Shown here: positions 1 through 64,000 of the stretch, piece by piece | Layout: every line of letters starts with the position of its first letter | How positions within the stretch are numbered: position 1 is the stretch's first letter | Assembly (NCBI GenBank): GCA_937868765.1 | Contig: CALMNL010000011.1 | Coordinates: forward strand, 1-64,000 | Length of the DNA stretch: 64,000 bases | Source of the DNA: an uncultured Desulfatitalea sp. | GTDB taxonomy: Bacteria; Desulfobacterota; Desulfobacteria; Desulfobacterales; Desulfosarcinaceae | Reading direction: 5' to 3' | Position numbers and translations under genes: made by a program | The notes under the pieces: generated by a model | Seen by the model: the letters and a program-made list of their open reading frames with translations, nothing else | Database searches by the model: none | What the model was told of the DNA's origin: nothing

Positions 1-417
1 CATACCAGATTGAGGGCTACTCTTTCAAAATGTGCGAAAAATCTTATACGTTATCGAAGATTTCCGCTACGCCAAAGAGCTCTTTGACAAGCAGCGTGCA
101 ACCCTTAAAGGGTAGCCTTAGAACATGGTCGGTTCCCTTGATCCCGGCTCAATCAATGGTTGCGGCTTGGCATCAGAGTACCATCCAGTTATTTGGCGGC
201 TCGGGCAAGGGGCAGAGCGAAAGCAAAACGCATCAAAACCTGCCAATTTTATGTGGGCCTGGAGGATGCCGCCAATCAATTCGAAGGAGCTCGAGGTTTT
301 ATGCCCATGCTCGCATGAGTAGTTTTCAGGCTACAGGCTATTTGCCGGCAAGCATTGCAGGGACTTGGCCCGTAATGGCTCAGTTAGGCGATGAGCTGAC
401 ATCCTCCAGCCCAACCA
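1..417. other. No confident gene; left flank of the IS110 element
   Basis: I see no complete gene here. A short open stretch in plus frame 2 ends at a TAG near position 102 and reads like the C-terminus of a real protein (it contains VIEDFRYAKELFDKQR), but it is interrupted by a TGA at 11-13 and leaves the window, so it may be the broken end of a gene. The rest contains only short overlapping frames without recognisable motifs. The segment next to 417 should include the right (3') end of the IS110 element; such elements lack the classical terminal inverted repeats that would let me place the end. Confidence 0.3.
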
Positions 418-1461
418 TCAGGAACTGAAGAACTTTTTGGCGCTGAACGCCTGGTTGTTTTTAAGCATATAGTACACCGCCCTTCCCACCTTATGGGTGA
501 AGATGCCGTAGGATTTCCCCGCGCTGTGATGCTTTTCGAGGCGCTGCCGATAGGCTCTGCCCAGCTCACTGCGCCTGAGAAACAGCATGGCCGCCTCGTT
601 GATTGCATGCTTGAGGTGATGGTTGCCGATCTTTTTATTCGAGGTTCCCGCCCATTTGCCATCGGATATCTTTTCGGGACGGATCAACCGGGCATATGAG
701 CTGAAATCCTGCACGGTTTTGAATCGGCCGATATCACCGACTTCATACAAGATCGACAAGCCCAGAATTTGACCGATGCCCGGCATGGTGCGCAGCCGGT
801 AAAGCGCATTCGGATCATGCTGCAGGGCACAGCGCTCGATATGGGCTTCGATTTTAGGAAGGAGCTGATCGTAAAAATTGATCAGTTCGACGTCGGTTTG
901 CACCGCCAATTGGGTTGCCGGATCAGCAAAGCGCTGAGCAATCTCGCGCCTATGGCATTTTTTGCTAAGGTTCTTGCCTATAACTTCCATATTGTACTGG
1001 GTATTGGTGTTCTGGATATGGGCCAGCAGCTCTGCCCTTTTGTTGACCAGGTGCATTCTGCGCCGCAGCAAGTCCCGGGTTGCTCGCATCCTGGCGGGAT
1101 ACGGGTATGCCATGGGCAGATTGCCGCCTCGTAAAAGGGCGGCAATCTTGTAAGAGTCGATCTTATCGTTTTTCGTTTTACCGCCGTGGATGGCTTTCAT
1201 ATACAGGGCATGGCCCAGGACGAAAGGAATTTTATGTTCTGAGCAAAGATCCGCCAGCCAGTACCAGCAAAAAACGCACTCGACGCCGACCACCACATCC
1301 TCAAGGAAGGGAAAGATCAGCTCGAAAAATAGCTCTGGATCGGTGTCGATGTTCTGGTGCAACTTGGTTCGCCCCTTTTGGTCCAGGATGCACAAATACA
1401 TTTTCCTTGCGTGTAGATCGATGCCACAATAATATTTGTGCTGTTCTCGATAAAATTGCAC
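418..1461 (-). CDS. IS110-family transposase
   Basis: A 347-residue DEDD transposase/recombinase of the IS110 family, which moves circular element copies with the help of a structured RNA encoded in the element's own end. The N-terminal RuvC-like domain shows the four acidic residues D15 (GIDLH), E61 (VGVEC), D99 and D102 (KNDKID). The C-terminal transposase_20 domain contains TMPGIGQILGLSILYEVGDI around residue 225 and the SNKKIGNHHLKHAINEA stretch that carries the catalytic serine region. The start is GTG, preceded by an AAAGGAGG ribosome binding site at good spacing. Length is normal for the family and no frame break is visible, so it may be active. It sits in lower-GC accessory DNA. Confidence 0.93.
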   Translation of the reverse strand: MQFYREQHKYYCGIDLHARKMYLCILDQKGRTKLHQNIDTDPELFFELIFPFLEDVVVGVECVFCWYWLADLCSEHKIPFVLGHALYMKAIHGGKTKNDKIDSYKIAALLRGGNLPMAYPYPARMRATRDLLRRRMHLVNKRAELLAHIQNTNTQYNMEVIGKNLSKKCHRREIAQRFADPATQLAVQTDVELINFYDQLLPKIEAHIERCALQHDPNALYRLRTMPGIGQILGLSILYEVGDIGRFKTVQDFSSYARLIRPEKISDGKWAGTSNKKIGNHHLKHAINEAAMLFLRRSELGRAYRQRLEKHHSAGKSYGIFTHKVGRAVYYMLKNNQAFSAKKFFSS

Positions 1462-1606
1462 GGCTTGGCCTCCTTTGGGTGAATGGGTTTGGAGTTAGTG
1501 GGTAATTCCATTTTACTCGTTCACCTAATGGAAGGCCATAACCAGTATCATTCGGCTTCTGCGGGCTCGGTTCCCTCACCGCAGAGCTGAGCCGTTATGC
1601 TATAAA
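1462..1606 (-). ncRNA. Candidate bridge-RNA region of the IS110 element
   Basis: This is the noncoding stretch upstream of the IS110 transposase on its own strand. In characterised IS110-group elements (IS621 type) this end encodes the bridge RNA that pairs with target and donor DNA. I see short hairpins here, for example CTGCGG/CCGCAG and GGCTC/GAGCC within about 1558-1594, but I could not fold the RNA or define loops, so the call rests on position plus family knowledge. Confidence 0.3.
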
Positions 1607-1618
1607 CGGGGAGATCGG

Positions 1619-2062
1619 ATGATGCAATGTATTATGGATCATATAGTTTTGAATGTAGAAAACGACGAGGAAATGCTCGAATTTTACTCAAAAGTATTAA
1701 TGCTAGAGACTGAACGCAAAGAAGAATACTTACAAGGACACGTTCCATTTCCATCTGTGAGATTAAATCCTGACACCATCATAGACCTGTTTCCGAAAAA
1801 AATGTGGCAGACAATAGGCGATGGTGGGCTGGGGCGCAAGCATTTGAATCATTTCTGCATTTCGCTTAGCAAGGAGGCGTGGAAGGGACTTTTAGATCGT
1901 CTTAGAGACAATAATATCGAAATCGATGAAGGGCCAGTTCCCCGTTGGGGTGCGCATGGTAGCGGTACTTCCATTTATTTTCGAGATCCAGAAGATAATC
2001 TAATCGAAGCACGTTATTATGAGGGGCATAATAGCTCAGAAAAATGTCTTCTTGGAACATAG
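1619..2062 (+). CDS. VOC-fold (glyoxalase/dioxygenase superfamily) protein
   Basis: A 147-residue single-domain protein of the vicinal oxygen chelate superfamily. The typical beta-alpha-beta-beta-beta start is seen in MDHIVLNVENDEEMLEFYSKVL, the second module starts at HLNHFCISL, and the family's closing YFRDPEDNLIEARYY is present. The probable metal ligands are H8, the histidine in LNHFCI and the glutamate in LIEARYY. Members include glyoxalases, ring-cleavage dioxygenases and antibiotic-resistance proteins (fosfomycin or bleomycin type); nothing here fixes the substrate. GGGGAG stands just upstream of two adjacent ATGs (1619 and 1622), so the start is uncertain by one codon. Its base composition is clearly more AT-rich than the genes further right, which suggests acquisition by transfer together with the neighbouring IS elements. 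Confidence 0.8.
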   Translation: MMQCIMDHIVLNVENDEEMLEFYSKVLMLETERKEEYLQGHVPFPSVRLNPDTIIDLFPKKMWQTIGDGGLGRKHLNHFCISLSKEAWKGLLDRLRDNNIEIDEGPVPRWGAHGSGTSIYFRDPEDNLIEARYYEGHNSSEKCLLGT

Positions 2063-2345
2063 ACGATATATCCTGCGTTTCTATTCTGTTGGGGGAATGC
2101 TCCTTGCAAAACCGCTGCGTGGACACCCGGCCGTCAAAGCGCTGCTATTTTTTACATTGACAGAGCCGTCATAAAACTTGCCATTTGAGTCTACCGTGTT
2201 GGTTTTCCCGGCCGGTCACACAGCACGTTGGGTCTGTAAAAAAGTATAAAAAATACAGAAAAAGAGTTGATAGATGACCATTTTTGAAAGAAAAACTGCT
2301 TCTGATCCCACCCAACACCGCACGCCCCAAGAAGAAGTTACCAAG

Positions 2346-2679
2346 ATGGCCAGATACAAGATAGATGACAGTCCCCGGGCAAATTCATTCCGTTAGACTT
2401 CCAGGATCAGATTCAACCTGGCACCTTTTAGCGAACTTTATCTTATCTGATTGACAACAAGGCTGATCGGTCGGTTTTTGACGCGCTTTATCGTAATGAT
2501 GAAACCGGCGCACCAGGCTGTAAGCCCGCAATGCTGCTCAAAGTCATTTTGCTTGGTTACGCGCGCAGCATGGTTTCGAGGCCGAAGGCTTCGGTCAGGC
2601 CCAGGGGTACGATTTGTTAAAACCGATGATCGAAGGCACCAGAGAAAACTTCAAAACCAGCGGTCAAAAAACGGCTTAG
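2346..2679 (+). pseudogene. Decayed IS1182-like transposase remnant
   Basis: Pieces of a transposase in shifting frames. MARYKIDDSPRANSF from 2346 is followed, after a frame change near 2390, by PLDFQDQIQPGTF, an in-frame TAG, then TLSYLIDNKADRSVFDALY and DETGAPGCKPAMLLKVILLG, which is the standard N-terminus of IS1182-type transposases. From 2581 in another frame comes GFGQAQGYDLLKPMIEGTRE up to a TAG at 2677. That stretch belongs to the middle of the same protein, so a large internal deletion has occurred. No function is expected. The flanking stretches 2063-2345 and 2680-2885 hold no other gene that I can recognise. Confidence 0.7.
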
Positions 2680-2897
2680 GTCACAACTACCTTGACACCC
2701 GCCGGTACGGAAGATAAAGGTTGGGGAAAACACCTAGAAATAAAATCAGGGGTAGAAACCTGTATCCGCTGCGCGCCGCGGACAGGCATCGAGCTGACGG
2801 CCCCCAAGGTCCGGTCATGCGCTGCCGCCGCTTCCAGCCGCGGTTCATGCCTGCCGGTGGGCATTGCGGATGACTTAAAAAAAGGGGAGGAGCGTTT

Positions 2898-3425
2898 ATG
2901 GAAAAAAAAAGGGATAAAGATTATTGGAGTCCATATATCGCCGGGGCTTTTGCCGGCCTTGTACTGGTGTTGTCGGTATGGATCACTGGTAAATATTTCG
3001 GCGCGTCTACTTCATTTGTAAGATCTGCAGGGTTGATTGAAAAAGCCTTCGATGCCGAGCGGGTCGGCCAAACAGAGTATTTTGTCGAAACAACCCCTAA
3101 GATTGACTGGCAGTGGATGTTTGTGGCGGGTGTTTTTTTCGGGGCCTTGATCGCTGCCAAAGCTTCAGGAACATTTAAGGTACAAGCCGTTCCCGGCATG
3201 TGGCAGGCAAAGTTCGGTTCGAATATCGCCCCAAGAGCCATCGTCGCCTTTCTCGGCGGAACGGTGGCCATGTTCGGAGCGCGTCTTGCCGATGGCTGAC
3301 CTTCCGGTCACGGTCTGAGCGGTCTGGCTCAGCTGTCCATAAGCGGTTTCATTGCGCTGTTCTGTTTCTTTATCGGCGGAATGATCAGTGCCAATCTTTT
3401 GTATTCAGGGGGTAAAAAAAGATGA
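2898..3425 (+). CDS. Selenocysteine-containing YeeE/YedE sulfur-transport half (in-frame TGA at 3297)
   Basis: A membrane protein of the YeeE/YedE (DUF395) family, N-terminal half type, probably taking up thiosulfate or another sulfur (or selenium) species. Read conventionally the frame ends at TGA 3297-3299 after 133 residues (GARLADG-stop). Continued through the TGA it gives PSGHGLSGLAQLSISGF and a last membrane helix, ending at TGA 3423-3425 with 175 residues. The TGA sits exactly where relatives have the conserved cysteine of GARLAGGCTSGHG, so residue 134 is read as selenocysteine. A SECIS-like hairpin follows at 3315-3332. The start has an AGGGGAGG-type ribosome binding site. The true stop overlaps the ATG of the partner half by four bases (ATGA), as expected for a translationally coupled pair and not explicable if the gene ended at 3299. 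Membrane segments lie near residues 11-30, 72-90, 110-132 and 143-165. That Sec is inserted is an inference; the reading frame, motif and hairpin are seen directly. Confidence 0.85.
3300..3338 (+). promoter_or_regulatory. Bacterial SECIS element after the in-frame TGA
   Basis: Directly downstream of TGA 3297-3299 lies a perfect 6-bp stem, CUGAGC (3315-3320) with GCUCAG (3327-3332), closing a six-base loop GGUCUG. The first loop G is 21 nt after the TGA, inside the range known for bacterial SECIS elements, and the loop holds the GGU that SelB recognises; E. coli fdhF has GGUCU in the same position. The lower stem is weak, so a folding run would help. Confidence 0.75.
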
Positions 3426-3949
3426 GCCAACTACTTTACGGCCTTATCACCGGCATTCTTTTCGGATTTTTTCTGCAGCGAGGCAAAGTGTTGCGATACG
3501 ACCAACAAATCGGTGCGTTGCGCCTTATGGATATGACGATCCTAAAGTTCATGCTGACCGCCATCTTCGTCGGCGCAATTGGAATTTATCTTTTGTATGA
3601 TTTAGGTGCCGCCAAGCTGTCGATAAAACCAACCATCCTGGGTGCCACGGTTGTGGGCGGATTGCTTTTCGGAATCGGATGGGGCGTGTTGGGCTATTGT
3701 CCAGGCACATCTATCGGGGCTATCGGTGAAGGGCGTTGGGACGGGGTGTGGGGTGTCCTAGGAATGCTCGCCGGCGCGGCGCTGTACGCAGAAGCCTATC
3801 CTTTGATGAAAAAGAGCCTGCTCATTTGGGGCGACCTTGGCAAGATTACCTTACCGGGCGTGTTAAACGTGAATCACTGGTTGATTATTCCTGTTTTCAT
3901 TCTTCTTGGCGTGGGAATGTTCATTTTCTTCGAAAAAAAGAATCTTTAG
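3422..3949 (+). CDS. YeeE/YedE-family membrane protein, C-terminal half (DUF6691 type)
   Basis: A 175-residue hydrophobic protein forming the second half of a split YeeE/YedE transporter. It has about five membrane segments (near 3-20, 42-60, 72-92, 107-125 and 150-170) and the family signature GWGVLGYCPGTSIGAIGEGR near 88-107, with the conserved cysteine retained. In the thiosulfate transporter TsuA (YeeE) conserved cysteines line a substrate relay; here one of the pair is Cys and the equivalent residue in the upstream half is Sec. The ATG overlaps the upstream stop, so the two halves should be made and assembled together. Similar two-gene half pairs elsewhere (pmpA/pmpB type) accompany persulfide or sulfide detoxification genes; none is seen here. 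Confidence 0.88.
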   Translation: MSQLLYGLITGILFGFFLQRGKVLRYDQQIGALRLMDMTILKFMLTAIFVGAIGIYLLYDLGAAKLSIKPTILGATVVGGLLFGIGWGVLGYCPGTSIGAIGEGRWDGVWGVLGMLAGAALYAEAYPLMKKSLLIWGDLGKITLPGVLNVNHWLIIPVFILLGVGMFIFFEKKNL

Positions 3950-3957
3950 GGATTCCA

Positions 3958-4440
3958 GTGCGTAGACACATCCTCGGCCTCATCGGCTGGTTATGCGTTT
4001 GCTTTGCGGCCGCAGCGCTTGGGGGGCTGGCCAGCGCGCAAGCCGGAACTTTCTACCAGTCGCTCGTCCGCCCCGTCTGGGCGCCACCCGGATGGATATT
4101 CGGCCCCGTGTGGACGACGCTCTATGCCCTGATGGCTGTTTCGGCCTGGCTTGTGTGGGTCAGGAGCGGCTTTCAAAAGGCCGCTCCCGCCCTCATTCTG
4201 TTTTTTTTCCAGCTGTCGCTGAATGCCCTGTGGACGTGGCTGTTCTTTGTCTGGCATCTAGGCGGCTTGGCATTCGCTGAAATCCTCTTGCTGTGGCTAG
4301 CCATCCTGGGTACAGCGATCAGATTCCGGCACCATAGCCGCCTCGCCGCTGCCTTGCTTTTCCCTTATTGGGCTTGGGTATCTTTCGCCGCCGCGCTCAC
4401 CTGGGCCATATGGAAAGGCAATCCGCACCTGCTCGCCTGA
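3958..4440 (+). CDS. tspO: TspO/MBR family tryptophan-rich sensory protein
   Basis: A 160-residue five-helix membrane protein of the TspO/translocator family, which binds tetrapyrroles and related ligands. Signature elements are VRPVWAPPGWIFGPVWTTLY near residue 35, the Trp-rich ALWTWLFFVWHLGG, and the C-terminal PYWAWVSFAAALTWAIWKGN. The start chosen is GTG 3958, eight bases after the stop of the YeeE partner and with AGGG just upstream; it gives the normal family length. The short spacing suggests co-transcription with the YeeE pair. Ligand and role cannot be deduced. Confidence 0.85.
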   Translation: MRRHILGLIGWLCVCFAAAALGGLASAQAGTFYQSLVRPVWAPPGWIFGPVWTTLYALMAVSAWLVWVRSGFQKAAPALILFFFQLSLNALWTWLFFVWHLGGLAFAEILLLWLAILGTAIRFRHHSRLAAALLFPYWAWVSFAAALTWAIWKGNPHLLA

Positions 4441-4596
4441 TTTCTTCATCAACTCGGACCGCGCCCGCATCGCCTTTGACGCCATCCGGTCATGGCGCTA
4501 TAATGGCACCCAATTTTGGAATCGATATCCGATCACCAAGAGACCCCAAACACCTCTGCCCTCCGTCGCTCGGAAATTCTATCGGGAGTTCAAACC

Positions 4597-5706
4597 ATGG
4601 CATTCAGTGAAACAAAACTTTTTGAGATCGTCGCGCGCATCGCTCCCCATCGCTTTGTTCAAGCCCTATTGATCATTATTCTTTTCGTGATCGTTGCCAA
4701 GATCGTGGATTTGATCATATCGAAGTTCGTCAGCCGCCTGATCAAAAAGACGAGATTCACCATCGACGACGACCTGCTGGCAATCCTTCACAGCCCCATT
4801 CTGATCAGCATCAACCTCCTGGGGCTCGGCCTGGCAGCCGATCGGATCGGCTTGCCCGACGCGATCCATTTCATCACCAGCGGCGTGCTCAAAACCATCG
4901 CCATCCTGATCTGGGCAAAGGCCATTTTCGGCGTGCTGTCGCTCATCATCGCCGTGGTAAGCCGGGACAACCGGCGCTTCAAACTATTCCAGGAGCATAC
5001 CCGCCCCCTGTTCATCAACCTGATGCTGGTGGTGGTTTTCGGCCTTTCGATTTATTCCATTTTGCTGGCCTGGGATATCGATGTGACCGCCTGGGTCGCC
5101 TCGGCCGGCATCATCGGCCTGGCCATCTCGTTCGCCGCCAAAGACACCCTGGCCAACCTGTTCGCCGGCGTGTTCATCCTGGCCGACACCCCCTACAAGT
5201 TGAACGACATGATCGTGCTCGACTCCGGCGAACGCGGCCTGGTGACCCATATCGGCATCCGCAGCACCCGCATCCTCACCCGCGACGATGTGGAAATCAC
5301 CATCCCCAACGCCATCATGGGCAGCACCAAAATCATCAACGAAACCGGCGGGCCGGCCGAATACTACCGCATCCGCATCAAGGTGGGGGTGGCCTACGGC
5401 TCGGATATCGACAAGGTCCACGCCGTGCTGACCGACGTGGCAGGCAACCATCCCATGGTGCGCCGGACCCCCGAACCGCGGGTGCGCTTCAGGGCCTTCG
5501 GCGATTCGAGCCTCGATCACGAACTGCTGTGCTGGGTCGATCAGCCGGTGCTGCGCGGCAGTGCCGTGCACGCTTTGAACACGGCCATCTACAAGCGCTT
5601 CCTGGAAGAGAAGATCGAGATCCCCTTTCCCCAGAGGGATCTGCATATCAAAAAGGCCGGGCGGCCCGCGGGCACGGACAGGCCCGGCACCGCGGCGGCC
5701 CGATAG
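4597..5706 (+). CDS. Small-conductance mechanosensitive channel (MscS family)
   Basis: A 369-residue MscS-type channel that relieves turgor on osmotic downshock. Membrane segments lie near 20-42, 66-86, 97-121 and 135-158. The pore helix and start of the beta domain follow as ASAGIIGLAISFAAKDTLAN and LFAGVFILADTPYKLNDMI (about 168-206), then the mixed alpha/beta cytoplasmic domain. ATG 4597 is preferred because GGGAG lies at suitable spacing; an in-frame ATG at 4516 would add 27 residues unlike the family. The C-terminus ends in a short polar tail. Which ion-channel subfamily it serves is not clear, but the pore signature is unambiguous. Confidence 0.92.
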   Translation: MAFSETKLFEIVARIAPHRFVQALLIIILFVIVAKIVDLIISKFVSRLIKKTRFTIDDDLLAILHSPILISINLLGLGLAADRIGLPDAIHFITSGVLKTIAILIWAKAIFGVLSLIIAVVSRDNRRFKLFQEHTRPLFINLMLVVVFGLSIYSILLAWDIDVTAWVASAGIIGLAISFAAKDTLANLFAGVFILADTPYKLNDMIVLDSGERGLVTHIGIRSTRILTRDDVEITIPNAIMGSTKIINETGGPAEYYRIRIKVGVAYGSDIDKVHAVLTDVAGNHPMVRRTPEPRVRFRAFGDSSLDHELLCWVDQPVLRGSAVHALNTAIYKRFLEEKIEIPFPQRDLHIKKAGRPAGTDRPGTAAAR

Positions 5707-5740
5707 GGCCGGCGGCCGGCACGGTCTGAGGAGTATAGCG

Positions 5741-6718
5741 ATGGGCGATTGGCTATCGGCCATCAAAAACAGGCTGGGGGCGACTTCGGCCTTGTCCCCG
5801 CCCGGCATCGCGGCGGCCATGGAACTGGTCCTGGCCAGCTCCGACCCCAAGATCCGGCTGGTGCACGGGTACAAAAGGAAACTGGCGCCCGCAGTGGAAT
5901 CCGCCTGGCAGCACATCGCCCGATTGATCGAAACCATTCCAGGCCCGTTGGACGCCACCCGGGCCGAAACCCTCTTCGATCGGCTGATAAACCCTTTTTT
6001 CATCGATAGCGCCCAATTGAAAAAGGCCCTCCGGAACGATCGGGTCTTGAACCGGTTTCTCTCCAAAGACCCGGCGGACACCTTTTTCGTGCTGCTCACC
6101 ATGCATCGTGAGGTCAAGACGATATTGGGCACCCAGCTCAAAGGCGACCTGCTGCTCAGAGATGTGGCGATGAAAAGCATCGGCTTCTCGGACCATAAAT
6201 TCAGAGTGCCTGCCTCCAGCATGGATGACGCCATCCTGGCGTTGCGCCTCGGGGTTCTGCAGATCTTGTCCAATCGGGCCCATGAAGATATCCTTGCCGA
6301 AAAAGCGCGTGAAGCGGAACTCGGTCGGCTGAGAGCGGAAATGACGGCCAAACTGAAAATCCTGGCCATGGAGAGGCCGGACCAGGCGTTGGCGGGGCGG
6401 AGCGACCCCGGCAGGCAGCCCCGCGCGGCCCAGAAAATGCTCGCAGAGATCGAGCAGGAGTTGAGCGCCATCAAGAGCAGAACCATCAACGCCGGTTACT
6501 ACCTGGAAAAAGTGCTGGGCGTGCTGGGCAGCGCCCGGGAACTGTTGACGGCCGAAGTCGTGGATATGCATATGGACCCCAAAAACCTTCTGCTGGCGGG
6601 GCCTGCCGATGCGGAAAAAGACACCATCCGGGCGCTGGACGTGAAGCTGGGCCAGACGATTCTCCGAAGCTGCGTGCTTTTGAAGTGCAGCCGGCAGGTC
6701 CTGCTGAACTGTTTTTAG
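5741..6718 (+). CDS. Conserved-looking hypothetical protein, cytoplasmic
   Basis: A 325-residue protein that I do not recognise. It has no signal peptide and no membrane segment, and is mostly helical with charged stretches (a probable coiled region near 180-250, LAEKAREAELGRLRAEMTAK). It starts 34 bases after the MscS stop with a weak GAGGAG-like site (tgaggagtat) before ATG 5741, so it may be co-transcribed with the channel. The codon pattern fits the GC-rich neighbours, which supports a real gene. No function is assigned. Confidence 0.65.
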   Translation: MGDWLSAIKNRLGATSALSPPGIAAAMELVLASSDPKIRLVHGYKRKLAPAVESAWQHIARLIETIPGPLDATRAETLFDRLINPFFIDSAQLKKALRNDRVLNRFLSKDPADTFFVLLTMHREVKTILGTQLKGDLLLRDVAMKSIGFSDHKFRVPASSMDDAILALRLGVLQILSNRAHEDILAEKAREAELGRLRAEMTAKLKILAMERPDQALAGRSDPGRQPRAAQKMLAEIEQELSAIKSRTINAGYYLEKVLGVLGSARELLTAEVVDMHMDPKNLLLAGPADAEKDTIRALDVKLGQTILRSCVLLKCSRQVLLNCF

Positions 6719-7018
6719 GGGGGACTTGCGATACGAGCCCCAGGCGCCGCCTTCCTTGGTAAGATATCTGCCCACAATAAAACCAAGGCACCGGATTTTT
6801 TCGGGTGCGGGGTGAATCCGTCGATTTTTCATTCCTTTGCCCCCTTTGGCGCCGGCAGCGCCGACTCGACAAAAAGGACGAATTAGAGTAGTCATGCAAT
6901 GTCAGCGGATTGTGCCGGTTCACGGCGCCGGAGGCTCTGCGGCCCATCGGAATTGGTTTGCGGGCCAAGAGCAGATGGACGGTCCGCCAATGGGGCTTTG
7001 CGGCAGGGATGCGGCGGC

Positions 7019-7861
7019 ATGTATTTTCCACCTCGGTTCGACCATAAACGCGCCATACTGCTGGGCAGTCTGGTCGAGATGGCCTATAACGGGTTCCAAT
7101 CGCTCGAGGCCGACAGGACCTGGCATCTGCCGGCAGAGTATCGTTTGATCGACGAGATCAAATATTCGGTCATCGCCAACAGCATCGTCGACAAAGACAG
7201 CCCCATAGGAAATTTTATCCTGAAGCTGCCCTTGTTCAAAGACCGCAAGATCAGCGAGATTCCCATCGGGTTCATCGCCCATCAAAAACGGGCGGTCTAC
7301 CTCATATTCAGAGGGACGCAGAACTCCACCGAATGGATCAACAACCTGAACGCCCGGCTCACGTCGTTCCTGATCGACGGCCACGGCAGCGTTCACGATG
7401 GCTTTCTCACTTTATATCTGAACGTCCGCGACAAACTGCTCGACGTGGCCAAAACATTTCCGAAAAAGAGCGAGATCCATCTTGCCGGACACAGCCTCGG
7501 GGCGACCCTGGCGGTCCTGGCGGCGTGCGACCTCGAAAGCACCCTGGGATTGAAGGTCGCGTCGCTGTATACCTTCGGGTCGCCCCGAATCGGGGACAAC
7601 GATTTCGCCACCGCCTTCAACCGATCGTTTGCCCATAAATCGTTTCGCATCGCGAACTCTTCCGACATGGTCACCGAAGTGCCGTTCCCTTCCAGGTTCG
7701 CGGGTTTTTTCGGCGGCTATTTTTCCCATGTCGAGACCCCGGTCGTATTTACGGTTCAAGAAAACGATAATATAAAGAACCATCAGATGGCGACCTACCT
7801 GGCCGCATTGGCCGGTTGCAGGCGCAATCCGATTCGGAGCTTTTTCGAAATCTTCGGATAG
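7019..7861 (+). CDS. Class 3 lipase (alpha/beta hydrolase, lipase_3)
   Basis: A 280-residue lipase of the fungal-type class 3 family, hydrolysing acylglycerols or phospholipids. The oxyanion region is VYLIFRGTQNSTEWINN, the nucleophile elbow GHSLGATLA holds the catalytic Ser, the Asp is in NSSDMVTEVPF and the His in NHQMATY near the C-terminus, so the triad is complete. No clear signal peptide is seen, so it is probably cytoplasmic or exported by an unusual route. The start chosen (ATG 7019, MYFPPRFDHKRA) matches how the family begins; a longer in-frame start at 6899 would add an arginine-rich stretch that looks like noncoding DNA. The 300-bp gap 6719-7018 otherwise contains nothing that I recognise. 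Confidence 0.85.
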   Translation: MYFPPRFDHKRAILLGSLVEMAYNGFQSLEADRTWHLPAEYRLIDEIKYSVIANSIVDKDSPIGNFILKLPLFKDRKISEIPIGFIAHQKRAVYLIFRGTQNSTEWINNLNARLTSFLIDGHGSVHDGFLTLYLNVRDKLLDVAKTFPKKSEIHLAGHSLGATLAVLAACDLESTLGLKVASLYTFGSPRIGDNDFATAFNRSFAHKSFRIANSSDMVTEVPFPSRFAGFFGGYFSHVETPVVFTVQENDNIKNHQMATYLAALAGCRRNPIRSFFEIFG

Positions 7862-7918
7862 CAGTGTAAAATCGGAAGTCGGCACTGAACCTGAGGCGGA
7901 TACAAGGAGATGCGTGCA

Positions 7919-8431
7919 ATGCGAGTGAAGCGAAAGATGGGGCCGGTCGGGGAGTTTATTTTTGCCATCGTTTTTCTGGTGGCCGGTTGCGGGGTCATTT
8001 ATTTGATGGGATCGGATTTCACGCTGGTCTGCCATCGCGACCGCAATGCCTGCACCATCGAAGAAACCAATCCCTTCAAAGACAAGGAAGTCATCACCAC
8101 GCTGCAGCTGAGCGACATCCAGAAGGCCGAGGTGGCGGAATGGCGAGATTCCAAGGGCAAGTCCTCCTACCGGCCGGTGCTGCTGGTCGATGGGACGCGG
8201 GTGCCGCTTTCGGACGTCTACAACGGCAGCTACAGCGCCTGCAGCAAAACGGCGAACAAAATCAACGCCTATCTGCAATCGAAGGAGGCCGATTTCTCGT
8301 TCACCCAATCGGGGAAGGCGCCCGCCATCATCGGCATTATCTTTGCGGCCGTGGGCGCCTTGCTGATACTGCGGTTCCTGTGGAAAGTGCTGAAGCTGAT
8401 GCTCAGGCTGATCGTGGTCGTCGCCAAATAG
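7919..8431 (+). CDS. Hypothetical membrane protein with two transmembrane segments
   Basis: About 170 residues. The first membrane helix lies near 10-30 (GEFIFAIVFLVAGCGVIYLMG), then comes a roughly 95-residue soluble domain with two cysteines (VCHRDRNACTI) and a second long helix near 135-168. An AAGGAG at 7904-7909 directly abuts the ATG at 7910, which leaves no spacer, so the next in-frame ATG at 7919 is the better start. The soluble part looks like a small beta-rich domain (LLVDGTRVPLSDVYNGSYS). It converges with the large gene on the other strand. No family recognised. Confidence 0.7.
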   Translation: MRVKRKMGPVGEFIFAIVFLVAGCGVIYLMGSDFTLVCHRDRNACTIEETNPFKDKEVITTLQLSDIQKAEVAEWRDSKGKSSYRPVLLVDGTRVPLSDVYNGSYSACSKTANKINAYLQSKEADFSFTQSGKAPAIIGIIFAAVGALLILRFLWKVLKLMLRLIVVVAK

Positions 8432-8458
8432 GGTAACGTCGTCACGGACTCCCGGCTT

Positions 8459-11400
8459 TTAAACGTACTTCTTCATGGCTTCGAGATATTCGCCGTAGCG
8501 CGACAGGTAGAAGGCCAGCCCCCGGGCGAAGTCGTGCCCCAGTATGCCGTCGATGAACATCTGGCTGATGTCGCGCTGGCGCAGCAGCGTGAGCTGGGAG
8601 GTCACCAGCAGGTGGCGCTCCTCTTCGTTGATGTTGCGCAGCAACTGGTCCAGGGCGCTGCGCGCCCGGGGTTGATACATCCAGAAATAGAGCAGGTCCA
8701 GGGAATGGATGGTGATGATCTTCTCCAGGTCGCGCGCCTCGTGGTGGGCCTTTTTGCGGAAGCGTTCGGCGTTCTGGATCAGGTCATAGGAATCGGTCTC
8801 GGGGAAGAGCAGTTCGAGCTGGGCGTAGATCGAAAGCAGTTCGGAGAGCTTCTGGCGGTAATCCCGGAAGCGGGTGCGGATGTTGTTATAACGGTCGGAG
8901 GTGCCTTCGATGATGCCGGCCATCGAATCCGAGGCGGCTTTGGAGATGATGGCCGCCCATTTCTGAAGCACATCGGTGACGGCCTGGACGCCGGCCGCCG
9001 AGAGCAGCTGCCCCACCACCAGATTGAGCGCGATGGCGACGGGGATGGACAGGGCGCTGCGGAAGAAGTTGGCGAAGACCACTTCCTTGGGCAGGCCGCG
9101 CAGGGCATTGTGCGATGAGAGATAAAGGCCGTTGACGACCGCCATGATGGTGTAGAGCAACACCGGCGCGGTGGCGGTGGTGATGCCCAGGCCGCGTTCG
9201 AGCAACACCGTCTTGGTCAGGTAGTCGAGCAGGGGCACCGAGAAGCCCGTGAAGAGCAGCGAATCGGCGATGCGGTCCCAGCTGACGTAGGCGTTCCAGC
9301 GCAGCATGGGCGAGCGCCGCAGCCCGCCGCCGCCCAAAACCGATTGCAGGATGTTGCGCACGCCGGTGATGCCGAACCAGATGAACGCCCCCAGGTAGGC
9401 CAGCAGCCACCACTGCTTGGTCAGGTAAAAAGTGAGAAAGGCCGGCACGAATCCGATGAACACTTTGAGCAGGTTGCGCAGATGGGAGTTGATGTAGCGA
9501 GAGGAGATCTTTCTGCGCCGGCTGTTCTCCGGCGGTATCAGGGTGAGGCCGTTATGGGTGGTTTTACGCACCCCCCCCAGGGTCACCACGTTGCCCGTTT
9601 CGGTCATGCGGGTTTCCCGACCCTCCACATGCCAGTCTATTTTCCGGGTGGTGCCGAGCCACCAGGGCCACCCTGTGCGCGGAATGCTGCCCCACCGCTG
9701 GGGCTTGTAGCTGTGGGCCCCTGTGGGGATATAGGTGTGGCGGCGATAGACGGTGATATGGATCGGCAGGCGGTCGCGGCCGATGCCCATGTCTTCTGCA
9801 ATTTGCCGGCGCGCCCGGTTGGGCAGGGTTTCGATGACCGCCACGCCCATGCCATGGGCCCGGGGGGTGCGGCCGGTGGAGTCGCTGCCGATGCGGGCCT
9901 TGAGCGGCTTGACCTGGTACATGGTCTGCAACGAGCCGATGTCATGTAAAATGGCCTTGAGTTTGGCCAGGCGCTCGGCCTCGATCGGGGGTTTGCGTTC
10001 TTCCTCCTGCTGGAAGATTTCCAGGATCAACCGTTTGAGCTTGATGGGGTTGTGGCCGTTGATGGTCTGCTGCAGCCGGCTGATGGCCGGGATGTGCGCC
10101 ATGTGGCTGTTGGCCCAATCCTTCAGGTTGAACAGCTCCAGCCGGCTGATCATGCCGTTGCAGTCGTAAAGCAGCTCGAGCACATCGGCGACCTTGAGAT
10201 GGGACAGGTTCAGGGTGACGCGGTAGCCCGACTGCAGGGCGGCCAGGCGGCCGAGCAGGTCGGCGGGCGCCAGCTTGAGCAGTTCGGGCACCTCGGGGCC
10301 ATCGCCGGGCACCGAATGATCGGGGATATCGCGATTGTTTTCCGGTTTCAGATAGTCGGCCACCACCGCTTCCAGGTTCAACGGGTCCATGCGTTGGAAC
10401 CAGGCTTCGATCCGTTTGGCCTCGGCGGCGTCGGCCGCGGCATGGGCTTGCCGGAGTTGTTCGGCCCTGACGGTCAGGGCCGCGCGCATTTTCTCTTCGA
10501 TGAACTTCTCCAGATGGAGCACCGATTTCTGGCCGATGCCCACGAAGGCGATGAACTCCCGGGCCTCGATGGGCGCCATGTCGATGCCGTAGTTGGCATT
10601 GAGCTCGGCCAGGTGGCGGCGGTTGAAGGCCTCCAGCAGCGTCATCACATGGGCCTGCTGGTATTGGGAGGCGCGGCGGCCCTCGCTCATCAGGGCCGCC
10701 ACCGCCGGCTCTTCCAGGAAGCACAGAAAGGCCTGGGTGTCGGGAAATCCCCGGGGCACCCAGATCAGGTTGATGTACTTGCCGCGGAAGGGGGTATAGA
10801 ACTCGATGCCGATGCGGATGTCGATCTCCATGATGCGGGCCGCTTCGGCCAGTTCGGCGGCGAAGCGCGGTTCGATATAGTTGTAATGCACCACGCGCAG
10901 CCGCCGGATGCCCTTGATCCAGGCGTCCATGATCAAGTGGGTCGAAGATTTGCGTCCCTTGGTGTTGATGTCGTGGACATGATCGTCGAAGGAGATCTGG
11001 TTCCACTCCTCGGGCATTTCCAGCAGGTGGTAGTTGCGCAGCTGCTTGCGCACCCGGCGGGGTTTGCCCGCGGCGGTGATGCGGAAATCGTGGACCAGCT
11101 GCAATTGGCGCAGCGGGTCGTCGCCGGCCCGCACGGCCTCTTTCATGATCTGCATCAAGACCCGGGCCGTGTTTTTGGGCATGGGGCCCTCGGCGGTGTC
11201 CAGCACTTCGGCGCGCAGCGAGCGCAGGGCATCCAGGCGGTCGTCCATGCCGCCGATTTCCAGGGAGGTGAGCAGGTGGACCATGGCATAGGCGATGCGC
11301 AGGCTGCGCGATTCGGCCATCTCCTTGATGCCGTGGGGGTGGAAATGGCGGTAGTAGCGTTTGCGGGTGTATTCGAGATCCCGGGCGCCGGCGCCGGCGG

Positions 11401-11539
11401 CATTGATGATGCGGATCAATTCATGGTCGCGACGATCGAAGAGATAGCGCGGAATCTTCAGGGCGGCATTGGCGGCCTTGAGCGATGGCGGCTTCGGGCT
11501 GATCTTCAAGGCTTTCAGATAGTCGTTGCTGCTGGTCAT
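8459..11539 (-). CDS. Very large hypothetical protein: soluble PHP-like N-terminal part plus C-terminal membrane domain
   Basis: A 1026-residue protein that I cannot place in a named family. Residues 1-670 are soluble; they contain an HxH motif in FDDHVHD (185-190), GIEF at 244-247, and GSDSTGRTPRAHGMG at 551-565, a set reminiscent of metal-binding PHP phosphoesterases. Residues about 690-850 hold four to five membrane helices around a glycine-rich loop (SVLGGGGLRRSP). The last 170 residues are helical and soluble. ATG 11539 is preferred; a TTG at 11590 would add 17 residues, and neither start has a strong ribosome binding site. Codon use fits the neighbours and no frame break is seen. It is transcribed alone, convergent with the gene at 7919. 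The PHP comparison is an inference from motifs only. Confidence 0.8.
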   Translation of the reverse strand: MTSSNDYLKALKISPKPPSLKAANAALKIPRYLFDRRDHELIRIINAAGAGARDLEYTRKRYYRHFHPHGIKEMAESRSLRIAYAMVHLLTSLEIGGMDDRLDALRSLRAEVLDTAEGPMPKNTARVLMQIMKEAVRAGDDPLRQLQLVHDFRITAAGKPRRVRKQLRNYHLLEMPEEWNQISFDDHVHDINTKGRKSSTHLIMDAWIKGIRRLRVVHYNYIEPRFAAELAEAARIMEIDIRIGIEFYTPFRGKYINLIWVPRGFPDTQAFLCFLEEPAVAALMSEGRRASQYQQAHVMTLLEAFNRRHLAELNANYGIDMAPIEAREFIAFVGIGQKSVLHLEKFIEEKMRAALTVRAEQLRQAHAAADAAEAKRIEAWFQRMDPLNLEAVVADYLKPENNRDIPDHSVPGDGPEVPELLKLAPADLLGRLAALQSGYRVTLNLSHLKVADVLELLYDCNGMISRLELFNLKDWANSHMAHIPAISRLQQTINGHNPIKLKRLILEIFQQEEERKPPIEAERLAKLKAILHDIGSLQTMYQVKPLKARIGSDSTGRTPRAHGMGVAVIETLPNRARRQIAEDMGIGRDRLPIHITVYRRHTYIPTGAHSYKPQRWGSIPRTGWPWWLGTTRKIDWHVEGRETRMTETGNVVTLGGVRKTTHNGLTLIPPENSRRRKISSRYINSHLRNLLKVFIGFVPAFLTFYLTKQWWLLAYLGAFIWFGITGVRNILQSVLGGGGLRRSPMLRWNAYVSWDRIADSLLFTGFSVPLLDYLTKTVLLERGLGITTATAPVLLYTIMAVVNGLYLSSHNALRGLPKEVVFANFFRSALSIPVAIALNLVVGQLLSAAGVQAVTDVLQKWAAIISKAASDSMAGIIEGTSDRYNNIRTRFRDYRQKLSELLSIYAQLELLFPETDSYDLIQNAERFRKKAHHEARDLEKIITIHSLDLLYFWMYQPRARSALDQLLRNINEEERHLLVTSQLTLLRQRDISQMFIDGILGHDFARGLAFYLSRYGEYLEAMKKYV

Positions 11540-11768
11540 CACGGCTCTGTTGTCGTAAGGTGCGTCCGTCGGGTCTGCCTTGACGGCCAAGTTATCGAAA
11601 TTGAGCCAATATTATTAAAAGCAGCCCGGAAAAGCAATCGCGATTGATCTTGCCCCCTTTTTCGGGTACATCTCGCCGGACTGCCGGCTCTTGCGGGCAG
11701 TCGACCGGGGCCGTCATCCCGGTCTTGCGCAGGAAACACAGCCGAAGGCCAGCCGCCAGGAAATTATC

Positions 11769-12071
11769 ATGAGACGATTCAAATTGTGGCACGCCGTGGC
11801 GATCCTGATCGCCGCCCTGATCCTCAACGGTTGCGCCTACGTGCACACCAAAACCCCTTTCGATACCAACCTCGACACCACCGACCTGGGCACCAAGGTG
11901 GGGACGGCCGAGGCCCGCAGCGTTTTGTGGCTGGTGGCCTGGGGCGATGCCAGCTACGAAGCGGCCGCGCGCAACGGCGGCATCAAGGTGCTCAAGCATG
12001 CCGACCAGGAGGATCTGGTGGTGTTGTTCGGCTTGTATGTCCGCTGGCGCGTGATCGTCTATGGAGATTGA
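11769..12071 (+). CDS. TRL-like family lipoprotein
   Basis: A 100-residue small lipoprotein. The signal peptide ends in the lipobox LNGC (Cys near residue 21), and the mature part has the TRL-family pattern LGTKVGTAEARSVLWLVAWG followed by DASYEAAARNGGIKVLKHAD and a C-terminal VLFG...VYGD beta hairpin. AGGAA stands seven bases before ATG 11769. Function of the family is unknown. A second member follows immediately, so the two form a small operon. Confidence 0.8.
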   Translation: MRRFKLWHAVAILIAALILNGCAYVHTKTPFDTNLDTTDLGTKVGTAEARSVLWLVAWGDASYEAAARNGGIKVLKHADQEDLVVLFGLYVRWRVIVYGD

Positions 12072-12075
12072 GGCC

Positions 12076-12423
12076 ATGGGGCCGAATCGCGGAAAGCGCC
12101 TGGGGGCAGCGCTGCTGCTGGCCTGCCTGCTCTGCGGCTGCGGCGTGCCGCGGCCGCGGGGTATTATCTATACCAATTTGAAGTTGCCGCTGACCCGGGA
12201 TCTGCATGGTGCCCCCAATCCGGAAGACAAGCCCACCAGCGGACGAACCCTGGAGATCAAGGAGCCGATTTCAGGGTTGGGCCTTTACGTGGAGGTCGAC
12301 TCCAATGCCATCGGCGACATCGCCCGCCAGCACGGGATGCAGACCCTGTACTGGGCCGACCACCAGTATTTCAGCATCCTGGGGGTCTGGACCACGGACA
12401 GGACCATTCTTTTTGGCGAGTGA
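12076..12423 (+). CDS. Second TRL-like lipoprotein
   Basis: A 115-residue paralog-type lipoprotein. It has a lipobox LCGC near residue 22, then a longer N-terminal linker (GIIYTNLKLPLTRDL) and a C-terminal core with the NAIGDIARQHGMQTLYWADH and ILFGE pattern of TRL-like proteins. GGAG at 12063-12066, inside the end of the upstream gene, is spaced correctly for ATG 12076; the in-frame ATG at 12061 overlapping that gene is less likely. It starts four bases after the first lipoprotein's stop, so translation is probably coupled. Confidence 0.78.
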   Translation: MGPNRGKRLGAALLLACLLCGCGVPRPRGIIYTNLKLPLTRDLHGAPNPEDKPTSGRTLEIKEPISGLGLYVEVDSNAIGDIARQHGMQTLYWADHQYFSILGVWTTDRTILFGE

Positions 12424-12468
12424 AAAGCTGCCGTTCATGGCCGGTTCCGCTGCGCCCCGCCAAAACGC

Positions 12469-12496
12469 AAGGGCTTCCCGAGGCGGGGGCCCTTTC
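12469..12496 (+). terminator. Likely intrinsic terminator after the TRL lipoprotein pair
   Basis: Hairpin with outer stem AAGGGC/GCCCTT (12469-12474 with 12489-12494) and inner stem CCCG/CGGG, followed by a pyrimidine-rich TTCCTCTT tract. It lies 45 bases after the lipoprotein stop and before the rRNA methyltransferase gene. Confidence 0.5.
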
Positions 12497-12619
12497 CTCT
12501 TGATCGCCTGCCAGAGGCTGGTTGACTTTACGGGCCGATCCACTACTATCGGCCTTTGCCAGGACGGCCGGCGCATGATGGCATGCGGGCAGCGGCCGTA
12601 CTGAAACGAGGACCGGCCC

Positions 12620-13765
12620 ATGCGCCCATTGGAATATCTGCAAACCCAGCGCTATTTCGCCCAGATCGCCGAAGGTTTCCAGGCGGCCGCCTCCCAGGAG
12701 TTGACGGCGCTCGGGGCCACGGCCGTCGAACCGGGATTCCGGGGGCTGCACTTTACCGCCGATCGAGCCGCCCTTTACCGCATCAATTACCAGGCCCGTC
12801 TGCTCACGCGGGTGCTGGCGCCGTTGGCCGTATTCCGCTGCCGGCACCGGGAAGACCTTTACCAGGCGGCGCGCCGAATCGACTGGCCGGCGCTTTTCTC
12901 CGTGGACCGGACCTTTGCCGTCTTCGCCAATGTGAACGCCAACCCCGGGCTGACCCACTCCAAGTTCGCGGCATTGTGTCTCAAGGATGCCGTGGCCGAC
13001 GCCTTCCGGGAGCGCCACGGCCGGCGGCCGGACGTGGATCGGGACGATGCGGATATCTGGCTCAACCTGTATATCGAAAAAGAACAGGCCACCATCAGCC
13101 TGGACACCTCGGGCGGCTCGCTGCATCGCCGGGGGTATCGGCGCGAGACGGTGGCGGCCCCCATGCAGGAGACCCTGGCGGCGGCCATGGTGGCGGCCTC
13201 GGGCTGGCGGGGCGAAAAGCCGCTGTACGATCCCATGTGCGGCGGCGGTACGCTGCTGTGCGAAGCCTTGATGCACCTCGCCGCCATTCCGGCCGGCTAC
13301 CTGCGGTCCCGGTTCGGCTTTCAGTCCATGCCCGATTTCGACGGCGGCCTGTGGCGGCAGATCAAAAGCAGTGCCGATGCGCAGATCCGACCGATCGCGC
13401 CCGGCGCCATTGCCGGCAGCGACATCGACCCGGCGGCCGTGAAAGCCGCGGCTATCAACTGCGTCACCCTGCCCGGGGGGCGGCAGATCCATCTGACCCG
13501 GTCCGATCTGTTCGCCTTGCCGGCGCTGGAAAACCGGGTGATCCTGTGCAACCCGCCCTATGGCATCCGCCTTACGGATGGCAACCTGGGCGCGTTCTAC
13601 AAAGAGTTGGGCAATTTTCTCAAGCGCCGCTGCAAAGGGTCGGAGGCCTACCTCTACTTCGGCAACCGGGAGATGTTGAAACAGATCGGGCTGCGGCCGG
13701 CCTGGAAGCGGCCGATGCGCAATGCGGGGCTGGATGGGCGGTTGGCCAAGTTTGAGTTGTATTGA
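12620..13765 (+). CDS. THUMP-domain class I RNA methyltransferase (RlmL-like)
   Basis: A 381-residue SAM-dependent guanine-N2 methyltransferase of the RlmL/YpsC type, acting on 23S rRNA. A THUMP RNA-binding region covers about residues 50-165 (HREDLYQAARRIDWPALFSV and DDADIWLNLYIEKEQATISL). The Rossmann catalytic domain has the SAM motif LYDPMCGGGTLLCEA near 200, IAGSDIDPAAVKAA near 265 and the target-base motif NPPYG near 312. It has only the RlmL half; the fused RlmK half found in E. coli is absent, which is the usual form outside gammaproteobacteria. A weak GAGG site precedes ATG 12620. Confidence 0.9.
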   Translation: MRPLEYLQTQRYFAQIAEGFQAAASQELTALGATAVEPGFRGLHFTADRAALYRINYQARLLTRVLAPLAVFRCRHREDLYQAARRIDWPALFSVDRTFAVFANVNANPGLTHSKFAALCLKDAVADAFRERHGRRPDVDRDDADIWLNLYIEKEQATISLDTSGGSLHRRGYRRETVAAPMQETLAAAMVAASGWRGEKPLYDPMCGGGTLLCEALMHLAAIPAGYLRSRFGFQSMPDFDGGLWRQIKSSADAQIRPIAPGAIAGSDIDPAAVKAAAINCVTLPGGRQIHLTRSDLFALPALENRVILCNPPYGIRLTDGNLGAFYKELGNFLKRRCKGSEAYLYFGNREMLKQIGLRPAWKRPMRNAGLDGRLAKFELY

Positions 13766-13828
13766 AGATCTTCCGGATGGGCTCAGCGGCCGAAGGGGGA
13801 AGGTCGGGGGGAACGTGATGAGGGGACT

Positions 13829-15598
13829 ATGGCGTTGATCGGCATGCGCGAGGTGCGCTGGGGTTTCGGCGGTCCGGCGCTGCTGGACGGCGTTTCGTTT
13901 CAGATCGAACGGGGCGAACGGGTGTGCCTGGTCGGCCGCAACGGGGTGGGCAAGTCGAGCCTGCTGCGGCTGCTCACCCGACAGATCGTGCCCGACGCCG
14001 GTGAGGTGTGGTGCCAGCAGGGCGTCAAGGTGGCCTCCCTGGAACAGGAGGTGCCGGCCGGCTGCCGGGGCACGATCTTCGAGGTGGTGGCCCAGGCCCT
14101 GGGGGGCGCCGGGGACCCCCAGGCGGTGGAGAGCATGCTCGCCCGCACCGGCCTCGCGCCGCAACAGCCGTTCGCCGAGCTTTCCGCGGGCATGAAGCGG
14201 CGCACCCTCTTTGCCCGGGCGCTGGTGATGGCGCCCGATCTGCTGCTGCTGGACGAACCCACCAACCACCTGGATATCGAGGCCATCGAGTGGATGGAGC
14301 AGTTCCTCCTGCGCCAGGTCAAGACCATGCTCTTCGTGACCCATGACCGCGCTTTCCTGAAGCGTCTGGCCACGCGCATCATGGAACTGGACCGCGGCGG
14401 TCTGTACTCGTATGCCTGCGACTACGACACCTACCTTTCGCGCCGGTCGGCCGACCTGGAGACCGAGGCCCGACACCAGAAGCGTTTCGACAAGAAGCTC
14501 TCCCAGGAAGAGGCCTGGATCCGCCAGGGCATCAAGGCCCGGCGCACGCGCAACGAGGGCCGCGTGCGGGCCCTGCAGAAACTGCGGGCCGAGGCCCGGG
14601 CGCGCCGCGCCGCCGTCGGCCAGGTGCGCCTGCAACTGCAGGAGGCCGAGCGCACCGGCAAGCTGGTGATCGAGGCGCAAAATTTAACCCACCGCTTCGA
14701 CGGCCGGCCCATCGTGCAGGATTTTTCCACGACCATCCTGCGGGGGGAGAAGGTGGGCATCATCGGCCCCAACGGCGCGGGCAAGACCACGCTGATCCAT
14801 CTGCTGCTCGGGAAAATCCAGCCGGATGAAGGCAGCGTGCGCCACGGCACCCATGTGCAGGTGGCCTATTACGACCAGCTGCGGGCCCAACTGGACGAAG
14901 CGAAGACCGTGGCGCAGAACATCGCGCCGGACAACGACTACATCCTCTTCAACGGCCAGAAGCGGCATGTGATCAGCCATCTCCAGGACTTCCTCTTTTC
15001 GCCCGAGCGCTGCCGCACGCCGGTGCAGGTGCTTTCGGGGGGCGAGCGCAACCGTCTGATGCTGGCCAAGCTCTTCACCCAGCCGGCCAATGTGCTCGTG
15101 CTGGACGAACCCACCAACGACCTGGATGTCGAGACCCTGGAACTGCTCGAAGAACTGCTGCTGGATTTCGGCGGCACGCTCCTGCTGGTGAGCCACGACC
15201 GTGCCTTTTTGAACAATGTCGTCACCAGCACGCTGGTCTTCGAAGGCCGGGGCCGGGTGGTGGAGTACGCCGGCGGGTACGACGACTGGCTCTCCCAGCG
15301 CCCCAGACCGGCGCCGGCCGAGAGTGTCGAAACGAAGAAGCCCCGGCCCGCGCGGCCGCCGGCGGCCAAGCCGCAGCGACTCACCTTCAACCAGGCCCGG
15401 GAACTCAAGGAATTGCCCGCCGCCATCGAAGCTTTGGAGAAGGAGCAGGGCGCCCTGCACGCGCGCATGGCCGACCCGGAGTACTACAAGCGCGCCAAGC
15501 AGGAGATCGTGGCCGACCAGCGGCGCCTGGAAGAGATCGAAACGGCGGTCGCCGCGGCCTATGCGCGCTGGGAGCAGCTGGAGGCCATCGGGAAGTAG
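13829..15598 (+). CDS. ABC-F family ATPase (Uup-like)
   Basis: A 589-residue soluble protein with two ATP-binding cassettes and no membrane part, the pattern of ABC-F translation or ribosome-associated factors. Cassette 1 has Walker A GRNGVGKSS near 38, signature LSAGMKRR and Walker B LLLLDEPTNHLD. The linker of about 75 residues is basic and helical. Cassette 2 has GPNGAGKTT near 317, LSGGERNRL and VLVLDEPTNDLD. A C-terminal coiled coil (about 520-585, LPAAIEALEKEQGALHARMA) matches the Uup-type DNA or RNA-binding tail. Both catalytic glutamates are present. It is followed after 87 bases by the YcaO gene on the same strand. Confidence 0.92.
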   Translation: MALIGMREVRWGFGGPALLDGVSFQIERGERVCLVGRNGVGKSSLLRLLTRQIVPDAGEVWCQQGVKVASLEQEVPAGCRGTIFEVVAQALGGAGDPQAVESMLARTGLAPQQPFAELSAGMKRRTLFARALVMAPDLLLLDEPTNHLDIEAIEWMEQFLLRQVKTMLFVTHDRAFLKRLATRIMELDRGGLYSYACDYDTYLSRRSADLETEARHQKRFDKKLSQEEAWIRQGIKARRTRNEGRVRALQKLRAEARARRAAVGQVRLQLQEAERTGKLVIEAQNLTHRFDGRPIVQDFSTTILRGEKVGIIGPNGAGKTTLIHLLLGKIQPDEGSVRHGTHVQVAYYDQLRAQLDEAKTVAQNIAPDNDYILFNGQKRHVISHLQDFLFSPERCRTPVQVLSGGERNRLMLAKLFTQPANVLVLDEPTNDLDVETLELLEELLLDFGGTLLLVSHDRAFLNNVVTSTLVFEGRGRVVEYAGGYDDWLSQRPRPAPAESVETKKPRPARPPAAKPQRLTFNQARELKELPAAIEALEKEQGALHARMADPEYYKRAKQEIVADQRRLEEIETAVAAAYARWEQLEAIGK

Positions 15599-15685
15599 AG
15601 GCAAGCCGGAACGAACGCCGACCCGCCCGATGTCGACTGCCCGATGCGACAGAAGGATCGGCAGGGGAAGAAATTGGAGGATGGT

Positions 15686-17395
15686 TTGACCGAGATTCAG
15701 AACTACCGCTTGACCCGCATCAAGACCGAGGCCGCCACCGGCTATTTCGACTGCACACCGGAAACGGACTGGGATTTCGATACGGCCCTGGCCTGGAGCC
15801 GCGGCCGGCCCAACGACGAGTTCATGCGCAAGCACCTGCTGCGCCGCATGGCCGATTGGACACCCGAAGAACTTCAAGGCCGTTTGCGCCGGACCGATCC
15901 GGAAGATCTTTTCCTCAAAGCCCTGCTCTTCGAGGCCTGTCTGCTGCTGGCGCCGTTCGCCCCCCTGCGGCGCCTTTTCCCGGAAAAGGAGCGGGCGCGC
16001 CTGGCACCGGCTTCGCCGCTGATCTACATCAAAAGCCAGGCCCGTTCCGATCACCAATTGCACCGCCGCTGGGTCCGCCAGCTGCGGCCCAACCTCGAGG
16101 GCCATGCGCCGCTGCCCGACCCGCGGCAGGTGGGGCTGCCGGCACCGGTGCCCCAGGCCGCCATCGACCGGGCCATGACGGTGGCGATGCCCCTTGCGCG
16201 CCTGGCCGCCGCCTTCGGCCCCAAAGCCGAGGCCCCGGCAGTGCGCGTCGCCGACCTCGAAGCGCTCACCGATTTGGCCCTGGAAAGGCTGGCTGCCGCC
16301 GGCGCGACCCTGGGCGCGGAGATGCGCCACGAGGCGTCACTCAGTCCCATCGCCCTGCTGCGCTCCTGGCAGTTGTCCCATGAGGTGGATTGCGGCCGGC
16401 ACCACTATCGCTTCGCCGGCGAGCAGATCAGCTACGGCCGGGGCCTGGAACTGGCCGAGGCCCGGGTGGCCTGTGTCATGGAGATCGTGGAACGGGTCTC
16501 GTCCTATGCCACCATCCGGGACGGTCGGGCCCAGGGCTACCGGCAGCCCCACCAACTGACCCACGCCCGTCTTTCGGAGTTGGCGGCCGAAGGCCGCGAG
16601 GCCCTGGACCCCAACCGGCTGGGGCTGGAGGCGCCCTACCGGGACGAGCCGCTTTACTGGATCGAAGGCCGCACGGCGGATGCCGCCGGCGCCCGTCCCG
16701 TCCTGGTGCCGGCCCAGGCGATCTTTCTCTTCTGCAACCTGGACGAGGTCAAACTCTTCTCGTCCTGGGGTTCCAATGGACTGGGCGCCGGGGCCAGCCC
16801 GGCCCAGGCGCGGGCCAAGGCGCTGCTGGAGGCCATCGAACGCGACTGCGCGGCCACCGTGCCCTACGCGCCGGCCCTTTGCTTCGACGTGGAAACCCGC
16901 GACGCCCGCATCGCCCGCCTGCTCCAGAGCTACGCCGAATTGGGCATCCGGGTCGGGTTCCTGGACATCACCGGCCCCCTGGGGCTGCCCTGCTGCAAGA
17001 GCTTCGTCGTGCATCCCGACGGCCAGGTGGCCGCCGGTACCGGCGCCCATCTCGATGCCCGCCGTGCCTTGATGTCGGCCCTCACCGAAACCCCTTATCC
17101 CTATCCCCACGGCCCCATCTCCCGGCCCCTGCCGCCGGCTGCCGTGCGCGTGCCCCTGGAGGCGCTGCCCGATTACGACCGGGGCGATGCCCGGGAGAAC
17201 CTGCGCCTGCTCGAACAATTGCTGCTCGCCAACGGATTCGACCCCATTTACGTCGATCTGACCCGCGCCGACCTCGATCTGCCGGTGGTGCGCGCCCTGG
17301 TGCCGGGCATGGCGCTCTCGAGCGATCTGGATCGCTTCGCCCGGGTCCATCCGCGACTCTACGGCCATTACCTGAAGCACGCACAGTCGGTTTAA
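15686..17395 (+). CDS. YcaO-domain protein
   Basis: About 569 residues. YcaO enzymes use ATP to activate peptide backbone amides; stand-alone YcaO proteins are linked to ribosomal protein S12 modification or thioamide formation. The N-terminal ~170 residues are not YcaO. The ATP-binding core starts near ISYGRGLELAEARVACVMEI and contains the KALLEAIERDCAATVPY glutamates and an SSWGSNGLGAGASPAQARAK stretch; the C-terminus ends in PGMALSSDLDRFARVHPRLY. The start chosen is TTG 15686 because GGAGG lies five bases before it; an in-frame ATG at 15644 lacks a ribosome binding site. No TfuA, dehydrogenase or precursor peptide is adjacent, which argues against a thiazole/oxazole peptide cluster. Confidence 0.85.
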   Translation: MTEIQNYRLTRIKTEAATGYFDCTPETDWDFDTALAWSRGRPNDEFMRKHLLRRMADWTPEELQGRLRRTDPEDLFLKALLFEACLLLAPFAPLRRLFPEKERARLAPASPLIYIKSQARSDHQLHRRWVRQLRPNLEGHAPLPDPRQVGLPAPVPQAAIDRAMTVAMPLARLAAAFGPKAEAPAVRVADLEALTDLALERLAAAGATLGAEMRHEASLSPIALLRSWQLSHEVDCGRHHYRFAGEQISYGRGLELAEARVACVMEIVERVSSYATIRDGRAQGYRQPHQLTHARLSELAAEGREALDPNRLGLEAPYRDEPLYWIEGRTADAAGARPVLVPAQAIFLFCNLDEVKLFSSWGSNGLGAGASPAQARAKALLEAIERDCAATVPYAPALCFDVETRDARIARLLQSYAELGIRVGFLDITGPLGLPCCKSFVVHPDGQVAAGTGAHLDARRALMSALTETPYPYPHGPISRPLPPAAVRVPLEALPDYDRGDARENLRLLEQLLLANGFDPIYVDLTRADLDLPVVRALVPGMALSSDLDRFARVHPRLYGHYLKHAQSV

Positions 17396-17630
17396 TACCT
17401 GGCTTCGGCGGGGTTCCCGCGGGTGGAACAGCTCTGTGCGATCGATAGATTCAGGGGTTTTCAGAGGAGTTCCATGCCCGGGCGGCCGTCCGGGCCTGTT
17501 TCCACTGATTTTTGACTTAACTATTTGGGGCGCCTGCGTTACAGTATCCCCATCCTTCGGGGCAGGGCGCCACCCTGACGCGCCCGCAGGAGGATCCTGA
17601 CGCAAGTCGCTTGAGCTTTCGGGGGATTTC

Positions 17631-18311
17631 ATGGCGCGCCTTCTCTCCACCAGGAAGACATCGATGCGCAAAGCCCTGGGCCGCTGGGGTGTGCGATTGT
17701 TGTTGTTTTTGCTTGTCACGCTCGCCATCCAGGCAGTGGTTTTCTACGCCATCGCCAGGCATTCGTTTGCGTCCAGACCCGCCGATCTGGCCGTCCTGTT
17801 CAAGGGGGACGAAGGCCGGATCGCGTTCTTCTACAAGCTCATTGAAAAAGAAAACATCAAGCAGATCCACATACCGGGCGTATCGGAGACGACGCTGACC
17901 ACCTGGTCCCGGAAATTCAAGGTCCCCGCAACCCTCCACCTTCCGGCCACCCCCGCCACGGGCAGTACCTTCGAAGACGCCTTGATAGCGGCCGATGCCA
18001 TCCAGGCCAACGGGATCCGGTCCGTGCTGCTGGTGACATCCGACTACCACATCCCCCGTTCGTGGTTTCTGCTGCGCGTCCTGACCATGGGCCAGGAGGT
18101 CGCCATCCAGCCGGTCGAAGTCCCCAGCCGCATGCAGTCCGGCAGTCTCCGGCATCAGGCCAAGTTGATTTACAACGAGGTGTTCAATTTCTGGGGAAGC
18201 ATGGCCGAATTGGTTTACTATAAAGGCACCGGCCAATTGCTTTTCAAGAACCACAAGGCGGCGGGCTTTATCGCCAGCCTTAAAGAAATTCTTCTTTTCG
18301 ACGGGCGGTAA
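17631..18311 (+). CDS. YdcF/SanA-like DUF218 membrane-anchored protein
   Basis: A 226-residue protein with one N-terminal membrane helix (about 23-43) and a DUF218-type domain. The recognisable parts are ADLAVLFKGDEGRIAFFYKL, the glycine-containing PGVSETT, STFEDALIAADAIQANGI and the family motif VLLVTSDYHIPRSWFLLRVL. Family members are linked to envelope or cell-wall functions (ElyC, SanA), but the reaction is uncertain. GGGGGA precedes ATG 17631. The stop codon lies inside the first unit of a 29-bp tandem duplication. Confidence 0.72.
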   Translation: MARLLSTRKTSMRKALGRWGVRLLLFLLVTLAIQAVVFYAIARHSFASRPADLAVLFKGDEGRIAFFYKLIEKENIKQIHIPGVSETTLTTWSRKFKVPATLHLPATPATGSTFEDALIAADAIQANGIRSVLLVTSDYHIPRSWFLLRVLTMGQEVAIQPVEVPSRMQSGSLRHQAKLIYNEVFNFWGSMAELVYYKGTGQLLFKNHKAAGFIASLKEILLFDGR

Positions 18312-18360
18312 ATCAAAACGCAGTGCAGGGCGGGCGGTAAATCAAAACGCAGTGCAGGGC
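18303..18360. repeat. Perfect 29-bp tandem duplication
   Basis: Two identical head-to-tail copies, 18303-18331 and 18332-18360. The first copy covers the last codons and TAA stop of the YdcF-like gene. No third copy is seen. This looks like a recent local duplication. Confidence 0.9.
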
Positions 18361-18438
18361 GTGCATTGCCCGGGCGTCTGATGGAAAATCGCCTCAGGGC
18401 CGCTTAACACCGGTGGGGCGCCGATCCCGAAAATACGA

Positions 18439-18476
18439 GAGGGCTGCAGTCCGGACTGCAGCCCTCGTTCGTTTTT

Positions 18477-18479
<3 letters not shown>
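18439..18479 (+). terminator. Strong hairpin terminator between the YdcF-like gene and the tRNA
   Basis: A long perfect palindrome, GAGGGCTGCAGTCC joined to its reverse complement, followed on the plus strand by GTTCGTTTTTT. It can end transcripts of the YdcF-like gene. On the minus strand, a stem followed by TCGTATTTTC lies just after the tRNA, so it may serve both directions. Confidence 0.8.
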
Positions 18480-18553
<74 letters not shown>

Positions 18554-18592
18554 TCACGTGAAAAACTCTTATATCCGCTTAAGTCGCCGACG

Positions 18593-18919
18593 TCAAGGCG
18601 TTTTTTGGGACAGTTCCATCAGGCGGCGCTGCAGCGCGGTAATTTCTTCGGCAGACAAGGGGCCGCCCTTGGCGCGCACGAGGATTTGCTTGCGCCGGTT
18701 GGTCTGGCCGTTGACGATGGCCAGGGTGGACTTGGGGCGATCCAGGGCTTTGGCCAGCACTTCGAGGCATTGCGCGTTGGCCGCGCCCTCCACGGGCGGG
18801 GCGGTCAGCTTGACTTTCAGGGCATCCTGGTGGACGCCCACCACCGCTTTCCTGGAAGCCCTGGGCTGGACCAGGACCCAGAAGGTGAGGCCGTCGGCAC
18901 TGGTTTTGGTCTCAAGCAT
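18593..18919 (-). CDS. DUF167 (YggU) family protein
   Basis: A 108-residue small protein of the DUF167 family. The core is FWVLVQPRASRKAVVGVHQD followed by ALKVKLTAPPVEGAANAQCL and a C-terminal IVNGQTNRRKQILVR, the normal YggU pattern. The start at 18919 overlaps the stop of the thioesterase gene (ATGCTTGA), indicating translational coupling. Function of the family is unknown. Confidence 0.85.
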   Translation of the reverse strand: MLETKTSADGLTFWVLVQPRASRKAVVGVHQDALKVKLTAPPVEGAANAQCLEVLAKALDRPKSTLAIVNGQTNRRKQILVRAKGGPLSAEEITALQRRLMELSQKTP

Positions 18920-19337
18920 CGTCGGGCTCACCCTGGCGGCGGATGAGGTCGCGCATGAACTGCGGCGGTCGGATGATCCGTCCTTCGCGGTTGACGAAGG
19001 CGTGGCGTGTATGGCCGATGGCATGTACGGTGGCGCCGTCGGCGCTGGTGATGCGATAGTCGATTTTCATGCCCCCCTTGATCTCGGGGTCCAGGCGCGA
19101 CTCGATGGTGAGCACATCGTCGTAGCGCGCCGGCGTCATGTATTTGCAGTAGGCTTCGGAGACCGGCAGCAGCACGCCCCGGGCTTCGACTTCCCGGTAG
19201 GACAGCCCCCAGGTGCGCAGCAGTTCCGTGCGGCCGATTTCGAACCAGCGCAGATAATTGGCGTAATAGGCGACGCCCATGAGGTCGGTGTCGCCGTAAA
19301 TCACCCGATAGGTGGTCTGGTGGCTGAGTTTCGCCAT
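18912..19337 (-). CDS. YbgC/FadM-like hotdog acyl-CoA thioesterase
   Basis: A 141-residue hotdog-fold thioesterase. The 4-hydroxybenzoyl-CoA thioesterase-type active site is visible in YRVIYGDTDLMGVAYYANYL (Asp in GDTD), with FEIGRTELLR on the central helix. Relatives such as YbgC act with the Tol-Pal system on acyl-CoA or acyl-ACP; no tol genes are seen here. AGAGG precedes ATG 19337, and a longer in-frame start would run into the ThrH gene end. It sits between thrH and DUF167, all on the minus strand. Confidence 0.85.
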   Translation of the reverse strand: MAKLSHQTTYRVIYGDTDLMGVAYYANYLRWFEIGRTELLRTWGLSYREVEARGVLLPVSEAYCKYMTPARYDDVLTIESRLDPEIKGGMKIDYRITSADGATVHAIGHTRHAFVNREGRIIRPPQFMRDLIRRQGEPDDA

Positions 19338-19344
19338 GGATCCT

Positions 19345-19947
19345 CTATCCCAGCAGCTTTTCGAACGCCGCTCTGATTTCGGCATATTCCCGGGTTACCG
19401 GGAACTGGGGATATTCGGCCACCACGTTTTGCGGCGGGCGGAACAGAAAGCCGTGCTCGGCGGTCTTGAGCATGTTGATGTCGTTGTAGGAATCGCCCAT
19501 GGCGATGATCTTGAAGTTCAACCCCTGCAGGGCCTCGACCACGTGGCGCTTGCCGTCGGGCTGGCGCAGGCGGTAGTCGGCGATGGCGCCCGAAGCATCG
19601 ATGACCAGGGAGTTGCAAAATAGCGTGGGCCAGCCCAGCTTGGCCATCAGGGGCTTGGCGAATTCCTCGTAGGTGTCCGAAACGATGATCACCTGGGTCT
19701 TGGCCCGCAGCCAATCGAGAAAGGCCACGGCACCGGGCAGCGGGTCCATGGTCCGGATGACGTCGGTGATATCCTTGAGCTTGAGCCCATGCCGGTCGAG
19801 CAGGGCCAGGCGCTTGCGCATGAGCACATCATAGTCGGAAATATCGCGGGTGGTCAGCCGCAGTTCTTCGATGCCGGTCTTCTGGGCGACATGAATCCAA
19901 ATCTCCGGTACCAAAACGCCTTCCAAATCCGTACAGACGATATGCAT
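19345..19947 (-). CDS. thrH: ThrH: phosphoserine phosphatase / homoserine phosphotransferase
   Basis: A 200-residue HAD-superfamily enzyme. The nucleophile motif is CTDLEGVLVPEIW (Asp near residue 7), motif II is IIVSDTYEEF, and motif IV is MGDSYNDINML. ThrH dephosphorylates phosphoserine and can pass the phosphate to homoserine, giving phosphohomoserine for threonine synthesis. The DLEGVLVPE start rather than the DGT of ordinary SerB is typical of ThrH. Its place just downstream of homoserine dehydrogenase fits this role. The start at 19947 gives the family length. Confidence 0.9.
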   Translation of the reverse strand: MHIVCTDLEGVLVPEIWIHVAQKTGIEELRLTTRDISDYDVLMRKRLALLDRHGLKLKDITDVIRTMDPLPGAVAFLDWLRAKTQVIIVSDTYEEFAKPLMAKLGWPTLFCNSLVIDASGAIADYRLRQPDGKRHVVEALQGLNFKIIAMGDSYNDINMLKTAEHGFLFRPPQNVVAEYPQFPVTREYAEIRAAFEKLLG

Positions 19948-20032
19948 GGGTTTCTCGGCTTCTCTTCGATGGCTGGGGGTTGTCGGTAATCTGTGCCGGG
20001 CAGGCGAACCATTGATGGCCGAGGCCGGGCGC

Positions 20033-21349
20033 TCAGTGCTCCTGATCGTTGTCTTCAATGCGGATGAGCATGGGCGCGGCGCCCACGACTCCCAGGCCCC
20101 GGATCTGATCCAAGGCCTGGCGCACATCCGATTCCTTGGCGCGGTGGGTCAGCATGACGATGGGCACGTGGCCGTCGGTCTTGCGGCCTTTTTGCTGCAC
20201 CGACTGGATGCTGATGCCGTTGTCGCCCAGAATGCCGGCGATGGCGGCCAGCACGCCCGGTTTGTCTTCCACCGTGAAGCGGAAGTAGTAATGGGTCACG
20301 ATTTCGGTGACCGGCATGACCGGCGTCCGGCGGATCTGGTCGGGCTGGTATCCGGTCAGGGGCACCCGCCCCACCGCACCGTGCCGCAGGTTGCGGGCCA
20401 GGTCCACGATGTCGCTCAGCACCGCACTGGCCGTAGGCATCATGCCCGCTCCGCGGCCGGAAAGGAACAGGTCCTGGGTCGCATGGCCGTTGACCGTGAT
20501 GGCATTGAGCGTGCCGTTGACGTTGGACAGGATGTTGTCCAGCGGAATCATGGCCGGGTGGACCCGCGCCTCCACCGCATCGCCCCGGTTCTTGCTGATG
20601 GCCAGCAGCTTGATGCGGTAGCCGAAATCGGCGGCGAACTGGATGTCCAGGGGCGTAATATCGGATATGCCTTCGATATAGATATCGTCGTAATCGATCT
20701 GGGTGCCATAGGCCAGGGCCGTCAAGATGGCCAGCTTGTGGGCCGTATCGAATCCGCCGATGTCCAGGGTGGGATCGGCTTCGGCATACCCGCCCGCCTG
20801 GGCCTGGGCCAGGGCGGTCGCAAAGGCGATGCCCTCTTCGGTGATCTTGGAGAGGATGTAGTTGCAGGTGCCGTTGAGGATGCCGGTCATGCCCTGGATG
20901 ACATTGCCCGCCAGCGCCTCGCGCAGGGTCTTGACGATGGGCATGCAGCCGCCCACGCTGGCTTCGAAGGCCAGGTCCACGCCGGCCGCGGCCGCCGCCT
21001 GGAAAATGGCGTTGCCGAAGGTGGCCAGCAGGGCTTTGTTGGCGGTGACCACGTGCTTGCCTTTTTCGATGGCCGCCAGCACCAGATCCTTGGCCAGGGT
21101 GGTGCCGCCGATCATCTCGATGACGATGTCGACGTGCGGATCGTTGACCACCTGCCAGGCATCGTCGATGAAAACCCCCGGATCGAAGGCGACGCCTCGA
21201 TCCCTGGTCCGGTCGAGGTCGGCCACACGGCGCAATACCAGAGGGATGCCGGTGCGCTGTTGGATGATTTCCCGCTGGTGGATCAGCAGGCGGGCCACAC
21301 CGGTACCCACCGTACCGCATCCCAACAAACCCAGTTGAACCGGTTGCAT
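20033..21349 (-). CDS. hom: Homoserine dehydrogenase
   Basis: A 438-residue NAD(P)H-dependent enzyme making homoserine from aspartate semialdehyde. The Rossmann motif GLLGCGTVGTGVARLL is at the N-terminus. The catalytic domain has GILNGTCNYILSKITEEG and YAEADPTLDIGGFDTAHKLA, and a C-terminal ACT domain (YYFRFTVEDKPGVLAAIAGI) allows feedback control by threonine. ATG 21349 has AAGGAG at ideal spacing, so the upstream in-frame starts at 21367 and 21376 are rejected. It is divergent from purM. Confidence 0.95.
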   Translation of the reverse strand: MQPVQLGLLGCGTVGTGVARLLIHQREIIQQRTGIPLVLRRVADLDRTRDRGVAFDPGVFIDDAWQVVNDPHVDIVIEMIGGTTLAKDLVLAAIEKGKHVVTANKALLATFGNAIFQAAAAAGVDLAFEASVGGCMPIVKTLREALAGNVIQGMTGILNGTCNYILSKITEEGIAFATALAQAQAGGYAEADPTLDIGGFDTAHKLAILTALAYGTQIDYDDIYIEGISDITPLDIQFAADFGYRIKLLAISKNRGDAVEARVHPAMIPLDNILSNVNGTLNAITVNGHATQDLFLSGRGAGMMPTASAVLSDIVDLARNLRHGAVGRVPLTGYQPDQIRRTPVMPVTEIVTHYYFRFTVEDKPGVLAAIAGILGDNGISIQSVQQKGRKTDGHVPIVMLTHRAKESDVRQALDQIRGLGVVGAAPMLIRIEDNDQEH

Positions 21350-21443
21350 GTACTCGCTCCTTGCCATTGCCTTCAATGATGACGGGATATTTCGTATATC
21401 ACCTCGCCCAAAGTCAATAGAAAAGGCTTTCCAAACTTTTCTT

Positions 21444-21472
21444 TTGACTTTTTAGGGCGCTCAGTTTATCGA
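21444..21472 (+). promoter_or_regulatory. Candidate sigma-70 promoter for purM
   Basis: TTGACT at 21444-21449 and TATCGA at 21467-21472 with a 17-bp spacer, 41 bases before the purM start. The -35 box matches five of six consensus bases; the -10 box is weaker. Confidence 0.4.
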
Positions 21473-21512
21473 TTCAAGTGATTTTACGACGTTTTAAACA
21501 GGAGATCCCAGC

Positions 21513-22559
21513 ATGAACAAACCCGTTACCTATACCGATGCCGGCGTGGATATCGACAAGGCCGATCAGTTGGTGCAATCGATTAAATCCATCGCCCAGC
21601 AAACCCGCGTCTCCGGCGTGATGGGGGAGATCGGGGGATTCGGCGGTTTGTTTTCGTTGAATGTCTCCAACATGGAAAGTCCGGTGCTGGTAAGTTCCAC
21701 CGACGGCGTCGGCACCAAGCTCAAGATCGCATTCCTGATGGACAAGCACGACACGGTGGGCATCGACCTGGTGGCCATGAGCGTCAACGATATCGCCGTG
21801 CAAGGCGCCAAGCCGCTATTCTTCCTCGATTACCTGGCTACCAGCAAACTCGATGACCGCAAGGTGACCCAGATCATCCAGGGGATCGGCAAGGGATGCC
21901 AGGAGGCGCGCTGCGCCCTGATCGGCGGCGAGACCGCCGAGATGCCCGGTTTTTACGCCGACGGGGAATACGACCTGGCCGGTTTTGCCGTGGGCATCGT
22001 GGACAACAGCAAGATCGTGGATGGCTCCGAAATCCAGGTGGGCCACCAGATCATCGGCATCGCCGCCAATGGCGTGCACAGCAACGGCTTTTCCATGGTG
22101 CGCAAGATTTGCTTCGACCATCTCAAACTGACCGTGGATACACACGTGCCCGAACTGGGGCGAACCCTGGGTGAAGAGCTGCTCACGCCTACCAAGATCT
22201 ATTCCGAAACGGTACAGAACCTGATCCGCGATCTTCCCATTCGCGGTCTGGCCCATATTACGGGGGGCGGCATCATCCTCAACACCCTGCGGATCATTCC
22301 CCAGGCCTGCGGCATCATGCTCAAGCGCGGCAGCTGGGACGTGCCGCCCATCTTCGATTTTCTCCAGCGCTCCGGCAATGTGGAAGAGAGCGAGATGCTC
22401 CGTGTCTTCAACAACGGCATCGGCATGGTGGCGGTGGTCCCGGATTCCCATGTCCAGGATGTACTGGCCCGATTGACCGCCATGCGGGAGAAGGGGTTTG
22501 TCATCGGACAGATCGTCGCCCGTGAAGCCACGGACGAGAGCCGGTTCGCCTGGATGTAA
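21513..22559 (+). CDS. purM: Phosphoribosylformylglycinamidine cyclo-ligase (AIR synthetase)
   Basis: A 348-residue enzyme of purine synthesis that closes the imidazole ring of FGAM using ATP. Recognisable parts are YTDAGVDIDKADQLVQSIK, GFGGLFSL, VLVSSTDGVGTKLKIA, VDLVAMSVNDI-type DLVAMSVNDIAVQGAKPLFF, LIGGETAEMPGFY and the C-terminal HITGGGI and FNNGIGMV. Length and motif order are normal. AGGAG lies eight bases before the ATG. It stands alone, divergent from hom. Confidence 0.97.
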   Translation: MNKPVTYTDAGVDIDKADQLVQSIKSIAQQTRVSGVMGEIGGFGGLFSLNVSNMESPVLVSSTDGVGTKLKIAFLMDKHDTVGIDLVAMSVNDIAVQGAKPLFFLDYLATSKLDDRKVTQIIQGIGKGCQEARCALIGGETAEMPGFYADGEYDLAGFAVGIVDNSKIVDGSEIQVGHQIIGIAANGVHSNGFSMVRKICFDHLKLTVDTHVPELGRTLGEELLTPTKIYSETVQNLIRDLPIRGLAHITGGGIILNTLRIIPQACGIMLKRGSWDVPPIFDFLQRSGNVEESEMLRVFNNGIGMVAVVPDSHVQDVLARLTAMREKGFVIGQIVAREATDESRFAWM

Positions 22560-22583
22560 GCCGATGGAGAAGTGATACGGCCG

Positions 22584-22661
22584 ATGTTTACCCGATTGCT
22601 TCAACGCCTGCTGGCTTGGCTCGCCAAAGGCGCCCAGGCCCAACCCCCCTGCCGGTCGTGA
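22584..22661 (+). CDS. Possible 25-residue microprotein
   Basis: A short frame (MFTRLLQRLLAWLAKGAQ at its start) that would form an amphipathic, basic helix, with GGAGAAG about 13 bases upstream. It lies between purM and tsaD. The size is near the limit of chance, so it is recorded only because it starts with a membrane-binding type helix. Confidence 0.2.
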   Translation: MFTRLLQRLLAWLAKGAQAQPPCRS

Positions 22662-22773
22662 GCGCCCCGCAAGGCCACCGGGGCGGTGCCGTCCATAAAA
22701 CGCAAGTAGTGTGCCGCTCGAAGAGCGCCGGAGCTTCCGCCCTGCCTCCTCTGCGCGCTGAAATCGCTGCATT

Positions 22774-23772
22774 ATGAATGTACTCGGTATCGAATCATCG
22801 TGTGACGAAACCGCCGCCGCCGTCGTGGCCGACGGGCGGCGCATCCTCGCTTCGGTGGTGGCCAGCCAGGTCACGCTCCACCGACCGTATGGCGGCGTGG
22901 TCCCCGAACTGGCATCGCGCAGCCACATCGAAGCCGTTGCGCCGGTGGTCGATCAAGCGCTGGCCGAGGCCGGCCTGGCGCTGGCCGATATTCATGGGGT
23001 TTCCGTCACCCAGGGGCCCGGTCTGGTGGGCTGCCTGCTGGTGGGCTTCTGCTTCGCCAAGGCCCTGGCTTTTGCCCGGGGGCTCCCCTGGGTGGGAGTG
23101 GATCACCTGTCCGCCCACCTGTACTCGGCCCAAATGACCGCAGCGCCTCCCGGTTTTCCGCTGGTGGCGTTGCTGGCATCGGGCGGCCATACGGCGATTT
23201 ACTTCCTGACATCCCCGGAGCACCAGGAGCTGCTCGGACAAACCCGGGACGATGCGGCCGGTGAAGCCTATGACAAGGTCGCCAAAATGCTGGGATTGGG
23301 TTATCCCGGCGGCGCGGCCATCGAGCGCCTGGCCGCCCAGGGAGACGCCCAGCGAATCGTGTTTACCAGGCCATATCTTGACAAGGATTCCCTGGATTTT
23401 AGCTTCAGCGGCCTCAAGACGGCCGTTTATCGCTACATCCAGACACATCCGCACGCCGTGGAAAAGAGTGCGGCAGACATCGCCGCGGGCTTTCAGGCCG
23501 CGGTGGCGGAAGTACTGATCCATAAGCTGCTCCGGGCCGCGGAAGTGAAGGCGTGCCCGCAGGTGGCGCTGGTGGGCGGCGTGGCCGCCAACGGCGGCCT
23601 GCGCCGGGGCCTGAACCAGGCGGCCGAAGCAAAGGGCCTGCGGGTATTCATTCCGCCCTTGACGCTTTGTGGCGACAATGCCGCCATGGTGGCGGCCTTT
23701 GGCTACCATGCCCTCGAGGCCGGCCGTGTCAGTCCTATGGATGCCGATGTATACTCGCGCCATCGGGGATAA
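22774..23772 (+). CDS. tsaD: tRNA N6-adenosine threonylcarbamoyltransferase TsaD
   Basis: A 332-residue Kae1/Qri7 family enzyme that transfers threonylcarbamoyl to A37 of ANN-decoding tRNAs. Hallmarks are MNVLGIESSCDETAAAVV at the N-terminus, the metal-binding histidines in DHLSAHLYSA (HxxxH), LLASGGHT, GEAYDKVAKMLGLGYPGG, DFSFSGLKTAV and LVGGVAANGGLR. All expected motifs are present and length is normal. A KH-domain RNA-binding gene follows on the same strand. Confidence 0.96.
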   Translation: MNVLGIESSCDETAAAVVADGRRILASVVASQVTLHRPYGGVVPELASRSHIEAVAPVVDQALAEAGLALADIHGVSVTQGPGLVGCLLVGFCFAKALAFARGLPWVGVDHLSAHLYSAQMTAAPPGFPLVALLASGGHTAIYFLTSPEHQELLGQTRDDAAGEAYDKVAKMLGLGYPGGAAIERLAAQGDAQRIVFTRPYLDKDSLDFSFSGLKTAVYRYIQTHPHAVEKSAADIAAGFQAAVAEVLIHKLLRAAEVKACPQVALVGGVAANGGLRRGLNQAAEAKGLRVFIPPLTLCGDNAAMVAAFGYHALEAGRVSPMDADVYSRHRG

Positions 23773-23850
23773 TGGACTATTATCCGCCCTCGGACGGTGG
23801 GGGGCGGGCGAGCTCTTCAATTCCAAAGACGAAATGCAAAGGATGAAAAC

Positions 23851-24129
23851 ATGAAAAGTTCTCACACGGAAGGACAAACCCCTGGCGAAGGCTGCTCGAT
23901 GAAAGAACTCGTAGAAATAATGGCGCGCTCGCTGGTCGACAAGCCGGAGGCCATTTCCGTCAACGAAATCGGCGGCGCGCACTCGTCCATCATCGAGCTC
24001 AAGGTGGCCAAGGAGGATATCGGCAAGATCATTGGCAAGCAAGGGCGCACTGCCGATGCCATGCGAACCATCCTCAGCGCGGTGGCGGCCAAGCACAACA
24101 AGCGCTCCGTGCTCGAAGTCATCGGCTGA
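23851..24129 (+). CDS. khpA: KH-domain RNA-binding protein (KhpA type)
   Basis: A 92-residue protein with a single type II KH domain. The core after about residue 17 reads MKELVEIMARSLVDKPEAIS and contains the RNA-binding loop IGKIIGKQGRTADAMR (GxxG). KhpA binds RNA broadly and works with KhpB/Jag elsewhere. AAGGA lies seven bases before ATG 23851. The extra N-terminal 16 residues are unusual; an internal ATG at 23899 would give the classic 76-residue form but has a poorer ribosome binding site. Confidence 0.85.
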   Translation: MKSSHTEGQTPGEGCSMKELVEIMARSLVDKPEAISVNEIGGAHSSIIELKVAKEDIGKIIGKQGRTADAMRTILSAVAAKHNKRSVLEVIG

Positions 24130-24187
24130 CATCGGGGGCGATGATCGTCCGGTCCGCTTTCCGGAGTCGCCAGCAAGGAGAATCATT

Positions 24188-24676
24188 ATGAAAAAAGTGG
24201 GCCTCGCCGCCGGCGCCATTGTTCTTCTGATGGTCGTGATCTTCGTGGTCTGGATTTTCAGCCGTCCCGAACGTGGGACCACCGGCGCGGTGAGTACCAA
24301 CTTCAGATGGCTCGGGCCCAACGACAAGATCGTGGTCGACGGCTTCAACGATCCCAAGGTCCAGGGGGTGGCCTGCCATATCTCGCGGGCCGCGACCGGC
24401 GGCGTCAAGGGCGCCCTGGGCGTGGCGGAAGATACCAGCGATGCCAGCATCGCCTGCCGCCAGATCGGGCCGATCAGGTTTTTGGCTGAATTCAAGGACG
24501 GCGAGCAGGTCTTCGATGAAAGCCGCAGCCTCGTTTTCAAGAAACTGCAGGTGGTGCGTTTCTTCGACCGCGAACGCAACGTGCTGGTTTATGTCTCGTA
24601 CAGCGAACGCGTCATGACCGGCAGTCCGAAGAACAGCATCAGTACCGTACCGGTCATGAATTGGCCGGGCCCTTGA
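24188..24676 (+). CDS. creA: CreA family protein
   Basis: A 162-residue exported or membrane-anchored protein with one N-terminal hydrophobic helix and the CreA domain: VSTNFRWLGPNDKIVVDGFN, DPKVQGVACHISRA, GVKGALGVAEDTSDASIACR and a C-terminal LVYVSYSERV. The conserved cysteine pair (ACHIS and IACRQ) is present. AAGGAG stands eight bases before ATG 24188. The family function is unknown. Confidence 0.88.
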   Translation: MKKVGLAAGAIVLLMVVIFVVWIFSRPERGTTGAVSTNFRWLGPNDKIVVDGFNDPKVQGVACHISRAATGGVKGALGVAEDTSDASIACRQIGPIRFLAEFKDGEQVFDESRSLVFKKLQVVRFFDRERNVLVYVSYSERVMTGSPKNSISTVPVMNWPGP

Positions 24677-24721
24677 ACCGCGCTCACGCGGAAACGGCAC
24701 CCATTTACCGTATGCTAAGGT

Positions 24722-25735
24722 TCACACCGCAAGAAAACGGTGCTTGGCGGCTGTAATGCGGCCCACCGAGGCCTGGCTGTGCTGCCACACTGCTTCGGTG
24801 GCATCCATCTTCTCCAGGATCGCCTGATGGGCTTCGGCGATCTTGGGGCTTGAATGACAGATCAGCAGAATGTCCACGGCGGCTGCCAGGCACTGGCTGA
24901 CGATGACCGAAAGGTCGTGGTGTTTGACGATGGCACCCATGTCCAGGTCGTCGGTGAGCACCAGCCCCTCGAAGCCCAATCGCCCCCGCAGCAGATCATG
25001 GGCGATGGCCGGCGACAGGCTGGCCGGCCAGACGGAATCCAGGCGCGGATAGCGGATATGGGAGAGCATGATGCCCCCCACGTCGGCGTCGGCGGCGGCC
25101 TGGAATGGGATCAGGTCGCTGGCGAAGAGGGTTTCCGGCTCGATATCCAGTTCAGGCAGGTCTTCATGGGAGTCGAGCACCGTGCGCCCGATGCCGGGGA
25201 AGTGTTTGCCCACGGCGATGATGCCATGGGCCTGCAAGTGGTCGATGACCGTGACGCCCATGAGGGCCACCCGCCGGGCGTCGCCTGTGAAGACGCGCCG
25301 GCTCATCACGCTGGGGACCGCTTCCGGCGCCACATCCAGAACGGGCGCCATATTCATATTGACACCGATGCTTTGCAGTTCCCTCGCCGTGATCTGGGCG
25401 AAGTCGATGGCGTCTTGCACATCGACCATGGCCGGATTGCCGGGAAATTGGGTAAACGGCGGTTTGAGGCGGGCCACGACGCCCCCCTCCTGGTCGATGG
25501 CGATGAACAGCGGCGGCTGGCCGCTTTGTCGCGCATAGGCCTGGGCATCTTCGCACAGCCTTCGCACCTGCTCCTGGGAAACGATATTGCGTGAAAAGAG
25601 AATAAGGCCGCCGACCTGAAGCGTATCGATGGCATACCGCAATTCATCGTTGAACGCCGTACCGGTGAATCCGACCATCATCCGCTGGCCGGCCGATTGC
25701 CCTTCGGATAACATGTGCTGCGCTGTGGCGGGCAT
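24722..25735 (-). CDS. nagZ: Beta-N-acetylhexosaminidase NagZ
   Basis: A glycoside hydrolase family 3 enzyme of about 337 residues that removes GlcNAc from recycled muropeptides in the cytoplasm. The substrate-binding motif KHFPGIGRTVLDSHEDLPEL (with the catalytic-loop His in DSHEDLP) and the nucleophile Asp in VLTDDLDMGAI are present. AAGGGA precedes ATG 25735; upstream in-frame starts at 25765 and 25783 have no such site. It follows mltG directly on the same strand, so the two wall-turnover genes form an operon. Confidence 0.9.
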   Translation of the reverse strand: MPATAQHMLSEGQSAGQRMMVGFTGTAFNDELRYAIDTLQVGGLILFSRNIVSQEQVRRLCEDAQAYARQSGQPPLFIAIDQEGGVVARLKPPFTQFPGNPAMVDVQDAIDFAQITARELQSIGVNMNMAPVLDVAPEAVPSVMSRRVFTGDARRVALMGVTVIDHLQAHGIIAVGKHFPGIGRTVLDSHEDLPELDIEPETLFASDLIPFQAAADADVGGIMLSHIRYPRLDSVWPASLSPAIAHDLLRGRLGFEGLVLTDDLDMGAIVKHHDLSVIVSQCLAAAVDILLICHSSPKIAEAHQAILEKMDATEAVWQHSQASVGRITAAKHRFLAV

Positions 25736-25779
25736 GCCTGGTTCCCTTTCTTTCCGATCGTCCATGCTCGTGCCGGAGA

Positions 25780-26793
25780 TCAATTCCCCTGACGGCTCAA
25801 CTGATACTTGTGCACCGCGGCCCTGTGCGCTCGATAGGATTTGGAAAAAGCATGGGTGCCGTCCTGTTTGGAGACGAAGTATAGGAAGTCGCTTTGCGCC
25901 GGGAACAAGGCGGCCTCGATGGCCGCATGGCCCGGATTGGCGATGGGGCCGGGGGGAAGCCCGGCGATCAAGTAGGTGTTATGAGGCGCCGGGGTTATCA
26001 AATGCTTGCGGGTCAGATTGCCGTCGAAATCCTTGATGCCGTAGATGACGGTGGGATCGCTTTCCAGGCGCATCTTTTTCTTCATACGATTGTGGAACAC
26101 CGAAGAGATGAGGGGGCGCTCCTGGGGGGCGCCGGTCTCCTTCTCGATGATGGAGGCCAGGGTCACGACCTGGTGCACCGACATCTTGAGTTCGGCCGCT
26201 CGCTGGCGCCAGGCCTCGGGAAACTGGGTGTCGAAGCGCCGCACCATGGTTTCGATGATCTTGCGTGCGGTCACCCCCTTGGGAAAGTAGTAGGTGTCGG
26301 GATACAGATACCCTTCCAGGCTATCGACGCGGTGCCCCAGGCCGGCGGCCAGGTTGGGATCGTTGACCAGCTGGACGAACTCGGCGGCATCGGCCAGCCC
26401 CAGACGGGTGATTTCGGCCGCGATCTGCGCGTTGCTGAAACCTTCGGGTATCGTGAGGCGGTGCAGCAGTACTTTGTTGCGGACCAGGGTGTCGAGCACC
26501 TGCAACGGCGTCATGGTGCTTGTCAGAGCGTACTCTCCGGCCTTAAGCCGTTTGTCTTCGCCTCGCAGGCGGGCCAAGAATCGAAAGCGTTGTTCGCTGG
26601 AAACGATGTGCCGCCGCACCAATTCGTGGGTCACTTCATCGAAGCTCTGACCGGAGGCCACGGCGATGACCACGGGGGTGTCATCCTGGCCTGCCGGCCG
26701 GCGGGCGAAGTACTGAAGATCGATCCACACCCCGGCGGCACCGGCGATCAGAAGGACCAAAAGCATGAGGGTAACACGCTGCGCAACTTTCAC
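25780..26793 (-). CDS. mltG: Endolytic murein transglycosylase MltG
   Basis: A 337-residue inner-membrane enzyme that cuts nascent glycan strands. It has one N-terminal membrane helix (about 8-24), a LysM-like region, and the YceG domain with the catalytic Glu in LASIIEKETGAPQERPLISS; the VFHNRMKKKMRLESDPTVIY and YNTY-type NTYLIAGLPPGPIANPG motifs follow. Length and motif order are normal. Confidence 0.95.
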   Translation of the reverse strand: MKVAQRVTLMLLVLLIAGAAGVWIDLQYFARRPAGQDDTPVVIAVASGQSFDEVTHELVRRHIVSSEQRFRFLARLRGEDKRLKAGEYALTSTMTPLQVLDTLVRNKVLLHRLTIPEGFSNAQIAAEITRLGLADAAEFVQLVNDPNLAAGLGHRVDSLEGYLYPDTYYFPKGVTARKIIETMVRRFDTQFPEAWRQRAAELKMSVHQVVTLASIIEKETGAPQERPLISSVFHNRMKKKMRLESDPTVIYGIKDFDGNLTRKHLITPAPHNTYLIAGLPPGPIANPGHAAIEAALFPAQSDFLYFVSKQDGTHAFSKSYRAHRAAVHKYQLSRQGN

Positions 26794-26961
26794 TAAACTA
26801 CATTTCCTTTGTGGATTGGCGCATTTGAAGCGAATCCAACATAAGCCATAGGTTCCTTTCTTGTCAATCTATTGCCTATCCCCGCAAAAGACCCTATCAT
26901 GATAAAAAACGGGCCGATGGACTCAAACCCGCTGCCCGCGCCAACCGAGCGAAGGCGGATT

Positions 26962-27183
26962 ATGACGCGACCAAAATTGAAATCGTTTCATCTCCAGCGC
27001 GAATGGTGCAAAGGGTGCGGCATCTGCGTGGCGTTCTGCCCTACCAGCGTGCTGGAGATGGATTCCCAGGGCAAGGCGACCGCCGTGCGCCTGGAAGCAT
27101 GTATCGCCTGCGGCATGTGCATGCTGCGCTGTCCGGATCTGGCGATCACCGTGGAGACAACCGACAAAGAAGAAAAACCGTGA
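26962..27183 (+). CDS. korD: 2-oxoacid:ferredoxin oxidoreductase, delta (ferredoxin) subunit
   Basis: A 73-residue protein with two 4Fe-4S binding motifs, CKGCGICVAFCP and CIACGMCMLRCP. It is the electron-carrying subunit of the four-subunit oxidoreductase encoded by the next three genes. AAGG precedes ATG 26962; longer in-frame starts at 26872-26917 would add residues that are not part of the family. Order D-A-B-C is the usual one for the 2-oxoglutarate (Oor/Kor) or branched-chain (Vor) enzymes. Confidence 0.85.
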   Translation: MTRPKLKSFHLQREWCKGCGICVAFCPTSVLEMDSQGKATAVRLEACIACGMCMLRCPDLAITVETTDKEEKP

Positions 27184-27217
27184 CTCCCGTGCCGGCGGTG
27201 ACGAGGGGGAGTCGCCT

Positions 27218-28384
27218 GTGCGAGGCTTTATGCCATCCAATGAACATGTCCGGTTCATCCAGGGCAACGAGGCCTGTGTGGAAGGGGCGCTGTATGCGGG
27301 GGTGGAATTTTTCGCCGGGTATCCCATCACGCCCTCTTCGGAAATCATGGAGCACCTGGCCCGTCGCCTGCCCCGGCGGGGCGGAAAATTCATCCAGATG
27401 GAAGATGAAATCGCTTCCATGTGCGCCATCATCGGGGCTTCGCTCACCGGCCGCAAGGTGCTGACCGCCACCAGCGGCCCCGGCTTTTCCCTGATGCAGG
27501 AAGCCCTGGGCTATGCCGTCATGGCCGAGATCCCCTGCGTGATCGTCAACGTGCAGCGTGGCGGGCCGTCCACCGGCCTGCCCACCCAGATCAGCCAGGG
27601 GGATGTCAACCAGGCCCGCTGGGGGACCCACGGCGATCATGCCATCATCGCCCTGACCGCCTCCAACCACCAGGACGTGTTCGCCATGACCGTGGAAGCC
27701 TTCAACATGGCCGAGACCTACCGCACCCCGGTGGTGCTGCTCTTCGATGAGGTGGTGGGCCACATGCGCGAGCGCATGGTGCTGCCCGAACCGGGGCAGA
27801 TACCGCTGGTGGAGCGGCTGCGCACCTCGGTGCCCGAGGGGGTCGATTACCACCCCTACCTGCCCCGGGAAGACGGCCGGCTGCCCATGTCCGACTTCGG
27901 CGGCGTGCACCGCTACAACGTCACGGGACTTTATCATGACATGTGGGGCTTCCCTTCGGACAATCCCAAGGTGGTGCATGGCCTGATCCGGCACCTGGTG
28001 GACAAGATCGAAAACAACGTGGACAGCATTGCCCGCTATAAAGCGTACTATCTGGAAGACGCGCGCACCGTGATGGTTTCCTACGGCGCCACGGCCCGTT
28101 CGGCGCTGCACGTGGTGGAGAGCCAGCGGCGCAAGGGGCAGAAGTTCGGCCTGCTGGAGCTGCAGACCCTGTGGCCTTTTCCCTACGACATCGTGGGCGA
28201 AGCGTGCGGCCGCGCCAAACAGGTGCTGGTGGTGGAGATGAACATGGGCCACATCTGCGCCGAGGTCAAAAGGGCCTTGACCAACGCCGGCAATGTTTTC
28301 CTGATCAATCGCCTCGACGGCGTCTTCATCTCGCCCACCGACATCCGCCAGGCGTTGCGCCTCATCGCCGGCAGGGGGGTCTGA
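27218..28384 (+). CDS. korA: 2-oxoacid:ferredoxin oxidoreductase, alpha subunit
   Basis: A 388-residue subunit with the pyrimidine-binding and domain II parts of a thiamine-diphosphate 2-oxoacid:ferredoxin oxidoreductase. Motifs are EGALYAGVEFFAGYPITPSS, IQMEDEIASMCAIIGAS, TATSGPGFSLMQEALGYA and VVNVQRGGPSTGLPTQ-type IVNVQRGGPSTGLPTQ. The start is GTG 27218 with GGGGGAG upstream. The substrate (2-oxoglutarate, or branched-chain or aromatic oxoacids) cannot be told from sequence alone; Kor/Oor is the most common reading. Confidence 0.9.
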   Translation: MRGFMPSNEHVRFIQGNEACVEGALYAGVEFFAGYPITPSSEIMEHLARRLPRRGGKFIQMEDEIASMCAIIGASLTGRKVLTATSGPGFSLMQEALGYAVMAEIPCVIVNVQRGGPSTGLPTQISQGDVNQARWGTHGDHAIIALTASNHQDVFAMTVEAFNMAETYRTPVVLLFDEVVGHMRERMVLPEPGQIPLVERLRTSVPEGVDYHPYLPREDGRLPMSDFGGVHRYNVTGLYHDMWGFPSDNPKVVHGLIRHLVDKIENNVDSIARYKAYYLEDARTVMVSYGATARSALHVVESQRRKGQKFGLLELQTLWPFPYDIVGEACGRAKQVLVVEMNMGHICAEVKRALTNAGNVFLINRLDGVFISPTDIRQALRLIAGRGV

Positions 28385-28386
28385 CC

Positions 28387-29193
28387 ATGACCATTCGCAA
28401 GTACCTGCGCGAACGCTTCTTCCCGCACATGTGGTGTCCCGGATGCGGCCACGGCACGGTGCTCAACGCCCTGGTGCGGGCCATCGAAACCATGGGCATG
28501 AGCCGCAACGAGATCGTGATGGTGTCGGGCATCGGCTGCTCGTCGCGCATCACCGGCTATGTGGACGTTCATACGCTGCACACCCTGCACGGACGGGCGC
28601 TGGCCTTCGCCACCGGCGTCAAGCTGAGCAAGCCCGAGCTGAACGTCATCGTGCCCATGGGCGACGGCGATGCACTGGCCATCGGCGGCAATCACTTCAT
28701 CCACGCCGCCCGCCGCAACATCGCCATCACGGCCCTGGTGATGAACAACCGCATCTACGGCATGACCGGCGGGCAGTACTCCCCGCTCTCGGGGTGCGAT
28801 GTCATGGCCGCCACGGCGCCTTACAGCACCATCGATCCGGCCTTCGATGTGGTGGCTTTGTCCGTTGCCGCCGGCGCGACCTTCGTGGCGCGCTGCACCA
28901 CCTACCACGTCAAGGAGATGATCGATATCCTGCGCCAGGCGATTCTCCACGAAGGCTTTTCCGTGGTGGAGATTCTCAGCCAGTGCCCCACCTACTTCGG
29001 CCGCGCCAACAAGCTGGGCGATGCCGCCGAGATGCTGCGGGGCTTGAAGGAAGGCACGGTGCCCGTGGGATCGGAAGCCAAGCAGAAGAATCCCGCGTTG
29101 ATCGAAAGGGGCATCTTCGCGCAGCAGGAGAAGCCTGAATACTGCGCCGAGTACGAGAAGATCATGCAGCGGGCGCGGGCGGGAAGAGAATGA
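28387..29193 (+). CDS. korB: 2-oxoacid:ferredoxin oxidoreductase, beta subunit
   Basis: A 268-residue thiamine-diphosphate-binding subunit. It shows MWCPGCGHGTVLNALVRA at the N-terminus, GIGCSSRITGYVDVHTLHTL, the ThDP-binding PMGDGDALAIGGNHFIHAAR and MNNRIYGMTGGQYSP. It starts two bases after the alpha-subunit stop, so the pair is translationally coupled. Confidence 0.93.
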   Translation: MTIRKYLRERFFPHMWCPGCGHGTVLNALVRAIETMGMSRNEIVMVSGIGCSSRITGYVDVHTLHTLHGRALAFATGVKLSKPELNVIVPMGDGDALAIGGNHFIHAARRNIAITALVMNNRIYGMTGGQYSPLSGCDVMAATAPYSTIDPAFDVVALSVAAGATFVARCTTYHVKEMIDILRQAILHEGFSVVEILSQCPTYFGRANKLGDAAEMLRGLKEGTVPVGSEAKQKNPALIERGIFAQQEKPEYCAEYEKIMQRARAGRE

Positions 29194-29227
29194 GCGGTGA
29201 GCGGAGTCCAGAACGGAGGAGATCCAA

Positions 29228-29782
29228 ATGAGCAGAACACGCTTGGTCTTTTCGGGGTCCGGAGGGCAGGGGGTGGTCACCGCCGCGATCCTGCTGGCCG
29301 AGGCCGCGGTGCTTCGGGAAAATCTCTTCGCCGTCCAGACCCAATCCTACGGAGCGGCGGCCCGGGGCGGTGCCACACGGGCCGATGTGATCATCTCCGC
29401 CGACAACATCAATTATCCCAAGGTGAACCAGCCCAACATCCTGGTGTGCCTGACCCAGGAGGCGTACAGCAAATACGCCCCGATCATCCGGCCCGGCGGA
29501 TTGCTGCTCACCGACCTGCGCTATGTGAAGATTGAACGCAAGGTGGAGGCCCGCCAGCGCGAACTGCCCATGTACGACAGCGTCATGGAGAAGATCGGCA
29601 AGCCGGTGGTCTTCAATATCTGCATGCTGGGCGCGTTGATCGGCCTCACCCAGCTGGTGCGCGTCGAATCGATCCTTTCGGTGCTGGAAACCCGGCTGCC
29701 CGCCGAGGTGGTGGCGATCAATCGGCAGGCCCTGGAGCTGGGATTAACCCTGTCCCAGACCGCCCGACCCAGGGTGGCGTGA
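29228..29782 (+). CDS. korC: 2-oxoacid:ferredoxin oxidoreductase, gamma subunit
   Basis: A 184-residue subunit binding coenzyme A: LVFSGSGGQGVVTAAILLAE at the N-terminus, QTQSYGAAARGGATRADVII and DNINYPKVNQPNILVCLTQE. It completes the korDABC set, and a strong hairpin follows. AACGGAGGAG lies just before the ATG. Confidence 0.93.
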   Translation: MSRTRLVFSGSGGQGVVTAAILLAEAAVLRENLFAVQTQSYGAAARGGATRADVIISADNINYPKVNQPNILVCLTQEAYSKYAPIIRPGGLLLTDLRYVKIERKVEARQRELPMYDSVMEKIGKPVVFNICMLGALIGLTQLVRVESILSVLETRLPAEVVAINRQALELGLTLSQTARPRVA

Positions 29783-29817
29783 CGACACGGTGTGGCAGGG
29801 GCCGTTGCCTGGATATG

Positions 29818-29856
29818 GAAAACGGTATCGGCCCGCCGGGGCACGATACCGTTTTC
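29818..29856. terminator. Bidirectional hairpin terminator after korC
   Basis: A 13-bp perfect stem, GAAAACGGTATCG with its complement at 29844-29856, around a 13-base loop. One side ends in TTTTC and the other in TTTTC on the opposite strand, so it can stop both korC and the convergent DUF2333 transcript. Confidence 0.8.
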
Positions 29857-29873
29857 GATTCCAGAAAACAGGG

Positions 29874-31130
29874 TCACGTGGAGAGGGTCTTGATCAACTG
29901 CCCCATGTAATAGCGCGCGTGGCTGATGGGCGCGGCCATGTCGGCGCGGTGATTGGCCAGAATACCGTCCAGGCTGGCATTGGTCACCACCCAGGGTTCC
30001 AGGGAAGCGGCCAGGCGGCAGTAGGTGATGGCGTGGTGCAGCAACTCGGCGCCGCGTCGATTTTCCAGGGTGGGCGCAAAATCGCGTTGGGCCGCTTCCA
30101 GTATCGTGGCCATGGCGCTGGCCACGCCCTTGGCGTAGTAAAAGTAGTTGTCGGCCTTGAAAAAGCCCACCTTGGAGCCGTCCGTCTCCTTGAATTTGAC
30201 GAGGTTCTCGTCGCAGCTGCCCAGCAGATCTTCATAGGCCGAGAAGAGCGGAATGATATTGTCGGTGCGAATGTGAAAGGACGCTTTTTCGGCCATGAGC
30301 TTCTTCTTGTAAAGTTCCAGCTCGTCGAGGCTCTCCTTGTACTTGGATTCCGGAGAGGGGAACCAGTAGCTGTCGGCTTTGACCATGAGAAAGTTCATGG
30401 CGTTTTCGAGGTTGCGGTCGAAGGCGTCGTTGTAGCCGGTGCGTGAAATGCGTTCGGCCAGCTGCACCACCGTTCGGCGGGTGACTTCCAGAACGCCCAG
30501 CTGGAACTCATTGACGTTGTCGGTGACGTTGATGATGTCGTTGGGGCGCCATCCATAAAAGCGCTGATTGAGTTCGTAATCCATGGGGGCGATGACCGCC
30601 TCCACGAAGACGACCCCCACCGGGCGTTTGTCCTGGGTTTGGCCGGGTTTGGGCGCATGGGCCGCGGGGACCGTCGTGTGGGCGCTGGGCGGCGGCGCGA
30701 CCACCTGTGGGGGCGTGACCGCTGGAACGGATTGAACAGGCACGGGCGCGGCCGCATGCGGTTCGCTCTGGGCGGGCGCCGCCGCCTGGGGGGCAGGGGC
30801 GGCCGGCGGCTCCACCTGGAACTCGGCGGCCGCGGGGCTGTTCTGGGCCGTGGTGGCCTCGTTTTGGATTGCGCTTGGGGGCAGCGGCGGCGTGGGCAGC
30901 GGCGCCGGAGCGGCCGGCGGCGGCTCTTCGGCGGGTTTGAGGGCCAGGGCAGCCGGCTTTTCGGAAGCGTCCTGCTCTTTCCAGGTCTGCCATCTGCCCA
31001 GTTGCTCGATTCCCAGGGAGATGGCGTACAAAAGGGCTGCGATGATCACCAGGGCGAAGATCGCGCGTTTAAAAAAGAAGACGGTGAAGCCTTTTTTGCT
31101 GGGGGGGGTCTCTTTGGATTGCTCGGCCAT
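29874..31130 (-). CDS. DUF2333 family membrane-anchored protein
   Basis: A 418-residue protein with one N-terminal membrane helix (about 20-43), a long proline/alanine-rich linker (about 60-170) and a C-terminal DUF2333 domain (VGVVFVEAVIAPMDYELNQR, WRPNDIINVTDNVNEFQLGV, DSYWFPSPESKYKESLDELE). The domain should be periplasmic or outside the inner membrane. GGAGA precedes ATG 31130. The function of the family is unknown. The gene lies on the same strand as selB, 106 bases downstream. Confidence 0.82.
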   Translation of the reverse strand: MAEQSKETPPSKKGFTVFFFKRAIFALVIIAALLYAISLGIEQLGRWQTWKEQDASEKPAALALKPAEEPPPAAPAPLPTPPLPPSAIQNEATTAQNSPAAAEFQVEPPAAPAPQAAAPAQSEPHAAAPVPVQSVPAVTPPQVVAPPPSAHTTVPAAHAPKPGQTQDKRPVGVVFVEAVIAPMDYELNQRFYGWRPNDIINVTDNVNEFQLGVLEVTRRTVVQLAERISRTGYNDAFDRNLENAMNFLMVKADSYWFPSPESKYKESLDELELYKKKLMAEKASFHIRTDNIIPLFSAYEDLLGSCDENLVKFKETDGSKVGFFKADNYFYYAKGVASAMATILEAAQRDFAPTLENRRGAELLHHAITYCRLAASLEPWVVTNASLDGILANHRADMAAPISHARYYMGQLIKTLST

Positions 31131-31236
31131 GCTCTTGTCTCCAGATCGCGGATCGGCACGGGCAATGCCTGCCGGCCGACCATGATGCCCTTCGCAGGTC
31201 AATTCGTCTTACGCCGGATGAATCCCGCCGGTTTCG

Positions 31237-33156
31237 TCACGAAGTCGGTTGCTTGCGCAGTTTGCGCAGGTCGCCCACCCGGATGGTCAGTTGGGTGGCG
31301 TCAAAATATTCGATGAGTGGTATCACAAATTTCCGTGAAGCTCCAGTCATATCCTTGAATTGCGGCGTCGAGATCTCTTCATGGGCGGTAAGGTATGCCA
31401 CCAGTTTTTGCTTCAAGTCCAAAAGGTGCCGCTGGTGGCAGTAGTACTCTTCCCTGATCTTGACGATCAGGCCTTCGTTGACCAGCAGCGAAAGCACCTG
31501 TCGGGCCGGTTCCAGGGGGGTGTCGAGCGTTTCGCACAGCTCCTTGAAAGAGGGCGGGGTAATTCCGCCGGCGTCATAGGCCGAGAGGATCTTGGCCCGC
31601 AAGGCGCTCTGGTCCACCCGCAGCGCCACCCGGTGGGCGGCCAGCCGAACCAGATCTTCCTCGGCGGCAATCTCGCCTGCCTTGATCATCTGCTGAAGGG
31701 TCAGGGTGAAGAGCTTGATATCCACCGCGGCCGGCAGCCGGGACTTGAGCTCCTCCTTGGGCATGCCCTGTTTCAACGGGTTTTTCCGGTGGTAGGCCGC
31801 CAGTTGGTCGCGCAGCTCTTTTTGCAGGGCGCTGAAAGTGACGGCATGGATGTAGCGCCGTTTCTCCCGGTCGATCTGCACGGCTGTCTTCTGGCTCATC
31901 AGGCTCTGCAGCAGCCGGTCCAGCTGCTTTTCAGGCAAATTGGCCATGAGCATCAACTCGCCGAAGGAACAGCCGCCATACCCGGCCGCCTCCACATGGT
32001 GGGCCAGCACCTGCTCGGGCGGCGCGTCGGCGAGGGCGTTGAGTCGCTGGATGGTCTCGGTCTGGGTGCTTTTGTGCTTGGGGGCGATGGGGTTGAGCAC
32101 CTGGCCGCCGCCCACGGTGCGCACCGGTGAATAACTCCGCAATACGTAATGGTCGTCTTTGACCAGGGTGACCGGCGTCTCGAGCCGGATCTGCACGATG
32201 GCGCTCTCGCCGGGTTGGAGCTCCTCGCGGTCCAGCAGGGCCACGATGCCCAGGATTTCGTTCGTTCCGGCGTGAAAGCGCACCCGCGAACGGTTTTTCA
32301 GCGCCTTGGGGTTGCTGGGCAGGTAGTGCAGGGCCGCGTCGATCATGTAGCTGGGCACCAGGGCCTCGGGGGTGGCGATGACGTCCCCGCGGTTGACTTC
32401 CGCTTTTTCCAGGCCTTGAAAGTTGATGGCGGTGCGCATGCCGGCTTCGGCCGCTTCGACACTCTGGTTGTGGACCTGCAGGCCGCGCACCTTTGAGGTA
32501 AGGCCCGAAGGGTAGAGCATGACCTTTTCGCCCACGGCCACTTTGCCCGAAATCAAGGTTCCGGTGATCACCGTGCCGAAACCCTTCATGGTGAAAACAC
32601 GGTCCACCGGCAGCCGGAAGATGCCGGCCGAAGTGCGGGGCGGGATTTCGGCGCTGATGCGTTCCAATGCCTGGGTCAATTCGGCCACGCCCTGGCCGGT
32701 GGCGGAGGAGACCGGCAGCACCGGGGCCCCCTCCAGGAAGGTGCCCTGGGTGAACTGGGCCACCTCCTCCTGCACCATGGCCAGCCATTCGGCGTCCACC
32801 AGGTCGATCTTGGTCAAAACCACCAGGCCGTAGCGCACCCCCAGCAGGATGCAGATCTCCATATGCTCACGGGTCTGGGGCATGATGCCTTCGTCGGCGG
32901 CGATCACCAGGGCGACCAGGTCGATGCCCGTGGCGCCGGCCACCATGTGCTTGACGAATTTTTCATGGCCGGGCACGTCCACGATGCCCAGGCGCTGACC
33001 GTTGGGCAGCGTGAGGTAGGCAAAGCCCAGCTCGATGGTGATGCCGCGCAGTTGTTCTTCCTTGAGCCGGTCGGTGTTGATGCCGGTCAGGGCTCGCACA
33101 AGGCTGGTCTTGCCGTGATCGATATGACCGGCGGTGCCCAGAATGATCTGTTTCAC
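31237..33156 (-). CDS. selB: Selenocysteine-specific translation elongation factor SelB
   Basis: A 639-residue GTPase that brings selenocysteinyl-tRNA to UGA codons by binding a SECIS hairpin. G motifs are GHIDHGKTS (residues 10-18), [12 protein letters not shown] (60-71) and LTKIDLVD; the EF-Tu-like domains 2 and 3 follow ([20 protein letters not shown]). The last ~260 residues are the SelB-specific winged-helix repeats (for example [20 protein letters not shown] and [20 protein letters not shown]) that bind the mRNA hairpin. Domain order and length are normal. It shows that this organism decodes UGA as Sec, supporting the selenoprotein at 2898. I found neither selA nor selC in the window. 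Confidence 0.97.
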
Positions 33157-33171
33157 GGGGGCGTGCTCCTT

Positions 33172-33342
33172 TTACTTCTTGCGGCGGCGCAGATATTCGG
33201 TGACATAGGAGAGGCCCACCAGAATCACGCACAGCAGCGCCACGACGGCCGGGTGTGCTTCGGGGTAGAAGAAACGCATCAGCAGGATGCCGAAGACGAC
33301 ACCCAGAATTGCGCGGATGACCAACGTCTGCAGGGCCGGCAT
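33172..33342 (-). CDS. Small 56-residue membrane protein
   Basis: One or two membrane helices (VIRAILGVVFGILLMRFFYP and VVALLCVILVGLSYVTEYLR) ending in a basic tail RRRKK. AAGGGAAGG precedes ATG 33342. It lies 15 bases upstream of selB on the same strand. No family recognised; the codon pattern and ribosome binding site support a real gene. Confidence 0.65.
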   Translation of the reverse strand: MPALQTLVIRAILGVVFGILLMRFFYPEAHPAVVALLCVILVGLSYVTEYLRRRKK

Positions 33343-33408
33343 GGTCCTTCCCTTCCTGTCGCCGTAAGGGCCTGCGGCCAGACAGGCTGTGGCCGCGACG
33401 CACGGCAT

Positions 33409-34122
33409 TTATCGCGTGGGGCGCCGCACGAATCGGATCTGAAGTTCGATGGGGCCTACCTTGATGGTGTCCTCATGGTTCAGCTTGGTGGGGGCCGTCA
33501 CGGTTTCCTCGTTGACTTTGGGTTTGAGCCGGCCGCCCTTGTATTCGAGAACATAGCCTTCGTGTTTCTTGGTGATGGTCGCGCTCGGCTCGCCGGCCAG
33601 CAGGGCCCAGAATCCGGTGATCTTGATATCCGCAGCCTTGTTCTTGCCGATGGCCACCGGGCGGTCGCTCAATTCAAAATCTTCACGACCGCCGGCGATG
33701 AATGAGAGGTAATCGAACCCCAGCCATTGGGGTTGGGCCTCTTCCCGTTCGATCACCATGGTCTGGTCGGCGTCCATGGGCGCCGGCGAGTGGGCCATCA
33801 GCTGGTCGGCCTTGCCTTCCAGCGATAGGGTTTCATGCAGATCGACGATGAGGATGTGCTTGCCGATGGTGATCCAATCCTGATGGGCCAACTGGCATTC
33901 GGTCACGCGCTCATTGTTGACCAATGTGCCATTGCGGCTGCCCAGGTCGGTGAGAACCAGTTTCTGGCCATCCAAACGCACGGCGGCATGATGGGCGGAC
34001 ACGGCCAGGTTGTCGATAACGATGGGATTGTTGGGATGCCGGCCGATACCGATCTGCTGCCCGGGAGATATCATGTGCGTGCTGAGGATGTTGTTGTTGA
34101 ACGACAGTATCAATCGCGCCAT
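33409..34122 (-). CDS. FHA-domain protein
   Basis: A 237-residue protein with an N-terminal FHA phosphothreonine-binding domain (IGIGRHPNNPIVIDNLAVSA, then LVLTDLGSRNGTLVNNERV, residues about 20-80) and a second, more diverged FHA-like region at about 135-235 (DRPVAIGKNKAADIKITGFW). AAAGGAG lies seven bases before ATG 34122. FHA proteins read Ser/Thr kinase signals; no such kinase is adjacent. It is divergent from the hybrid kinase. Confidence 0.82.
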   Translation of the reverse strand: MARLILSFNNNILSTHMISPGQQIGIGRHPNNPIVIDNLAVSAHHAAVRLDGQKLVLTDLGSRNGTLVNNERVTECQLAHQDWITIGKHILIVDLHETLSLEGKADQLMAHSPAPMDADQTMVIEREEAQPQWLGFDYLSFIAGGREDFELSDRPVAIGKNKAADIKITGFWALLAGEPSATITKKHEGYVLEYKGGRLKPKVNEETVTAPTKLNHEDTIKVGPIELQIRFVRRPTR

Positions 34123-34278
34123 GCTGGCTCCTTTACGGCAATGGGGACTGTGGATTGTGTTGCCTGCCTCAGTCGTAAAAATCATTGTTTCAAGGGCTTG
34201 TCAAGGCTGGCCTATGTAAATTCGAACTGGTCCTGAGGCTTTCTTTTATAGTAAAGTGTTTCAAACTGAGGAGATTCC

Positions 34279-37200
34279 ATGTCCGGTGGCTTCGGGTTGT
34301 TCTTCAAACGTCATGTCGGGTGGATGGCGGTTGCCATGGCCGCATTTTTTCTGGCATTCGCCGGTTATGGGGCGATTTGCTGGCGCACCGGCCTGGCCAT
34401 CGAGCAGCTGCGCAGGCAATGGACGGACCATGCGCATGATCTGGCGCGGTCCATCAACCCTGAACGGGTCCAGGCGTTGACATTTACCGGGGATGATGCC
34501 GACCGGGCCGAATTCCGAACGTTGTGCGCTCAAATGACGGCCTACAAGTCCGTCACCGGCGCACACGGGATTTGGAGCGCCTCCCTGCGGGACGGCCGCT
34601 ACCGCTTCGGCCCTTCCACTTACTACCTGGAAGATCCCCCCTCCTTCGCGCCGGGAACGTTCTGGGAGTTCCCGCCGCCCAACTTCAAATACCTGCTAAA
34701 AACCGGCGGCGTTTTCAACCCGCCGCCCCAAGCGGATTCCCGGCGCCAAGCCGTCACCGCCGTGGCTCCGGTGCGGGATCCCCGCTCCGGCCACCTGCTG
34801 ATGGTAATGGGAATTGAAATGGACGCCGGCCAATGGCAGACGGCTGTGGACCGGGAACGCCGCCTTCCGATCCTCACCATTCTGGGTTTAATGGCCATTC
34901 TGGCTTTGGGGGCTGGTGCGATGGCTTGGCGCCACCGGTCGGCGTCGAGCCGCCCACTGCGCTGGCGCGCCTTGGAAGTGTATGCCCTGGCGGCTTTCGG
35001 TCTCGTTCTGACGCTGGTGGCCGCCTGGGCTTTCGATGACAATCAACGCAATCTGGGGCGACAGCAATTCCGGCAGCTGGCCCAGGTGGACTTCGATCTG
35101 GTTATAGAAGCCTTCCGGGACATTCAGACCCACAAACTGGAGGCCCTGGCCCATTTTTTCGAGAGCTCCCAGGAGGTGAGCCGCGGGGAGTTCCGGCGGT
35201 TCACGACCGGCATGGCCCGTCGCAGCTGGATAGAGGGCATCGCCTGGATACCGCTGGTGCCGGCGTCCCAACTGTCTGAATGGCAAGCGCGCGCCCGGGC
35301 CGAAGGCCTCGATCATTTTGCGGTCTGGCAGCAAGGCCCGGATGGCGGCCGTCAAGCGGTTTCAGGGCGTTCGATTTACTTCCCCGTGTGGTTTGTGGAG
35401 CCGCAGCCGGAAAACGCGGCGGCCCTGGGATTCGACGTGGGCTCTGAAAGCGCGCGTCGCCAGGCGCTTGAATCCGCCGTCGCCACCGGCCTGCCCGCCA
35501 TCAGTACGCTGGTGCGGCTCGTGGGCCAAAAGGTCGACAGGCAAGGGTTGATCGTCTTCCAGCCGATCTATTCCGGGGAAGGCATGTCCAAGCAACTGGA
35601 AGGCTTCGGCCTGGCGGTTGTGAACATAAAATCGCTCTTGCATGTGGAGACCGCCGGCGGCCTTATGGAAAGCCCTACCACAGTGGCGGCGTTTTACCAG
35701 TTGCCGCCGGGACAACCGCCCGTCTTAATCGCCGACGGCTCATCCGGAGCGGGTCCGGCGCCTTCAGAAACCGTCGGGAGTTTGTCGCCGGCCGATCCGG
35801 ACCATGCTCCCCCCGGCCTCACCTTTCCCGTTTTCACCTTCGGGCAAGCCTACGCCCTGGTCATTCATCCCAGTTCCGGCCTATTGGCGGCATTGCCTGT
35901 CGGCGCTTTCTGGATCGCGCTGGCAGTGGGGGCCTCACTCACCGCCGTGACTGCCGCCTTCACCCATTTTCTGCTGCGCCGGCGGGACCTTCTGGAGGCC
36001 CAGGTACATGAACGCACCGCGGAATTGAGGGCTACCTTATATAGTATCGGCGATGCCGTGGTCACCACAGATACCCGGGGGCGCATCCGCCAGATGAATC
36101 CGGTGGCCGTGGCCCTCACCGGATGGCCGGAAGCCGAGGCCGGCGGAAAAGCGTTGGCGGATGTATTGCGCATCAGCAGCGACCGTGACGAACAGGAACC
36201 GAACTTGCTGGCACGCGTGCTGAGCGGCCAGGGTCCGGAAGGAGGCCACGCCAACGAGGCCTGGTTGATGGATCGCCTTGGCGGCCGCAGGCCCATCGAT
36301 TACAGTGGAGCGGCCATCCGGGACGACCGGGGCGAGTTTGGCGGTGTGGTGCTGGTGTTGCGGGATATAACCGAACGTCGGGAGGCCCAGGCCGCCCTGC
36401 ACCAGCAAAACGACCTGCTGTGGCGCATCACCGATACCAGCCCGGTGGGCATCGTGGTGGCCGATGGCCAAGGCCGCGTCACCTTTGTCAACGGCACCGC
36501 CGAAACCATCACGGGGCAAGGTCGGGAGGGGTTTATCCATCGAGTTCACGAGGAAATCCCCTGGCGGCTTTTGGCGATCGACGGCGGACCGCTTACCATG
36601 GATGCTTTGCCCTTCCGCAAGGTGATGGCTGCCCGGGGCCCGATTTTCGATGCCCAGTATGCCCTGGACCGGCCGGACGGCAAGCGGGTCCTGCTCTCCG
36701 TCAATGGGGCGCCCCTGCGCGATACGGACGGCCAGATCTGCGGGGCCGTATTTTCGTTGACCGATATCACCGCCCAGCAGCAGTTGCAGGAGAATCTTCT
36801 CCAGGCCCAGAAGATGGAGTCGGTGGGCCGGCTGGCCGGGGGGGTGGCCCATGACTTTAACAACATGCTGAGCATCATCAACGGCTATGCCGAAATGCTG
36901 CTCGCCCGGATGGCCCCCGACGATCCCGATCGGGGGGAAATCGGGGAGATCCTGGCGGCGGGGCGGCGTTCGGAAAGCCTGGTGCGGCAGCTCCTGGCCT
37001 TTGCCCGCAAGCAGACCATCGCCCCGGTGCGCCTGGACCTCAACAGAACGGTGACCGCGACGCTCAAGATGCTCTCCCGGCTCATCGGCGAGGACATCAA
37101 GCTGATCTGGGCGCCCAGGCGGGAGATCTGGCCGGTGCGCATCGACCCTGCCCAACTGGACCAGATTTTGAGCAACCTGGTGGTCAATGCCCGGGACGCC

Positions 37201-37935
37201 CTCTCCGGCGGCGGCAAAGTGACCATCGAGACCGGGACCGCCTCCTTCGACGCCGCCTATTGTGAAATCCACGCCGGTTTCCAGCCCGGGGATTATGTGC
37301 TGCTGGCCGTGAGCGACGACGGATGCGGCATGGATCGGGAAACCCTGGCGCACGTTTTCGAACCGTTCTTCACCACCAAACCCATGGGGCAGGGCACCGG
37401 GCTGGGGTTGGCCACGGTGTATGGCATCGTGCGCCAGAACCATGGATTTATCAATATTTACAGCGAGCCGGGCCAGGGCACGACCATCAAGGTGTACCTG
37501 CCGCGCTTCGATGAGGCGCCTGCGGTCGAGGCCCAGGCGGAGTCGCTCCAGGGGACGCCCGCCGGCACCGAAACGATCCTGCTGGTGGAAGACGAAGAGG
37601 CCTTGCTCAAGCTGGCCGAACTGCTTCTCAAAAAGCTTGGCTACACGGTTCTGGCCGCCGCAACGCCTGCCCAGGCGGTTGAATTGGCCCATTCCCACCC
37701 GGGTCCCATCGATCTGCTGATGACCGATGTGGTGATGCCCGAGATGAGCGGTCGCGACCTCTGGCAGCAGCTCAGTGCCCTGCGCCCAACCCTCAAGTGC
37801 CTTTTTATGTCCGGGTACACGGCCGATGTGATCACCCACCATGGCATTCTGGACTCGGGCGTACACTTTCTGCAAAAACCCTTCCAGAAAAGCGTCCTGG
37901 CCCTGAAACTGCGCGAAGCCCTGGGCTCATCCTGA
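34279..37935 (+). CDS. Hybrid sensor histidine kinase with CHASE, PAS and receiver domains
   Basis: A 1218-residue membrane sensor. Membrane helices lie near 14-34, 197-216, 234-252 and 537-564. The outer segment between the first two is a PAS/Cache-like region and the next outer segment (265-480) is CHASE-type (RRSWIEGIAWIPLVPASQLS). Two PAS domains follow (about 580-700 and 705-832). The kinase core has the phospho-acceptor His in LAGGVAHDFNNML (H858), the N box NLVVNARDAL, DDGCGMDRETL and GTGLGLATVYGIV. The C-terminal receiver has the phospho-Asp D1150 in LLMTDVVMPEMSG, S1178 and K1200. It can therefore autophosphorylate and pass phosphate internally. No partner response regulator gene is adjacent. 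Confidence 0.93.
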   Translation: MSGGFGLFFKRHVGWMAVAMAAFFLAFAGYGAICWRTGLAIEQLRRQWTDHAHDLARSINPERVQALTFTGDDADRAEFRTLCAQMTAYKSVTGAHGIWSASLRDGRYRFGPSTYYLEDPPSFAPGTFWEFPPPNFKYLLKTGGVFNPPPQADSRRQAVTAVAPVRDPRSGHLLMVMGIEMDAGQWQTAVDRERRLPILTILGLMAILALGAGAMAWRHRSASSRPLRWRALEVYALAAFGLVLTLVAAWAFDDNQRNLGRQQFRQLAQVDFDLVIEAFRDIQTHKLEALAHFFESSQEVSRGEFRRFTTGMARRSWIEGIAWIPLVPASQLSEWQARARAEGLDHFAVWQQGPDGGRQAVSGRSIYFPVWFVEPQPENAAALGFDVGSESARRQALESAVATGLPAISTLVRLVGQKVDRQGLIVFQPIYSGEGMSKQLEGFGLAVVNIKSLLHVETAGGLMESPTTVAAFYQLPPGQPPVLIADGSSGAGPAPSETVGSLSPADPDHAPPGLTFPVFTFGQAYALVIHPSSGLLAALPVGAFWIALAVGASLTAVTAAFTHFLLRRRDLLEAQVHERTAELRATLYSIGDAVVTTDTRGRIRQMNPVAVALTGWPEAEAGGKALADVLRISSDRDEQEPNLLARVLSGQGPEGGHANEAWLMDRLGGRRPIDYSGAAIRDDRGEFGGVVLVLRDITERREAQAALHQQNDLLWRITDTSPVGIVVADGQGRVTFVNGTAETITGQGREGFIHRVHEEIPWRLLAIDGGPLTMDALPFRKVMAARGPIFDAQYALDRPDGKRVLLSVNGAPLRDTDGQICGAVFSLTDITAQQQLQENLLQAQKMESVGRLAGGVAHDFNNMLSIINGYAEMLLARMAPDDPDRGEIGEILAAGRRSESLVRQLLAFARKQTIAPVRLDLNRTVTATLKMLSRLIGEDIKLIWAPRREIWPVRIDPAQLDQILSNLVVNARDALSGGGKVTIETGTASFDAAYCEIHAGFQPGDYVLLAVSDDGCGMDRETLAHVFEPFFTTKPMGQGTGLGLATVYGIVRQNHGFINIYSEPGQGTTIKVYLPRFDEAPAVEAQAESLQGTPAGTETILLVEDEEALLKLAELLLKKLGYTVLAAATPAQAVELAHSHPGPIDLLMTDVVMPEMSGRDLWQQLSALRPTLKCLFMSGYTADVITHHGILDSGVHFLQKPFQKSVLALKLREALGSS

Positions 37936-37980
37936 TCGGCTCATCGCTTTGACATGGCGCCCCAATGAGTTAATTTGATG

Positions 37981-37986
37981 TATAAT
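37981..37986 (+). promoter_or_regulatory. Perfect TATAAT box before the CPExAC small gene
   Basis: A consensus -10 hexamer 64 bases upstream of ATG 38050. A TTGACA occurs at 37949-37954 but the 26-bp spacing is too long, so the -35 region is unclear. Confidence 0.35.
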
Positions 37987-38049
37987 GACTCAATGCTGGA
38001 GATGCCCAGCGATCATCGATGTGCTTGTCGACGATAAGGAGGTCCGCCC

Positions 38050-38238
38050 ATGGTGAATCGAAGGAAAGATAAATGGCTGCGGGCTTTTTGTCCGGAAGAT
38101 GCCTGCCTGGCCGAAGAAGAGCGGTTCGAGGTGATCGAATCCGCCGCCAAAGACCAAGATGATAATGGAAGCATCTGGTTGAAGTTCTTCTGCCCTGAAG
38201 CCGCTTGTGAAATCGAAGAGGCAAGCCAATTGCCCTGA
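38050..38238 (+). CDS. 62-residue protein with two CPExAC motifs
   Basis: A very small protein with a perfect AAGGAGGT ribosome binding site seven bases before the ATG, which argues strongly that it is translated. It contains a repeated module, AFCPEDACLAEEERFEVIES and FFCPEAACEIEEASQ, each with the motif C-P-E-x-A-C. Four cysteines in two identical pairs suggest metal (zinc or iron) binding. There are no signal peptide or membrane segments. A 13-bp perfect hairpin follows. I do not recognise the family. Confidence 0.8.
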   Translation: MVNRRKDKWLRAFCPEDACLAEEERFEVIESAAKDQDDNGSIWLKFFCPEAACEIEEASQLP

Positions 38239-38244
38239 GAAAAT

Positions 38245-38273
38245 GCCGGCCGGAAGGTCGCCTTCCGGCCGGC
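38245..38273. terminator. Hairpin between the small CPExAC gene and the convergent CorC gene
   Basis: Perfect 13-bp GC-rich stem, GCCGGCCGGAAGG with its complement, around a TCG loop. There is no U-tract on either side, so it may act as a barrier or a weak terminator only. Confidence 0.5.
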
Positions 38274-38282
38274 CGCTCCCAT

Positions 38283-39593
38283 TCACTCCGTCTCGGGTTT
38301 TCCCACCACCGCCTGCACCAGGACCTTGTCGATGCGCCGGCCGTCCATGTCCAGCACTTCGAAGCGGATGTCCCGATATTCAAAGTGCAGTCCGGCTTCC
38401 GGCACCCGGCCGAGGTGGTGCATGACGAATCCGGCCATGGTGTAGACCCCCTCTTCATTGCTCAACTCTGTGATGCCGGTACGGGCTTCGAATTCGTCGA
38501 TGGGCAAACCCCCATCCACCAGCCAGGAACCGTCCTCTCTCAAAAGAAGGGTTTGCTCCTCTTCCTCGCCATACTCCGGCAACTCGCCGGCGATGGACTC
38601 GAGAATATCGGTCAGGGTGATCAGCCCTTCGGTGGTACCGTGTTCGTCGACCACGACGGCCACATGCAGCTTTTCGCTTTTGAACCTTTCCACCAGCCTT
38701 AGCACCGGCAGCCGTTCGGGCACGAAAAGCACCGGCTTGGTCAGCGACCTCAGATCGAAGGCTTCGCACCGCAGGGCCAGGGGTAGAATATCCTTGGTGT
38801 GAATCACGCCCAGGGGCCGGTCCACATCGCCGTCGCACACCAGCAGTTTTGAACAGCGGTTGGCCGAAAACAGTTCGAAGATCTCCTGGCGCCCGGCGTC
38901 TACATCGATCCAGGTGAGGTCGGTGCGGGGTGTCATGATGATGCGCACCGGGCGGTCGTCCAGGCGCAGGACCCCTTCGATCATCTCCCGCTCCTGGGGG
39001 GCGAAGATGCCGGTCAGCGTACCCTCGGCGATCAACGCCCGGACCTCTTCCTCGGAAACCCGTGGCGTCCGGAGCTCCTTCAGATGCAGGAACCGCAGCA
39101 GCGTTTCGGAAGATAGCCTGAGCACCCACACCAAAGGCGCGGCCATGCGCGCGAGCCAAAGCATGGGCCCGGCCACCCGCGCGGCGACCCGTTCAGGCTG
39201 TGAGAGCGCGATTCTCTTGGGTACGATTTCACCTATGACCAGCGACAGATAGGTGACGGCGGCCATGGTGAACACCATGGCCAGGCCATCGCCATAGGGG
39301 GACAGCCAGGAGACGCCCAAGCCGCCCAGCCACCGGCTCAGGCGGTCGGCCGCGGTGGCGCCGCTGCAGGCACCGAGTAATATGCTGGCCAGGGTGATGC
39401 CGCTCCGGACGGTATACAAAAAGCGGCTGGGATCTTCCTTGAGCGTCAGCAAGGCCTTCACATCACGGGCGCGCAGGGTGTCGAGTTGCTTGATGCGCGT
39501 GTTGCGGGAGGAGACCACTGCCAGTTCGGACATGGCCAACACGCCGTTGAGCAGGATGAGCACAAAGAGAAGAAGCATCTCCAGATACAACAT
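38283..39593 (-). CDS. CNNM/CBS-domain transporter (HlyC/CorC family)
   Basis: A 436-residue membrane protein. The N-terminal CNNM (DUF21) domain has about three to four helices up to residue 190; a CBS pair follows (RIIMTPRTDLTWIDVDAGRQ and LHVAVVVDEHGTTEGLITLT), and a C-terminal CorC_HlyC domain (WLVDGGLPIDEFEARTGI) ends the protein. Such proteins take part in Mg or Co efflux and resistance. AAAGG precedes ATG 39593; the longer in-frame start would add residues that overlap no family domain. It is separated from the type VI operon by a divergent spacer. Confidence 0.9.
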   Translation of the reverse strand: MLYLEMLLLFVLILLNGVLAMSELAVVSSRNTRIKQLDTLRARDVKALLTLKEDPSRFLYTVRSGITLASILLGACSGATAADRLSRWLGGLGVSWLSPYGDGLAMVFTMAAVTYLSLVIGEIVPKRIALSQPERVAARVAGPMLWLARMAAPLVWVLRLSSETLLRFLHLKELRTPRVSEEEVRALIAEGTLTGIFAPQEREMIEGVLRLDDRPVRIIMTPRTDLTWIDVDAGRQEIFELFSANRCSKLLVCDGDVDRPLGVIHTKDILPLALRCEAFDLRSLTKPVLFVPERLPVLRLVERFKSEKLHVAVVVDEHGTTEGLITLTDILESIAGELPEYGEEEEQTLLLREDGSWLVDGGLPIDEFEARTGITELSNEEGVYTMAGFVMHHLGRVPEAGLHFEYRDIRFEVLDMDGRRIDKVLVQAVVGKPETE

Positions 39594-39846
39594 GCATCGA
39601 CCTTTCTGCACGGGCGCTCCGGGTTTGGAAAACGCCGGTGAAAAGGGGCGGCTCGCCGCCTTGTGGAGTGAGGCCATAGCTATATGGGAATGGCTGCGGC
39701 CCGTCAAGTCGGAGCGGTCGGGGATACTGAACGGCTATTACGGTTTTTGATAAAATGATGATTGTGCTTTTGCCGGGAACCGGTTAGTATTTCCTCAATC
39801 ATTACCGAAATATCCTCCCAACTTTCGGAAGGCGGTACAAGGGGTG

Positions 39847-40263
39847 ATGCGGGAAAAGAGGTTGCTGGAAAGACTGCGCGCCATGGATCAGTTCCCGGAC
39901 TGGCGGGGTGAATCCGACCCCAGGACCGCCATCGCCTCGGTGATTGATCACCTGATTAAAATACTCAACACGCGCCAGGGCAGTGCGCCCACTGCCCCCG
40001 ATCTGGGAATGCCCGATTTCACGAGCCTGGTCGGTTCCCTGGATGCCGATTCGCTTCCCGAAATGGAGCAAACCCTCACCCAGGTGATCACCAGATACGA
40101 ACCGCGTCTGACCGCTGTCCAGGTCGATTTCGAGCCCCAGCCGGACAAGCCGTTCATGGTCGCTTTCAGGCTGGCCGCCAAGGTCCGCCTGGATGCGCGC
40201 GAAGTGCCGGTGGTCTTCGAAACCGTGCTGGATTCGGATGGCCACATTACCATCATGGAGTAA
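39847..40263 (+). CDS. tssE: Type VI secretion baseplate protein TssE
   Basis: A 138-residue gp25-like wedge component of the type VI secretion baseplate. The core contains DPRTAIASVIDHLIKILNTR, APDLGMPDFTSL and TLTQVITRYEPRLTAVQVDF, the expected order for TssE/gp25. It is the first gene of a tightly packed tss operon; the next gene starts six bases later. A GTG at 39844 is possible but the ribosome binding site would abut it. Confidence 0.9.
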   Translation: MREKRLLERLRAMDQFPDWRGESDPRTAIASVIDHLIKILNTRQGSAPTAPDLGMPDFTSLVGSLDADSLPEMEQTLTQVITRYEPRLTAVQVDFEPQPDKPFMVAFRLAAKVRLDAREVPVVFETVLDSDGHITIME

Positions 40264-40269
40264 TATCAG

Positions 40270-42000
40270 GTGATCGGAAAGTACTACGAAAGAGAATTAG
40301 CCCATCTGCGCACCCTGGCACTGGAGTTCGCCGAGGCCCATCCGGCCCTTGCCCCCATGCTCAGCGGTCAATCCACCGACCCGGATGTGGAGCGTTTGCT
40401 GGAGGGCACAGCTTTTCTGTCCGGTCTGATTCACGAGAAGCTGGACGGCGATTTTCCGGAAATCGTGCATGGCTTGATCCAGCTCATATTTCCCCACTAT
40501 CTGCGGCCGATCCCTTCGGCGACCCTGATGCGCTTTGTCCCCAAACGCAGTCTGCGCGAGACCATTGTCGTCCCAAAAGGCACCGCCATCGATGCGGTGG
40601 CCTCGGAAGAGACCCGCTGCACGTTCACCACCTGTTCCGACGTGGCCATTTCTCCCATGACCGTCGCCGGGGCGGGATTCGAGAGCGCCGGCGGCGCAGC
40701 GGGGGTGCTGCGCGTGGAGCTGCGGTTGGAGGGGATGGGCCTCTCCGCCTTCAAACCCGATGCCATCCGTTTTCATCTGGCCGGGGTTTATACCGGAGCC
40801 TCCCGGCGCTATTGGATCCTGTTCACCCGGCTGCGCGATCTGCGCCTGGTGACGCCGGAGGGCCGAAGCATTTCCCTGGGCCGGCGGGCATTGCGGCCGG
40901 TGGGGTTCGACCCGGCCGATACCCTGATTCCTTATCCGGATCGTTCGTTTCCCGGCTACCGCATCCTGCAGGAGTATTTTATTCTGCCGGAAAAGTTCTT
41001 GTTCTTCGACGTTACGGGCTTGAACCAGTGGCATAACCGGGGGGCCGGGGCCGGTTTTCGGCTCGAATTCGAATTCGCCAACCTTCCGGCCGATCTGCCG
41101 CCCATGCGCGAAGAACATTTCCAGCTCTTCGTCAGCCCGGCCCTGAATCTTTTTCCCCACCAGGCCGATCCCATCGTGCTGGACCACAAGCGGGCGGAAT
41201 ATCTCATCCGGGCCGGCGGCGGCAATCCGCGAAATTATCAAATCTATGCGGTGAACAGGGTGACCGGCATTGGCCAGGGCACGGTGCGCGAGCGCGAGTA
41301 CCAGCCCTTCGAGCTTTTCAATCCCCAGGTGGACACCGCACCGGTCTACGCCCTGCACCATCGGCTTTCGCCCCTGGACGGCAAAGCCGAGCTGCATATC
41401 TCCGTAGCCTATCCCGGTGGCCAAGAAGATCCGGCCCCGGAGACCCTCTCTCTGGAGATCATGTGCACCAACGGCACGCTGCCGGAAATGCTGCGGCCCG
41501 GAGATGTGCGGCTGCCCACCGAGTCTTCCCCCGAACTGGCCGAATTCTCCAACCTGAGGGCGCCCACCGCCCCGGTGCAACCGCCGCTGGGCAAGAATCT
41601 GCTCTGGCGGCTGCTGTCCCACCTCTTTCTGAATTATCTCTCCATGGCCAATGCCGAAAACCTGCGCGCCGTGCTCAAACTCTATATCTTTACCGAAACG
41701 CGCGACCGGGCCGCGGTAATGGCCAACCTGCAGCGCGTGGAGAGCATCCAGGAGCTTTCGGTGCAGGCCTCGGACCGCTTCGTGGGCGGACACCTGCTGC
41801 GCGGCCAGGAGATCCTGATCCGCATGGACCCGCGCGGTTTCGCCGGTGAGGGGGATCTGTATCTCTTCGGTTCGGTGCTGGACGTTTTTCTGGGCAATTA
41901 CGCCGCCATCAATGCGTATACGCGGCTGACCGTCGAAGATACCTTACGTAAGGAGCGATTGACATGGCCCATCCGTCTGGGCGACCGGATCCTGCTGTAG
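40270..42000 (+). CDS. tssF: Type VI secretion baseplate protein TssF
   Basis: A 576-residue TssF (VasA/ImpG) protein, part of the wedge complex with TssG. It starts with YYERELAHLRTLALEFAEAH and has the family blocks DPDVERLLEGTAFLSGLIHE, LDGDFPEIVHGLIQLIFPHY and the C-terminal GLRLTVED-like AYTRLTVEDTLRKERLTWP. The start is GTG 40270 with GGAG nine bases upstream. The next gene overlaps its end by 37 bases. Confidence 0.95.
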   Translation: MIGKYYERELAHLRTLALEFAEAHPALAPMLSGQSTDPDVERLLEGTAFLSGLIHEKLDGDFPEIVHGLIQLIFPHYLRPIPSATLMRFVPKRSLRETIVVPKGTAIDAVASEETRCTFTTCSDVAISPMTVAGAGFESAGGAAGVLRVELRLEGMGLSAFKPDAIRFHLAGVYTGASRRYWILFTRLRDLRLVTPEGRSISLGRRALRPVGFDPADTLIPYPDRSFPGYRILQEYFILPEKFLFFDVTGLNQWHNRGAGAGFRLEFEFANLPADLPPMREEHFQLFVSPALNLFPHQADPIVLDHKRAEYLIRAGGGNPRNYQIYAVNRVTGIGQGTVREREYQPFELFNPQVDTAPVYALHHRLSPLDGKAELHISVAYPGGQEDPAPETLSLEIMCTNGTLPEMLRPGDVRLPTESSPELAEFSNLRAPTAPVQPPLGKNLLWRLLSHLFLNYLSMANAENLRAVLKLYIFTETRDRAAVMANLQRVESIQELSVQASDRFVGGHLLRGQEILIRMDPRGFAGEGDLYLFGSVLDVFLGNYAAINAYTRLTVEDTLRKERLTWPIRLGDRILL

Positions 42001-43073
42001 GCGCCGCCGGTCGGGATGGCGCCGCCAGAGGCGCCGGCATTCTGGAAGCGCTGCGCAACAATCCGAGGGAATTTTCCTTCTCCCAGGCCATTCGGCTGCT
42101 CAAGCAGGCCTATGGCGCCGGCGGTTCCCAGGGAGGCCAGGCGTTCCTGCGCGATCAGTTGCGTATCCGCCCTTATCTTTCCCTGGGCTTCCCGCCCAAT
42201 GACCTGGTGACGGTGGAAGAATTTCCCCGGGCCGACCCGGATGGGCCCGATGCGGGCCGCCGCTTCCGCCTCACCGCCACTTTCCTGGGGTTGTACGGCC
42301 CCTCCTCACCGCTGCCCACCTACTACACCGAGGAGCTGCTGGCCGAGCAAAGCGAAGACAAAAGCGTCAGCCGCGACTTCGTGGATATTGTGAATCACGG
42401 CTTCTTCCTGCTCTTCGCCCTGGCCGACGGCTACTACCGATTGAGCCGGCGGATCTGCGAGGACCAAGATCCGGACCTCATGGCGCGTCTGTTCGCCCTG
42501 GCCGGCCTGGGCCATGACGCGTTGCTGCGGGATGCCTTCAAAAGCCCGGGCACTGTGCTCAGGATGATGGGGCTGTTGACCCAGTTCCCCCGATCGGCCG
42601 TCGGTTTGCGGGGGCTGCTGGCCGACCGTATCGGCGTACCGGTGCAGGTGCTGCCGTGCCAAGCGCGCCAGGCACCCATCCCCCTGGATCAATGCTGCTG
42701 CCTGGGACGGGAAGAAAATGGGCTGGGACAAGCCAGTTGGCTGGGCTTTACGACCACCGATGCCATGGGTAAAATCGTCATCGTCTGCGGCCCCCTGGAT
42801 GCCCCGGCCTACCAGGGACTCATGCCCGGCCGGCCCGATTTCGAAGAATTGCAGACCCTGATCCGGTTTTACTGTACGCAACCCCTGGAATTCGATCTAA
42901 TCTTCGTCCTGGGCCCTGGAGAAGCCCAGCCCGCCCGGCTGGGGGAGTCATGCTGGTCGCAGCTGGGGTGCGATGCCTGGCTGGCGCCGGATTCCCGGTC
43001 GGAAACCCGGGCCGTCCTTCCCCGGAGTGCACCGGACACTTCGAATCCTCAACCAAGGAGCTCGATCCGATGA
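41964..43073 (+). CDS. tssG: Type VI secretion baseplate protein TssG
   Basis: A 369-residue TssG (VasB/ImpH) protein. Signature elements are NNPREFSFSQAIRLLKQAYG, LTATFLGLYGPSSPLPTYYT and VSRDFVDIVNHGFFLLFALA. It works with TssF and TssE in the baseplate. AAGGAG lies eight bases before the ATG, inside tssF. The proline-rich, disordered C-terminal tail (about 345-369) is longer than typical. Confidence 0.95.
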   Translation: MAHPSGRPDPAVGAAGRDGAARGAGILEALRNNPREFSFSQAIRLLKQAYGAGGSQGGQAFLRDQLRIRPYLSLGFPPNDLVTVEEFPRADPDGPDAGRRFRLTATFLGLYGPSSPLPTYYTEELLAEQSEDKSVSRDFVDIVNHGFFLLFALADGYYRLSRRICEDQDPDLMARLFALAGLGHDALLRDAFKSPGTVLRMMGLLTQFPRSAVGLRGLLADRIGVPVQVLPCQARQAPIPLDQCCCLGREENGLGQASWLGFTTTDAMGKIVIVCGPLDAPAYQGLMPGRPDFEELQTLIRFYCTQPLEFDLIFVLGPGEAQPARLGESCWSQLGCDAWLAPDSRSETRAVLPRSAPDTSNPQPRSSIR

Positions 43074-43657
43074 CCGTAACCAAAAGCCCTGCATTGTTGT
43101 GGCTGGGGGCGGCCTTTTTCCTGAGCCTTGCGGCTTGCGGCGGCGCAACCTCCGCGGCCAGGCCCGAATCCCGACAGAACGCGCCCAGCCCCGAACTGGT
43201 CCAGTGGACCTATCAGCCCAACGGTCTGACCCTGAATCTTACGGCCGAGGCGGACCTGAATCCTTTCGAGGGGTTTACCCACAACCTGCTGCTGTGCGTC
43301 TATCAGTTGTCCGACCCGACGCTCTTCGAAGCTTTGAGCGCCAGTGAGGGCGGCATCGAAAAGCTGCTGACCTGTGCCTCCCTGGACCCCGGCATGGTCG
43401 AGGCCCAGCGCCATTTCGTCAGCCCCGGAGAGTCCACGCACCTGGTGCTGGCCCGGGCCGCCGGCGCCCGGTATGTGGGCCTGGTGGCCGGATACAATGA
43501 CTTGCAGCCCGGAAAGGCCACCGCCCTGCACCCCTTTCCGGTGACCGCCCACCGTCACGGGTGGTGGCCCTGGTCCAAGGCGTACGCCCCGGGAACCCTG
43601 ACCCTCCAGATCTTGCTGAACGCCAATTCCATTCATAGCACGGGAGTCGAACAATGA
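43070..43657 (+). CDS. tssJ: Type VI secretion outer-membrane lipoprotein TssJ
   Basis: A 195-residue lipoprotein. The signal peptide ends with the lipobox LAAC (Cys 23). The mature part is a beta sandwich with the TssJ pattern GLTLNLTAEADLNPFEGFTH, LCVYQLSDPTLFEAL and YVGLVAGYNDLQPGKATALH. It anchors the TssM membrane complex to the outer membrane. ATG overlaps the tssG stop by four bases and AAGGAG is spaced nine bases away. Confidence 0.92.
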   Translation: MTVTKSPALLWLGAAFFLSLAACGGATSAARPESRQNAPSPELVQWTYQPNGLTLNLTAEADLNPFEGFTHNLLLCVYQLSDPTLFEALSASEGGIEKLLTCASLDPGMVEAQRHFVSPGESTHLVLARAAGARYVGLVAGYNDLQPGKATALHPFPVTAHRHGWWPWSKAYAPGTLTLQILLNANSIHSTGVEQ

Positions 43658-45051
43658 GCGATGGTCCGATCTACTGGCACCCGGGACTATTTCTGCAGCC
43701 CCAGCATTTCCAGATCCTGCAGCGCCAGACGAGCGAGGCCCTGGCCTCGGTGACGGCGCATCTCGTCCCCTATTTCTGGGGTGTGGCCGCCTGTTCGGTG
43801 AATACGGCGGCCCTGTCCGCCGGGCGCCTGGAGCTTTCCGGGATCCAGCTGGTTTTTCCCGGCACGGCCGAACTGATTGCCTATCCCGGCAACGCCGTCT
43901 GCGCGGGGCGCCAGATCCCCCTGGAAGCCATCCCCGTGGACGGCGCCCTGAACGCCTATGCCGGCCTGCGGGCGGTCAAGCCCGGACAGCCCAATGTCAC
44001 CGTGGGCGAAACGGCGGACCAGATGGCCGCCGCCGCCACGCGCCTGGCAGTACCGGTGGCGCCGGAAGCCGTCCCGGACATTTACGGCTCGGGACCTGCC
44101 GCCCAGGTGCGGCGCATGGTTTATGTGTTGAACCTGGTTTTCGAGAGCGAGCGGGACAAAACCGGCGACATGGACCTGGTGCCGGTGGCCCGACTGGTTC
44201 GCGAGGGTGACAAGATCGCTCTGGATCCCCGGTTCGTCCCCCCTTGCCTCAACATCGCAGCCGCCCCCATTCTGGCCGCCATGCTGCGGGAGGTGCGGGA
44301 CCGCGTCCTGGGACGGGCCCGCCAGCTGGAAGGCTACAAAAATCTTTCTGCCAAGGCAGCGGCATCGTCCGATTTCACCCTGCTGCTTTTAGGGCTGCGC
44401 ACCCTGTCCCGTTTCGCCGCACGGCTGGACCACGCGGTGGCGGCTCCCTGCCTCTCTCCCTGGGAGGCTTACGGCCTGCTGCGGGAACTGGTGGCCGAAC
44501 TTTCGGTCTTCTCCCTGAACATCGGCGTGCTGGGGGAGGATTGGCAGGATAAGCGACAAGTGCCCGATTACACCCACAACGATCCGGCCGCCTGCTTCCG
44601 CGCCGCCTGCGATGTAATCGCCCGCCTGCTCGAGGGGATTTCCGCCGGGCCGCGCTTCGTAACCCGCTTCACCTTCGAAGAACCTTACTGGAAGGCCCAG
44701 ATACCGCTACCGGTGTTGACCGAGATCAAAACCGCCGGTGGAGAAATATGGCTGGTGCTGCAATCCGCCGGGATGGCGCCGGAGAAATTGAAGGAGTCGG
44801 CCGCGCGGCTGCTCAAACTCTCGCCGCCCGGAGGAATGGCGTCGCTCCTGGTGCGGGCGCTGCCGGGCCTTGCCCTGACCGCCTCGGAGAGCCCGCCGCC
44901 GGGTATGCCCCGCATGCAGGGGGCCGTCTACTTCCATGTCGGCCGGGATTGCCCCTTGTGGGGCGAGGTGGAAAAAGATGGCAGGCTGTGCATGCACTGG
45001 AGCGGCGCCCCCCAGGACCTGGACGCCCAACTGGCCGTGCTCGGGAGGTGA
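43654..45051 (+). CDS. tssK: Type VI secretion baseplate-membrane connector TssK
   Basis: A 465-residue TssK (VasE/ImpJ) protein that links baseplate to TssL and TssM. It begins with IYWHPGLFLQPQHFQILQRQ, the family's opening, and has SGIQLVF, VMLQ-type PVARLVREGDKIALDPRFVP and the C-terminal LYFR/FHV-like VYFHVGRDCPLWGEVE. The ATG overlaps the tssJ stop. Confidence 0.95.
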   Translation: MSDGPIYWHPGLFLQPQHFQILQRQTSEALASVTAHLVPYFWGVAACSVNTAALSAGRLELSGIQLVFPGTAELIAYPGNAVCAGRQIPLEAIPVDGALNAYAGLRAVKPGQPNVTVGETADQMAAAATRLAVPVAPEAVPDIYGSGPAAQVRRMVYVLNLVFESERDKTGDMDLVPVARLVREGDKIALDPRFVPPCLNIAAAPILAAMLREVRDRVLGRARQLEGYKNLSAKAAASSDFTLLLLGLRTLSRFAARLDHAVAAPCLSPWEAYGLLRELVAELSVFSLNIGVLGEDWQDKRQVPDYTHNDPAACFRAACDVIARLLEGISAGPRFVTRFTFEEPYWKAQIPLPVLTEIKTAGGEIWLVLQSAGMAPEKLKESAARLLKLSPPGGMASLLVRALPGLALTASESPPPGMPRMQGAVYFHVGRDCPLWGEVEKDGRLCMHWSGAPQDLDAQLAVLGR

Positions 45052-45054
45052 CCG

Positions 45055-45768
45055 ATGGCATTGATCGACCATTTTCTGCCACCCATGGCTTTCGCGGCCA
45101 TGCTGGCATCCGAAGAAAACCTGGCGGCCACCGCTTATGAGACCGCCCGGGCCGACATGGACCGGCTGCTGGATCAGGCCGTGGCCAAGGTGAGCCCGGA
45201 AAAACCGGACCTGGCCGAAAGCGCGCTGTTCGCCGTCTGCGCTTTCGCCGATGAAGCCATCCTGGATTCGGCCTGGCCCGGCCGGGATGCCTGGATGCGC
45301 TGCAAACTGCAGGAGAGCCGCTTCCACACCGCCAACGCCGGCCTGGAATTCTACGAACGCTTGGAGCGACTGCGCGCAGACGAGCCGCCCGAGACTGAAG
45401 CCGGAAATCCGCCGGCCGAAGAGGAATCCGTCCGGGATGCGGATCAGCGCGAACTTTTAGAAGTCTACGTGGCTTGCCTGACCCTCGGCTTCCGGGGCAA
45501 ATACAACGATCCCCAGGGTCAGGCCCAGGTCGATCATCTGGCCGGCGACCAGTTGCGGCGACTGCTGGCCGACAACAGCCTGCCGGACGAGAAAGTCTTC
45601 CCCGAAGCGTACACCGATGCGCTGCCGGCGGCCAGGCGCTCCTGGTTCACGCCGGTCGCCAAGGCCATGATCTTCTTCGGGGTGCCTCTGTTGCTGGCCC
45701 TCGGGACCTATGTGGCTTACTCTTCTCTGCTGTCGGCCTTCGTGCGAGACTGGCTGGCGGCGCTGTGA
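45055..45768 (+). CDS. tssL: Type VI secretion inner-membrane protein TssL (DotU/IcmH)
   Basis: A 237-residue TssL protein with a cytoplasmic hook-like domain (residues about 1-195, including the conserved GFRGKYN) and one C-terminal membrane helix (about 203-225). It lacks the peptidoglycan-binding OmpA-type extension found in some TssL. It starts three bases after tssK and partners with TssM. Confidence 0.94.
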   Translation: MALIDHFLPPMAFAAMLASEENLAATAYETARADMDRLLDQAVAKVSPEKPDLAESALFAVCAFADEAILDSAWPGRDAWMRCKLQESRFHTANAGLEFYERLERLRADEPPETEAGNPPAEEESVRDADQRELLEVYVACLTLGFRGKYNDPQGQAQVDHLAGDQLRRLLADNSLPDEKVFPEAYTDALPAARRSWFTPVAKAMIFFGVPLLLALGTYVAYSSLLSAFVRDWLAAL

Positions 45769-45893
45769 AGATAATCGGCGGGTTGCGCTTCAAGCAGCCG
45801 GCAGTTATGGAAAGCCACTGCGCATGCCGGTTCCGGAACGCTGGGCGCTGTTTTTAATGTTGGTCATGACGATAGGTTACCCATAGGAAGCAT

Positions 45894-48800
45894 ATGTCCC
45901 GATTGCTCATCAGCACCCTGAAGTTATTTCTGCTCCTCGTCCTTGTCGCCGCCGTGGCCGTCGGCGCCGTGCTGCTGGCCGATTACCGGGGTTGGTCCCG
46001 CTGGATCGCCGCCGCGGTGGTCGCCGGTCTCTTTTTCGTCGTGCTTGCGACCCTGTTCCTGCGGCGCTATTACTACCGGCGCCGGGAAGCCAAATTCGTC
46101 CGGCGCGTGGTGGCCCAGGATCAGCAGGCCATCGCGGCGGCCCCGGTCCACGAGCGCCAGCGCCTGGTAGAGCTGCAGGAGCGTTGGCGCACGGCCGTGG
46201 CCACGTTGAGGGCCTCGCGCCTGCGTCACGGAGGAGACCCGCTTTACCGGCTGCCCTGGTTCATGATCTTCGGCGAAAGCGGTTCGGGCAAGTCCACCGC
46301 GGTTTCGCATGCCCGGCTGAAAAACATTCTCACCGACGCCGGTCCGGCCAAGGGCATCGCCAGCACCAGGAACTGCGACTGGTGGTTTTTCGAGAACGCC
46401 ATTATCCTGGACACGGCCGGCCGCTATGCCGTGCCGCTGGCCGACGAGGACCGGGGCGAATGGGAACGCTTCCTGGCGCTGCTGGCCAAATATCGGCGCA
46501 AGGAGCCGCTCAACGGCTTGATCGTCACCCTGCCGGCCGACCGGCTGCTCTGCGACGATGTCGATGCGCTGACGGCTTACGGCCGCTCCATCCGGCTGCG
46601 CCTCGACCAGCTCATGCGGGTGCTGGGGGCCAAGTTCCCGGTCTACCTGCTGCTTACCAAGATCGATCAGGTACTGGGCATGACCGCCCTGGCCGAAATC
46701 CTGCCCGAGAAGCTGCGCGGACAGGCCATGGGACTGCTGAATTCTTCGGAAATGAGCGATCCGGACGAATTCCTGGATGCGGCCATGGCCCATGTCTCGC
46801 GCAGGCTCAAGGAACTGCGCCTGCGGCTGGCCGCACGGGTGGGCAAGCACGGTGGCCGGGCCGTGCTCTTTCCCGACGAGTTCGAGCGTCTGGCACCGGC
46901 CATCCGGGCCTTCGTCAATGGCGCGTTCCATGAGAATCCCTATCAGGAGACCCCTTTCTTCCGCGGTTTCTTCATCTCCAGCGGCCGGCAGTCCGGCCTG
47001 ACCCGCTCCGGCGTGCTCGGCTCCCTGGCAACCTTCACGGATCGCCAGTGGCGCCTGCCCGACACCGGTCTGGGCCTGTTCCTGCACGATTTCTTCGACG
47101 TAATCCTGCCCAAGGACCGGGCCGGGCACCGGCCTTTGGGGGAATATCTTCTGTGGCGCAAGACCACCGTGCGCCTGGCCCTGGCCGCCTGGCTGTTGCT
47201 GCTGCTGACGGTCATCGGCTTGACCAGCTTTGCCTACGTGAACGCGCGCCAGGCCATGGCACCGATTTATGCTTCCTACAACCGGACGCCATCTCTGGGG
47301 GGCAGTGTCGCCGATGACATGGTCACGCTGGGCTTGCTGCGCGACCGCATCGTGGAAATGGAGCAGCGGCTCAACCGCCCCATCCTGTCGGTCATGGGGT
47401 TCGACCAGGGCCGTCGGGCCCTGGCCGGGCTGAAACACCGATACAATCAATGGTTCCGGACATTTCTGCTCAACCCCACGGATGCGGCCATGCGTGGCAA
47501 GTTCCTCTCCCTGGAGGCGCCCGCACGGGAAGCGGCCATGGCCCCTTACCTGGAATACCTGGTTTGGCGCGTGGAGACCCTCAAGGCCCGTGAAGCCGGG
47601 AAACCCCTGCCCGAGGCCCCGGCCACGGACGGCCCGTTGCAGGCGCTGGCCCTGGCCTTCGATGGCCGTACCCCTTACGTCAATGCGTTTTTTCCGGACA
47701 TGTACCGCTCCTATGCCTTGTGGGAGGGCGATTTGGGATTGCTCCGGCGCGAGCGCGAGGAGATGCAGGTGTGGGCCGATCGGGTGGTCGACCTGGAAGG
47801 CCGGGACCTGCACTGGCTGGTCGCCTGGGCCGACAAGCGGATCGGCCTGGCCGAAATCACCCTGGACGACTTCTGGTCCGGGCCCGGACAAGTGGCGCAC
47901 GCGCCCCGGGTATCCGGCGCCTTCACGGTCCAGGGCAAGGCGGCCATCGAGCATCTGATCGAGCGACTGAGCCTGAACGCCGCGGACCAGGCGGCTTTCC
48001 AGCAGCGCGCGCAGGATTTCCGGTCCTGGTATACCAAGTCCTTCGTGGCCGCCTGGGAGCGCTTCGCCCGGGATTTCCATCTGGGCCAGGGCAAACTGCT
48101 GGCCAGGCAGGAGTGGCTGAGCACCGGTGCCGCCATGGCCACCTTGGACAACCCCTATTTCAACCTGATCGTCCGCATGGAAGAGGAGTTCGCCGCGATC
48201 CGGCCGGTCCTGCCCGACAGCGAACTCGACCGGCTCGACCGTCAGTTTGTCTTCATCGTGCACAGTTACGCGGCCAAGAAGGGCAAGGCCACCCTGGAAG
48301 CCCGCATCGCCGAGAAGATGAAGCGTTTGGAGGCCCGCCTGGAGCGGCTGGACGACACGCTGGCGGCGGCCGACGAGTTCGGGGAATACATGAGCCAGCT
48401 GGATGCCCTGGTGCCCGTGACGGCGACCATGAGCGCGGCCTACCAATTTGCCGTGCAGAATTACGGCAAACCCGCCGACGCCCAGGGATCGCCCGTGGTG
48501 CTGGCCCTGGATGCGCTGCACAAAATGCGCGCCCGCATTGAACAGGCGCAGCGCCCGGAAGAACTCTTCTGGCGCCTGATGGAAGGGCCGCTGGCGTTCG
48601 TGATCACCCTGACCAGCTATGAGGCCGCGTGCACCGTCAACGAATTGTGGCAATCCCAGGTGGTGGCGGAAACGGTGCATGTCCCGGAGCGCTCGCTGTG
48701 GAATGCGCTGTTTGGAGAAAAAGGCACGGTCGCAGCCTTCGTCGCCGATCCTGCCAAGCCGTTTTTACGCCGCACCCGGGACGGCTGGAAGCCCGGCGCC

Positions 48801-49364
48801 TGGGTGGGCGTCCCATTTCCATTCCGTAACGAATTTCTCTCGTTTCTCGATCAGGGTGCCATGCGGCGGCAGCAGCTCCAGCCCAAGTACACCGCCAGCG
48901 TCAATGCCGTGCCCACCAACGTCAATCAAGAAGCCAAGAGCGAGCCCTACCAGACCCGCCTGACCCTGCAATGCGCGGACCGGCAGCAATCGCTCGACAA
49001 TTTCAACGCACCCAACAGCCTCGAATTTGTCTGGGAACCGGCCATCTGCGACGACGTGAGCCTGACCATCTACTTCCGTGAAACCGTCGTGACCTACGCG
49101 TATACCGGCCAGTGGGGTTTCCGGGATTTCCTGCGTGCCTTCCGGGATGGCCGCGAAGTCTTTGTCCCGGAAATGTTCCCGCAGCAGAAGGAGATTCTGG
49201 CAGGTCTCGGCATCAAATATATCCAGGTCAACTACCGGCTGCGCAACGCCGAGCCGATCCTGAAAATCGAGCAATATAACGACCTGAAAGTGCCGGACGA
49301 GGCCGCCCATTGCTGGTCCGGGCTGGGGAAGGCCGATAGCTCCGTCGGTCAGGCACCCTATTGA
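45894..49364 (+). CDS. tssM: Type VI secretion inner-membrane protein TssM (IcmF)
   Basis: A 1156-residue TssM. Two N-terminal membrane helices (about 8-30 and 38-56) and a third near 436-458 bracket the cytoplasmic GTPase-like domain, which has an intact Walker A GESGSGKST (127-135) and Walker B-like IILDTAGRYA. The large periplasmic part binds TssJ; the C-terminus carries the IcmF-related region near PEMFPQQKEILAGLGIKYIQ. The last gene of the visible operon; 125 bases separate it from tssL, with AGGAAG just before the ATG. Confidence 0.96.
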   Translation: MSRLLISTLKLFLLLVLVAAVAVGAVLLADYRGWSRWIAAAVVAGLFFVVLATLFLRRYYYRRREAKFVRRVVAQDQQAIAAAPVHERQRLVELQERWRTAVATLRASRLRHGGDPLYRLPWFMIFGESGSGKSTAVSHARLKNILTDAGPAKGIASTRNCDWWFFENAIILDTAGRYAVPLADEDRGEWERFLALLAKYRRKEPLNGLIVTLPADRLLCDDVDALTAYGRSIRLRLDQLMRVLGAKFPVYLLLTKIDQVLGMTALAEILPEKLRGQAMGLLNSSEMSDPDEFLDAAMAHVSRRLKELRLRLAARVGKHGGRAVLFPDEFERLAPAIRAFVNGAFHENPYQETPFFRGFFISSGRQSGLTRSGVLGSLATFTDRQWRLPDTGLGLFLHDFFDVILPKDRAGHRPLGEYLLWRKTTVRLALAAWLLLLLTVIGLTSFAYVNARQAMAPIYASYNRTPSLGGSVADDMVTLGLLRDRIVEMEQRLNRPILSVMGFDQGRRALAGLKHRYNQWFRTFLLNPTDAAMRGKFLSLEAPAREAAMAPYLEYLVWRVETLKAREAGKPLPEAPATDGPLQALALAFDGRTPYVNAFFPDMYRSYALWEGDLGLLRREREEMQVWADRVVDLEGRDLHWLVAWADKRIGLAEITLDDFWSGPGQVAHAPRVSGAFTVQGKAAIEHLIERLSLNAADQAAFQQRAQDFRSWYTKSFVAAWERFARDFHLGQGKLLARQEWLSTGAAMATLDNPYFNLIVRMEEEFAAIRPVLPDSELDRLDRQFVFIVHSYAAKKGKATLEARIAEKMKRLEARLERLDDTLAAADEFGEYMSQLDALVPVTATMSAAYQFAVQNYGKPADAQGSPVVLALDALHKMRARIEQAQRPEELFWRLMEGPLAFVITLTSYEAACTVNELWQSQVVAETVHVPERSLWNALFGEKGTVAAFVADPAKPFLRRTRDGWKPGAWVGVPFPFRNEFLSFLDQGAMRRQQLQPKYTASVNAVPTNVNQEAKSEPYQTRLTLQCADRQQSLDNFNAPNSLEFVWEPAICDDVSLTIYFRETVVTYAYTGQWGFRDFLRAFRDGREVFVPEMFPQQKEILAGLGIKYIQVNYRLRNAEPILKIEQYNDLKVPDEAAHCWSGLGKADSSVGQAPY

Positions 49365-49445
49365 GCGGGCCGAGGAATACTTGTGCCGGGAAAAGATCTT
49401 CAGCGGTCTCGACATGGGGGTTAACGTAAAAAGGATTCCAGCGAG

Positions 49446-50747
49446 ATGTCTGGCAACACAAAAAACGAATTCGCCCAACTGCAAACCGAGATTTTGCTGC
49501 TGAACCAGATCCTGAAAGATACGGCGGTGGCCACCTTCGCCGTGGACAGGCAGAGCCGGATCACCCACTGGAATACGGCGTGCGAAATCCTTACCGGGCT
49601 CAAGGCCACCGAAATGGTCGGCACGGACAGGCACCAGGAGGTCTTTTACGAGAACCGCAGGCCCATCATGGCCGACCTCATCGTCCGCAGTGCGAGCCTG
49701 ACGGAGTTGAGCACCATATATGGCGGCATCGTCCGCAACTCGCGACTGATCGAAAATGGATACGAGGGGGAGGACTTCTTCCCGAAACTCGGCAAATGGC
49801 TGTTCTTTACCGCGGCCCCGCTCAAAGATGCCCATGGCCATACGGTGGGGGCCGTCGAAACCATCCAGGATGTGTCGGAACGGCACATGGCCGAACAAAG
49901 GTTGAGCCGCAGCGAAGCACGCTACCGGCTGCTTTTCGAGTCGGCCAACGATGCCATTTTTCTTCTGGAAGAAGGAAAGGCGGTGGACTGCAACCGCAAA
50001 AGCATGGATCTCCTGCAATGCAGACGCACCGACATCATGGGGTGTACCCCTTTGGATTTCTCGCCCGAACTGCAGGCCAACGGGCAGCGGTCTGCCGATG
50101 AGATCGAAAAGATCCGCAGCATGGTCACCCAATATCTTCCCGTCGTCTTCGAGTGGCGTTTTCGCAAGTGGGACGGAAGCGCGTTCGATGCCGAGGTGAG
50201 CCTCACCCAGTTCGAAGTGTTGGATATCCGGTATGGAATCGCCATCGTCCGGGATATCACCGAAAAAAAGCAGATGATCGAAGCGCTTCGACATCGCGAA
50301 AGGGAGCTGGATGAAAAGACAAGGTATCTCGAAACGGTGAACCAGGCGTTGAAGGCCTCTCTGGACCACCGCCAGGTCGAAATCCGTTCGGTGGAAGAAA
50401 ACATGCTTGCCAGGATGAAGCAATTCATTTTCCCTTATCTGGGCGAACTGGGGAAATGCAAGATCGACGCGGACGCGAAGGCCTATTTGAAAATCGTCGA
50501 AACCAACCTGGGCGATCTCTTATCGAAATATGCGCATACCATTTTTTCCAAATATATCGATTTTACACCTGCCGAAGTCCGCATCGCCGATCTCATCAGG
50601 GAAGGGCACGACACCAAAGAAATCGCCCGGCTGATGGGGGTGGCGCCCAGTTCCATCCAGTGGCATCGAAAAAACATACGGGCCAAGCTCGGGCTGGTTA
50701 ATAAAAGTACCAATCTTTACAGTTACCTAAATTCATACCCCAAATAA
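49446..50747 (+). CDS. PAS-domain transcription regulator with LuxR-type HTH
   Basis: A 433-residue cytoplasmic regulator. Two PAS domains (about 22-150, TAVATFAVDRQSRITHWNTA, and 155-280, YRLLFESANDAIFLLEEG), a short coiled segment (about 285-320) and a C-terminal LuxR/GerE helix-turn-helix (FTPAEVRIADLIREGHDTKE, IARLMGVAPSSIQWHRKNIR). No receiver or kinase domain is present, so signals must be sensed directly by PAS. It follows tssM by 81 bases on the same strand and may control the secretion genes; this is inferred from position only. Confidence 0.88.
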   Translation: MSGNTKNEFAQLQTEILLLNQILKDTAVATFAVDRQSRITHWNTACEILTGLKATEMVGTDRHQEVFYENRRPIMADLIVRSASLTELSTIYGGIVRNSRLIENGYEGEDFFPKLGKWLFFTAAPLKDAHGHTVGAVETIQDVSERHMAEQRLSRSEARYRLLFESANDAIFLLEEGKAVDCNRKSMDLLQCRRTDIMGCTPLDFSPELQANGQRSADEIEKIRSMVTQYLPVVFEWRFRKWDGSAFDAEVSLTQFEVLDIRYGIAIVRDITEKKQMIEALRHRERELDEKTRYLETVNQALKASLDHRQVEIRSVEENMLARMKQFIFPYLGELGKCKIDADAKAYLKIVETNLGDLLSKYAHTIFSKYIDFTPAEVRIADLIREGHDTKEIARLMGVAPSSIQWHRKNIRAKLGLVNKSTNLYSYLNSYPK

Positions 50748-50826
50748 GTGCCGCAGGTACCCTGACCGTCTTTTCGCACCCATAATGGGTGGTTTTGCCC
50801 CCCGATCCACCCCCTGTCATTCATCG

Positions 50827-50853
50827 TTAAGTATGGCTTATCCCCGACGATAA
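50827..50853 (+). promoter_or_regulatory. Sigma-28 (FliA) type promoter of the chemoreceptor
   Basis: TTAAGTAT (50827-50834), an 11-bp spacer and GACGATAA (50846-50853) match the motility sigma consensus TAAAGTTT-N11-GCCGATAA in six of eight and seven of eight positions with exact spacing. It ends 64 bases before the chemoreceptor ATG. Confidence 0.65.
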
Positions 50854-50917
50854 TGTTCCCACGCACACGGTAGCGGGTCCAGCAAGGTCCTCAATTCATG
50901 AATGGGAAATTGTCGAA

Positions 50918-52981
50918 ATGAAAATCAATTGGAAATCCATCTCTTCCAAGCTCATCGCCGGCGGCCTCATCCTGGTTCTGATTCCTGTATTCCTGATCGG
51001 CTACATTTCGTATCAGAAGGCGCGCGGCGCGCTGATGAAACAGTCCAAGGAGCAGGCCCAGGGCATTGCCTCTGATCTGGCGCGGCTGACGACCAACATC
51101 CTGGAAAGCGAGATGAGCAAGGTCGCCTCCATGGCCAACCAGAAGCGGATCCGGGATATGGCTGAATCGGTGGCGAAAAATGGGCTGCAAGCTTCCCAGG
51201 AACATGTGGAGGATGCTTACCGGGCCCTCAAGAAGCAGTTCTCGAAAATGGGTTCCAATTATCAAGGGGTCTTCATCACCGACGCCAACGGCCTGGTTTA
51301 CGACGGCATTCTGGAGAGCGGCGAACGGTACCAGAACATCGATCTCTCTTCCCAACCGTTCTTCATTGCCGCCAAGAGCTCCGGCAATACCGTCATCAGC
51401 GACATGATCCTGTCCAAGGCGACCAACAAGCCGGTGTTGACCGTCTGTGCGCCGATCCAGAACGACCAGGGGCAGTTCATGGGGCTGCTGGGACTGGTCA
51501 TCAAGGCCAATTATCTCACCGACCTGGTTTCGAATCGCAAGATCGGTGAATCCGGCTATGGATTCATGGTCGACCGAAACGGCGTCATATTGGCCCACCC
51601 CAAAGCCGAAAATATCCTCACCCTGGACATCACCACGATTGCCGAAATGAAGGGCATCGCCGACAGGATGCTTTCCGGTCAGGCGGGGGTGGAATCCTAC
51701 CGCTTCAAAGGGGTCGACAAGATTGCCGGTTTCGCGCCGGTACCGATCACCGGGTGGTCGGTTTGCGCAACCCAGGACGAAAGCGAGTTCCTCGCGGCTT
51801 CCGTCTCCATTCGGAATTCCACTCTCTTCGTGGCGGTCGTTACGGTCCTGGGTGTCGCATTCGTCGTGCTGCTGGGCGCTCGTACCATCACCGTCCCCAT
51901 CATCAAGGCAGTGGGCATAGCCGATCAGCTGAGCAAGGGCGATCTCACCATGGAGATTGCCGTCGACAGCCAGGACGAGACCGGTCAACTGCTGGGGGCC
52001 ATGAAGCGCATGGTGGAGAAGCTGCGCAGCATCGTCGCCGATGTTCAGACGGCGGCGGACAACGTGGCCTCGGGCAGCGAAGAACTCAGCGCCAGCTCCG
52101 AGCAGATGAGCCAGGGCGCCACCGAGCAGGCTGCCGCGGCCGAGGAGGCCTCTTCTTCCATGGAGCAGATGGCAGCCAACATCAAGCAGAACGCCGACAA
52201 TGCCGTCCAGACCGAAAAGATCGCCCTCAAGTCGGCCGATGATGCCGATGCCGGCGGCAAGGCAGTGTCCGAGACGGTCACGGCCATGAAGCAGATCGCC
52301 CAGAAGATTTCCATTATCGAAGAGATCGCACGCCAGACCGATCTTCTGGCGCTCAATGCGGCCATCGAAGCGGCACGCGCCGGCGAGCACGGCAAGGGAT
52401 TTGCCGTAGTGGCTTCCGAAGTGCGCAAGCTGGCCGAGCGCAGCCAGACGGCTGCGGGAGAAATCAGCCGCTTGTCCGGCCGCAGCGTGGAGGTGGCCGA
52501 ACGTGCGGGAGAGATGCTGACGCGCATCGTGCCCGATATCCAGAAGACTGCCGAACTGGTGCAGGAGATCAGCGCCGCCAGCAACGAACAAAACACCGGC
52601 GCCGACCAGGTCAACAAGGCCATCCAGCAACTCGACCAGGTCATTCAGCAAAATGCTTCGGCTTCCGAGGAGATGGCGTCCACGGCCGAAGAGCTTTCCA
52701 GCCAGGCCGAACAGCTGCAGGAGGCCATCGGCTTCTTTAAACTCGACGAGATGATGGCGCGCGCAGCCGGCCGCAGGGCCAGGACCGGCACCGAGCATAA
52801 ATCCGAGGCGATTCCGGCCCTGGCCCACCGCCATCACAATTCACCCAGAAAAAAGCAAAACCAGATCGCCGTCGGCGGCAATGGGAATGGTGGCGGCACG
52901 GCGCGTCTGGAAGGCGTGTCTCTGAGCATGGGCAAGCCAGGCAACGGAGAAGATCTGGACCTGGAATTCGAGCGGTTCTAA
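50918..52981 (+). CDS. Methyl-accepting chemotaxis protein with dCache sensor
   Basis: A 687-residue transmembrane chemoreceptor. Membrane helices at about 12-32 and 302-320 enclose a periplasmic double-Cache ligand domain (36-290; [16 protein letters not shown] and [20 protein letters not shown]). HAMP follows (322-375), then the signalling coiled coil with the conserved tip [20 protein letters not shown] (about 470-490). The extreme C-terminal ~50 residues are low-complexity. Cache ligands are often amino acids or organic acids, but this one cannot be predicted. cheW follows, so the pair forms a chemosensory unit. Confidence 0.95.
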
Positions 52982-53020
52982 GGGATTGCGCAAACCGGAA
53001 AGCGTTGGAAAGGAGCGAGC

Positions 53021-53542
53021 ATGTCCCTACACACAGCCAAAGCCGCGTTGAATCAATACCTGGCCTTTCGCCTGGGCGCCGAGCTGTTCGCCCTCGATGT
53101 GGCGCAGGTGCGCGAAATACTGGATTTCACAACCATCACCAAGGTGCCGCGTTCACCTGCCTTCATGCGCGGCGTGATCAATGTGCGCGGCAGCGTCGTG
53201 CCGGTGGTGGACCTGAGCGTCAAATTCGACACAGCCCCAACCGAGAAGACTCTGGACACCCGCATCGTCGTGATGGAAATCGTCCAGGAAGATCAGATGG
53301 CCGTCGTCGGCGCCCTGGCCGACGCCGTCCACAGCGTCATCGAGATAGACCCTGCTCGGATCGAAGCCACCCCCAGCGTCGGCCGGCAATGTCGGACCGA
53401 TTTCATAAAGGGCATCGGCAAGCTCGACGAACAGTTCATCATCATCCTGGATGTGGACCGCATCTTTTCGGCCGATGAATTGGCGGAGGCCCACCCGGCG
53501 CTGAATCGCAGCCCGGAAATAGATGGGCAACGGGCCGCCTGA
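53021..53542 (+). CDS. cheW: Chemotaxis coupling protein CheW
   Basis: A 173-residue CheW that couples receptors to the CheA kinase. It shows YLAFRLGAELFALDVAQVRE, VPRSPAFMRGVINVRGSVVP and VDLSVKF, followed by the usual second beta barrel (FIKGIGKLDEQFIIILDVDR). AAAGGAG lies eight bases before the ATG. No cheA or flagellar gene is in the window. Confidence 0.95.
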   Translation: MSLHTAKAALNQYLAFRLGAELFALDVAQVREILDFTTITKVPRSPAFMRGVINVRGSVVPVVDLSVKFDTAPTEKTLDTRIVVMEIVQEDQMAVVGALADAVHSVIEIDPARIEATPSVGRQCRTDFIKGIGKLDEQFIIILDVDRIFSADELAEAHPALNRSPEIDGQRAA

Positions 53543-53546
53543 GCGA

Positions 53547-54023
53547 TCAATCTTCCAGATCCGGGGAGTAAATCATCACCTGGCGCTGCGCGTTCACGCG
53601 GATGGCCGTGGATGCATACATGGAGTACCAGATGCCGATCTTCTCCCCGGCCGGGTTCAAGATCCAGGACCCCTGGGCGGGGCTGATCTGGTACCAGACA
53701 TGTGGCTCCCAGATGAAGTCCACCTTCGATCTGAACTCCCGGGTGTTGGGCGTCACCAGGTCCCAGCCGCGGGTGATCAATCGGTAGTCGGGAGCGATGC
53801 CGACGATCGCATAGGGCATGTCGGACCGGCCGACGGTGTAGTAACGATATTCGGGCGGCACGGAATTGCCGGTGAACATGCGGGTGACTTCATCATCGAA
53901 GGTCAGTCGGCCGCTGGCGCCGGTCGAGGCGCAGCCCCAAGCCAACAGTAACAGCGCAGAGCTTGCAAGGACGGCGGTCCGCAGAGGTCTTACGGTCGCG
54001 GTGCCGTATCCATGAGGAATCAT
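53547..54023 (-). CDS. Putative lipoprotein of unknown function
   Basis: About 158 residues. A long signal peptide ends in the lipobox WGC (LLLLAWGCAST). The mature part has a beta-rich core with FDDEVTRMFTGNSVPPEYRY, DYRLITRGWDLVTPN and a C-terminal MYASTAIRVNAQRQVMIYSP. AAGGAGGT lies six bases before ATG 54023, which fixes the start. It follows the small Cu-associated gene on the same strand and may be the last gene of that operon. No family recognised. Confidence 0.72.
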   Translation of the reverse strand: MIPHGYGTATVRPLRTAVLASSALLLLAWGCASTGASGRLTFDDEVTRMFTGNSVPPEYRYYTVGRSDMPYAIVGIAPDYRLITRGWDLVTPNTREFRSKVDFIWEPHVWYQISPAQGSWILNPAGEKIGIWYSMYASTAIRVNAQRQVMIYSPDLED

Positions 54024-54052
54024 CTGATACCTCCTTAAAAAGGCGTATTGGC

Positions 54053-54559
54053 TCATTTGAGTTCATAGGTGAAACTGAACTGACGGGCCTTGTCGTCGTC
54101 GGTCAGCTTGGCGCCCACCACAAAAGTATAGTTGCCTGTCTGTCTTAATTCAAGATCACCGCTGAAAAATCCGTCTTTGGAGTTCAAGGCAATGGTTCCG
54201 CCTGTCCGGCCGTCCGGCGCGGTGACCTTGACCGCGGCGCGGCCTTTGGCGAGCGCGGTACCCTTGCCCTCCTCCTCGAATACCACCATTAAATTGTGGG
54301 TGGCGCCTTTTCCGCCGGGGGAATTGCCCTGGCGCAGGTCCTGAAGATGGGCCATGGCCTTGATGCCGTCGGTGGTCACGGTGTCGAGCATGATCAAGGC
54401 GCCGCCTTTTTGCATCGCCTCATGGCCGCCGCCGCGTCCGGCCGGGGTCCCCATGGCTTCTGCGCCGTGTCCGCCGTGACCGCTCTCTGCGGCCGAAACC
54501 GCCCCGCCGTTGCCCATGGCCAGCAGTAGCATCGCCAATAACACCAGAGTATACTTCAT
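54053..54559 (-). CDS. His/Met-rich periplasmic protein of the copper efflux operon
   Basis: A 168-residue exported protein. After a signal peptide (cleavage near AVSAAES) comes a His/Met/Gly-rich stretch (SGHGGHGAEAMGT and GGGHEAMQKGG) well suited to binding Cu(I) or Ag(I), then a beta-sandwich domain (AAVKVTAPDGRTGGTIALNS, YTFVVGAKLTDDDKARQFSF) that resembles FixH/YtkA-like Ig folds. AAGGAG precedes ATG 54559. It lies 56 bases after cusA on the same strand, so a periplasmic metal-handling role is likely. It is not a CusF homolog by visible motif. Confidence 0.7.
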   Translation of the reverse strand: MKYTLVLLAMLLLAMGNGGAVSAAESGHGGHGAEAMGTPAGRGGGHEAMQKGGALIMLDTVTTDGIKAMAHLQDLRQGNSPGGKGATHNLMVVFEEEGKGTALAKGRAAVKVTAPDGRTGGTIALNSKDGFFSGDLELRQTGNYTFVVGAKLTDDDKARQFSFTYELK

Positions 54560-54615
54560 AGGTCTGCTCCTTTTTGGGGTCACTTGTTTCAAGCGAATCC
54601 TGCCTGACGGATAGT

Positions 54616-57600
54616 TCAATCAGACTCTCCGATACGGGTCGTGGCGGTCGGCGCCGGATTGGGCTCCAGCCGCCGGCCGCGCCAGACGTAGTAAATGACC
54701 GGGTAAATCAACAGCTCCATAAGGCCCGAAGTGATGACGCCGCCCACCATGGGCGCGGCAATCCGTTTCATGACGTCGGCGCCGGCGCCGTGGCTCCACA
54801 TGATGGGCAGCAGACCGGCGATGATCACCGCGATGGTCATGGCTTTGGGCCGGATGCGTTTGACGGCCCCGTGGTGGATGGCCTGTACCAGGTCCCCCCG
54901 GGTGCGCATGCGGCCGGCCCGGGTCCACTGCCTGTGGGCCAGATCCAGATAGAGCAGCATCACCACACCTGTCTCGGCGTCGAGGCCGGCCAGGGCGATG
55001 ACCCCCACCCACACCGCCATGGAAGTATTGTAACCCAGAAGGTACAGGTACCAGAAGGCACCCACCAGGGAAAAGGGGACGGCCAGAAAGACGATGGCGG
55101 TCTTGGTCATGCTCTTGGTATTGATGTAGATGATCACGAAGATGATCAACACCGTCAACGGTATGATCACCATCAGGCGCTGCCTGGCTTTCTGCATGTA
55201 CTCAAACTGGCCGCTCCAGACAATGCTGTAGCCTGCCGGCAGCTTGAGGTGGTCGGACACAGCCTTCTGGGCATTCTTGACATAGGTGCCGATGTCGATC
55301 CCCTGCAAGTCTACATAAACCCAGGCGGTGCGGCGGGCGTTTTCGCTCTTGATGCTGTCCGGGTCATTGCCTATGGCGATTGCGGCCACCTGTCCCAGGG
55401 GGATGTGCCGGCCGCCGGCCGCCGGAATCAGGACCCGCTTGAGCGCATCCATGTCGCTGCGGAAGTCCCGGTCATAGCGCACGTTTATCGGGTAGCGTTC
55501 CAACCCCTCGACCGTCTCACCCACATTCATGCCGCCCACGGCCGACTGAATGACTTCCTGGATGTTGCCCACATTGATCCCGTAGCGCGCCGCCGCCTCA
55601 CGGTCGATGTGAATGTCGAGATAGGAGCCACCCACAGTGCGTTCCGCAATGGCCGAAAGCGTCCCCGGTACGATCTTCACCGCGGCTTCGATGCGTGCCG
55701 CCAGTTCGCCCAGGGTTGCCAGATCCGGTCCCATGACCTTGATGCCCACGGGGGTCTTGATGCCAGTAGAGAGCATATCGATACGTGTCTTGATGGGCAT
55801 TGTCCAGGCGTTGGTCAGGCCCGGGAACTGGATCGAACGGTTGAGCTCGTCGATGAGGTGCTCCACCGTGATGGGCTTCTCTTCTGGCAGCAGCCTGCGC
55901 AGTAAATGCTTAACCCGCTCGCTCCAGCCCGGCCAGGCGGAGTAGAAACGATGGGTCGGCACTTTGCGCCACTCGGCCTCGGGTTTGAGCATGATGGTGG
56001 TTTCGATCATCATCATGGGGGCCGGATCCGTGGCAGTCTCGGCCCGGCCGATTTTGCCGAAGACATTCTGCACCTCGGGAAACTGCCGGATGATGCGGTC
56101 GGTCTGCTGTAAGATCTCCTTGGCCTTGGTCACCGACAGGCCGGGCAGGGTGGTGGGCATGTAGAGCAGATCGCCTTCATAGAGCGGCGGCATGAACTCC
56201 GATCCCATCCGGGTCAGGGGCCAGATCATGGAGAGCATGGCGGCCAACGCCAAAGCCAGGGCGGTGCGACGCCATTTGAGCACCCAATCCACGGCGGGAT
56301 AGTAGATCCGGGTCAGAAAACGGTTGAGGGGATTGGCATGCTCGGGTTTGATATTGCCGCGGATGAACCAGCCCATGAGTACCGGCACCAGCGTGATGGA
56401 AAGCACCGCCGCCGCGGCCATGGCATAGGTCTTTGTGAAAGCCAGGGGCTTGAACAGGCGGCCGGACTGCTCCTGCAGGGTGAAGACCGGTACGAAGGAG
56501 ATGGTGATCACCAGCAATGAGTAGAAGAGGGTGGGGCCGACCTCGGCCGCCGCGTCCGCGATGATCCGCCAGTGGGGCTTGCGGCCGCGGTCACGCTCCA
56601 GGTGCTTGTGGGCGTTTTCGATCATGATGATGGCTGCGTCGATCATGGCGCCGATGGCGATGGCGATGCCGCCCAGGCTCATGATGTTGGCATTGATGCC
56701 CTGCCAGTGCATCACCATGAAGGCCATCAGGATCGCCACCGGCAGGGTGAAGATGGCCACGAAGGCGCTGGGCAGGTGGAAGAGAAAGAGGATGGTCACC
56801 AGGGCCACCACGATGCTCTCTTCCAGCAGCTTCTCCTTGAGCGTGGTCACGGCGCGTTCGATCAATGCCGAGCGGTCGTAGACCGGCCGGATCTCCACCC
56901 CTTCGGGCAGACCGGATTTGAGATCCGCCAGCTTGGCCTTGACCCGGGCGATGGTCTCCAACGCGTTTTCGCCGAAGCGCATCACGATGATGCCGCCCAC
57001 CACCTCCCCCTGTCCGTCCAGCTCGGCCACACCGCGGCGCATTTCGGGGCCCAGACGCACTTCGGCCAGGTCCTTGACCAGAACCGGCGTCCCCTGAGCG
57101 GTGGTCATGACCACCACACTCCGCAGATCTTCTATGGAACGGATGTAGCCGTGGCTGCGGACCACGAATTCGGTTTCGGCCATCTCGATGGCGCCGCCGC
57201 CCACATCCAGGTTGCTGCGCTGGATGGCCATCATCACGTCGGAGATGGAAATGTTGAAGGCGATGAGCTTGTTGGGGGCCACGGCCACCTGGTACTGCTT
57301 GACGAAGCCGCCCAGGCTGGCCACCTCGGAGACTCCCTCCAGGGCGGTCAGTTCGTAGCGCAGGAACCAATCCTGGATGGCGCGCAGTTCCTGCAGGTTA
57401 TGGCGGTCGCTGACCAGGACGTATTCATACACCCAGCCCACGCCGGTGGCATCGGGACCCAATACGGGCGTCACTCCCCGGGGCAGGCGGTTGGAGACAT
57501 AGTTGAGGTACTCCAGCACCCGGGAGCGTGCCCAGTACATGTCGGTGCCGTCTTCGAAGATAAGGTAGACAAACGAGTAGCCGAAGAAGGAGTAGCCGCG

Positions 57601-57846
57601 CACCACTTTGGCCCCCGGAACGGCCAGCATCTGGGTGGTCAGCGGATAGGTGACCTGATCTTCCACCACTTGAGGCGCCTGGCCCGGGTACTCGGTGAAG
57701 ATAATGACCTGCACATCGGAAAGATCCGGGATGGCATCTACCGGTGTATTGTAAAGCGCGTAAACGCCGCCCGCCGCGATGAACATCGTGGCCAGGATCA
57801 CCAGGAATTTGTTTTGAATGGAGCCGGTGATGATTCGGGCGAGCAT
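54616..57846 (-). CDS. cusA: CusA-type heavy-metal RND efflux pump
   Basis: A 1076-residue inner-membrane proton antiporter. The proton-relay segment ANIMSLGGIAIAIGAMIDAA and the following MIENAHKHLE match the Cu(I)/Ag(I) (HME-4) group rather than the CzcA zinc/cobalt group. Methionines near the pore region (GSEFMPPLYEGDLLYMPTTL) agree. Twelve membrane helices and two large periplasmic loops of normal RND length are present. It is co-oriented with cusB (12 bases) and cusC. Confidence 0.93.
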   Translation of the reverse strand: MLARIITGSIQNKFLVILATMFIAAGGVYALYNTPVDAIPDLSDVQVIIFTEYPGQAPQVVEDQVTYPLTTQMLAVPGAKVVRGYSFFGYSFVYLIFEDGTDMYWARSRVLEYLNYVSNRLPRGVTPVLGPDATGVGWVYEYVLVSDRHNLQELRAIQDWFLRYELTALEGVSEVASLGGFVKQYQVAVAPNKLIAFNISISDVMMAIQRSNLDVGGGAIEMAETEFVVRSHGYIRSIEDLRSVVVMTTAQGTPVLVKDLAEVRLGPEMRRGVAELDGQGEVVGGIIVMRFGENALETIARVKAKLADLKSGLPEGVEIRPVYDRSALIERAVTTLKEKLLEESIVVALVTILFLFHLPSAFVAIFTLPVAILMAFMVMHWQGINANIMSLGGIAIAIGAMIDAAIIMIENAHKHLERDRGRKPHWRIIADAAAEVGPTLFYSLLVITISFVPVFTLQEQSGRLFKPLAFTKTYAMAAAAVLSITLVPVLMGWFIRGNIKPEHANPLNRFLTRIYYPAVDWVLKWRRTALALALAAMLSMIWPLTRMGSEFMPPLYEGDLLYMPTTLPGLSVTKAKEILQQTDRIIRQFPEVQNVFGKIGRAETATDPAPMMMIETTIMLKPEAEWRKVPTHRFYSAWPGWSERVKHLLRRLLPEEKPITVEHLIDELNRSIQFPGLTNAWTMPIKTRIDMLSTGIKTPVGIKVMGPDLATLGELAARIEAAVKIVPGTLSAIAERTVGGSYLDIHIDREAAARYGINVGNIQEVIQSAVGGMNVGETVEGLERYPINVRYDRDFRSDMDALKRVLIPAAGGRHIPLGQVAAIAIGNDPDSIKSENARRTAWVYVDLQGIDIGTYVKNAQKAVSDHLKLPAGYSIVWSGQFEYMQKARQRLMVIIPLTVLIIFVIIYINTKSMTKTAIVFLAVPFSLVGAFWYLYLLGYNTSMAVWVGVIALAGLDAETGVVMLLYLDLAHRQWTRAGRMRTRGDLVQAIHHGAVKRIRPKAMTIAVIIAGLLPIMWSHGAGADVMKRIAAPMVGGVITSGLMELLIYPVIYYVWRGRRLEPNPAPTATTRIGESD

Positions 57847-57858
57847 GGAGCTCCTTTT

Positions 57859-59226
57859 TCATTTGAACACGTCTTCATTGTTCTCGAAAAGATCTTCATT
57901 TTCCTGAGGCGCCGGGGTATGCCCTGCCGCTTCATGCGGCTCGGCCGGGGCCCGGGTCATCTTCATCATCGCTTCGCGCAGCCTGCTCTCCGAATCGAGC
58001 ATGAACTGGGCGGAAGTTACCACTCTTTCGCCCTCGCTCAGCCCGGAAAGCACCTGCAGATAACCTTGATCACCTCTCAAGCCGGTGCGCACCGCACGGG
58101 GCTCGAAACGCCCTTCGCCCATGGCCACGAAGACGGTCTGCCCTTTGCCTGAGTTGAGTACGGCTTCGGCAGGAACGGCCAGGGCGGCCTTGGCGGGTTG
58201 GCCCTGGATCTCCACGTTGGCGTACATGTCCGGTTTTAGCGTAAAGCCCGGATTGGCCAGTTCGATACGCGCCTGGACCGTGCGCGTTGCATTCTGCACA
58301 TAGGGGTAGATGTAAGCGATCTTTCCGTCCAAGGATTTGCCCGGCGAAAATGGGATCTCCACGGAAGCCGGCAGACCCTGATGCACCCAGGGGAGTTCAT
58401 ATTCGTAAAGCTCGGCGTTGACCCATACCTTGGAAATATCGGAGATCTGCAACAGTTCCTGGCCGGCCATGACCCGCATGCCCTCGTTGGCCTGCTTCAA
58501 GGTGACCACACCGGAAAAGGGGCTGTAAAGGGTCATGCGCTTGCGGGGCTGGCCTGTCTCTTCCAGCTCACGGATCTGCTTTTCGTTGATATCCCAGTAA
58601 GCCAGCCGTGTGCGCGCCGCCTCCAGCAGGCGTTGGGCGCCATCGGCGGCCGAGGCAAGTGTGCTGCCGGCCAACCGCTTGTTTGATTCCAGCGCCAGCA
58701 GATACTCCTGCTGGGCGGCCACCAGTTCCGGGCTGTAAATCTCCATCAGCGCCTGTCCCTTCTTTACGAACTGGCCGCTCTGGTTGACATAGAGCTTTTC
58801 GATCCAGCCTTCGATCTTGCTGTTGACCGAAAAGCGACCCTGCTCCTCGTAGGTTACCAAACCGACGGCGCGGATCGTTCGATGCAGGTCGCGCCGTACG
58901 ACCGGCGCCGTGCGAACGCCCATGTTCTGAATAGTGACCGAATCGACCTTGATGCCGCTGGTTTCTTCGCCCTCGCCTTCATAGACCGGTACCATATCGT
59001 GGCCCATGTAATCCTTGCCTGGGGCGTCGCGCACGTATGTGGCGTCCATGGGGGATTTCCAGAACTTGACCTTTCTTTCAGCGCCGCTTGCAGGTGCTTG
59101 TCCAGAGCCGGTGCCCGCCGCGCCATGCTCCCGGCCCATGGCGCCCAGCCAATATCCGATGCCCAACGCGACCAGCAGGCCGAGGGTGATGACGATGTTA
59201 AGCTTGGCTTTTGATTCGCTTCCCAT
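57859..59226 (-). CDS. cusB: CusB-type periplasmic adaptor protein
   Basis: A 455-residue membrane-fusion protein linking pump and outer-membrane channel. An N-terminal membrane helix (about 13-30) precedes a heavy-metal-binding segment (KFWKSPMDATYVRDAPG, then MGHDMVPVYEGEGEE) with Met/His ligands. The hairpin, lipoyl and beta-barrel domains follow (GWIEKLYVNQSGQFVKKGQA, TLYSPFSGVVTLKQANEGMR). The start at 59226 matches the membrane helix onset; a longer open frame upstream is arginine/tryptophan-rich noise. Confidence 0.92.
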   Translation of the reverse strand: MGSESKAKLNIVITLGLLVALGIGYWLGAMGREHGAAGTGSGQAPASGAERKVKFWKSPMDATYVRDAPGKDYMGHDMVPVYEGEGEETSGIKVDSVTIQNMGVRTAPVVRRDLHRTIRAVGLVTYEEQGRFSVNSKIEGWIEKLYVNQSGQFVKKGQALMEIYSPELVAAQQEYLLALESNKRLAGSTLASAADGAQRLLEAARTRLAYWDINEKQIRELEETGQPRKRMTLYSPFSGVVTLKQANEGMRVMAGQELLQISDISKVWVNAELYEYELPWVHQGLPASVEIPFSPGKSLDGKIAYIYPYVQNATRTVQARIELANPGFTLKPDMYANVEIQGQPAKAALAVPAEAVLNSGKGQTVFVAMGEGRFEPRAVRTGLRGDQGYLQVLSGLSEGERVVTSAQFMLDSESRLREAMMKMTRAPAEPHEAAGHTPAPQENEDLFENNEDVFK

Positions 59227-59344
59227 ATGTGATTTCCCGTTTCCAGTTGCACGAAAAGACAACGGACCGCCATTGCCGCGAAGGCGGGATGTCCGGACCA
59301 ATCCCATCGGGATCCCGCCTGCCCAAGAGTGACCGCAATACCAA

Positions 59345-60643
59345 TTACTTATTTGATGAATTCTCCACCTGGGGGAGCGCCGCGCCCACCACCCCTTCCA
59401 ATTGGGCCAGCACCATCTGGTGCTCGGCAACGGCCTCGTAATATTGCCGTTCGTAGTTGAACAGGGCGAGCTGGCTGTCGATGACATTCATAAAATCGCC
59501 TTTGCCCACCCGGTAAGCGGCCATGGCTGCATCCAGAGCGCCCCTGGCCTGGGGGATGACGGCGGAGCGATACAATTCGGCCATGCGGCGGTTGCGTTCC
59601 AGGCGCGCCAGGCTGTCGGCTATGTTCTGGCGGATGGTGTTGCGCAGCATATCGAGCTCGTGCGAGGCCATGTTCGTCTCGGCCATGGCTTCGGCTACCA
59701 TGGCATGCCGCCGCTGGCGGTTGATGGGCAGGTTGAACGAGACGCCGAGGCTGTACATGTCGTCCCCCGGTTCTTCCCCGACCGGATCGCGCTGCATGTA
59801 TTCGAAGGCGAGATTGAAATCAGGGTAGTACTCCTTTTGCGCCAGAGCTTGACCGGTCTTGCCTTTTTCCACCTGGGCCGCGAGGCGTTTGATCAGGGGG
59901 CGATTATTTTGGGCCAGGTCCGCCAGCGTCTCCACGGAGGCCAACAGAGGCGCGATCGCCACATCCTGCATCACGGCAAGTTCATTCTCGACCGGCCGGT
60001 AGAGCAGGCTGTTCAAAAGTGCGGCCAGACTGCGGCGCTGCTGCCCCAAGGCGATTTGCATGTCTTCCATCTTGGAGCGTTCCACCTGGGCTTTGAGGAC
60101 ATCCTGCTGCAAGGCCTTGCCCACACCGTACATGGTTTCCGTGAACCGGATCAGGTCGTCGAGCACTTGAAGGTTGCGCGCCACGATGGGTAACGCCTGG
60201 TCGACGTAATAGAGGCGGTAGTAATTTTCCTTGATCATGCGGGCTAGTTCCAGGCGTCGTTCTTCGTACTGCCAGCGTTCGGCCTCGGCCTCCTGTTGCG
60301 CGGATTGGTGTTTCAGGGCGCGCTTGCCGGCAAACGGAATCTGCTGGCTGATGCCGATGACCTTGCCGGTCATGGGGTCTTTGTCGAAGGTCAGCGGGTC
60401 GGTTACCAGGGCGTTTTGTATGCGGAACATCACCATGGGATCGTCGAGGCTTCCGGCCTGGGCGGTCCTTTGCCGCAGCATGTCCCACCGCGCCCGGCCG
60501 GCATGCAGCTCAGGGTTGTTGGCCAAAGCTTCTTCCACAAGCCCCCCCAACTCGACCGGTGTATCTGCGGCCGGCACACCGGTGGCGTTCAACGCCATCA
60601 TCACTATCGATAGTACAAAGGCCCGGGAAACGTATATTTTCAT
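59345..60643 (-). CDS. cusC: CusC/TolC-like outer-membrane efflux protein
   Basis: A 432-residue outer-membrane channel subunit. It has an N-terminal signal peptide (about 1-25) and the two TolC-type helical repeats, seen in LVEEALANNPELHAGRARWD and LADLAQNNRPLIKRLAAQVE and their following long helices. It forms the outer part of a CusCBA tripartite pump. First gene of the efflux operon. Confidence 0.9.
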   Translation of the reverse strand: MKIYVSRAFVLSIVMMALNATGVPAADTPVELGGLVEEALANNPELHAGRARWDMLRQRTAQAGSLDDPMVMFRIQNALVTDPLTFDKDPMTGKVIGISQQIPFAGKRALKHQSAQQEAEAERWQYEERRLELARMIKENYYRLYYVDQALPIVARNLQVLDDLIRFTETMYGVGKALQQDVLKAQVERSKMEDMQIALGQQRRSLAALLNSLLYRPVENELAVMQDVAIAPLLASVETLADLAQNNRPLIKRLAAQVEKGKTGQALAQKEYYPDFNLAFEYMQRDPVGEEPGDDMYSLGVSFNLPINRQRRHAMVAEAMAETNMASHELDMLRNTIRQNIADSLARLERNRRMAELYRSAVIPQARGALDAAMAAYRVGKGDFMNVIDSQLALFNYERQYYEAVAEHQMVLAQLEGVVGAALPQVENSSNK

Positions 60644-60656
60644 TTAACTTGTCGAT

Positions 60657-60683
60657 ATTTAGTTTAATTTCAAAAATCTAAAT
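60657..60683. promoter_or_regulatory. Dyad near the cusC start, possible operator
   Basis: Inverted repeat ATTTAG-N15-CTAAAT (60657-60662 and 60678-60683), between the cusC start and the likely -10 box. Such a site could bind a metal-responsive repressor or activator; no regulator gene is adjacent. Symmetry is short, so this is tentative. Confidence 0.3.
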
Positions 60684-60692
60684 GCAAGATCA

Positions 60693-60721
60693 CTTATTTG
60701 CATCATTCCGATTCTTGTCAA
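60693..60721 (-). promoter_or_regulatory. Candidate sigma-70 promoter for cusCBA
   Basis: On the minus strand, TTGACA (60716-60721), a 17-bp spacer and AATAAG (60693-60698). The -35 box is a perfect consensus, the -10 box four of six. It lies about 50 bases before the cusC ATG at 60643. Confidence 0.5.
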
Positions 60722-60847
60722 TAGGGCAGAGAATGGCCCACCTTGCATCGGGTTTCGTCTTATTCTATATCTGCGTGCAGGAAGGTACGATGCCATGCCC
60801 CCAACGAAATCCGCGCACGCCCCTGCCGAGCGGCAAAAGAGGTTCGC

Positions 60848-63442
60848 ATGTTCAAGCTGTGGGATTTTCTTTTCAGCAAAAGCAAAATCAAGGATGAGAT
60901 CGACGCCGATGAGACCGTTTTCCAGCGCAAGTTCCGCGGTTTCAAGGAACTGCTGGCCGCCAACAACCGGGCCCTGGAGCTGATTGCCGACCTGGAGCAT
61001 CACTTTTATCAGAACAAACCCTTCACCCTGGATTACATGGTCGGCCAGACCGAGAAGCTGATCGCCGAGGTGTTCACCATCGTCGAGGATCTCAATGCCA
61101 TGTCCCAGGCCAGGCATGAAGCGTTGTTCGACACGGCCGAGGGCATCAGCGTGCGCGTGCTGGCGGATCTGGTGCGCAAGAGCAAGGTGGAAAAGACCAG
61201 TCTGGTGTTTCCCCTGGCGCAGCTCAGCCAGGAAAATGCGGCCTATGTGGGCGGCAAGGCCGCCAATCTGGGTGAGGTGGCCAACCGGGTCAACCTGCCG
61301 GTGCCGCCCGGTTTTGCCGTGACCGCCTATGCCAGTCTCTACTTCCTGGAGAAAAGCCGCCTGATGCCCTTTATCCAGGAGCGGCTCAAAGACCTGGATG
61401 TCAACGAGACCGAAGCGCTGATGGCGGCTTGCCAGGCCATCCAGAACCGGATCATGGCGGCCGATCTGCCCGCCGACCTGGAAGCGGCCTTGACGGAGGC
61501 GGCCGGGGATTTGAACGCCAGGCACGGGAGCGACCTGCGCCTGGCCGTGCGCAGCAGCGCCACCAGCGAGGATGGCGAAGCCAGCTTCGCGGGCCAGCAC
61601 ACCACGGTGCTCAACGTCACCACCGCCAACCTGGCTGCGGCTTATAAGGAGGTGGTGGCCAGCACCTTCAGCCCCCGGGCCGTTTTCTACCGCCGGCGCA
61701 AGGGCTACACTGACCAGGATGTGGTGATGAGCGTGGCGTGCATCGCCATGGTGGACGCGGCTGTCAGCGGCGTGATGTACACTGTGGACCCCAACGATGC
61801 CCAGCGGCCGGTGATGCTGATCAGCGGCTTGTGGGGGCTGGCCGCCTATGCCGTGGAAGGTTCGGCCGCCATGGATTTCTTCGTGGTGGACAAGGCCGGC
61901 GGCGACCTCGTGCACCAGGAGGTGGTGGCACAGGCGGCTCAACTGCGGGTGAAACCCGATGGCGGGGTCCACGAGATTCCCGTTCCCGAAGCCTCCCGCA
62001 CCATCGCCTGCCTCCGGCCCGGGCAGATCCGGCAGCTCTGGGAATACGGCCGGCGCCTGGAAGCCCACTACCGCCACCCCCTGGATATCGAGTGGGCCAT
62101 CGACGGCAAAGGCAAGCTGTTCATTTTGCAGGCCCGGCCCCTGCAGCCCGCCCAGACGGAGTGGGGTTCGCCCCGGGCCGCGGCGCCGGGCGGTACCGGG
62201 CCGGTTGCCGGGCATGCGGTCCTGCTGCAAAGCGGCGCGCCGGCCTGCGAGGGCACGGCCTGCGGAGCGGCCTTCGTGATGGCCACGGATCACATGCTGC
62301 CCCTGGTGCCCGAAGGGGCCATTGTGGTGGTGCGCGAGACCTCGCCGCGCTACGTGCCGCTGATGGGGCGCATCCAGGCCATGATCACCGACGTGGGCAG
62401 CGTCACCGGGCACATGGCCTCGGTGGCGCGGGAGTTCCGCATCCCGACCCTGGTGGGCACCGGCGATGCCACGCGCACCATCGTCCATGGCCAGGAGATT
62501 ACCGTGGATGCCACCCGCGGCATCGTCTATGCAGGACGGGTGGAAGAGATCCTGGCGACCGTTTGCCCCATCAATCCCATGAAGGACAGCCCGATTTACA
62601 GGGCCGTGCGCACCGCCCTGCAACGCATCGCGCCGCTGAATCTCCTCGATCCCAAGAAGGAAAATTTTTCGGCCCAGGGTTGTCAGACCTTGCACGATAT
62701 CATCCGTTTCTGCCACGAGATGGCCATGCAGGAGATGTTCCGCATCGGCGATCAAGTGCACCGCGAGCGGGCCATCGCCGTGCCCCTGCGCATTCAATTG
62801 CCGCTGAACATTTACCTGGTCGACCTGGGGGGCGGATTGCGGCCCGATTTCGCCGCGCCGGCGGCCGGACGCGAGGATGTGGTCAGCCGGCCGCTCAACG
62901 CGCTGCTCGACGGCATGTCCCACAAGGGGGTGAGCTGGTCCAACGACGTGGGCTTTCAGTGGTCGGGGCTGGCCTCGGTGCTGGCCCAGTCCATGATCCG
63001 CGACCCCCTGGCCGAGGGCGGCATGGGCGGCCCAAACTATACCCTGGTCTCCCGGCACTACATGAACTTCAGCTCCCGCCTGGGGTATCATTTCGCCACC
63101 ATCGACACCTACTGCGGGCCGGTGGTCAACGACAACTACATCACCTTCTCCTTCAAGGGCGGCGCCGCGGATATCGGCCGGCGCACCCGCCGGGCCGGCC
63201 TCATCGCCGGCATCCTCAAGGGGCTCGACTTCAAAGTGGAGCACAAGGTGGACATGGTGCGCGGCCAGATGAAGAAGTACGACGAACGGCTCACCGCCGA
63301 GAAGATCAACATGCTCGGCCGGCTGCTGGGCTCGGTGCGGCTGCTGGACATGGTGCTCACCGACGACCGCCAGGTGGAATGGTACAGCGAACAGTTCTTC
63401 AAGGGGAATTATACCTTCAAGATTCCGGGGGCAGGCGACTGA
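60848..63442 (+). CDS. PEP-synthase-like protein with an unusual C-terminal domain
   Basis: An 864-residue cytoplasmic protein. Residues 1-120 are a helical N-terminal extension. Residues about 125-435 are a PEP/pyruvate-binding (PPDK_N) ATP-grasp domain (AAYVGGKAANLGEVANRVNL, AVRSSATSEDGEASFAGQHT). Residues 460-565 are the mobile phosphohistidine domain, with the catalytic His H522 in SVTGHMASVAREFRIPTLVG. The last ~285 residues (580-864) do not look like the PEP-binding TIM barrel of PEP synthase or PPDK, so the phosphoryl acceptor is unknown. Related architectures phosphorylate other targets (for example rifampicin phosphotransferase). AGAGG precedes ATG 60848, which gives the shortest clean start. 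Confidence 0.85.
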   Translation: MFKLWDFLFSKSKIKDEIDADETVFQRKFRGFKELLAANNRALELIADLEHHFYQNKPFTLDYMVGQTEKLIAEVFTIVEDLNAMSQARHEALFDTAEGISVRVLADLVRKSKVEKTSLVFPLAQLSQENAAYVGGKAANLGEVANRVNLPVPPGFAVTAYASLYFLEKSRLMPFIQERLKDLDVNETEALMAACQAIQNRIMAADLPADLEAALTEAAGDLNARHGSDLRLAVRSSATSEDGEASFAGQHTTVLNVTTANLAAAYKEVVASTFSPRAVFYRRRKGYTDQDVVMSVACIAMVDAAVSGVMYTVDPNDAQRPVMLISGLWGLAAYAVEGSAAMDFFVVDKAGGDLVHQEVVAQAAQLRVKPDGGVHEIPVPEASRTIACLRPGQIRQLWEYGRRLEAHYRHPLDIEWAIDGKGKLFILQARPLQPAQTEWGSPRAAAPGGTGPVAGHAVLLQSGAPACEGTACGAAFVMATDHMLPLVPEGAIVVVRETSPRYVPLMGRIQAMITDVGSVTGHMASVAREFRIPTLVGTGDATRTIVHGQEITVDATRGIVYAGRVEEILATVCPINPMKDSPIYRAVRTALQRIAPLNLLDPKKENFSAQGCQTLHDIIRFCHEMAMQEMFRIGDQVHRERAIAVPLRIQLPLNIYLVDLGGGLRPDFAAPAAGREDVVSRPLNALLDGMSHKGVSWSNDVGFQWSGLASVLAQSMIRDPLAEGGMGGPNYTLVSRHYMNFSSRLGYHFATIDTYCGPVVNDNYITFSFKGGAADIGRRTRRAGLIAGILKGLDFKVEHKVDMVRGQMKKYDERLTAEKINMLGRLLGSVRLLDMVLTDDRQVEWYSEQFFKGNYTFKIPGAGD

Positions 63443-63455
63443 ACGGCGATTTGCT

Positions 63456-64000
63456 TCAGGCCTGCAGATCGATCTGGCGCCCCGTGCTTTTCCAGGATGG
63501 GCGCCGATCAGACCATTGCGGGTCATAGCCGCCCGAAAATCGAGGGGTGGTGGACTTATTGGTAGAAGTGGCACGCTCGCCGTGTTCCGTCGTCGATGCT
63601 TGCGCCGTTTCGGCTTTGCCGCTCTCTTGCGGCGGCGCTGCCGGGGCCGGTTCGGCGGTTTCGGCCGAGGGCGCACCGGCCTGGGTCTTTTCCGACCGGG
63701 CCCGGGCTTCGGCCTGGGCGGCGCGGGCCGCCACGGCCCGGTCGGTGCCCGAGGGCTGGGCCGGTGCCAGGGCCGCCCGCTGCACCTGCTGCATCTTGGC
63801 GATGGTGGCTTCGGGGGTGTTCTCGGCGCTCATATCGATCTGGACCTCGCCGCCCACCGCGTACGTCTTGCCGTCCGGTCCCCGCTGATACTCGTAGGCG
63901 GCGCCGCCCCGGACCACGCCGCCGCCGGCGGCCATGTGGGCCTGTTCGTGGGCCTTGACCTCGGCATCGCGCCGTTTCAGGTCGCTGACCTGCTGTTTTT
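63456..64000 (-). CDS. SprA-like putative metalloprotease, truncated by the window edge
   Basis: The C-terminal part of a larger protein whose N-terminus lies beyond 64000. It carries EVKAHEQAHMAAGGGVVRGG, i.e. the HEQAH (HExxH) zinc motif, then YEYQRGPDGKTYAVGGEVQI and ATIAKMQQVQRAALAPAQPS, which together match the SprA-related (putative metalloprotease) family. The remaining ~100 residues are low-complexity, alanine/glutamate-rich. An internal ATG at 63935 is not a real start, since the frame stays open to the edge. Confidence 0.75.
   Translation of the reverse strand, partial: KQQVSDLKRRDAEVKAHEQAHMAAGGGVVRGGAAYEYQRGPDGKTYAVGGEVQIDMSAENTPEATIAKMQQVQRAALAPAQPSGTDRAVAARAAQAEARARSEKTQAGAPSAETAEPAPAAPPQESGKAETAQASTTEHGERATSTNKSTTPRFSGGYDPQWSDRRPSWKSTGRQIDLQA

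Follow-up and report, generated by a model that had tools for sequence, protein, structure and literature searches.

The window, by which we mean the whole 64,000-nucleotide stretch of DNA analyzed, carries on its minus strand a gene for a 1026-residue protein. Its 1026 codons run uninterrupted from ATG 11539 to the stop at 8459, in agreement with the single frame claimed in the original prediction. The gene and its parts are as follows:

8459..11539, minus strand: whole gene, 1026 amino acids (aa) plus stop (relatives, dN/dS)
11015..11539, minus strand: N-terminal helical region, residues 1-175 (model; no RNase AM profile match for residues 1-180)
10745..11002, minus strand: first half of the PHP barrel, residues 180-265, strands 1-4 (model, structural and profile comparison)
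10235..10744, minus strand: residues 266-435, a helical insert within the barrel, where RNase AM has its insertion domain (model, profile alignment)
9722..10234, minus strand: second half of the PHP barrel, residues 436-606, strands 5-7 (fold by model and structural comparison)
8990..9487, minus strand: membrane domain, residues 685-850, five long hydrophobic helices (hydropathy, model)
8807..8980, minus strand: long helix, residues 854-911, more polar than the membrane helices (model, conservation)
8462..8806, minus strand: C-terminal helical tail, residues 912-1026 (model)

This layout is largely what had been predicted: hydropathy and the model place five long hydrophobic helices at residues 685-848 and a helical tail reaching residue 1026, the model and structural comparison join this membrane domain to a part with the PHP fold, and the predicted motifs lie where they were said to lie (H187 and H189 in DDHVHD, E246 in GIEF, D553 in GSDSTGR, and H562). 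Mean pairwise identity among 33 sequences was highest, of eight ranges compared, in the first barrel half (68.6%, residues 180-265); it was 59.1% in the membrane domain, 55.8% in the N-terminal region (residues 30-175), and 37.4% in the weakly conserved insert.

The frame is not a chance one, because relatives are found in many genomes and because dN is 0.075 and dS 0.430 in comparison with an 88%-identical relative (L003); the gene is under purifying selection. Relatives that align with the 1026-aa protein are 40-88% identical to it; the family is one of sulfate reducers and bacteria related to them. Matches at E ≤ 0.001 occur in 26 of 40 related genomes and, phylum-wide, in 32 of 297 (both counts include the window's own genome), and 489 of 509 pattern-matching stretches of a genome collection encode a relative (the best 80 were fetched). 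Residue counts given below refer to 106 nonredundant members, a set that is biased toward near relatives of the window because the best 80 stretches were kept and loci were taken for part of the genome matches. The ATG at 11539 is a reasonable rather than a proven start, because most of the more distant relatives match the protein only from residue 23 to 33 onward; upstream, the frame stays open to TTG 11590 (1043 aa). One promoter-like site (mean in shuffles, 0.9) and five terminator-like sites (mean in shuffles, 3.0; standard deviation, 1.8) were found, none of which we used.

Neither Pfam nor NCBIfam has a model that names the protein, in keeping with the earlier statement that no named family was known with this layout. 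PF02811 gave no match at its cutoff for the 1026-aa protein, for 33 aligned members, or for L193, L194, or L219, and a whole-genome search with this model found eight other places, the 1026-aa gene not being among them; we attribute this miss to the model's lack of sensitivity, because fold and profile comparison agree. Direct sequence searches of solved structures with the protein or with the 33-member alignment returned no PHP entry, and the same search with L193 returned a weak PHP match (3e0f, E 0.048). PADLOC and the plasmids and phages searched gave no match to the protein; PHROGs gave a single match, at E 0.055, to an entry whose function is unknown.

The AlphaFold2 model of the protein (pLDDT 81.7, pTM 0.81) contains a distorted (beta/alpha)7 barrel of the PHP type, as judged by structural comparison. 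The first 25 rows of that comparison consist entirely of PHP proteins and polymerases that bear a PHP domain (Z 19.6 to 10.5; the next row has Z 6.1), and RNase AM-type PHP phosphoesterases align over 250-262 residues at Z 18-20. The best match is BAD_1165 of Bifidobacterium adolescentis (3o0f, also solved as 3e0f; Z 19.6, rmsd 2.8, 250 residues); RNase AM (9etk; rmsd 3.4, 262 residues) and CV1693 of Chromobacterium violaceum (2yb1; rmsd 3.1, 260 residues) both have Z 18.4. The first three Foldseek matches belong to this group as well (E 1.2e-5 to 1.9e-5).

Profile comparison against 33 RNase AM-type sequences gave a score of 44.9 (probability 69.6, E 4.2e-5), compared to 15.9 for the reversed profile, 24.4 for the best of 60 column-shuffled controls, and 23.2 for the best of 60 reversed-block-shuffled controls; the N- and C-terminal parts of the protein scored 15.5 and 17.7. 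Adding six further members brought the probability to 91.0 (E 1.1e-6), and the divergent member L193 alone reached 96.0 (E 4.2e-9), both as values without scrambled controls. L193 matches the 1026-aa gene at E 2.7e-36 and also matches frames of ∼280-330 aa at E from 3e-7 (all E-values for one genome), some of which coincide in place with RNase AM-type genes; by these matches, L193 bridges the 1026-aa family and RNase AM. The sequence homology so demonstrated is confined to strands 1-4 and a portion of the insert. The second barrel half alone (residues 425-610) scored 18.2 against shuffles of up to 23.5, and because it has no significant sequence match, we positioned D553, T555, and L445 from motif and fold.

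Could the PHP-like motifs have arisen by chance in a protein with no PHP relation? The lack of a Pfam or NCBIfam match would fit this idea, as would an early profile comparison that drew on just five PHP sequences, one gene being represented twice among them; it fell short of significance (score 22.1, E 0.065, probability 0.9), and its full-length mode aligned nothing useful. The fold, the 33-sequence profile comparison, and the bridging member L193 nevertheless agree in contradicting it, and we regard it as ruled out, with only a trace of residual doubt. The PHP assignment offered in the original prediction is thus upheld by the RNase AM-type proteins heading the structure search, by profile comparison, and by L193. 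The 1026-aa protein belongs to a divergent and so far unnamed family within the PHP superfamily, and in modeled fold and in sequence this family lies nearest to the RNase AM/CV1693 branch.

Residues of the barrel that bear on its function are as follows:

10973..10981, minus strand: H187-V188-H189, HxH on strand 1, aligned with RNase AM His13 and His15
10949..10960, minus strand: K194-G195-R196-K197, basic loop at the place of the RNase AM gamma-metal ligand Asp20
10802..10804, minus strand: E246, aligned with RNase AM Glu72
10514..10516, minus strand: insert residue H342, whose counterpart in the alignment is His143 of RNase AM (RGHFAR stretch of its insert)
9881..9883, minus strand: D553, in the GSDST motif that follows strand 7, equated with RNase AM Asp255 by motif and strand order
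9854..9856, minus strand: H562, a ligand in the original proposal

Mapping conservation onto the proposed ligands supports H187 (106/106), H189 (99/106), E246 (100/106), and D553 (96/106) and speaks against H562, which is His in only 61 of the 106 members. The four supported residues, which are the alpha-metal ligands by alignment, sit at or just after model strands 1, 3, and 7, the ligand positions of PHP proteins; all four are kept in 91 of 106 members, and at least one alpha-site residue is lost in the other 15. RNase AM beta- and gamma-metal ligands, taken from an excerpt of PMC9410882, are replaced: His83, His198, Asp20, His45, and His257 correspond to N257, L445, K194, Y219 or Y221, and T555 (motif and fold place residues 445 and 555), and His occurs at position 257 in four members and at position 445 in one. 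Beside the His45 place, residue 218 is Tyr in 42 of 78 members and His in the 1026-aa protein, so that the alignment there may be off by one residue. The basic loop is nearly invariant (K194, 103/106; R196, 105/106; K197, 106/106). Arg201, a phosphate contact in RNase AM, falls in the barrel half whose alignment (residues 425-610) is not significant. By alignment, then, the site appears to be a reduced one, in which the alpha-metal ligands alone remain. Metal-dependent phosphoesterase activity is plausible; it stays putative because the other ligands are replaced and because the alpha site is incomplete in 15 of the 106 members.

RNase AM (Escherichia coli rnm/yciV; Vibrio cholerae 9etk) shares with the 1026-aa protein the PHP barrel with its helical insert, the insert His, and, of the alpha-metal site, the HxH, the Glu, and probably the Asp. 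Were the protein to act at the membrane as an exoribonuclease or nucleotide phosphatase, sharing the chemistry and substrates of RNase AM, this would explain why RNase AM and CV1693 are among the nearest folds and why the insert and its His are kept (H342, 105/106), but we consider such a function improbable. The excerpt of PMC9410882 describes RNase AM as a three-metal enzyme whose activities are disrupted by D20A, E72A, or D255/H257A, whereas the 1026-aa protein has K194 at the place of D20 and T555 at that of H257; moreover, the same genome has a separate RNase AM-type gene (G000:C4:1276466-1277368; 51% identical to the query, with one TGA within the match). RNase AM is also only ∼290 aa long and has no membrane part, while the 1026-aa protein adds N-terminal helical, membrane, and tail regions and has the ligands of two metals replaced. 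Because of these beta/gamma replacements, we do not class it as an RNase AM. CV1693, which in the same excerpt has the active-site architecture of RNase AM and a product complex containing AMP and phosphate, is a 292-residue chain, and BAD_1165 is a putative phosphoesterase of 301 residues; both differ from the 1026-aa protein in having no membrane part.

In a few lineages, the metal-binding site appears from the aligned residues to be gone and the protein retained. One genus has a duplicated copy without the site, and three of its seven genomes examined carry the altered copy alone, so at this site catalysis cannot account for all that the protein does there. Among seven altered copies, H189Y pairs with D553S or D553N, and Y219 and D474 are altered too, a coordinated loss. 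On the tree, the complete-site label switches four times, three of these switches being forced by well-supported branches.

The membrane part carries invariant polar residues: N803, H810, N811, R814, R827, S870, and E878 are identical in 106/106 members. One cluster is the following:

9098..9112, minus strand: H810-N811 and R814, end of membrane helix 4 (106/106 each)

In the long helix (residues 854-911), where S870 and E878 lie, K867, D871, and D882 are each conserved in 105/106. Because these polar residues do not vary even in members that have lost the metal site, the membrane domain is probably more than an anchor. Foldseek with the membrane domain alone listed nothing better than E 1.1 among solved structures; a second look gave a best Z of 7.1, to helical repeats, which is not convincing, and the best viral match had E 0.31. 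We tried PF10136 (SpecificRecomb, Gcr) because motifs in the membrane part looked similar to us; the helical and membrane parts gave no profile match (shallow profiles of two and four sequences), so at that depth profile comparison does not support kinship with Gcr.

Gene neighbors gave no substrate hint in the loci compared. Among 65 loci (the window and 64 of the 80 fetched, hand-picked for their flanks), the most widely shared neighbor cluster occurs in at most nine; by its sequence, without a family search, it resembles common ABC-transporter ATPases. Among another 12 loci, all from a single family, no shared neighbor occurs in more than five, and such neighbors track the two gene copies of one genus; one such neighbor, by its sequence, is a GroEL-like frame.

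The altered copies raise the possibility that a noncatalytic PHP domain senses a nucleotide or other phosphorylated ligand and controls a membrane domain that does the work itself, for example transport or signaling. Four label changes on the tree (three forced) alongside seven membrane polar residues that never vary are consistent with such a sensor, as are the genomes with an altered copy alone (3 of 7) and the existence of metal-free variant PHP domains, for which an excerpt of PMC3666897 reports that Arg is the most frequent replacement at six of the nine ligand positions. An example from that excerpt is E. coli DNA polymerase III alpha (2hnh; Z 13.7), in which the PHP fold is retained and the metal ligands are lost; its PHP domain is part of a polymerase and has five of nine ligands changed, whereas the 1026-aa family consists of membrane proteins with a probable alpha site in most members. 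We nonetheless find this reading somewhat doubtful: the four alpha-site residues are all kept in 91/106 members, and strands 1-4, the most conserved of the eight ranges, fit an active site in use.

The explanation we prefer, which in its entirety we hold to be about evenly poised between right and wrong, is a PHP-superfamily protein at the inner membrane that is probably a one-metal phosphoesterase in most members, its activity being putative. The PHP barrel, with its helical insert, would lie in the cytoplasm and is placed between the N-terminal helical region and the conserved membrane domain. In most members, H187, H189, E246, and D553 would hold one metal ion at the alpha site; K194, R196, K197, H201, R242, and the insert residue H342, all invariant or nearly so in the family, may make up for part of the charge that went with the two lost metals and may bind phosphate. 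Phosphoester hydrolysis would then occur at the membrane face, with the membrane domain acting as more than a mere anchor. A bolder and quite tentative proposal, which we would not expect to hold in full, is that the family represents a new class of bacterial membrane protein: a one-metal RNase AM-like barrel, with nearly invariant Lys/Arg in place of two lost metals, would serve as a cytoplasmic gate or sensor for a membrane domain with its own invariant polar center, and in some lineages would be a pure sensor, either accompanying or replacing a sister copy with the complete site.

A PHP family in which an RNase AM-like barrel and a conserved membrane domain form one protein is new to Pfam and NCBIfam. 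Its metal sites range from complete through partly lost to lost, sister copies in one genome included, and make up a natural test series that could show how PHP enzymes shed their metals and become binding domains. If the protein is active, sulfate reducers and their relatives would carry out phosphoester chemistry at their inner membrane.

Relatives of P0001, the 1026-residue protein with a PHP-like part and a membrane part, were matched in 26 of the 40 related genomes and in 32 of the 297 genomes drawn from the phylum (the window's own genome included in both); of 509 stretches in the genome collection that fit a pattern, 489 also code for one. Record titles of the best 80 of these 489 are Desulfatitalea, Desulfobacteraceae, Desulfobacterales, Syntrophales, Thermodesulfobacteriota, "Deltaproteobacteria," and similar, with a few merely "Proteobacteria" or "bacterium." The original prediction knew no named family for this protein and, indeed, all Pfam and NCBIfam models were without a match; no published description was found in the literature searched, which left out most subscription papers. 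The gene is under purifying selection: dN is 0.075 versus a dS of 0.430 relative to L003, a relative 88% identical to P0001. It is a single minus-strand gene amid plus-strand genes:

7910-8431, plus strand, 173-aa frame flanking the PHP gene on one side
8459-11539, minus strand, PHP gene, uninterrupted, 1026 codons
11691-12071, plus strand, TRL-type gene flanking it on the other side

Nearby, on the strand opposite the PHP gene, an MscS-type mechanosensitive channel, a family-less 325-aa frame, and a class 3 lipase are consecutive (4516-7861, plus). Long frames lie opposite the PHP gene (10052-11647, plus), an ABC-transporter type ATPase gene with two ABC domains (13829-15595), and a YcaO gene (15644-17392); the latter two frames (12374-14680 and 14687-16330, minus) match no Pfam family, their sole NCBIfam match is weak (E = 0.47), and they look like shadow frames. 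Farther away are an IS110-type transposase (418-1458, minus; PF01548 and PF02371) and two half-length plus-strand frames (2898-3296 and 3422-3946), each matching Sulf_transp (PF04143), which we take to be possibly a two-gene sulfur transporter of the YeeE/YedE type. Neither the gene neighbors nor the defense library gave a clue to substrate.

A structure model built from 78 sequences (pLDDT 81.7, pTM 0.81) predicts the following layout:

to about residue 170, N-terminal helices
residue 183 to about 606, barrel
residues 268-435, long helical insert inside the barrel
after the barrel, poorly conserved linker
residues 685-848, five long hydrophobic helices
residues 854-911, long helix
C-terminal of that helix, helical tail

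The original prediction saw PHP-like motifs and suggested an HHpred or structure search with residues 150-570; when the model was compared with known structures, PHP proteins did come first. The top 25 matches were all PHP proteins or PHP-bearing polymerases (Z 19.6 to 10.5; row 26 had Z 6.1), led by 3o0f (Z 19.6, rmsd 2.8, 250 aligned), with 9etk, which is RNase AM (Z 18.4, rmsd 3.4, 262 aligned), and 2yb1 (Z 18.4, rmsd 3.1, 260 aligned) among the matches.

Sequence comparison also connects the family to RNase AM. A profile of 33 family members matched one of 33 RNase AM-type sequences (E. coli rnm plus relatives of the PHP protein L149) with an E value of 4.2e-5 and a score of 44.9, compared with 15.9 for a reversed profile and 24.4 for the best of 120 scrambled profiles; an earlier comparison with five PHP sequences only was not significant (E = 0.065). 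The match spans strands 1 to 4 together with some of the insert, and no significant sequence match was obtained for the second half of the barrel on its own. L193, a divergent 954-aa member from the same order, matched the RNase AM-type profile by itself (probability 96.0, E = 4.2e-9, a result without a scrambled control). When searched against 395 genomes (E values are for one genome), it recovered the P0001 gene at 2.7e-36 and, from 3e-7 upward, many frames of ∼280 to 330 aa, several of which coincide with RNase AM-type genes (e.g., G083:C9:64820, G049:C37:2846, and G078:C51:25034).

PMC9410882 gives the RNase AM ligands as His13, Glu72, and Asp255 for Mn-alpha; Glu72, His83, and His198 for Mn-beta; and Asp20, His45, and His257 for Mn-gamma. 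By profile alignment, His13, His15, and Glu72 correspond to H187, H189, and E246 of P0001 and the insert residue His143 to H342, whereas Asp20 and His83 correspond to K194 and N257. His45 falls at Y219 (ungapped) or Y221 (two-residue gap), near H218, a position with His in 34 of 78 sequences and Tyr in 42. Motif and strand order place Asp255 at D553, His257 at T555, and His198 at L445, where L193 instead carries NHP. Thus, the alpha site is kept, and for the beta and gamma metals the ligands appear to have been replaced. L193 (G034, 396-3260, plus) keeps this NHP motif, E at 194, and H at 257, all lost in the main family, but at 553 it carries A instead of the D retained there by the main family.

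Among 106 nonredundant members (126 rows minus 20 near-copies), H187 is found in 106, H189 in 99, E246 in 100, and D553 in 96, with all four together in 91; the fifth residue singled out by the original prediction, H562, did not hold up, being His in only 61. K197, D205, E468, and N471 are identical in all 106, and R196 (105), H342 (105), H201 (104), R242 (104), and K194 (103) are nearly so. In variant PHP domains, as described in PMC3666897, a positive side chain takes the place of a metal, and at six of the nine ligand positions Arg is the most frequent replacement; by analogy, K194, R196, and K197 may stand in for the lost metals.

The site is altered in some lineages. In genus g93, counted over seven genomes (G425, G443, G461, and G480, which also have matches, were left out), all seven carry a copy in which H189Y is combined with D553S or D553N; four also carry a complete-site copy, and three have the altered copy alone, so the protein can be kept without the site. 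Our guess is that the two copies of one g93 genome divided the work. In G228, also of g93, there is a third copy, which carries E246Q and D553A. In a 106-row tree (quick method, midpoint root, gains and losses of the site counted alike), the g93 complete-site and altered copies unite (support 100), as do the altered copies including the G228 third copy (99) and the five E246S rows L077, L101, L104, L107, and L114 (100); the positions of L193 and the G228 third copy are unsure because of long branches. Explaining the complete-site label on this tree takes four changes, and well-supported branches force three or more of them. At five of six g93 loci (L222 to L227), a frame of ∼399 aa lies downstream of the altered copy on the same strand, starting about 0.3 to 0.6 kb past the end of the match; judged by sequence, it resembles an iron-containing alcohol dehydrogenase.

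The mean identity between pairs of sequences is 59.1% in the membrane part, 68.6, 37.4, and 44.3% in the three barrel parts, 55.8% in the N-terminal region, and 27.4% in the linker. N803, H810, N811, R814, R827, S870, and E878 are identical in 106 of 106 members, including those that lost the site. Residues 660-1026 modeled alone (pLDDT 80.8, pTM 0.66) gave no convincing match in structural searches. Lys and Arg are common ahead of helix 1, in the stretch joining helices 2 and 3, and beyond residue 880, which would make the PHP barrel cytoplasmic if the positive-inside rule holds.

We place the family in the PHP superfamily, where it is divergent, and do not class it as RNase AM, because the three-metal site, when tested, was not found. 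Since the site has changed repeatedly, a PHP part that acts as a sensor without catalysis is a real alternative. In most members, the PHP pocket beside the membrane likely binds one metal and cleaves or binds a phosphoester.
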